This document shows, piece after piece, positions 1 to 21,535 of a DNA stretch of 21,535 nucleotides. Positions within the stretch are counted from its first letter, which is position 1; each line of letters begins with the position of its first letter. The DNA is from a virus. The stretch covers positions 1 to 21,535 of IMG/VR virus record IMGVR_UViG_3300029989_000170; one strand, given 5' to 3'. The notes under the pieces are model-generated. The model did not search any database and had not been told where the DNA came from. It saw nothing but the letters and a program-made list of their open reading frames with translations. A program made the translations under genes and the position numbers.

Positions 1-1425
1 GAAAAGCATCGTAAGTATCTCGAGGCGCGTCCCGCTGAATGGTGTAATTATATGTTTCCGAACTACGCAACCGCCGACTTCGCCCCATTCCATTTGGCCT
101 ATATTAAACGGATCGTTGGACACGACGAGTGGTACGAAGTAAACAGTTGGAGCCGCGAGCTGGCCAAAGACACCGTTACCATGATGGTAATGATGTTCCT
201 GAACCTGACCGGTAAAAAACGCTTTACCCTTTTTGTCTCCAGTTCGTATGATGCTGCCTGTGATCTGCTCAAACCTTACATGCTGAATTTTGATGCAAAT
301 CAACGCATCATCGCCTATTACGGCGAACAGAAAACATTTGGCACCTGGGAAACCGGAAACTTTACTACCAAATGCGGAGCTCGTTACGTGGCACTTGGTG
401 CCGGGCAAAGTCCGCGTGGTAAGAAAAATGAAAACCTACGTCCCGATTCAATTCTGATCACCGATATTGATACGGATGAGGACTGCCGAAATAAGGACAC
501 CATTTACAAACGGTTCGACTGGATAGAACGCGCCTTGTATATGACACGTTCGGTTTCGAAGCCGCTTTTATTCCTAGTACTCGGAAACATTATTGCTCGT
601 GACTGTTGTGTTACTCGCGCCGCCAAACGTGCCGATAAACATGACATCGTCAATATCCGAAACAAAGACGGGAAAAGTTCGTGGCCAGCCAAGAACTCGG
701 AGGAACAAATAGACCGGGTACTTTCTAAAATGTCAACCAAAGCCCAACAAGCTGAATGTTTCAACAATCCGGTTTCTGAAGGCGACGTTTTCAAAGAACT
801 AACCTGGGGAGATGTTCCGGCTATTCACAAATTCAAGTTCCTGATTGCATACGCCGATCCAAGCCCTAGCAACAACGTAGGCGACCGTAAGAATTCAACC
901 AAAGCCCTGTGGCTTATTGGTAGTGATGGAGGAAGCTTTTATGTGATAACCGGTTTTCTGGATCGCGTGACGAATGATGAATTTGTGGACTGGTTCTATG
1001 CTATTGAGGACTTTGTAAAACAGCGGACTCAAATCTATAATTACATAGAAAACAATACGCTTCAGGATCCATTTTTCGAACAGGTTTTTATGCCACTCTT
1101 TTTCCGAAAAGGCCAGGAACGAAAACACCACATTGGAGTTATCCCGGACGGACGCAAAAAGCCTGATAAGTTCAGTCGTATTGAAGGCAACCTGGAACCG
1201 CTTGTTCGTACCGGTAGATTAATTTTCAATATCAAAGAAAAAAACAATCCGCACATGCAGCGACTTGAGGAACAATTTAAACTTTTCTCGGCCACCATGA
1301 AAGCACCTGCCGACGGCCCGGATGCGATTGAAGGCGGAGTATTCATTTGTAACAACAAAGCGATATCCATTACCGGCGACAGCATTGTAACCGGAGTAAC
1401 GCGAGTCAATAAAAAAAGATATTAA
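1..1425 (+). CDS. Phage terminase large subunit (5' end outside window)
   Basis: This is the packaging motor and nuclease that moves phage DNA into the prohead. The frame is open from base 1, so the start and the Walker A part lie outside the window. A likely Walker B segment is SILITDIDTDED, near residues 136-147 counted from the Met at base 52. The C-terminal half looks like the RNase H-fold nuclease: FLIAYADPSPSNN supplies a first acidic residue, followed by a GGSFYVITGF strand. Further on, KFSRIEGNLEPLVRTGRLIF matches the usual 'K..RI..L.PL...G.L.F' stretch, and a late DGPDAIEGG supplies another Asp. It is the first of a run of closely spaced + strand late genes. The family call is firm; the Mu gp28-like subgroup is inferred from the neighbours. 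Confidence 0.87.
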   Translation, partial: EKHRKYLEARPAEWCNYMFPNYATADFAPFHLAYIKRIVGHDEWYEVNSWSRELAKDTVTMMVMMFLNLTGKKRFTLFVSSSYDAACDLLKPYMLNFDANQRIIAYYGEQKTFGTWETGNFTTKCGARYVALGAGQSPRGKKNENLRPDSILITDIDTDEDCRNKDTIYKRFDWIERALYMTRSVSKPLLFLVLGNIIARDCCVTRAAKRADKHDIVNIRNKDGKSSWPAKNSEEQIDRVLSKMSTKAQQAECFNNPVSEGDVFKELTWGDVPAIHKFKFLIAYADPSPSNNVGDRKNSTKALWLIGSDGGSFYVITGFLDRVTNDEFVDWFYAIEDFVKQRTQIYNYIENNTLQDPFFEQVFMPLFFRKGQERKHHIGVIPDGRKKPDKFSRIEGNLEPLVRTGRLIFNIKEKNNPHMQRLEEQFKLFSATMKAPADGPDAIEGGVFICNNKAISITGDSIVTGVTRVNKKRY

Positions 1426-1440
1426 ACACAAACACACGGA

Positions 1441-1824
1441 ATGAAAAAACAACTTATCAATATCATTAAATGGTTTTTAATAACCAGAACTAAATGGCGT
1501 GCCAACCGGCTGCATTTTGTCAAAGCGATAAAGCAGGCCGAGCAACTGGCCAGAGGAACTCACTTCAGAAAAGGAAAGCGTACATATGTATATTTCCTTG
1601 GCGGAAAATATCGGGTTGTAAATCGGAAGCAGATACAGTGGCTGAAGAATGAAAGCGTGATTAAGCAAAGTATGAATATTGAGAAAATGCAGGGAATTCA
1701 GCTTTACGATACGCAGGGACATATCAACTCACATTCTATTTATACATCGGTAGAAATACCGGGAATAAACATAGTATACAAAAAGAAAGAACCCCTAGCC
1801 CCTAAAGGGGAAAAAGGAAAATAA
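1441..1824 (+). CDS. Small basic phage protein of unknown function
   Basis: This 127-residue, lysine- and arginine-rich protein begins 15 bases after the terminase stop, so it is probably cotranscribed with it. I do not recognise the family. There is no signal peptide or clear membrane segment. The N-terminus (IKWFLITRTKWRANRLHFVKAI) is hydrophobic and basic, and a central VYFLGGKYRVVNRKQIQWLK stretch could form a small beta fold. The last residues, PLAPKGEKGK, are encoded by a REP-like palindrome that runs through the stop region, so the natural C-terminus may have been altered by repeat insertion. A small head-assembly or packaging accessory role is possible from position alone. Confidence 0.6.
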   Translation: MKKQLINIIKWFLITRTKWRANRLHFVKAIKQAEQLARGTHFRKGKRTYVYFLGGKYRVVNRKQIQWLKNESVIKQSMNIEKMQGIQLYDTQGHINSHSIYTSVEIPGINIVYKKKEPLAPKGEKGK

Positions 1825-1860
1825 TACTAACATCTCTTATCCCCCTTTAGGGGTTAGGGG
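1791..1860. repeat. Head-to-head REP-like pair (C/G-run palindromes)
   Basis: ACCCCTAGCCCCTAAAGGGG (1791-1810) is followed about 30 bases later by its near reverse complement at 1841-1860, CCCCCTTTAGGGGTTAGGGG. The pair can form one long hairpin. Each half also holds its own small CCCCTNNAGGGG palindrome. It spans the 3' end of the small basic protein gene and the gap before the gp36-like gene. Related copies occur at 3454, 3501, 7115, 10724, 11032, 11625, about 16947 and 19304. Confidence 0.8.
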
Positions 1861-1875
1861 TCAATTCAACAAATT

Positions 1876-2283
1876 ATGTACATCACACCTGACGAAATAA
1901 CCACACACCTGGGCGCAGAGCAAATTGAGGCTATAAGCGACGGAGACGAAACAATGTTACAAGCTGCTATCGACGGAGCACTGGTAGAAGCCAAAGGATA
2001 TCTGCATGCCTTCGATATTGAAGCGGAACTGGCCAAAACAGGAGCGCAGCGCAATGCTTTGCTTATCATATTTGTCAAAGATATTGCCGTATGGCACTTT
2101 ATTAATATATGCAATGTAAACACCGATATTGATGTTCGTGAGAAACGTTATGACCGCGCTGTAAGTTGGCTCCGTCAGGTTCAAAAAGGCGAAGTAATGC
2201 CAAGCCTTCCGGCGTTACCGGTTCCCGATCAAACCAACACAATCATTTTTAATTCCAATCAGAAACGCGAAAATCATTTCTAA
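1876..2283 (+). CDS. Mu gp36-like (DUF1320) head-completion protein
   Basis: This 135-residue protein resembles the DUF1320/gp36 family of Mu-like phages, a small protein encoded near the portal and thought to act at the head-tail joint. The typical opening is present: MYITPDEI, then an acidic helix, then DGALVEAKGYLHA. It continues into a helical segment with RNALLIIFVKDIAVWHFI and a DVREKRYDRAVSWLRQVQKGE motif, which is the family's most recognisable part. The length fits. The gene ends three bases before the portal start, indicating translational coupling. Start chosen: ATG at 1876, just after the REP-like pair. Confidence 0.7.
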   Translation: MYITPDEITTHLGAEQIEAISDGDETMLQAAIDGALVEAKGYLHAFDIEAELAKTGAQRNALLIIFVKDIAVWHFINICNVNTDIDVREKRYDRAVSWLRQVQKGEVMPSLPALPVPDQTNTIIFNSNQKRENHF

Positions 2284-2286
2284 GAT

Positions 2287-4842
2287 ATGACTGAAGTAAA
2301 AGCCACCGTCAAAAAAGGCGGTAAGAATCAACCTATCATCATTAATCAGGTAATTGTAAAACCGGTTAATCGTAGCCTGTTGTCAATGGACAAATGGACT
2401 AAGGCTCTTAAGTCCGCCGATTATGGCCGGTACAAAGAACTGTTCGATTTATATGAGTTATTAATGACCGACGGAATACTGGCCGATGCGGTTGATAAAC
2501 GCATACGCGCAGTAAAGGGAGCCGATCTTACCTTTCAGTTATCCGATGGCCAGGAGTCGCAGGAAATGATTGATTTTATTGATACGGACGAATTTGAGTT
2601 TATGCTCGAGGAAATTATGCAGTCCGTATTTTGGGGAGTAACTGTGGCCGAGTTCGATTTTTCAAACGGATTTGATGTTTATTCCGCACCCCGGAAACAT
2701 ATCCGGACTGACAAGAAACTCATTGCCATTAATGAAACGGATTACGACACCGGGATTTCGTACGATGGAGCTCCAAACATTATCGAAATAAAAAACCGAT
2801 CAACAAAATACGGTTTATTGCACCGTGCCGCTCCGTATGTGATTCTGCAGCGTGGTGGACTGGGCGATTGGGCACAAATGGTGGAACTGTTCGGCATGCC
2901 TCAGCGCGTGGGTAAATATAGCATTTACGATACGGAAGCGCGCAAACAACTTCAGGAAGCTTTCGACGCCCAGGGCGCGGCTTCTACATTGATCGTACCA
3001 AAGGAAACCGATATCACTACTGAGTTTAACGGCGGAAGTGCCGGATCTGCGCTTTATCTCGACTTCATAAAGACGCTTCAGGAGTTTATGCTTATTACCG
3101 TCCTGAGTCAGACCATGACTACAATGGACGGTTCCAGCAAAGCGCAGGCCGGAGTTCATAAGGATGTAGAGGAGGAACTGAATAAGGCCGACTTACGTTT
3201 CGTTCAACGGATACTGAACAAAAAACTTAAACCAATTCTCGAAGCGCGTGGCTTTAAAGTAAAGGATGGCGCTTTCGTTTTTCCAAAGGTATTAAAAGAC
3301 CTGACCGTTGATGAACTAATTGCCCTGAGCGATATCATTGAAATTCCGGCTTATTATTTCCATGAAACTTTTGGACTTCCACAAGCGGCAGCTGGTGATG
3401 TTATTGCCAGAAAAGCAGCAACACCAATAGTCAACCCTAACGCTGCCCCACAACCCCCTGAAGGGGGAGTCGGCGACGAACCAGTGCCACCGGAAAAACA
3501 ACCCCCAACCCCTAAAGGGGAGAAAAAGAAAGAAGTAAAACTTTCAGATACGGACAAACATGTTCTCAGGAGAATGGTTGATTTTTTCGCCAACGCCCGG
3601 ACAATAGGGAGCCGGGCACTGAGCGCTCTGAATTTAGCCGACAAATCGACGAGTTATACAACGAGGATAGGCATTGACAAACTTTTTGAACAGGCCATAA
3701 AAGACATATATAAACAATATAGCGTAGAGACGCAAGGTGTTGCGTCTCCGGTTTCTAAACCATTATTCGACATAACCAATAAAACATTGCAGGGAGGCAT
3801 TGACTCGGCTTTTTCAACGGAATTTGGAAAAACAGATCCGGAGTTTATTAATCAGTTTAAAACCAATGCAGCTGTATTTTCAGCATTCAAATCACATGCT
3901 CAGCAAAACGAAATTGTGGCGCAGCTGATTGACGAAAAAGGCGATTTACGCTCGTTTGATAAGTTTAGAAAAACAGTGTTGAATGGCACAACCATTAAAC
4001 AGGATTACAGTATCAACTGGTTAAAAACCGAGTATAACATGGCAGTTCGTTCCGCCCGTATGGCAGAAAAGCTGAAAGGTTACGAAAGAACGGCTCATTT
4101 ATATCCTAATTTAAAATACTTGCCATCAACAGCGGCAAATCCAAGAGATACCCACAAACATTATTATGATCCAAATTCAGTCATTTTACCGATAGGTCAT
4201 CCATGGTGGACAATACACATGCCTCCGAGCGATTGGGGTTGCGAATGCGATGTTGAAAATACGGACGAACCCGTTACCGGAGTTCCTGAAGGTGGTGGCG
4301 AAGTTGACCCTGTATTTGCTAATAATCCGGCTGAAACGGCTGAGTTTCTAAATATAGATGAACATCCGTACAAAAAGTATTGCAGCGAAAGCGTAAAGGA
4401 CGACATTATTATTACTGCAAAAAATTGGATGCAAAAATCTCAGGCATCGCTTGATAGAGAAAAGTATCTCGCAGAAATGCAAATTTTGAAAAGCAAAGTA
4501 GTTGAGAAAACCGCAATAGTTGAAAATGAGACAAAAACCATTCAAGTTAAATTCACAAAGGATGGAAACAAGCATTTGTATTCTGATACCTTTTCAAGAG
4601 CGAAGGGAATTTTAGAAAAAGAGGAGCTTAAAAATCTTGATAAAATTTTAGAAAAAGCCACCTTCGTTAAGCCGGCAAAGCTTTCTAAAGTAAGAAAAGA
4701 TAATATAGTTGGATTTTATTACTATGAAGCAAAAATAAACGGCAAAACGTGTTACCTAAATGTAGCCGAAAAAGAAGTAATGTCAAAAGGACGTATGCGT
4801 AAAACGAGGTTCTTATATTCTGTAACAAAGTGGATAAAATAA
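2287..4842 (+). CDS. Portal (DUF935)-MuF fusion with C-terminal nuclease-like toxin domain
   Basis: This is one 851-residue protein where Mu has two. Residues 1 to about 385 match the DUF935/Mu gp29 portal family, for example YKELFDLYELLMTDGILADA and GLLHRAAPYVILQRGGLGDW. A linker at about 388-415 (QPPEGGVGDEP and PPTPKGEKKK) is encoded by REP-like palindromes. Residues about 425-700 look like the SPP1 gp7/MuF head-morphogenesis domain, with the diagnostic run at about 615-658 including DTHKHYY, GHPWWTIHMPPSDWGCECD. Residues about 745-851 form a separate basic tail (KFTKDGNKHLYSDTF, then GFYYYEAKINGKTCYLNVAEK and FLYSVTKW). That pattern resembles the PBECR (phage Barnase-EndoU-ColicinE5/D-RelE-like) nucleases known at MuF C-termini. 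The portal and MuF calls are strong. The toxin call is moderate and catalytic residues are not assigned. Confidence 0.85.
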   Translation: MTEVKATVKKGGKNQPIIINQVIVKPVNRSLLSMDKWTKALKSADYGRYKELFDLYELLMTDGILADAVDKRIRAVKGADLTFQLSDGQESQEMIDFIDTDEFEFMLEEIMQSVFWGVTVAEFDFSNGFDVYSAPRKHIRTDKKLIAINETDYDTGISYDGAPNIIEIKNRSTKYGLLHRAAPYVILQRGGLGDWAQMVELFGMPQRVGKYSIYDTEARKQLQEAFDAQGAASTLIVPKETDITTEFNGGSAGSALYLDFIKTLQEFMLITVLSQTMTTMDGSSKAQAGVHKDVEEELNKADLRFVQRILNKKLKPILEARGFKVKDGAFVFPKVLKDLTVDELIALSDIIEIPAYYFHETFGLPQAAAGDVIARKAATPIVNPNAAPQPPEGGVGDEPVPPEKQPPTPKGEKKKEVKLSDTDKHVLRRMVDFFANARTIGSRALSALNLADKSTSYTTRIGIDKLFEQAIKDIYKQYSVETQGVASPVSKPLFDITNKTLQGGIDSAFSTEFGKTDPEFINQFKTNAAVFSAFKSHAQQNEIVAQLIDEKGDLRSFDKFRKTVLNGTTIKQDYSINWLKTEYNMAVRSARMAEKLKGYERTAHLYPNLKYLPSTAANPRDTHKHYYDPNSVILPIGHPWWTIHMPPSDWGCECDVENTDEPVTGVPEGGGEVDPVFANNPAETAEFLNIDEHPYKKYCSESVKDDIIITAKNWMQKSQASLDREKYLAEMQILKSKVVEKTAIVENETKTIQVKFTKDGNKHLYSDTFSRAKGILEKEELKNLDKILEKATFVKPAKLSKVRKDNIVGFYYYEAKINGKTCYLNVAEKEVMSKGRMRKTRFLYSVTKWIK
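3454..3522. repeat. Two REP-like palindromes inside the portal-MuF linker
   Basis: CCCCCTGAAGGGGGAG (3454-3469) and ACCCCCAACCCCTAAAGGGG (3501-3520) lie in the coding sequence. They are translated in frame as PPEGGV and PPTPKGE, between the portal and MuF domains. They belong to the same C/G-run family as the intergenic copies. Confidence 0.8.
3727..3748. repeat. GAGACGCAA palindrome inside the portal-MuF gene
   Basis: The 9-base arms GAGACGCAA (3727-3735) and TTGCGTCTC (3740-3748) are perfectly complementary around a four-base loop. The element is translated in frame as ETQGVAS. From memory, palindromes of this kind recur in Bacteroidetes genomes, so this is a second palindromic family inserted in the same gene. 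Confidence 0.7.
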
Positions 4843-4904
4843 AAAAAGCGACCGGCGAGCGGTTGGGAACATATCCCGGTGCTCAAGCCAATCGCTTTCT
4901 TGAC
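4841..4904 (-). ncRNA. Candidate small structured RNA ending in a T-tract, convergent with the toxin gene
   Basis: Read on the - strand, AAAGCGA (from 4898) pairs with TCGCTTT (to 4845). Nested inside are GGC/GCC, GAGC/GCTC and GGGA/TCCC pairs around a five-base loop. The hairpin is followed at once by TTTTTTTATTTTAT on the - strand, which looks like an intrinsic terminator. That tract lies over the last codons of the portal-MuF-toxin gene. A TATATTTG promoter-like element lies just upstream. The + strand side of the hairpin lacks a good T-tract, so this is not simply the terminator of the toxin gene. The function is unknown, and an alternative is a plain attenuator or terminator. Confidence 0.4.
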
Positions 4905-5007
4905 TGCAAATATACATCCTTTTTCAATAAATTGTTCTTTAAACGCTAATTAATTACTGTTTCACTACATATTTAACTATAAAATATAAATTACCAACTG
5001 TAAACTA
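4843..5007. other. Portal/tail gap where head and tape-measure genes would be expected
   Basis: This gap joins the portal-MuF-toxin gene directly to tail genes. It holds the structured element (4845-4898), then about 100 bases of A/T-rich DNA with no other reading frame I can support. Genes for protease/scaffold, major capsid, tail tube and tape measure usually lie at this place in Mu-like or siphophage late operons. Confidence 0.5.
4907..4914 (-). promoter_or_regulatory. Candidate Bacteroidetes -7 element (TATATTTG)
   Basis: TATATTTG on the - strand fits the Bacteroidetes -7 consensus TAnnTTTG and sits just upstream of the structured element. I see no TTG at the expected 19-21 base spacing. 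A TTG only 10 bases upstream is poorly placed, so this promoter call is weak. Confidence 0.3.
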
Positions 5008-5553
5008 ATGAATAACCTTTGGAAAATAAACGACATAGACCTTTACAGCACGTTTGGCGCGTACATATTTAAAGGTAACTATAACGAACTTCTTGCGCCA
5101 CCCATGCCTCGTAAACGACTGGAGCATGAATATATAGATAGAGATGGTGTTTCGGTTGATACTATCACGCCGCTCACCTACGAAGCCAAGCGGTTTAACC
5201 TGAAAATTGGAATAAAAGGAAGTTCAGCTGCCGATTTTTGGAGCAACTATAATGCGCTGTTTTCGGAGCTTTCTCAAGCCGGAAATTTCGACCTGTATAT
5301 TGCCGATTTGGATAAACACTTCACACTGCTTTACGAAGGGGTGGCGAAAACCGAAAAACTGACACCCATTGAGACCCGAACAGGACAGGTGTGTGCCACT
5401 TTTGAAATCAAATGCTTAGAACCGTTGCAAGACACTCACTTCACTTCTAACGCAGACCTTGTTCTAGTTGTAAATGGCGTGGTAAGTATTATTAACAACC
5501 CCTCTACCGTATTTACAATTACCGATGATAAACTTTATTTAAATCTCGATTAA
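5008..5553 (+). CDS. Probable tail protein, possibly distal-tail-like
   Basis: This 181-residue protein precedes a fibre-like protein and a large tail-hub protein, which is the usual place of a Dit-type baseplate component. The N-terminal half contains WKINDIDLYSTFGAYIFKG and LTYEAKRFNLKIGIKGSSA. It is followed by FWSNYNALFSELSQAGNFDL and a beta-rich end with HFTLLYEGVAKTEKLTP, a pattern like proteins carrying the compact beta-barrel tail fold. No enzyme motif is visible. It starts after the A/T-rich gap with a plain ATG and ends two bases before the next gene. The family is inferred from position and overall pattern, so the exact component is uncertain. Confidence 0.5.
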   Translation: MNNLWKINDIDLYSTFGAYIFKGNYNELLAPPMPRKRLEHEYIDRDGVSVDTITPLTYEAKRFNLKIGIKGSSAADFWSNYNALFSELSQAGNFDLYIADLDKHFTLLYEGVAKTEKLTPIETRTGQVCATFEIKCLEPLQDTHFTSNADLVLVVNGVVSIINNPSTVFTITDDKLYLNLD

Positions 5554-5555
5554 TT

Positions 5556-6362
5556 ATGTCACAAATTAGAATACTCACTGAAACTGACCCGGTTATATTT
5601 TATAACTTGGTTCAAAATCTGACCACACAGCAGAAATCAAATGTGCGCACGAGCATTGCAGCCATGCCAGCAAGCGGTATTCATGGCAATGTGATTCCTA
5701 GAATGAATTACGGAGCTCTGGAATCCACGCTGTTAACGGCTAATTTAGAAAACGTTTATTTGAATGGACGCACGGTTTTTCAGAACATAAATAACTCTGT
5801 TTATTTTGGGTCAACTGATTACGATTCCCGTTTAGTCGGTAATAATCTCTCGATGTATGGCGCTGCCACTTTCTCGCTGCAAGTGGCAAGTGCAACTATA
5901 TTTACGGCAAGTGATTCGCTAGTCGAACTAAAACGCCCATCGAGTAACGTTCAAAAGCTATCACTCGGTATTAACGTTACCAAGCTGGCACACTCGGCTA
6001 GTAAGTTGCTCGACTTAAATAATACTTACGGGAATGTTATTTTGAAATATTCCGATACTCAGTTCTTATCATTCGGCTCAAATAACACACTTGCCTTTTC
6101 TGCAACCGACCTTATTCAGTTAGGCAGTGACCAAGGCGGAGGACATCACCTGTACATTCAAAGCTATAATGGTGTAGGTTATCGTGGAGTAGTAGAAATA
6201 GGCACGCAAAGTGGCGAAACGTATATTGGTAACGGCACTAATGCCAACCTGATGTTAAACACTGACTTTTCAACAGCAGCCTATTCAGTATATGTAAAAA
6301 ATTCTGCAGGTTATTTGACTCAGATGGAAAAGTCAGTATTTAAAGCATGGTTAAATTCTTAA
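5556..6362 (+). CDS. Probable tail fibre or fibre-tip protein
   Basis: This 268-residue protein is rich in Ser, Thr, Asn and Gly, with short repetitive beta segments such as NVYLNGRTVFQNINNSVYFG and LFSGSNN-like runs, a composition typical of trimeric fibres. The N-terminus (SQIRILTETDPVIFYNLVQNLT) could be the attachment helix. The C-terminus ends NSAGYLTQMEKSVFKAWLNS, resembling the conserved ends of Bacteroidetes phage fibres, though I cannot place it in a named family. It lies between two tail genes with gaps of only 2 and 16 bases. No chaperone, lyase or peptidase motif is seen. Confidence 0.5.
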   Translation: MSQIRILTETDPVIFYNLVQNLTTQQKSNVRTSIAAMPASGIHGNVIPRMNYGALESTLLTANLENVYLNGRTVFQNINNSVYFGSTDYDSRLVGNNLSMYGAATFSLQVASATIFTASDSLVELKRPSSNVQKLSLGINVTKLAHSASKLLDLNNTYGNVILKYSDTQFLSFGSNNTLAFSATDLIQLGSDQGGGHHLYIQSYNGVGYRGVVEIGTQSGETYIGNGTNANLMLNTDFSTAAYSVYVKNSAGYLTQMEKSVFKAWLNS

Positions 6363-6378
6363 TTAATAAATAATAAAA

Positions 6379-6738
6379 ATGAAAAAAGTAATTTTAAACG
6401 GAACGATTTCCGACCTCAACGGAAAACCAATTTTACTGGAAACTGGTAAAGTAACTTTGAACGAAAACAACGAGCCTGTACGGGAAATAGTACAACAGAA
6501 ATTTGGGCGGATTTTGCCAGATATGCTTATCAGAATGGGGTCGCTCACCGACGAACAAGCCGATTTATTGGTCAACCTCGCTGAGAAAATCAATGAAAAC
6601 ATGAAACTGGAAACTCCCACAGAAATGGAACTTTCAGACGATGAATTTATGGTTTGCTATCAAATTATGGCGCAACGTGAGGCTATTACTAAAGCGCGAT
6701 TTAATGCAATGGTAAAAACGTTGAATCCTGCTGAATAA
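6379..6738 (+). CDS. Small tail-region protein of unknown function
   Basis: This 119-residue protein starts MKKVILNGTISDLNGKPI, a short beta hairpin, followed by a helical acidic second half (DEQADLLVNLAEKINEN, ELSDDEFMVCYQIMAQREAI). Its stop codon directly abuts the ATG of the 912-residue tail protein, so the two are probably translationally coupled. I do not recognise the family. The size and location fit a tail-assembly chaperone or a small connector, but nothing in the sequence proves either. There is no signal peptide or membrane segment. Confidence 0.55.
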   Translation: MKKVILNGTISDLNGKPILLETGKVTLNENNEPVREIVQQKFGRILPDMLIRMGSLTDEQADLLVNLAEKINENMKLETPTEMELSDDEFMVCYQIMAQREAITKARFNAMVKTLNPAE

Positions 6739-9477
6739 ATGCAAATCTACCGTAATTTAAACCCCATTCTCACCATACTCCCATCAGCGTCGTCGCAATA
6801 TACGAAGGCGGTAATGGGAGAAGAAACCATCACGCTGGCGTGGGAACAGGCAGCGCATGTTGACCTGTTGCTGGGCGATTATGTGGAGTATAACGGAGTG
6901 AGGTTTACGCTGAATAAACCCATTGTACCAAAGAAAATAGCCACTAATAGCTGGAGTTATACCGCCGTATTTCAGGCACCCATTTATGAACTGACAAAAA
7001 CTGCTTACCTGCTTTTTGACAACACCGATACACCCGCACAGGGTGAATTCCCGCTTACAGGTACTCCGCTTACCTTTATTACACTATTAGTTTCAAATCT
7101 GAATCGCGCTCTTGCTCCCCCTTCAGGGGGTGGGGGGGCTCCTCAGTGGTTTATTGGCGATGTAATAGATGGTGAAGCAAAGCAGCTGACTTTCTCCAAC
7201 GAGAAATGTTTTGATGTGCTAAGTAAACTCGCCGACGAGTATGAAACCGAATACCACGTAAGCGGCAATACCATTCATCTCACATCGGTACATCGCGCTA
7301 CCGACTTGGTGCTCGAATACGGATCTACACTTTACGACATTGAACGCGTAAATGTGGATAGCGCCGATGTCATTACCCGCCTTTATCCATTTGGGGGCGA
7401 AAAAAATATAGCCGCCAACTATCGCGGAGGTTCTAAGCGCATTCTTATCCCCGACCCGGAAACATATTTAGAGGCAAATGTTGACCTTTACGGTGTTATT
7501 GAGGGCTTTAAAACTTTCGAAGATGTTTACCCCCGCTTGGCTTCGGGGCCTGCCGGAACGGTTACCTCCGTAAGCTCTGACATTCAAATTTTTACCGATG
7601 CCAATCTCGACTTCAACGTAAATGAGCATCTGTTAGCCGGCACTACCGCTAAGGTGCGCTTTCTTACCGGACAATGTGCCGGGTATGATTTGGAAATTTC
7701 ATCGTACTACAATGCCCAAAAATCATTCGTCGTAATTCCAAATGTGGACGACAAAGATTTTGCCATCCCCAACGAGTCAATTTTCCCTGCTGTGGACGAT
7801 AAATATGTGTTGCTCGACATTGTTATGCCGGATATATACAAGGCAAATGCGGAACTTGAACTAAAAACCAAAGCAACCGACTACCTGACCAAAAACAGTC
7901 ACCCACGCGTTACCTATCGCGGTAATTTCAGCAGCTTGTATGCCAAGGTAAATACACCTGATATCCAGTGTGGCGATCTGGTTCAAATTGTCGATACCGA
8001 TTTCGGAATCAACGAACAAATACGCATTGTAAAGCTTACCCGTAGCATTTTAGAGCCGTGGAATATTCAGTACGATTTGTCGGACACGGTAGTAAAGTCA
8101 ACGTTGCAACGCATGACGGCCGATATTGCTAAAAATGAAAACACGGTGTTAACGGTGAACCGAGAGATGAAGCAAAACTACAACCGCGCTTACCGGAATA
8201 TGGACGAGCTCCGTAAAACCATATTCGACACCGATGGCTATTTTGATCCGACAAACATAAAACCGCTGAGCATAGAAACAAGCATGCTCAGCGTAGGCTC
8301 TAAAAGCCAGCAATTGCAAACCGATGTAGTGTTTAAGCCGAACGACGGAACATATACTACTTTCTCCTGGTCATCCGGTTCATTGGTGCATTTTGGCATT
8401 TCCGATACTGAAGTAAAAACGTGGAATATCGGCGGAGGTTTCGAAGATGGGTTGGTTGATTTCCCGCTGTATATTTATGCCAGATGTTCCCGCACCACCA
8501 ATGCGGCAACCATACTACTCGATGCTGCGGCGCATAAGTTTGATTACGACGGTGATTACTGGTTTTTTCTGTTAGGCGTATTGCATTCGCCTATCAGCGG
8601 CGTGTGCGGCATTTCGCTCACCTATGGGCAAACGATTATCAACGGGCAATATATTCGCACAGGTGTGATCAGTTCCGTGGATGGTGCTACCTACTTTAAC
8701 CTCACCACAGGTGACATCAAGGCAGGATTCAACGAGCTGAATGGTAACGGAAGCGGCTCGCTGGCTAACGGAAAAATAAACTGGGACATGTTTGGTGCAA
8801 TGAACGTCGGAAATTTTAAAATAGTTGGAGGTGCAATAGTTGGATATAATGACCTTTTAGAAAAAATAAGACTTCGCACATCGCCCATTCAGTCGTTGGC
8901 ATCGCTTTTAAGCCCAACATGGATAAATGATTTAACGGCATACAATGTGGCTACGAACAATTTCCAATTTGTCACTCCCGACGCTCCCGTAGTAACTTTT
9001 TCGACCAACGGAAAGCTAATTATACCCACCGAAACTTATATTAAGCTATATTCGGGAGCGGCAGCCGGGATACTCACTAACTACTCAGCCGGAGTTACTC
9101 TTACTTCAACAGTGGAACGTTTCGACATACTAGGCAAAGGCTCTTATACGCCTACGGCAGGAGGCAACCAGCTATTAATAGCAGCCGGGGAGTACGATGT
9201 TGTTTACAACGTGGTGGTAACTTGCAATGTGCCAGCTGGAGGGATGGGTGAAATTACCCTATCGCAGGGAAATGATGCAACCATACAAATTCAGGAAGTA
9301 GCACCCAGCCGCACCGAAATTGGTAACGATGGGTTCTTCAGCTTCTGGGGAAGCCTGAAATACCTGTATTTTAAAGATGATTATGGGTTAGAGGTCATGT
9401 TTGGAAATACGAATGGCATAAGAGTAACTTCTCAAGGATTACAACGGCGAGGAATAAACGGATGGGTTGCTTTATAA
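6739..9477 (+). CDS. Large tail-hub (Tal-like) protein with distal receptor-binding region
   Basis: This 912-residue protein has an N-terminal part like Bacteroidetes phage tail-associated (hub or 'prophage tail endopeptidase'-type) proteins. Examples are TLAWEQAAHVDLLLGDYVEY, the ITRLYPFGGEKNIAANYRGG region and the segment around LVQIVDTDFGINEQIRIVKL. A helical stretch at about 455-490 (KNENTVLTVNREMKQNYNRA) links it to a glycine- and asparagine-rich C-terminal half. That half looks fibre-like and ends RRGINGWVAL. The APPSGGGGAP segment near residues 128-137 is encoded by a REP-like palindrome. The gene is the last of the late + strand run and is followed by a strong hairpin. The hub role is well supported by order; catalytic activity is not assigned. 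Confidence 0.65.
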   Translation: MQIYRNLNPILTILPSASSQYTKAVMGEETITLAWEQAAHVDLLLGDYVEYNGVRFTLNKPIVPKKIATNSWSYTAVFQAPIYELTKTAYLLFDNTDTPAQGEFPLTGTPLTFITLLVSNLNRALAPPSGGGGAPQWFIGDVIDGEAKQLTFSNEKCFDVLSKLADEYETEYHVSGNTIHLTSVHRATDLVLEYGSTLYDIERVNVDSADVITRLYPFGGEKNIAANYRGGSKRILIPDPETYLEANVDLYGVIEGFKTFEDVYPRLASGPAGTVTSVSSDIQIFTDANLDFNVNEHLLAGTTAKVRFLTGQCAGYDLEISSYYNAQKSFVVIPNVDDKDFAIPNESIFPAVDDKYVLLDIVMPDIYKANAELELKTKATDYLTKNSHPRVTYRGNFSSLYAKVNTPDIQCGDLVQIVDTDFGINEQIRIVKLTRSILEPWNIQYDLSDTVVKSTLQRMTADIAKNENTVLTVNREMKQNYNRAYRNMDELRKTIFDTDGYFDPTNIKPLSIETSMLSVGSKSQQLQTDVVFKPNDGTYTTFSWSSGSLVHFGISDTEVKTWNIGGGFEDGLVDFPLYIYARCSRTTNAATILLDAAAHKFDYDGDYWFFLLGVLHSPISGVCGISLTYGQTIINGQYIRTGVISSVDGATYFNLTTGDIKAGFNELNGNGSGSLANGKINWDMFGAMNVGNFKIVGGAIVGYNDLLEKIRLRTSPIQSLASLLSPTWINDLTAYNVATNNFQFVTPDAPVVTFSTNGKLIIPTETYIKLYSGAAAGILTNYSAGVTLTSTVERFDILGKGSYTPTAGGNQLLIAAGEYDVVYNVVVTCNVPAGGMGEITLSQGNDATIQIQEVAPSRTEIGNDGFFSFWGSLKYLYFKDDYGLEVMFGNTNGIRVTSQGLQRRGINGWVAL
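7115..7140. repeat. REP-like palindrome inside the tail-hub gene
   Basis: CTCCCCCTTCAGGGGGTGGG starts at 7115 and the G run continues to 7138. It is translated as PPSGGGG. The sequence is out of character with the surrounding coding DNA and matches the other C/G-run elements. Confidence 0.75.
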
Positions 9478-9514
9478 AAAAAGCTCCTGGGCAAATTGCT
9501 CAGGAGCTTTTTTA
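9478..9514. terminator. Bidirectional terminator between convergent gene blocks
   Basis: AGCTCCTG and CAGGAGCT form a strong stem around GGCAAATTGCT-type inner sequence. It is flanked by an A run on the left and TTTTTT on the right, so it can stop transcription on both strands. It lies between the + strand tail gene and the - strand lipoprotein gene. Confidence 0.85.
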
Positions 9515-9520
9515 TTGACT

Positions 9521-9970
9521 TTATTTATTCAATAACCGCTGTCGTATATTCATTGATGCACTAACCATTGAGTTATCTTTTAATTCTGCAACTACATTTT
9601 TACCCGGTTCTATTAAAGTAAATGCAACTACATATCCTCTATTATTGCTAATATCAGAATAGTATGTCGATTCTGGAGGCAATACCTTGTATGAAATTTT
9701 AATCTTGGTCACGGTTTCCGGGACTTCTTTTAGTGCTGTTTTTTCACCCACGGCTATTTTAGTATAATTGTCCTGCCTTACAATATCGGTTCCGGCATAA
9801 CAATATACCACCACCTCGTAGAGGCTTGCATTCAGATACGGGTCATACGATGTGTAATAAGATGTACAATTATTAAAAACCTGATAAGTAGTAACAACCG
9901 GCTCTTTGTCCTTTGTACAGGAGGCCATCAATAGCACGAATGCGATAAATGTGAATAGTTTTGTTTTCAT
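9521..9970 (-). CDS. Small lipoprotein, probable lysogeny cargo
   Basis: This 149-residue protein starts MKTKLFTFIAFVLLMASC, a classic lipoprotein signal with the cysteine at residue 18. TKDKEP follows, giving a Bacteroidetes-type exported lipoprotein with acidic residues after the cysteine. The mature part is beta-rich with many Tyr residues (NNCTSYYTSYDPYLN, SYKVLPPESTYYSD) and no enzyme motif. It lies downstream of a membrane protein gene transcribed from a recognisable promoter, apart from the early and late operons. That fits a gene expressed from the prophage, for example a surface-exclusion factor, but this role is inferred from context only. Confidence 0.7.
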   Translation of the reverse strand: MKTKLFTFIAFVLLMASCTKDKEPVVTTYQVFNNCTSYYTSYDPYLNASLYEVVVYCYAGTDIVRQDNYTKIAVGEKTALKEVPETVTKIKISYKVLPPESTYYSDISNNRGYVVAFTLIEPGKNVVAELKDNSMVSASMNIRQRLLNK

Positions 9971-9991
9971 GATTAGTTGTTTTTAAGTCAA

Positions 9992-10324
9992 TTATTTTTC
10001 TTCTTTATCTTTATAAATCTCAAATTCTTTAAAATCCGGAATTCCTTTTCCTAAATTTTTAAATCGTTGGTAATGCGTTACCATGTCATAGGTAGCCTGA
10101 TATTTTCTTACAACGAAAATAAAATCCCTTTGCAAGTAATAAAAAGCTTTCTCTTTGTCACCAATTTCTTTATAAAACAAGTATTTGTCATAGTCAGATA
10201 CAATACTTTTTTTGATTTTAGAAACATTAGAACAAAGAAAAAAGAAACAGGTTAGAAAAATAGCTCCAACCGCTAAATAAAAAAAATAAACTAAAGCCAT
10301 TGTTGATTCCATTGTTGATTCCAT
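9992..10324 (-). CDS. Small single-span membrane protein upstream of the lipoprotein
   Basis: This 110-residue protein has one strong membrane segment near residues 10-31 (ALVYFFYLAVGAIFLTCFFF), followed by a basic, soluble helical region (SKIKKSIVSDYDKYLFYKEI, EKAFYYLQRDFIFVVRKYQA). The start region encodes MEST twice in tandem, so three in-frame ATG codons (10324, 10312, 10300) are possible. The first is the farthest upstream and still lies after the promoter. The gene precedes the lipoprotein by 21 bases, and the two probably form a prophage-expressed pair. No family is recognised. Confidence 0.6.
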   Translation of the reverse strand: MESTMESTMALVYFFYLAVGAIFLTCFFFLCSNVSKIKKSIVSDYDKYLFYKEIGDKEKAFYYLQRDFIFVVRKYQATYDMVTHYQRFKNLGKGIPDFKEFEIYKDKEEK

Positions 10325-10353
10325 AATAATAAATTTAAAGGGTTAATTATTTG

Positions 10354-10384
10354 CAAATATAGCGGGTTTAGTTAACCTATACAA
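10354..10384 (-). promoter_or_regulatory. Bacteroidetes-type promoter for the membrane protein/lipoprotein pair
   Basis: On the - strand a TTG (10384-10382) is followed by exactly 20 bases and then TATATTTG (10361-10354). This matches the Bacteroidetes -33/-7 layout (TTG, 19-21 bases, TAnnTTTG). The first ATG of the downstream gene is 30 bases beyond it. Confidence 0.65.
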
Positions 10385-10407
10385 CAAAACCCGCTATTAT
10401 TTTTTAT
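10359..10407. terminator. Hairpin over the moron promoter, with a T-rich tail on the + strand
   Basis: The 11-base arms ATAGCGGGTTT (10359-10369) and AAACCCGCTAT (10387-10397) are perfectly complementary, with a T-rich run after the right arm (10398-10407). It lies between the end of the 88-residue gene and the promoter of the membrane protein gene. It could insulate the two - strand units, although its best T-tract reads as a + strand terminator. Confidence 0.5.
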
Positions 10408-10670
10408 CCGGGAAACGTAAGCGACATTTTCCGCTCACGCTCACGGGCTTTTTCCAGTTCAATGGTAAGTTGCACGTTTTGCTCTATAACGCTCTCAAAC
10501 CTACGCAGAAGCATTGGCATGGCGTTATTTGGGTTTTCATCCTTATCCAGCGTAATGATAGCCACATTATTAATTACTTGTAACATGCTCTGCCTCCTTT
10601 CCGGGTCGAGCTGCTCGGCACTTACGCTACTTCTATCCTCCATCACGGGATAAGTTTTAATTTTAATCAT
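10404..10670 (-). CDS. Small helical protein of unknown function
   Basis: This 88-residue protein starts MIKIKTYPVMEDRSSVSAEQ and has a long charged helix at the C-terminal end (ENVQ-type register, TIELEKARERERKMS), suggesting a coiled coil. I do not recognise the family. It is the last gene of the leftward accessory/early block before the hairpin at 10359-10407. It follows the 78-residue gene across a gap containing a REP-like element. Confidence 0.5.
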   Translation of the reverse strand: MIKIKTYPVMEDRSSVSAEQLDPERRQSMLQVINNVAIITLDKDENPNNAMPMLLRRFESVIEQNVQLTIELEKARERERKMSLTFPG

Positions 10671-10723
10671 AATTTAATTTGTTTTTAAAGGGTTAATAAT
10701 TGTTGTTTAAAATCTGTCTTTCT

Positions 10724-10772
10724 TATTCCCCCGCAATTTATCCCGATTTGTCGGGAGGGGGTTAGGGGGCAT
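10724..10772. repeat. REP-like element, copy 1 of a perfect 49-base direct repeat
   Basis: This begins TATTCCCCCGCAATTTATCC and contains the small palindrome TCCCGATTTGTCGGGA and the end GGGGGTTAGGGGGCAT. It is identical over 49 bases to 11032-11080. It provides the last codons (GCC CCC TAA) of the 78-residue gene. Confidence 0.9.
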
Positions 10773-10998
10773 CCCATAATTTCAACTGATTTGGATCGGC
10801 CGCTGGCTTTTCATCCGCTTCGTTCAAATATCGCCAAAACGTTCGCTCGCTAATACCAATTTCAGGCGCAATTTTCGTTCTAAACACTGCAAGCTTACAT
10901 TTATCGTAACGGCCTTGTTCGTAATTAGCCTTTAGTAGCTCTTTAACGCGCTTGGCATTAACCAAGGTGCTCTTTTGTTTTGCGTGAGGTTTAGACAT
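10762..10998 (-). CDS. Small helix-turn-helix-like protein
   Basis: This 78-residue basic protein has a C-terminal half that reads like a helix-turn-helix: FRTKIAPEIGISERTFWRYL, with the GIS turn and a recognition-type helix. The N-terminal part (SKPHAKQKSTLVNAKRVKEL) is strongly basic. It may bind DNA, for example as a small phage regulator or packaging helper. Its end (DAP) comes from a REP-like repeat, so the original C-terminus may differ. It sits in the leftward accessory run between the HAD-like gene and the 88-residue gene. Confidence 0.5.
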   Translation of the reverse strand: MSKPHAKQKSTLVNAKRVKELLKANYEQGRYDKCKLAVFRTKIAPEIGISERTFWRYLNEADEKPAADPNQLKLWDAP

Positions 10999-11031
10999 TT
11001 AATTGGTATTTAATAGGTATTTAAACTCTTA

Positions 11032-11080
11032 TATTCCCCCGCAATTTATCCCGATTTGTCGGGAGGGGGTTAGGGGGCAT
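11032..11080. repeat. REP-like element, copy 2 of a perfect 49-base direct repeat
   Basis: This is identical to 10724-10772 and in the same orientation. It sits directly against the 3' end of the HAD-like gene. The 11001-11022 stretch before it also holds a short ATTGGTATTTAATAGGTATTTAA-type near-repeat. Confidence 0.9.
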
Positions 11081-11464
11081 TCACTCTGCCCATTGATCAG
11101 CTACGGTTGGCAGTCGTTCGTGAACCTCGTTATATATCTCATCCCATGCAGGCATTGGTTTTGGTCGAGATTTATCATCAATATACATATCCGCATAAAT
11201 TTTACGCGTGTCCAATCCGCTAAACTCATCCACATTTGCCTGACTGCTTTCGTTATATTTATCGAACAAAATTCCATTTTCGCCTAAAAACTGTGCAGCC
11301 TCAGCCAGTCTTTTCTCTGTGCGGCAAGTCCACAATATCAGAAAATAACCCTCTGTTTTCAGTTTTTGAATATTTTCTTTTGCCCCCGGTATCAAGTTCC
11401 CGATGCCGGGAAAACGATCCTCTACGATTGTACCGTCAAAATCAATTGCTAGTATTTTGCTCAT
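11081..11464 (-). CDS. HAD-superfamily phosphatase-like protein
   Basis: This 127-residue protein has the HAD motif I, ILAIDFDGTIVED, near its N-terminus (residues 4-16). Motif II-like LILWTCRTEKRL follows at about 42-53, and a late DMYIDDKSRPKP could supply the acidic motif IV. It is shorter than typical HAD enzymes and lacks a large cap domain, like the small HAD proteins found in several Bacteroidetes phages. A hydrolase acting on a nucleotide or a small phosphate ester is likely, but the substrate is unknown. The start overlaps the end of the preceding gene by 23 bases, showing operon coupling. Confidence 0.75.
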   Translation of the reverse strand: MSKILAIDFDGTIVEDRFPGIGNLIPGAKENIQKLKTEGYFLILWTCRTEKRLAEAAQFLGENGILFDKYNESSQANVDEFSGLDTRKIYADMYIDDKSRPKPMPAWDEIYNEVHERLPTVADQWAE

Positions 11465-11606
11465 ATAAGTCTATTTTTTGTTGCTTTAATTCCTCTATTT
11501 CTTTTTTAAAATCCCTGTATTTTGGTGACGGATAAAACGAAAACTCCGTTAACCACTCAATCTGAGAATCTATCTCTAAAATGCTGCAAGCCGTCGTCTT
11601 TGTCAT
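11442..11606 (-). CDS. Small hypothetical protein (54 residues)
   Basis: The frame is open further upstream, but the earlier codons run through a REP-like repeat. I take ATG at 11606 (MTKTTACSILEIDSQIEW) as the start. The end (DFKKEIEELKQQKIDLYEQ) is a charged helix. It overlaps the gene upstream by 50 bases and the HAD-like gene downstream by 23 bases, so it is part of one leftward transcript. No family is recognised. Confidence 0.45.
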   Translation of the reverse strand: MTKTTACSILEIDSQIEWLTEFSFYPSPKYRDFKKEIEELKQQKIDLYEQNTSN

Positions 11607-12018
11607 ATACTTTGTTTTCAAGTTCTCCGCCAGCTGGCGGAGGGTTAGGGGGCAATTCTTTAATATATTCATTCAGCTTTTCAATAGTAAATATCCCATG
11701 ATCTATCGACCGATATTTATACTTTCCAAAATCAATAATCGTTTTTTCTACAATTCCGCCCCGCTGTGAGGCAGTGAAGAAACATATCCGGTAATCCTTC
11801 AAATCAATGCCACTCGTGCGCATATCGCGGAACAACTTGCCAATACTGAAGATATAACCGCACTCTGTATCTACCACATTTTTCCATCCTAAAAACTTCC
11901 ACTCTTCCGGCACAACCAACTTTTCAAAGAATTCAGTGCAAAGTTTATTCAGTTCCTCCGCCGTTTTTGCATTTTCGCGCCCCCAGGTGCCTTTACTTTT
12001 GGCCGTGTAGTGTTCCAT
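11557..12018 (-). CDS. Hypothetical accessory protein with REP-encoded insert
   Basis: This is a 153-residue protein if started at ATG 12018 (MEHYTAKSKGTWGRENAK); an upstream in-frame ATG at 12048 also exists. Residues include EEWKFLGWKNVVDTECGYIF and RICFFTASQRGGIVEKTIID, with no motif I can name. The stretch PPNPPPAGGELENKV near the C-terminus is encoded by a CTCCGCCAGCTGGCGGAG palindrome, which inserts about eight residues before the last 16. The start lies 26 bases inside the upstream gene, so translation is coupled. Confidence 0.5.
   Translation of the reverse strand: MEHYTAKSKGTWGRENAKTAEELNKLCTEFFEKLVVPEEWKFLGWKNVVDTECGYIFSIGKLFRDMRTSGIDLKDYRICFFTASQRGGIVEKTIIDFGKYKYRSIDHGIFTIEKLNEYIKELPPNPPPAGGELENKVYDKDDGLQHFRDRFSD
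11625..11652. repeat. REP-like palindrome inside an accessory gene
   Basis: CTCCGCCAGCTGGCGGAG is a perfect palindrome followed by GGTTAGGGGG, the tail shared with the other REP-like elements. It is translated on the - strand as PPPAGGE. Confidence 0.8.
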
Positions 12019-12541
12019 ATCTGAAACTTGTAAAATGAATACATGCAAATGACTTTTTCAAGTCGTAATCTCCTTTTTCAAACCAAACTGAAAAATCATC
12101 ATATGTCAATCCATCATTCTTAGCAATTAGCCTTATTGGCATATACTTCTTTTTCTTTTTATGATCGGTTTTCAGGTAAGCGTAATAAATTTTAGCATTA
12201 TCAAACAAAACTTCCTCAATACCTACACCACTATCCATATCCAGCCGAGCAAACTCTATTTGCTGATTACCTTTTACATAGCGACCTAGCGTATGATACT
12301 TCAGTACAATTACCGCGTTTCCGGCTAAAACCTCATCAATGCGCTTTTTCCAAAGTGGATAATTGCCGCGAAAAGTGGTAATTTTTTTACCCAGTTTAAA
12401 ATCACAAATATCACATTCACCAGGACACTGGCATCCACATGATATTTTTTCAACAAAATTTGTCGGTTGTCCTTTTTTGGAATGGTAAGCCGGATAAGTG
12501 CGACTAACGAATATCACGTATGTTTTGAGTTTCTTTGCCAT
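11993..12541 (-). CDS. Cysteine-cluster protein of unknown function
   Basis: Start chosen at ATG 12541 (MAKKLKTYVIFVSRTYPAYH), giving 182 residues; an ATG six codons earlier overlaps the upstream stop. A compact CGCQCPGECDICDFKLGKKI cluster near residues 35-54 has four cysteines spaced for a metal site. The region after it (ITTFRGNYPLWKKRIDEVLA, NAVIVLKYHTLGRYVKGNQQ) resembles small Bacteroidetes proteins that act on nucleic acid or carry a zinc site, with a conserved R-x(n)-W-K-R-I-x-E-V pattern. No definite family or reaction can be given. Confidence 0.5.
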   Translation of the reverse strand: MAKKLKTYVIFVSRTYPAYHSKKGQPTNFVEKISCGCQCPGECDICDFKLGKKITTFRGNYPLWKKRIDEVLAGNAVIVLKYHTLGRYVKGNQQIEFARLDMDSGVGIEEVLFDNAKIYYAYLKTDHKKKKKYMPIRLIAKNDGLTYDDFSVWFEKGDYDLKKSFACIHFTSFRYGTLHGQK

Positions 12542-12548
12542 AATTAGT

Positions 12549-12773
12549 TTATTTATCATTTATCGCTAAAAAAATATGTTCTGAAATTTCAAATTTCAAT
12601 AATTTTCCTGCTTTCGCATCATTATATGTTTTTCTCTTTTTCGCGCAATTAGCAAAACAATACTCTTCAACAGTAGAAAGAGCCAAATCATCTGCACAAA
12701 TGTGCATTATTTCAATTTTGGTTTTAGCATCAAGCTTTCGCAGTGCCGATTCTTGTTTCTCTGTAAGTGCCAT
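12549..12773 (-). CDS. Small hypothetical protein (74 residues)
   Basis: Start taken at ATG 12773 (MALTEKQESALRKLDAKTK); an upstream ATG at 12791 is possible but lies inside a palindrome. The protein is helical and carries three cysteines (CADDLALSTVEEYCFANC). It ends FEISEHIFLAINDK and its stop overlaps the alternative start of the next gene. It is the first gene on the left side of the cassette-like array and shows no attC-like site of its own. No family recognised. Confidence 0.45.
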   Translation of the reverse strand: MALTEKQESALRKLDAKTKIEIMHICADDLALSTVEEYCFANCAKKRKTYNDAKAGKLLKFEISEHIFLAINDK

Positions 12774-12825
12774 AATTTCAACATTTTGCACATTTGTGCG
12801 TTTTTAAAGGTACGCATAGCGGGAT

Positions 12826-12834
12826 GTTAGGTGC
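12826..12834 (-). repeat. Half attC-like site at the end of cassette A
   Basis: On the - strand GCACCTAAC (12834-12826) contains the stop codon of the gene and matches the RYYYAAC core. It is the exact complement of the GTTAGGTGC that opens the same unit at 13424-13416, as expected for a cassette's own ends. No complementary right half is visible leftward, so this site appears truncated. Confidence 0.5.
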
Positions 12835-13396
12835 AAGATAAAGAAACGCACCTTTGTGCAACTTCGACAAGCCATTTGGCAAGGTCAATTGGTGTTGATT
12901 CCCGTTCATATTGTGTGACTCTTGGTTTATAACCGGCTTGTCCTTTTCTTGCCGTATTTGTGATTACATATTCGATTAAATCAAACTTAATCGGAATGTC
13001 AGGTAAATTATTTTTTTCACAGCCAACTATGTATAATAGCGTTTTCTTTTCGGCTCTATGTCCCCACCAACTTTGATTTACACATAATGTATAACCTCCA
13101 TATTCGTCTACTTGGTTGCCGGTTGGTAAATTCATTTCTTTCCATAATCTGGAAGCTCTTGGATGCTCTAAAACTCCACCATATTTTCGGATTTGATTGA
13201 TTGCATATATGGCAAGTTCTTTTTCTCCTTCTCTTGGTTTTGCAAAGTGGCTGAGCTGTCCCCACGCTCTGCATGGTGGATGTGCTACAATTGGATTTCC
13301 ACCAGTCCAGTTCAAAGCATTTCTTTTTATATCCCAGCAGTCTAAACCCATTGTTTTATAAATCGAATCTTCTCTTGTAAATAAAATTGATACCAT
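12827..13396 (-). CDS. Cassette gene A: PPC-motif protein, possibly methyltransferase-related
   Basis: This 189-residue protein starts MVSILFTREDSIYKTMGLDC. The middle holds IVAHPPCRAWGQLSHFAK, with a PPC motif like the catalytic loop of cytosine-5 DNA methyltransferases. A GGVLEHPRASRLWKEMNLP segment follows, which is also seen in PPC-motif phage proteins. The usual cofactor motif (FxGxG) is missing, so it may be a stand-alone or degenerate relative, and activity is uncertain. The stop codon TAA lies inside the GCACCTAAC core site, a typical feature of integron cassettes. The final residues (RCVSLSCT) are encoded near the cassette end and may not be native. Confidence 0.6.
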   Translation of the reverse strand: MVSILFTREDSIYKTMGLDCWDIKRNALNWTGGNPIVAHPPCRAWGQLSHFAKPREGEKELAIYAINQIRKYGGVLEHPRASRLWKEMNLPTGNQVDEYGGYTLCVNQSWWGHRAEKKTLLYIVGCEKNNLPDIPIKFDLIEYVITNTARKGQAGYKPRVTQYERESTPIDLAKWLVEVAQRCVSLSCT

Positions 13397-13417
13397 TTTG
13401 AATAAAGATTATCCAGC

Positions 13418-13511
13418 ACCTAACACACGGCTATGTGTCAGGCTGGTTATGTATAAGTTTGAAGCTGTTGTTCGGTTAATCCGCCCGAACACATAGCCTA
13501 ATTCGTTATCG
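13418..13511 (-). repeat. attC-like site of cassette B (94 bases)
   Basis: On the - strand the left core CGATAAC (13511-13505) overlaps the genome-side end of cassette B. The right core GTTAGGT (13424-13418) fits GTTRRRY and opens the next unit. Between them GGCTATGTGT and ACACATAGCC are perfect 10-base arms, extended imperfectly. The short spacers and the asymmetry are as in attC sites. Confidence 0.6.
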
Positions 13512-13515
13512 TGCA

Positions 13516-13800
13516 TTATAAAAAGAAACGACGCCAGTGCGAAACTTCAACTGCAATGCGTTTTTTAGCCCCGTCATAATAAAATAAATGTCCTATTCGA
13601 TAAAGAATCATTATTCCATGATAGTATGTTTTACACTCAACTTCTGTGTTTTCTGTAGGCATATCTTCCTCTATAGGAATCCAACTTAATTTTTCCTCTA
13701 ACCATTCTTTGTAGTTTTCTAAATCATAATGCTTGTCAGCTTCTCCAATTGTTTGTGGATTTTCTGCTCTGAATTGTTCTTCGAATTTGAATTTTGACAT
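13516..13800 (-). CDS. Cassette gene B: small DUF551-like protein
   Basis: Start chosen at ATG 13800 (MSKFKFEEQFRAENPQ), because the upstream ATG at 13854 lies in the preceding attC-like site. The protein has 94 residues. The segment WIPIEEDMPTENTEVECK and the end VSHWRRFF resemble DUF551, small proteins common in phages and cassettes with 'W.P....P' and 'HW' ends. Function is unknown. It is a single-gene unit flanked by attC-like sites, and its first and last core sequences (TTATCGTG and CACGATAAC) are complementary. Confidence 0.6.
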   Translation of the reverse strand: MSKFKFEEQFRAENPQTIGEADKHYDLENYKEWLEEKLSWIPIEEDMPTENTEVECKTYYHGIMILYRIGHLFYYDGAKKRIAVEVSHWRRFFL

Positions 13801-13845
13801 AATTGTAATTTTTTTATAGTTTGAATCAAGAAAGAAATAACGACA

Positions 13846-13978
13846 CGATAACATCTAACTATCAGCATTAGGCTGTTTATTAGCATTTAGAAGTGTTCGC
13901 TCCCGCTTGAAAATTTGATTAAGTAATAAAGTGCATCGCCCGCTAATCGCCAATTGCTGATAGTAGCGACCGTTATGC
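13846..13978 (-). repeat. attC-like site of cassette C (133 bases)
   Basis: On the - strand the left core GCATAAC (13978-13972) contains the stop codon of gene C. The arms CTATCAGCA and TGCTGATAG are perfect 9-base complements, extended by ATTGGC against GCCTAAT. The right core GTTATCG (13852-13846) opens cassette B. The long loop is larger than in the site next to it. Confidence 0.6.
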
Positions 13979-14407
13979 CCAATATTGTAAAAAGACCGTA
14001 TCAGAAGGCTCATAGCTATTTGCCTTATATTTTTCTCCTTCATACAAGCTAATAAATGGACAATTAATGTCTAATTCCCTCCACTTCGCAATTCCTGCGT
14101 TTACGACTTCTTCAAAAGTGTCGAAACGGTTAGTAATAGCAATTTCTTTATTTGCTTCAGACCGAATAAAATCTCTTTGATAAAATCCTCCACCTTCTTT
14201 TTTGTCAAGTTTTTTAGCAAATTCTAACGTAAGAGGTCTAAAAATCTCTATTTTTGTTCCTAAATGGTTTACATTCCATTCTTCAACATTATTTATATCT
14301 ACGTTTTCTTTTTCGGACAATATTAAATGTCCATAGACGTGTTCTGCGTCACCACATTGACCAGCCCACGAAGTAATGTTTAATATAACCAAGAAAATAC
14401 GTGGCAT
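13973..14407 (-). CDS. Cassette gene C: hypothetical protein (144 residues)
   Basis: Start chosen at ATG 14407 (MPRIFLVILNITSWAGQCGD), directly after the TT of a likely cassette boundary; a longer frame would begin at 14473, inside flanking repeat DNA. No signal peptide or named motif is clear. The protein is rich in charged residues (GHLILSEKENVDINNVEEWN, FRPLTLEFAKKLDKKEGGGF) and has a conserved-looking end (ISLYEGEKYKANSYEPSDTV). Its stop lies in the attC-like left core. The family is unrecognised. Confidence 0.55.
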   Translation of the reverse strand: MPRIFLVILNITSWAGQCGDAEHVYGHLILSEKENVDINNVEEWNVNHLGTKIEIFRPLTLEFAKKLDKKEGGGFYQRDFIRSEANKEIAITNRFDTFEEVVNAGIAKWRELDINCPFISLYEGEKYKANSYEPSDTVFLQYWA

Positions 14408-14440
14408 AATACACGCCTCACCCGCAATGGTGGGCTGTGT
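14404..14440 (-). repeat. Possible degenerate attC-like site before cassette C
   Basis: ACACGCCTCACC (14411-14422) and GGTGGGCTGTGT (14429-14440) can pair imperfectly (about 9 of 12) around a six-base loop. Next to it the - strand reads A then TTATGCC, where an intact site would have GTTATGCC. TTATGCC is complementary to GGCATAA in cassette C's own end core. No clear TAAC left core is seen. Confidence 0.35.
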
Positions 14441-14452
14441 GCAATCTTGAAT

Positions 14453-14502
14453 GTTATTTACTCGTTCTATCATTTGTGTTATTTTGAAAGTTATTTACTC
14501 GT
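14453..14502. repeat. Two copies of GTTATTTACTCGT beside the reverse transcriptase fragment
   Basis: The 13-base word occurs at 14453-14465 and 14490-14502, the same way round, with starts 37 bases apart. It lies between the last cassette boundary and the broken reverse transcriptase, so it may mark a junction. Confidence 0.6.
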
Positions 14503-14523
14503 AATCCACCACATGCGGGTAGC

Positions 14524-15120
14524 CTAAGTCGTGTCATCAGCGTATCGGTAATAATACTTAACACGCTTGTCTTCTTTCATCCAGTGGTCGAAATAACTTA
14601 GATACAAATTAGCCAGGAACTGACTCAAGTAATTTCCGATCGGAACACCCGGTGCGCTGTCAATAATCTCATCAAGTAATTTAAAAAGCCGTATATCCTT
14701 TATTTTCTTACGGACAATCGCCTTCAGTATCTCGTGGTCAATGCTCGGATAAAACTTCCTTATATCCATTTTCAAACAGTATTGAGTGTTTTCAACGTCC
14801 TTTAAATCCCGTTTCAAATGCACTAAAACACCGTTTATTCCACGTCCCTTTATACATGCGTATGTGTGAGAAATGAAAGTGGAAACCCATATTTCACCAA
14901 CCACATTCATAATGGCGTGATGAACGACTCTATCACGGAATGGTAGGCGGTACACGTCGCGCTCTTTGGGGTCGTAAATCTTGAAAACACTGTATTCCGA
15001 AGTATGGTAGCACCCGCTTATTAATTCGGCCTGTATCGCCTCCATATTACTTTCAAAATTCTTGTCAAAGAGCACAACACCGTACGATTTTGCTTTTCCC
15101 TGTTTCGCCTTCAGGTACTT
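14524..15120 (-). pseudogene. Diversity-generating retroelement reverse transcriptase, truncated at both ends
   Basis: The homologous reading starts near 15120 (KYLKAKQGKAKSYGVVLFDK); there is no in-frame ATG and a stop lies just upstream of this frame. The family is clear. YRLPFRDRVVHHAIMNVV, YACIKGRGINGVLVHLK, the motif A segment KMDIRKFYPSIDH and the motif B segment GVPIGNYLSQFLANLYL are present. IGxxxSQ in place of QGxxxSP is a hallmark of DGR enzymes. It ends YYRYADDTT then stop, so the palm end and thumb domain are missing. About 199 codons remain of a usual 300-400. This enzyme copies the template repeat to the target, but this copy is almost certainly inactive. Confidence 0.85.
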
Positions 15121-15214
15121 CGTTGAATTCAGGAGTTACCGGCATGCCGGTTGCATTCAAAGCATCGTCTATTGTTTTGATGCTTTCCATTGGTGCTACT
15201 TCTTGTTTTTCCAT
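15065..15214 (-). pseudogene. Truncated second variable-protein-like gene fused to the RT remnant
   Basis: This is a 49-residue frame starting MEKQEVAPMESIKTIDDALN. The run IKTIDDA resembles IKTYEDA in the intact neighbour, and both encode a TPEF stretch (15 identical bases, AACTCCTGAATTCAA). From GEVPEG-like codons on, it reads out of frame into the RT remnant (KIVRCCAL). The simplest reading is that a deletion removed the rest of this gene, any template repeat and the RT start. If it is expressed it would be a non-functional peptide. Confidence 0.5.
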
Positions 15215-15243
15215 GTGTGAAAATTGTTAGTGCCTTTCGGCGG

Positions 15244-15714
15244 TTATTTAATAAAATCTGAATACAGTGATAGGAATTGTTCGCCGGCATATTTTGCCAA
15301 TTCAGAACTTTTAAAGCAAAGGCGCGAGGCGCCACCCGCACGCGCACTCGAGCGACCGTAACCCGTAGCGCTGAAAACGAAGCCCCCGGAAGACACTTTA
15401 AACCAGGGAAACCATTTGTATTGATTTGTGTCAAGCATATCAAATACTTCATCTTCATTAAGTGCCTTAGTAATTGTTTTTAGTTTTCGGTAAGTGATTT
15501 CATCAGCTGTGAAACCAAGTTCTTTTAGCTTCTTTTCGTCTATTGGCTCTTCGCCAAGCTCAGAGCATGCATCCTCGTATGTTTTAATACGATCAGTTAT
15601 TTTACCGGAAAAGAATTCTTTTCCAAAAGTATCTTCAAGGGTAGCCTTGAATTCAGGAGTTGCATCCTTATACAACTTCCTGGCATTTTGCTCTGTAATC
15701 TGTAATTGTTTCAT
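15244..15714 (-). CDS. Candidate DGR target (variable) protein
   Basis: This 156-residue protein starts MKQLQITEQNARKLYKDATP and has a helical N-terminal half. The C-terminal third begins KWFPWFKVSSGGFVFSAT and ends SRLCFKSSELAKYAGEQF, resembling Bacteroidetes phage variable proteins of the lectin-like type. The stretch between, encoding GYGRSSARAGGAS, is low in A and high in G/C compared with the gene, as expected where template adenines have been replaced. It lies next to a DGR reverse transcriptase. The protein probably sits on a surface or binds a ligand, but this is inferred from DGR targets in general. Confidence 0.65.
   Translation of the reverse strand: MKQLQITEQNARKLYKDATPEFKATLEDTFGKEFFSGKITDRIKTYEDACSELGEEPIDEKKLKELGFTADEITYRKLKTITKALNEDEVFDMLDTNQYKWFPWFKVSSGGFVFSATGYGRSSARAGGASRLCFKSSELAKYAGEQFLSLYSDFIK
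15316..15397 (-). other. Candidate variable region (VR) with GC hairpin at its 3' end
   Basis: On the - strand this 82-base stretch has about five A (hand count, about 6%) and about two thirds G+C, unlike its surroundings. It ends with a hairpin, GGCGC-CTC-GCGCC (15333-15321), where DGRs carry an initiation-of-homing signal. The matching A-rich template repeat was not found in the window. Confidence 0.5.
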
Positions 15715-15720
15715 GTTCTT

Positions 15721-15987
15721 TTATTTTTCTACGTTGTATAAAATTTCAAAATCGTCGTTTCCCTTTGTAGGATCAGGTAGAATTCTAATTGATCTGTATT
15801 TTAGCATATCATGCTTAGGATCGTAATTCACACTCATTTCTCCAATGCAGATACGCATTTCTTTCAGACGGTGAAAGCTAACCAATATGACATCCGGGTT
15901 ACACTTTCCTTCACCTCTTATATATCGTTCACGGATTGCATCGTTTATATGCATCCATAATTTTCCTGTAAATTCTTGTAGTTCCAT
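15721..15987 (-). CDS. Small hypothetical protein (88 residues)
   Basis: This starts MELQEFTGKLWMHINDAIRE and contains ILVSFHRLKEMRICIGEMSV and KYRSIRILPDPTKGNDDFEI. No family is recognised. It ends six bases before the start of the DGR target gene and is preceded closely by the 94-residue gene, so it belongs to the leftward operon that also delivers the target protein. A DGR accessory (Avd-like) role was considered, but the basic helical bundle pattern of Avd is not evident. Confidence 0.5.
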   Translation of the reverse strand: MELQEFTGKLWMHINDAIRERYIRGEGKCNPDVILVSFHRLKEMRICIGEMSVNYDPKHDMLKYRSIRILPDPTKGNDDFEILYNVEK

Positions 15988-15998
15988 ATCTGCTGATA

Positions 15999-16283
15999 TT
16001 ATTTATCTTCCCAAACTCCTTTATTTAAACTACACATCCATTGTCCTACAGGCTCAACTAAATCATAGATGTGTTCGGCTTCAAAATCTTTACTAAAAAT
16101 GTTCTTATAGGCTGTAAGTGTTATTTTAAAATCATCCTTTTTCAAAACATAATTGTCAAGTACTAGAAGCATACAAGAAAAGCCCATCACCTTTTTTAAT
16201 TCCTCCTCATGAATTTTTTTTTCGTGAAGTTCATTTGCCTGTTGGCGATTGGCTTTTCTTTGAAGTTGTTTAACCGACGGCAT
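15999..16283 (-). CDS. Small hypothetical protein (94 residues)
   Basis: Start chosen at ATG 16283 (MPSVKQLQRKANRQQANELH); a start six codons earlier is possible. The first third is a strongly charged helix. It is followed by VMGFSCMLLVLDNYVLKKDD and a C-terminus with YDLVEPVGQWMCSLNKGVWE. It overlaps the end of the DUF4494-like gene by 14 bases, so translation is coupled. It resembles small phage proteins of the early block, but no function can be named. Confidence 0.5.
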   Translation of the reverse strand: MPSVKQLQRKANRQQANELHEKKIHEEELKKVMGFSCMLLVLDNYVLKKDDFKITLTAYKNIFSKDFEAEHIYDLVEPVGQWMCSLNKGVWEDK

Positions 16284-16704
16284 CGTACACGTATAAATCA
16301 ATTATCGGAGTTTCCGTAATAGCTGCTATTTCATAGTCAGCCATTGATCCTTTCATCCCTTGCACTATTCCCTCGTTGGCTTCTTTAGTATCGCATGCCT
16401 GAACTAGCATTGTTGAAGGTATTTTGCGTTCAACTCCTTTTTCTTCGTCAAGAGAGATAAAGTTTACCTTTGCGCGATACCATTTATCACCATTTTCATT
16501 GAAGAACATTTCATTGATTTTGGCACGTTTAATTGCCACTACCGTAAATTCTCCGCTAATAAACGGTTCCATTTCTTTGTTAATCCGTGCCTCTGCTTCC
16601 GAAAAAGTCAAAGCATCCACCAAATACGATTCAGTTACTTTTACGATCTTACCCTCTTCCGCAGTTTTCTCGTACTTAATTTTACATTCAAACCAGTTGT
16701 GCAT
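16270..16704 (-). CDS. DUF4494 domain protein
   Basis: This 144-residue protein matches DUF4494, a family common in Bacteroidetes chromosomes and phages. It starts MHNWFECKIKYEKTAEEGKI and continues with VTESYLVDALTFSEAEARIN, EPFISGEFTVVAIKRAKINE and VQGMKGSMADYEIAAITETP, which follow the family pattern closely. Its length fits. The biochemical role is unknown. It is a good taxonomic clue for a Bacteroidetes host. Confidence 0.85.
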   Translation of the reverse strand: MHNWFECKIKYEKTAEEGKIVKVTESYLVDALTFSEAEARINKEMEPFISGEFTVVAIKRAKINEMFFNENGDKWYRAKVNFISLDEEKGVERKIPSTMLVQACDTKEANEGIVQGMKGSMADYEIAAITETPIIDLYVYDAVG

Positions 16705-16720
16705 GTTGTTTTTGTTTATG

Positions 16721-16751
16721 CTTTTCCAAAGTTTCTTTTACTTTGGAAAAG
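16721..16751. repeat. CTTTTCCAAAGT palindrome, copy 1
   Basis: CTTTTCCAAAGT and ACTTTGGAAAAG are perfect 12-base arms with a seven-base loop. It lies between the DUF4494 gene and the preceding small gene. A close copy is at 20215-20246. Confidence 0.85.
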
Positions 16752-16773
16752 CTGATTATTATTAAATTTAAAA

Positions 16774-16980
16774 TCAATTCTTTGGTAGTTTCCATCCGTT
16801 CAGTCGGTAGGTTTCTGTCCTGGCTTCCTCTTTGGTGGCAAATTCGGCCACTTTCGTTCCGATACTGCCATTCTCAAAGTAGGTCATTTTATCAACCCTC
16901 CACCAACCAAAATGGAAGTAATATTTATATTCGGGATTCCTTCTTACTCCCAATTTAGGGGGACGGGGGGCTTCATTCAT
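16774..16980 (-). CDS. Small hypothetical protein with REP-encoded N-terminus
   Basis: This is a 68-residue protein. Its N-terminal MNEAPRPPKLGVRRNPEYKY runs through a C/G-run palindrome, so the native start may be inside, but no later ATG precedes the conserved-looking YYFHFGWWRVDKMTYFENGS. The C-terminus (TKVAEFATKEEARTETYRLN) resembles short phage proteins with a single alpha-beta fold. It overlaps the end of the Gam-like gene by eight bases. Confidence 0.5.
   Translation of the reverse strand: MNEAPRPPKLGVRRNPEYKYYFHFGWWRVDKMTYFENGSIGTKVAEFATKEEARTETYRLNGWKLPKN
16947..16970. repeat. REP-like C/G-run element at the start of a small gene
   Basis: ACTCCCAATTTAGGGGGACG, starting at 16946-16947 and followed by a further GGGGG, matches the CCCCC-TTTAGGGGG core in a diverged form. 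It encodes the PRPPKLG run of the small - strand gene. Confidence 0.55.
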
Positions 16981-17485
16981 TCTCCTTTTTAGGTTCTACA
17001 AAAAAGGTTTCGTCCTGAGCCACCGATATTCCAACTTTAGGAAATAATGTTGCAACCTCTTCAAGTTCCCGATCGGCAAGCAATTTATCTTTTGCTGGCT
17101 CTTCGCTGATGCGTACGTAAGTTGGTAGAAATTCTTTTAGCAGGTTAGTTACCGCTGGCCATGTAAAGCCTTTAAGAGTTTTTAGTTTTGGAGTTCCGGT
17201 GCGGAATCCGATAGTACCGTGCACGCTTTCCATACTCTTTTTCTTTCCGAAAAGGTCGTCCTTATTTTCCACCGCAAACGCCTGAAGCACATCAAAGGCT
17301 TTGTCTTTTTTCTCAATAAGTTTCGCAATATCGTCGGCATATTTCTCACGTATTTGAGTCATCGCTACGTCGATAGTTGCATTTATTTTCTGAAGCTTTG
17401 CGTCTGCAATTGCATATTCGCTGAAGGCAGCTTCCATTGTTTCACTCGTCACACCTGTGTGGACTACTTTTTTCTCTCTTGCCAT
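16973..17485 (-). CDS. gam: Mu Gam-like host-nuclease inhibitor
   Basis: This 170-residue protein has the Gam pattern: a coiled helix with ADAKLQKINATIDVAMTQIR, then KYADDIAKLIEKKDKAFDVL, then HGTIGFRTGTPKLKTLKGFT (GTIGFRTG is the family hallmark). It ends with an acidic tail. Mu Gam binds double-stranded DNA ends and protects them from host exonucleases. The start at ATG 17485 begins MAREKKVVHTGVTSETMEAA. It lies in the early operon downstream of the gp16-like gene, as in related phages. Confidence 0.85.
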   Translation of the reverse strand: MAREKKVVHTGVTSETMEAAFSEYAIADAKLQKINATIDVAMTQIREKYADDIAKLIEKKDKAFDVLQAFAVENKDDLFGKKKSMESVHGTIGFRTGTPKLKTLKGFTWPAVTNLLKEFLPTYVRISEEPAKDKLLADRELEEVATLFPKVGISVAQDETFFVEPKKENE

Positions 17486-17793
17486 AATTTTTTTATTTTA
17501 TCAGTTATCATTATATAAGTCATCGGAATTATGAGAATCACAATCAGCAATAAAGCTTCGTACCATTTCATATATTCAAAATCGTCATAATCATCATAAT
17601 CATAGCAATAATCATTAACTTTTTTGAAAACTCTTTGAGGACAACAGCAAATCACTTTTACGTTAGTACACCCGATTATTGGATTACTCAAGTCACAAGC
17701 CACACATCCAAAAGTACTTTCTTCCGATAAGTAAAGCTGACCGTCGATCAGTCTCGTTTCTCCCGGAGGTATATTAATCAGATTCTTGCTCAT
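17464..17793 (-). CDS. Small Cys-rich membrane protein
   Basis: Start chosen at ATG 17793 (MSKNLINIPPGETRLIDGQL), giving 109 residues; the longer frame from 17862 overlaps another gene. Cysteines cluster in FGCVACDLSNPIIGCTN and VICCCPQRVFKK, possibly a metal or disulfide site. A strong membrane segment near the C-terminus (ALLLIVILIIPMTYIMITD) is followed by basic residues (KIKKLWQERKK). It overlaps the start of the Gam-like gene by 22 bases. The function is unknown. Confidence 0.55.
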   Translation of the reverse strand: MSKNLINIPPGETRLIDGQLYLSEESTFGCVACDLSNPIIGCTNVKVICCCPQRVFKKVNDYCYDYDDYDDFEYMKWYEALLLIVILIIPMTYIMITDKIKKLWQERKK

Positions 17794-17929
17794 TTTCCAA
17801 CTCCTCCTCCAGCCTTTTGAGTTCTGCAAACTTTCGGTCGTAATCAGGGTGATCAATCTCATTGTTTTCGAGCCATTCAGTTAGCTCCTCTAGCGTTGTC
17901 GGCGTAGCGACAGTTTGTTGTTCTTGCAT
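17774..17929 (-). CDS. 51-residue acidic helical protein
   Basis: This is a short gene with ATG at 17929 and stop TAA at 17776-17774. The product starts MQEQQTVATPTTLEELTEWL and continues NEIDHPDYDRKFAELKRLEE, ending in an acidic helix (ELENEQESD). It starts five bases after the stop of the gp16-like gene and overlaps the next gene by 20 bases, the same coupled spacing seen through the operon. No family recognised. Confidence 0.5.
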   Translation of the reverse strand: MQEQQTVATPTTLEELTEWLENNEIDHPDYDRKFAELKRLEEELENEQESD

Positions 17930-17934
17930 TTTTA

Positions 17935-18390
17935 TTAGTTTAAAATTGTTAGTTTATTCATTAACTCATCAGTCATGTCACTTACAATGCTTATGTCTTT
18001 CTGTTTTTTGCTGAAAGCATAATACAGGGAATTCAATTTCTCTTTTGGAATAGTATTAAATCGTATATCCACGCCGTAACCTTCAGGAACATCGGCCGCA
18101 CGACAGGCAATGGCTTTTACCTCCGTTGCAGTAGTTACGCAACCTAACGCCTTACGCCATCCGTAAATTGAAGCCATTAGCCTTTTCCTGAGCTTATCCA
18201 ACTCATCCGATCCCGGTGTGAATTGTTTCTCAATAGCCTCACAAAGTTGCAGCAAGTCATTAACTCCAAGTTCCGTGGAGCTTTCAGCCCCAAACCCAGC
18301 CAATAAGGCTTCTTTTGCTTCATTGCTGATTTTATACTTACTCAGCAATATATGAAATCGCCTTATAAGGCTTTTTTGTGTAATTTCCAT
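17935..18390 (-). CDS. Mu gp16/GemA-like early protein
   Basis: Start chosen at ATG 18390 (MEITQKSLIRRFHILLSKYK); a second ATG at 18399 is possible. The 151-residue protein follows the pattern of Mu gp16 (DUF1018)-type proteins: an N-terminal helical part ISNEAKEALLAGFGAESSTE, then ASIYGWRKALGCVTTATEVK, a region often seen before a conserved end. It comes before the Gam-like gene, as gp16 does in many Mu-like phages. The function of gp16 is not well known; a regulatory role has been suggested for GemA. Confidence 0.6.
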   Translation of the reverse strand: MEITQKSLIRRFHILLSKYKISNEAKEALLAGFGAESSTELGVNDLLQLCEAIEKQFTPGSDELDKLRKRLMASIYGWRKALGCVTTATEVKAIACRAADVPEGYGVDIRFNTIPKEKLNSLYYAFSKKQKDISIVSDMTDELMNKLTILN

Positions 18391-18410
18391 TGTTTTCATT
18401 TCCGTGTCTT

Positions 18411-18593
18411 TTATCTGTAAAAAATGTGTTTAATTTCAACGTATCCTGTCTTATTCTTAGCGCAATAACTTTCGGCTTGTCTTCGAGTTTTAAATTGTAA
18501 AACACTTCCTTTACCATCTTTACTGGTTTTCCAACCGCCTTCAGGAGGCATGTCGATAATGTTAAATACTGTAACTGTAGTTATTTTTTTCAT
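18411..18593 (-). CDS. Small hypothetical protein (60 residues)
   Basis: Start taken at ATG 18593 (MKKITTVTVFNIIDMPPEGG), since the longer frame overlaps the ATPase gene. The sequence has SVLQFKTRRQAESYCAKNKT, a pattern like small phage proteins with a single alpha-beta fold. The gaps to its neighbours are about 20 bases, so it is in the same transcript. Family and function are unknown. Confidence 0.5.
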   Translation of the reverse strand: MKKITTVTVFNIIDMPPEGGWKTSKDGKGSVLQFKTRRQAESYCAKNKTGYVEIKHIFYR

Positions 18594-18613
18594 TTCCGTG
18601 TATGTGTTAATTG

Positions 18614-19252
18614 TTATTTTTCCATTCCGGGGCGTTTTCCCCAATATTTCAAAGCCTTTTCCGGCCATATATCATATTCCTCTTTTGGTCCTTTGTATCT
18701 TCCATGACTAAAAGCTCTGTAGCCATCAACATATATTTTCAAACCGGCATCGAATTTTACAGACTTTGCGCTGCGCCCTTCAGGGCTTTTGCCATCGGCA
18801 TGGCTAATAAATATCAGCAGTTTATCAGGAAATTGCTCTTTAAATCGGATATACTCCTTATAATTTATCTGCATGTACTGAAATGAATCAATTATCACTA
18901 TCCGGTGCGATTGCTTCATTTTAAGCCGCGTTGTTAAGTCATCTATCCCCTCATTTACAAAATGCACTTTGCTTTTACCTACATCGCGCATGTTGAAGTT
19001 TATAAGGCTCTTTTGAAGTGTGTGCCGTGTACCTTCCTCCCGGCTATTTACCAGCACTTTTTCAAACTTCGCCAGCTCTTTAATCATTTGGATAATAAAG
19101 CTTGTCTTGCCATTACCCGCATTTCCCCACACAAACCAAACTCCACTCATTTCCGGCTTATCGAAGGCCTCAAACCAATCGCCTGTAAAATCTATTAATT
19201 TGTATTTTTTTTCAAGTACGTTATCAACCGTTAGTGCTCGTTGTAGTGCCAT
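18614..19252 (-). CDS. RecA-fold/AAA-type ATPase of the early block
   Basis: This is a 212-residue protein with a Walker A motif GNAGNGKT (residues 43-50) and a Walker B-like RIVIIDSFQ (117-125). A later loop, SHADGKSPEGRSAKSVKFDA, resembles the sensor loop of RecA/DnaB-type ATPases. The start (MALQRALTVDNVLEKKYKLI) follows a short gap after MuB. In Bacteroidetes Mu-like phages such a second ATPase commonly lies next to MuB; it may help DNA targeting or replication restart. The role is inferred, but the ATPase call is firm. Confidence 0.75.
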   Translation of the reverse strand: MALQRALTVDNVLEKKYKLIDFTGDWFEAFDKPEMSGVWFVWGNAGNGKTSFIIQMIKELAKFEKVLVNSREEGTRHTLQKSLINFNMRDVGKSKVHFVNEGIDDLTTRLKMKQSHRIVIIDSFQYMQINYKEYIRFKEQFPDKLLIFISHADGKSPEGRSAKSVKFDAGLKIYVDGYRAFSHGRYKGPKEEYDIWPEKALKYWGKRPGMEK

Positions 19253-19300
19253 TTAAAACCCATTTAAAAATCATTTAAGCATAAATCTATTATTTCCATC

Positions 19301-20197
19301 TCATTCCCCCTTTAGGGGGTTAGGGGGTCTTTTCATACTCCGCTGAAATGCCTGACATTTCTTCTTTACTCTTCTAAGATCACCTTCAGAGTCTTCAATA
19401 ATTTCGCTTATGGTTTTATTATCGGTAATTTCATTGGCCATACATACGGCGGTAATGTCAGCAGCCGTTAATCCATTCAGTTCAATAAACTTTTTACCAA
19501 GGCGACTCCAAATTTCACGAAACCCTTTTTTGTTTTTTGTTCTGCCGTCCTCAATTCTTTTTTGGAAATACGATGTAGAGGCCATAATTATTGAGCAATA
19601 ATCTTCAAGCTCGTTATATAGAGTAATAAAGAAATATAGCAGGTCATCGCTCAACTTGTCAACCTCATCAATCATAATAATTGGATCGGGTTGACTTTTT
19701 AGAGTAGAAATAATTTCTTGCATCATTCTATTAATATTTTTTCCGTCAGGCTCTTTTCCTAACGCATGAAGAAGTTCAATGCACAGTTGTTTTTTATTCC
19801 AATAATCAGAGCATTTAAGAAGGTATGCGTATTGCTCTTTTTCAAAAATTTTCAAAAATTCTGTTTTACCAATTCCGGCATCACCAATTATTGAACTCAC
19901 ACCGTGATTATCTTTGTGGTCTGCTATTACCGTTTTTAATCGCCGGCTAACGCTTGTTTCAGCATAATTCCATTTTACAAACTTATGTCCAATCTGAACG
20001 CCAACCTGCCTCCACATTTCGTCACTTATCAAATCCCAAGTGCCACCTATCATGTGACTTATTGTGGCTGAACTTACATTCTTAAGCGAGTTAGCTGCTT
20101 TATTTTGTCCTTTATCTTTTATTCCGCCATCCGATGAATATCGTAGGCAATAAGATATTAATGTTTCTACAATCTGTTGTTTTTGTGTTGTTTCCAT
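19301..20197 (-). CDS. MuB-like transposition ATPase
   Basis: This is a 298-residue AAA+ protein that would bind target DNA and stimulate MuA. The N-terminal helical part (METTQKQQIVETLISYCLRY through QNKAANSLKNVSSATISHMI) reads like the helix-turn-helix found in MuB. Walker A is GDAGIGKT (residues 105-112) and Walker B IIMIDEVD (173-180), followed by an arginine-rich RLGKKFIELNGL region. The last residues PPNPLKGE come from a REP-like palindrome. It directly follows the transposase gene, as in Mu. Mu MuB is about 312 residues, so the length fits. Confidence 0.85.
   Translation of the reverse strand: METTQKQQIVETLISYCLRYSSDGGIKDKGQNKAANSLKNVSSATISHMIGGTWDLISDEMWRQVGVQIGHKFVKWNYAETSVSRRLKTVIADHKDNHGVSSIIGDAGIGKTEFLKIFEKEQYAYLLKCSDYWNKKQLCIELLHALGKEPDGKNINRMMQEIISTLKSQPDPIIMIDEVDKLSDDLLYFFITLYNELEDYCSIIMASTSYFQKRIEDGRTKNKKGFREIWSRLGKKFIELNGLTAADITAVCMANEITDNKTISEIIEDSEGDLRRVKKKCQAFQRSMKRPPNPLKGE
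19304..19330. repeat. REP-like palindrome at the 3' end of the MuB-like gene
   Basis: TTCCCCCTTTAGGGGGTTAG, followed by GGGGTCT, encodes the last residues of the MuB-like protein on the - strand (PPNPLKGE). Confidence 0.85.
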
Positions 20198-20214
20198 GTG
20201 TGTGTTGTATTTTT

Positions 20215-20246
20215 CTTTTCCAAAGTTTCTTTCGACTTTGGAAAAG
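20215..20246. repeat. CTTTTCCAAAGT palindrome, copy 2
   Basis: The same 12-base arms as at 16721-16751, with an eight-base loop. It lies between the MuB-like and transposase genes and may form a hairpin in the mRNA. Confidence 0.85.
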
Positions 20247-20251
20247 TTAGG

Positions 20252-21535
20252 TTAATAGATATTATATGGGTTATTATCTTCCGGTACATCTTCCACCGGT
20301 GCGCCCTTCAGTTTTCCGGTGCTCACTCGTCCGGGTAGCTCTTTCCGTCCTTTGTTTCGGTTATTTTTATGTTGTCCTTCCGAATCTGTCAAGCAGAATT
20401 TTTGAAGCGTATCATTCTGAAGCATCATCGGAACTACCGAAGCCATTTTAAGTATATTTTGCTCCCTGAAATCAGCGACTTGTTTTTCGAGCGATGCATT
20501 AAACTCTTTTACTTTTTGAAGTTCACCGCTATCACCAGGCTTTCTGTCTTTTAGTGCCATTGGCTGCGTGTATGGCTTTTCTAATAGGAATCTAAGCGAC
20601 CGGTCATCATTTACCGCCATTACTTTTGTCATGTCTGTAGGGTCAAAAAGGATGGTCCAACTTATATGATCGTAATTTCTAAAAGCCAAATTAAAACAGT
20701 CCCATGTATATTTTATTCCGTCAATAGTTTTATGCACTCCTGAAGCTTCGCGCTGTACTGTTTTTCCTTTTGTTGTTCCAAATGTCAATAAATAGTTTTC
20801 TATCGACATTTCAAGTTTATCATCTTCCGATGTCGCTGTCCACATGCTCATGTATTGATCAATCTTTTTGGCACGTTCTTTTTCTATTATTTCGGCAAAT
20901 TGCTTACAAACGCCTTCAAAATCAGGGAAATCTTTCTTATATTTGTTTAGAAATTCCACATTTGGTTGACTTTCTTTGTCCGACGTTACGCCATAACCGC
21001 TCCAGTTCTTTTCCAACTGGCAATAGTCATGGTTTAGCTTATAGAAAAATGGTTCAATAACTTTCGTTTTGGCGTTGTGAGCTTTTGCAGGAGTACTTAT
21101 ATGTGCAACCGCTTCGTAAAACGGGGTCATTTTCTTGATACCATAACGATCGCTCTGTACCTGATGGCTTCGGTGCATTTTACCGAATAACTTAGCGGTA
21201 TGGCACATTGCATTTCTTAAAGCCTGTGCAATTAGTTCAGGAGTTTCGTGGGTTCCAAGCGCGTACCCTAAAATATACTTCACGCAGGGGTCGAGAACTA
21301 TTACAGCCGTTGGGCGTTCGTGGTAGGTCGTTTTTTTGCCATCAAATTCCTGATACATCAACTCTACATCCCATCCGTCAAGTGTTAGGTAGTAAAGCGG
21401 AGCGGTAGGGGCTGAGCGATGCACTTGCATTGTTTTTTTATTTCTGAATGCAGTACCTCCGCGGCGACCGGCATAAATCATTGTTTCATTTTTCTGTCGC
21501 CATACAGCCACAGCCGATGATGTGATTTCCTTCCA
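20252..21535 (-). CDS. MuA-like DDE transposase (5' end outside window)
   Basis: This is the C-terminal part of a Mu-type transposase, the enzyme that joins phage ends to target DNA. The frame is open to the window edge. About 427 codons are visible, while MuA is 663 residues, so the N-terminal DNA-binding part is missing. The probable catalytic triad is visible: D in YLTLDGWDVEL, D in HQVQSDRYGIKK and E in AKTKVIEPFFYKLN. Segments after it (AVNDDRSLRFLLEKPY, the KVKEFNASLEKQVADFREQN helix) match the mu-transposase C-terminal beta barrel and helical tail that contacts MuB. It heads the leftward early operon with MuB next to it. Confidence 0.88.
   Translation of the reverse strand, partial: WKEITSSAVAVWRQKNETMIYAGRRGGTAFRNKKTMQVHRSAPTAPLYYLTLDGWDVELMYQEFDGKKTTYHERPTAVIVLDPCVKYILGYALGTHETPELIAQALRNAMCHTAKLFGKMHRSHQVQSDRYGIKKMTPFYEAVAHISTPAKAHNAKTKVIEPFFYKLNHDYCQLEKNWSGYGVTSDKESQPNVEFLNKYKKDFPDFEGVCKQFAEIIEKERAKKIDQYMSMWTATSEDDKLEMSIENYLLTFGTTKGKTVQREASGVHKTIDGIKYTWDCFNLAFRNYDHISWTILFDPTDMTKVMAVNDDRSLRFLLEKPYTQPMALKDRKPGDSGELQKVKEFNASLEKQVADFREQNILKMASVVPMMLQNDTLQKFCLTDSEGQHKNNRNKGRKELPGRVSTGKLKGAPVEDVPEDNNPYNIY

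Follow-up and report, generated by a model that had tools for sequence, protein, structure and literature searches.

General Features of the Locus

The DNA analyzed here (IMG/VR virus record IMGVR_UViG_3300029989_000170; the whole stretch of 21,535 nucleotides is referred to as the window) belongs to a Mu-like phage of Bacteroidota. Profile matches identify a MuA-type transposase (phrog_310), Gam (PF07352), and a Mu portal protein (PF06074), and relatives of the transposase are found in Bacteroidales genomes. From 12826 to 14409, the minus strand holds three one-gene units, A, B, and C, which are separated by hairpin sites and whose genes are all co-directional with the leftward early operon of the phage. 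The features of the region are as follows (R2 and R3 are covariance models described below).

11993–12559, minus strand: flanking phage gene phrog_8581, common to relatives, a marker of the left boundary region (profile match and relatives)
12812–12834, minus strand: outer end of cassette A, with core GCACCTAAC and an arm resembling site 1, the other half-site missing (inverted repeat I1, 80% over 30 nt)
12826–13422, minus strand: body of cassette A between cores TTAGGTGC and GCACCTAAC (sequence; 9-nt core complementarity)
12827–13396, minus strand: gene A, 189 aa, phrog_12600, C5 DNA-methyltransferase-like fold (profile match and predicted structure)
13418–13511, minus strand: site 1, between cassettes B and A (R3, 28.4 bits, E 4.3e-5; R2, 23.6 bits, E 0.0039)
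13425–13851, minus strand: cassette B, cores TTATCGTG and CACGATAAC (9-nt core complementarity)
13516–13818, minus strand: gene B, 100 aa, DUF551-like (score just below the Pfam cut-off)
13846–13978, minus strand: site 2, between cassettes C and B (R3, 42.3 bits, E 1.5e-8; R2, 25.7 bits, E 0.0014)
13853–14409, minus strand: cassette C, cores TTATGCC and GGCATAAC (7-nt core complementarity)
13973–14473, minus strand: gene C, an orphan ORF of 166 aa from an in-loop start at 14473 or 144 aa from 14407
14409–14537, minus strand: site 3, upstream of cassette C and abutting the broken RT gene (R3, 31.2 bits, E 8.4e-6)
14534–15115, minus strand: truncated DGR-type reverse transcriptase (RT), broken at YADD, where the array landed (in relatives the RT is intact and accompanied by a template repeat and two variable repeats)

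A first-pass annotation of the window had read this region as a gene-cassette array of integron-like kind, lacking an integrase, within a Mu-like phage; our analysis supports that reading: the transposase, Gam, and portal genes are present, the three minus-strand units each carry one gene as drawn, and the opening core of each unit is, as claimed, complementary to its closing core (TTAGGTGC/GCACCTAA in A, TTATCGTG/CACGATAA in B, and TTATGCC/GGCATAA in C). Each cassette's own R' and R'' ends are complementary over 9, 9, and 7 nt in A, B, and C, respectively, so that the rule for circular integron cassettes holds; cassette-end runs in real integron arrays are mostly 8–14 nt. The stop codons of genes A and C do lie within the core, and that of gene B lies 10 nt before it. 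No IntI gene was found in the window, again in agreement with the annotation. Both palindromic sites that it listed are real, but its count was wrong, since R3 identifies a third at 14409–14537.

Cassette Genes

The predicted fold of gene A is nearest to C5 cytosine methyltransferases (M.HaeIII, E 1e-3, with a structure model of moderate quality), and its family, phrog_12600, is present in phages of several host phyla. For gene C the structure prediction is unreliable (pLDDT 46). This gene may start at 14473, within the loop of site 3, instead of at 14407. A loop-encoded start, MIER.N, is common to gene C and to a gene at 15047 of another phage, L105, in which the gene starts in the loop of a site and reads through its arm; gene C probably does likewise.

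The first-pass annotation had proposed a search for other genomes in which genes A, B, and C stand beside attC sites. DNA and protein searches of 395 Bacteroidota genomes returned nothing for the three genes, and gene and site searches of phage and plasmid collections yielded only homologues of gene A, in phages, where no sites flank them.

The Insertion Locus

The array occupies the place of the 3' half of a decayed DGR reverse-transcriptase gene. Comparison with relatives places the end of the RT at YADD, exactly where the array starts; neither the template repeat nor either end of the RT survives in the window phage. The relatives (L006–L012) carry an intact DGR, with an RT, a template repeat, and variable repeats that differ at template A positions. 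Their RT is intact from the position equivalent to 14534 onwards, a different gene stands at the array's place, and they hold no cassettes; the same genes and spacers were thus not seen in them without the palindromes, an occurrence that the annotation had named as telling against cassettes. The DGR region spans 14534–15714 in the window and is intact at 7700–9430 in L006, 6860–8040 in L009, and 6560–7740 in L011, where it comprises the template repeat, variable repeats in adjacent genes, the RT, and a 118-aa accessory gene. The junction between RT and array is real, because an independent contig from another metagenome (L014) is 100% identical over 13525–20430, junction included. The RT was rejected as the driver of the array, whether as a DGR or as a group II intron: RT and template repeat are relics in the window, and relatives with an intact DGR have no array.

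At site 3, RT sequence has taken the place of the RT-side outer core. On the plus strand, the array would end on this side at the predicted cleavage point (between ...AAG and TCGTGTCATC), a position that would fit an insertion at a specific site, after which the 3' end of the RT was lost. Around the array's left edge, short palindromes are repeated (GCACAAATGTGC, GCACATTTGTGC, and GCACCTTTGTGC, at 12694–12706, 12787–12799, and 12846–12860); these are possibly operator-like.

Structure of the Hairpin Sites

AAC...GTT core boxes are present in sites 1 and 2, and the core of site 3 is degenerate. Same-side extrahelical bases are absent from the window sites and from the family to which they belong (see below), in which long stems carry wobble positions or bulges on either side. 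Strict boxes left most real Bacteroidota attC sites undetected, and thresholds were reset on bona fide sites. The resulting structure scan, for which genuine attC sites of Bacteroidota IntI loci served as the training set, places its best hits in phages TJE1 and P12002L in their CALIN regions, the attC sites of which have been tested experimentally (PMC9892861). Its top hit in the window is site 2, at 38.1, and no shuffle (4.3 Mb) reached 36. Two other high scorers were rejected: the hairpin at 6242–6356 as a coding-region hairpin, and that at 1793–1859, between two late genes, as a CCCCTAAAGGGG-type palindromic repeat, which mimics attC in simple scans.

In a cassette-pair test, which asks for two structured sites whose cassette ends match over 8 nt or more, the window contains one pair, sites 1 and 2, and none of 240 dinucleotide-preserving (first-order Markov) shuffles contains any. 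Of 40 known integron loci, 17 give a positive result in this test; of 20 phage or prophage loci, only TJE1 does. Sites 2 and 3 have unexceptional folding energies, and an Rfam search gave no match.

A Separate Family of Sites in Bacteroidota

Three covariance models were compared. R1, a model of classical Bacteroidota attC, scores the window sites at 7–10 bits (E 1–6) and held-out classical sites at 22–84 bits; as R1 also misses the validated attC sites of TJE1 and P12002L, this result alone decides nothing. The second model, R2, was built solely from two other phage arrays, L105 and L179, and its two best hits in the window are sites 2 and 1. R2 hits at E ≤ 0.1 in 22 loci, many of them standing in arrays that obey the cassette-end rule, supplied the 83 chromosomal and other-phage sites from which R3 was made with the window excluded. 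R3 finds exactly three sites in the window at E ≤ 1, namely sites 1, 2, and 3, all on the minus strand. Of 20 control regions, 17 were searched with R3, and its only match there was a weak one (E 1.4 for a search of 709 kb). It also hits classical attC weakly (15–25 bits) and on the matching strand, which indicates that the two types of site are related.

Among the 83 sites, 392 doubly changed cells were counted, compared with 161 ± 13 in shuffles, and 16 of 21 pairs change on both sides. Two G.T positions are fixed in the family, the outer in 66 and the inner in 81 of the 83 sites; on the complementary strand these would form C.A mismatches, roughly at the positions of the extrahelical bases of classical attC. 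In the window the inner G.T pair is kept in sites 1 and 3 and absent from site 2, which makes these sites divergent members of the family; the outer pair is absent. The window sites belong to a separate Bacteroidota site family and are not standard attC.

R2 sites occur in at least 76 of 395 Bacteroidota genomes (scoring was limited to eight candidates per genome, and such counts are therefore minima). Fifteen of the 76 also have IntI (odds ratio 0.62, p 0.15), and the family shows no association with genomes that encode IntI. The IntegronFinder 2.0 paper (PMC9024848) describes integrons as rare in Bacteroidetes; in our sample an IntI match at E ≤ 1e-70 was found in 106 of the 395 genomes, in 105 of them above the curated cut-off.

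Cassette Arrays in Other Phages

The family recurs in at least four other phages, L105, L179, L192, and L213 (the last two matched by R2), all of which carry cassettes different from those of the window. When the cassette-pair test was run on 158 related phage loci (1.85 Mb), it detected chained arrays in L105/L106 and in L179; it is also positive in chromosomal arrays. L105 and L106 are one phage in two assemblies, which is not Mu-like and which encodes RecT-like and NinG-like proteins by ORF reading. On the 53.7-kb L105 contig at least 10 cassettes stand in a row from 9103 to the contig end at 16100; several encode methyltransferases, and the record contains no recombinase. L179 is Mu-like, and its array includes a C5 methyltransferase cassette and one duplicated cassette, which suggests recent cassette activity. 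The two copies lie within an array spanning 10867–13987, with ORFs at 11087 and 13433.

Gene polarity differs between chromosomal and phage arrays. Of the 44 cassette genes in seven chromosomal arrays (among L289–L301), 42 are oriented opposite to the model strand of the sites, whereas all 13 genes of L105 and L179, and likewise the three genes of the window, run with it. The phage arrays are thus not simply copied pieces of chromosomal arrays.

A Candidate Recombinase

We scanned 735 kb of array and flanking DNA for IntI-like proteins and found near the chromosomal arrays a recombinase family whose members are 37–50% identical to each other. Nine loci in eight genomes gave strong hits of 237–478 bits (L290, L298, L303, L307, L308 [partial], L310, L311, L313, and L326), several of them kilobases from the nearest site. 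Four of the nine, themselves picked near arrays, went into the model, which makes their scores circular. The remaining five provide independent scores, although L326 is a near copy of L298 in the same genome. IntI proteins score 167–211 bits against this model and other Xer-like proteins mostly less than 165 (two related L309 copies score 203 and 165). The family was found neither in 350 kb of control regions (a small control) nor in 2.2 Mb of phage loci, and G122, G273, and the remaining array loci gave no strong hit within the DNA examined. In nearly all cases the recombinase gene lies on the 3' side of the sites' model strand; that of L298 lies between two site clusters. The proteins of L298 (14466–15920) and L326 (4461–5966) have an N-terminal extension of about 200 residues, and the other forms are 275–306 aa long.

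In alignments these recombinases lack the IntI-specific insertion of about 31 residues with its KYP/WQ.FP motifs, and against the IntI profile TIGR02249 they score 184–217, below the cut-off of 265. A passage of PMC8138268 citing MacDonald 2006 holds the insertion to be essential for integron function, and in classical IntI the alpha-I2 helix contacts the second extrahelical base (PMC3053210). The joint loss of insertion and extrahelical base would be consistent with a changed mode of recognition.

Origin of the Array

We think it probable that the array consists of phage-borne cassettes of an IntI-independent, integron-like Bacteroidota system and that a host recombinase moves them in trans. 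Each cassette comprises one gene and one site, and the site, when single-stranded, would fold into a long hairpin whose core is AAC/GTT. Cassettes would be joined by recombination between the G and the TT, which would leave the two ends of any one cassette complementary to each other. The enzyme is likely to be an IntI-related tyrosine recombinase that lacks the IntI-specific insertion and is encoded beside host chromosomal arrays; it would act on the sites and, in trans, on phage DNA, with the phage genome as target. The array would have landed, presumably by site-specific insertion, in the already decaying DGR locus of the early operon and would be transcribed from the phage's leftward early transcription.

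The strongest competitor, which we consider possible but somewhat doubtful, is that an array fragment entered by illegitimate recombination during DGR decay and is now a dead fossil, with no continuing cassette movement in the phage. The terminal sites do lack their outer halves, the phage has no recombinase, and the landing locus is itself decayed. Yet all three reading frames are uninterrupted and point the same way as the early operon, four other phages hold different cassettes, one of them duplicated in L179, and the RT-side junction appears to lie at the predicted cleavage position. It seems unlikely that the phage carries a CALIN of ordinary integron cassettes, whose attC sites have diverged and which a classical host IntI moves. 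The cores, the hairpin plan, and the cassette-end rule are the same, CALINs are known in phages (PMC9892861), IntI occurs in 106 of 395 Bacteroidota genomes, and R3 hits classical attC, if weakly. Against this stand the absence of same-side extrahelical bases, the lack of association between the site family and IntI genomes, and the poor R1 scores of the window sites, a point tempered by R1's failure on the validated TJE1 and P12002L sites.

Two trivial explanations carry very little weight. The window is a metagenomic contig and could in principle be an assembly chimera of a phage and a bacterial array; this is highly improbable, as the RT junction has an identical counterpart in an assembly from a second metagenome, and phage genes bound the array on both sides. 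Still less credible are chance palindromes or transcription terminators: the hairpins at 1793–1859 and 6242–6356 do score well in the simple structure scan, and two sites fold with unexceptional energies, but the absence of a cassette pair from all 240 shuffles and the matching by R3 of these three window sites alone refute that reading.

Comparison with Known Systems

The first-pass annotation regarded an array of this kind in a transposable phage as new or rare. Phage-borne attC clusters without an integrase had already been published: Qi et al. 2023 (PMC9892861) reported 17 CALINs among 10,705 phage genomes. The window array shares with these its one-gene cassettes, AAC/GTT cores, hairpin sites, lack of an integrase, and methyltransferase-like genes. 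It differs in that its sites are of another family, without same-side extrahelical bases, in that its gene polarity is reversed relative to the site, and in that its host phage is Mu-like. An earlier integron-bearing prophage, Shewanella phage M16-3, is apparently not a Mu-like precedent; it has a phage integrase gene and is named apart from Mu-like prophages.

With classical integrons (IntI, attI, and attC, including those of Bacteroidota chromosomes) the system has in common the array architecture, the complementarity of cassette ends, and a recombinase gene at one end of the chromosomal arrays, which is often transcribed divergently from those of the cassettes. Folded integron attC sites are expected to carry extrahelical bases on one side (PMC3053210); the family sites have two fixed G.T positions and no association with IntI genomes, and the array-linked recombinases are without the IntI-specific insertion. 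The best named profile for these recombinases is that of XerA (NF040815; 198–237 bits, cut-off 220). Unlike XerA and the other Xer types (XerC and XerD), they adjoin cassette arrays, and in a small tree they form a clade of their own (support 0.97).

Because the sites, and probably also the recombinase, differ from those of known integrons, Bacteroidota and their viruses may share a second gene-capture system. To a more specific proposal we give about an even chance: that this is a second, IntI-independent class of Bacteroidota integron, with a recombinase lacking the alpha-I2 insertion and with sites that have two fixed G.T positions (C.A on the bottom strand) in place of extrahelical bases, and that several unrelated phages hold a separate pool of cassettes, with genes inverted relative to the site, served by the host enzyme in trans. 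A cassette system that has apparently lost both this insertion and its contact base would be a test of how recombination of single-stranded hairpins evolved from Xer-type enzymes. Sites of the second type are present in about a fifth of the sampled Bacteroidota genomes and in several phages, and phages are thus likely carriers of cassettes between hosts.
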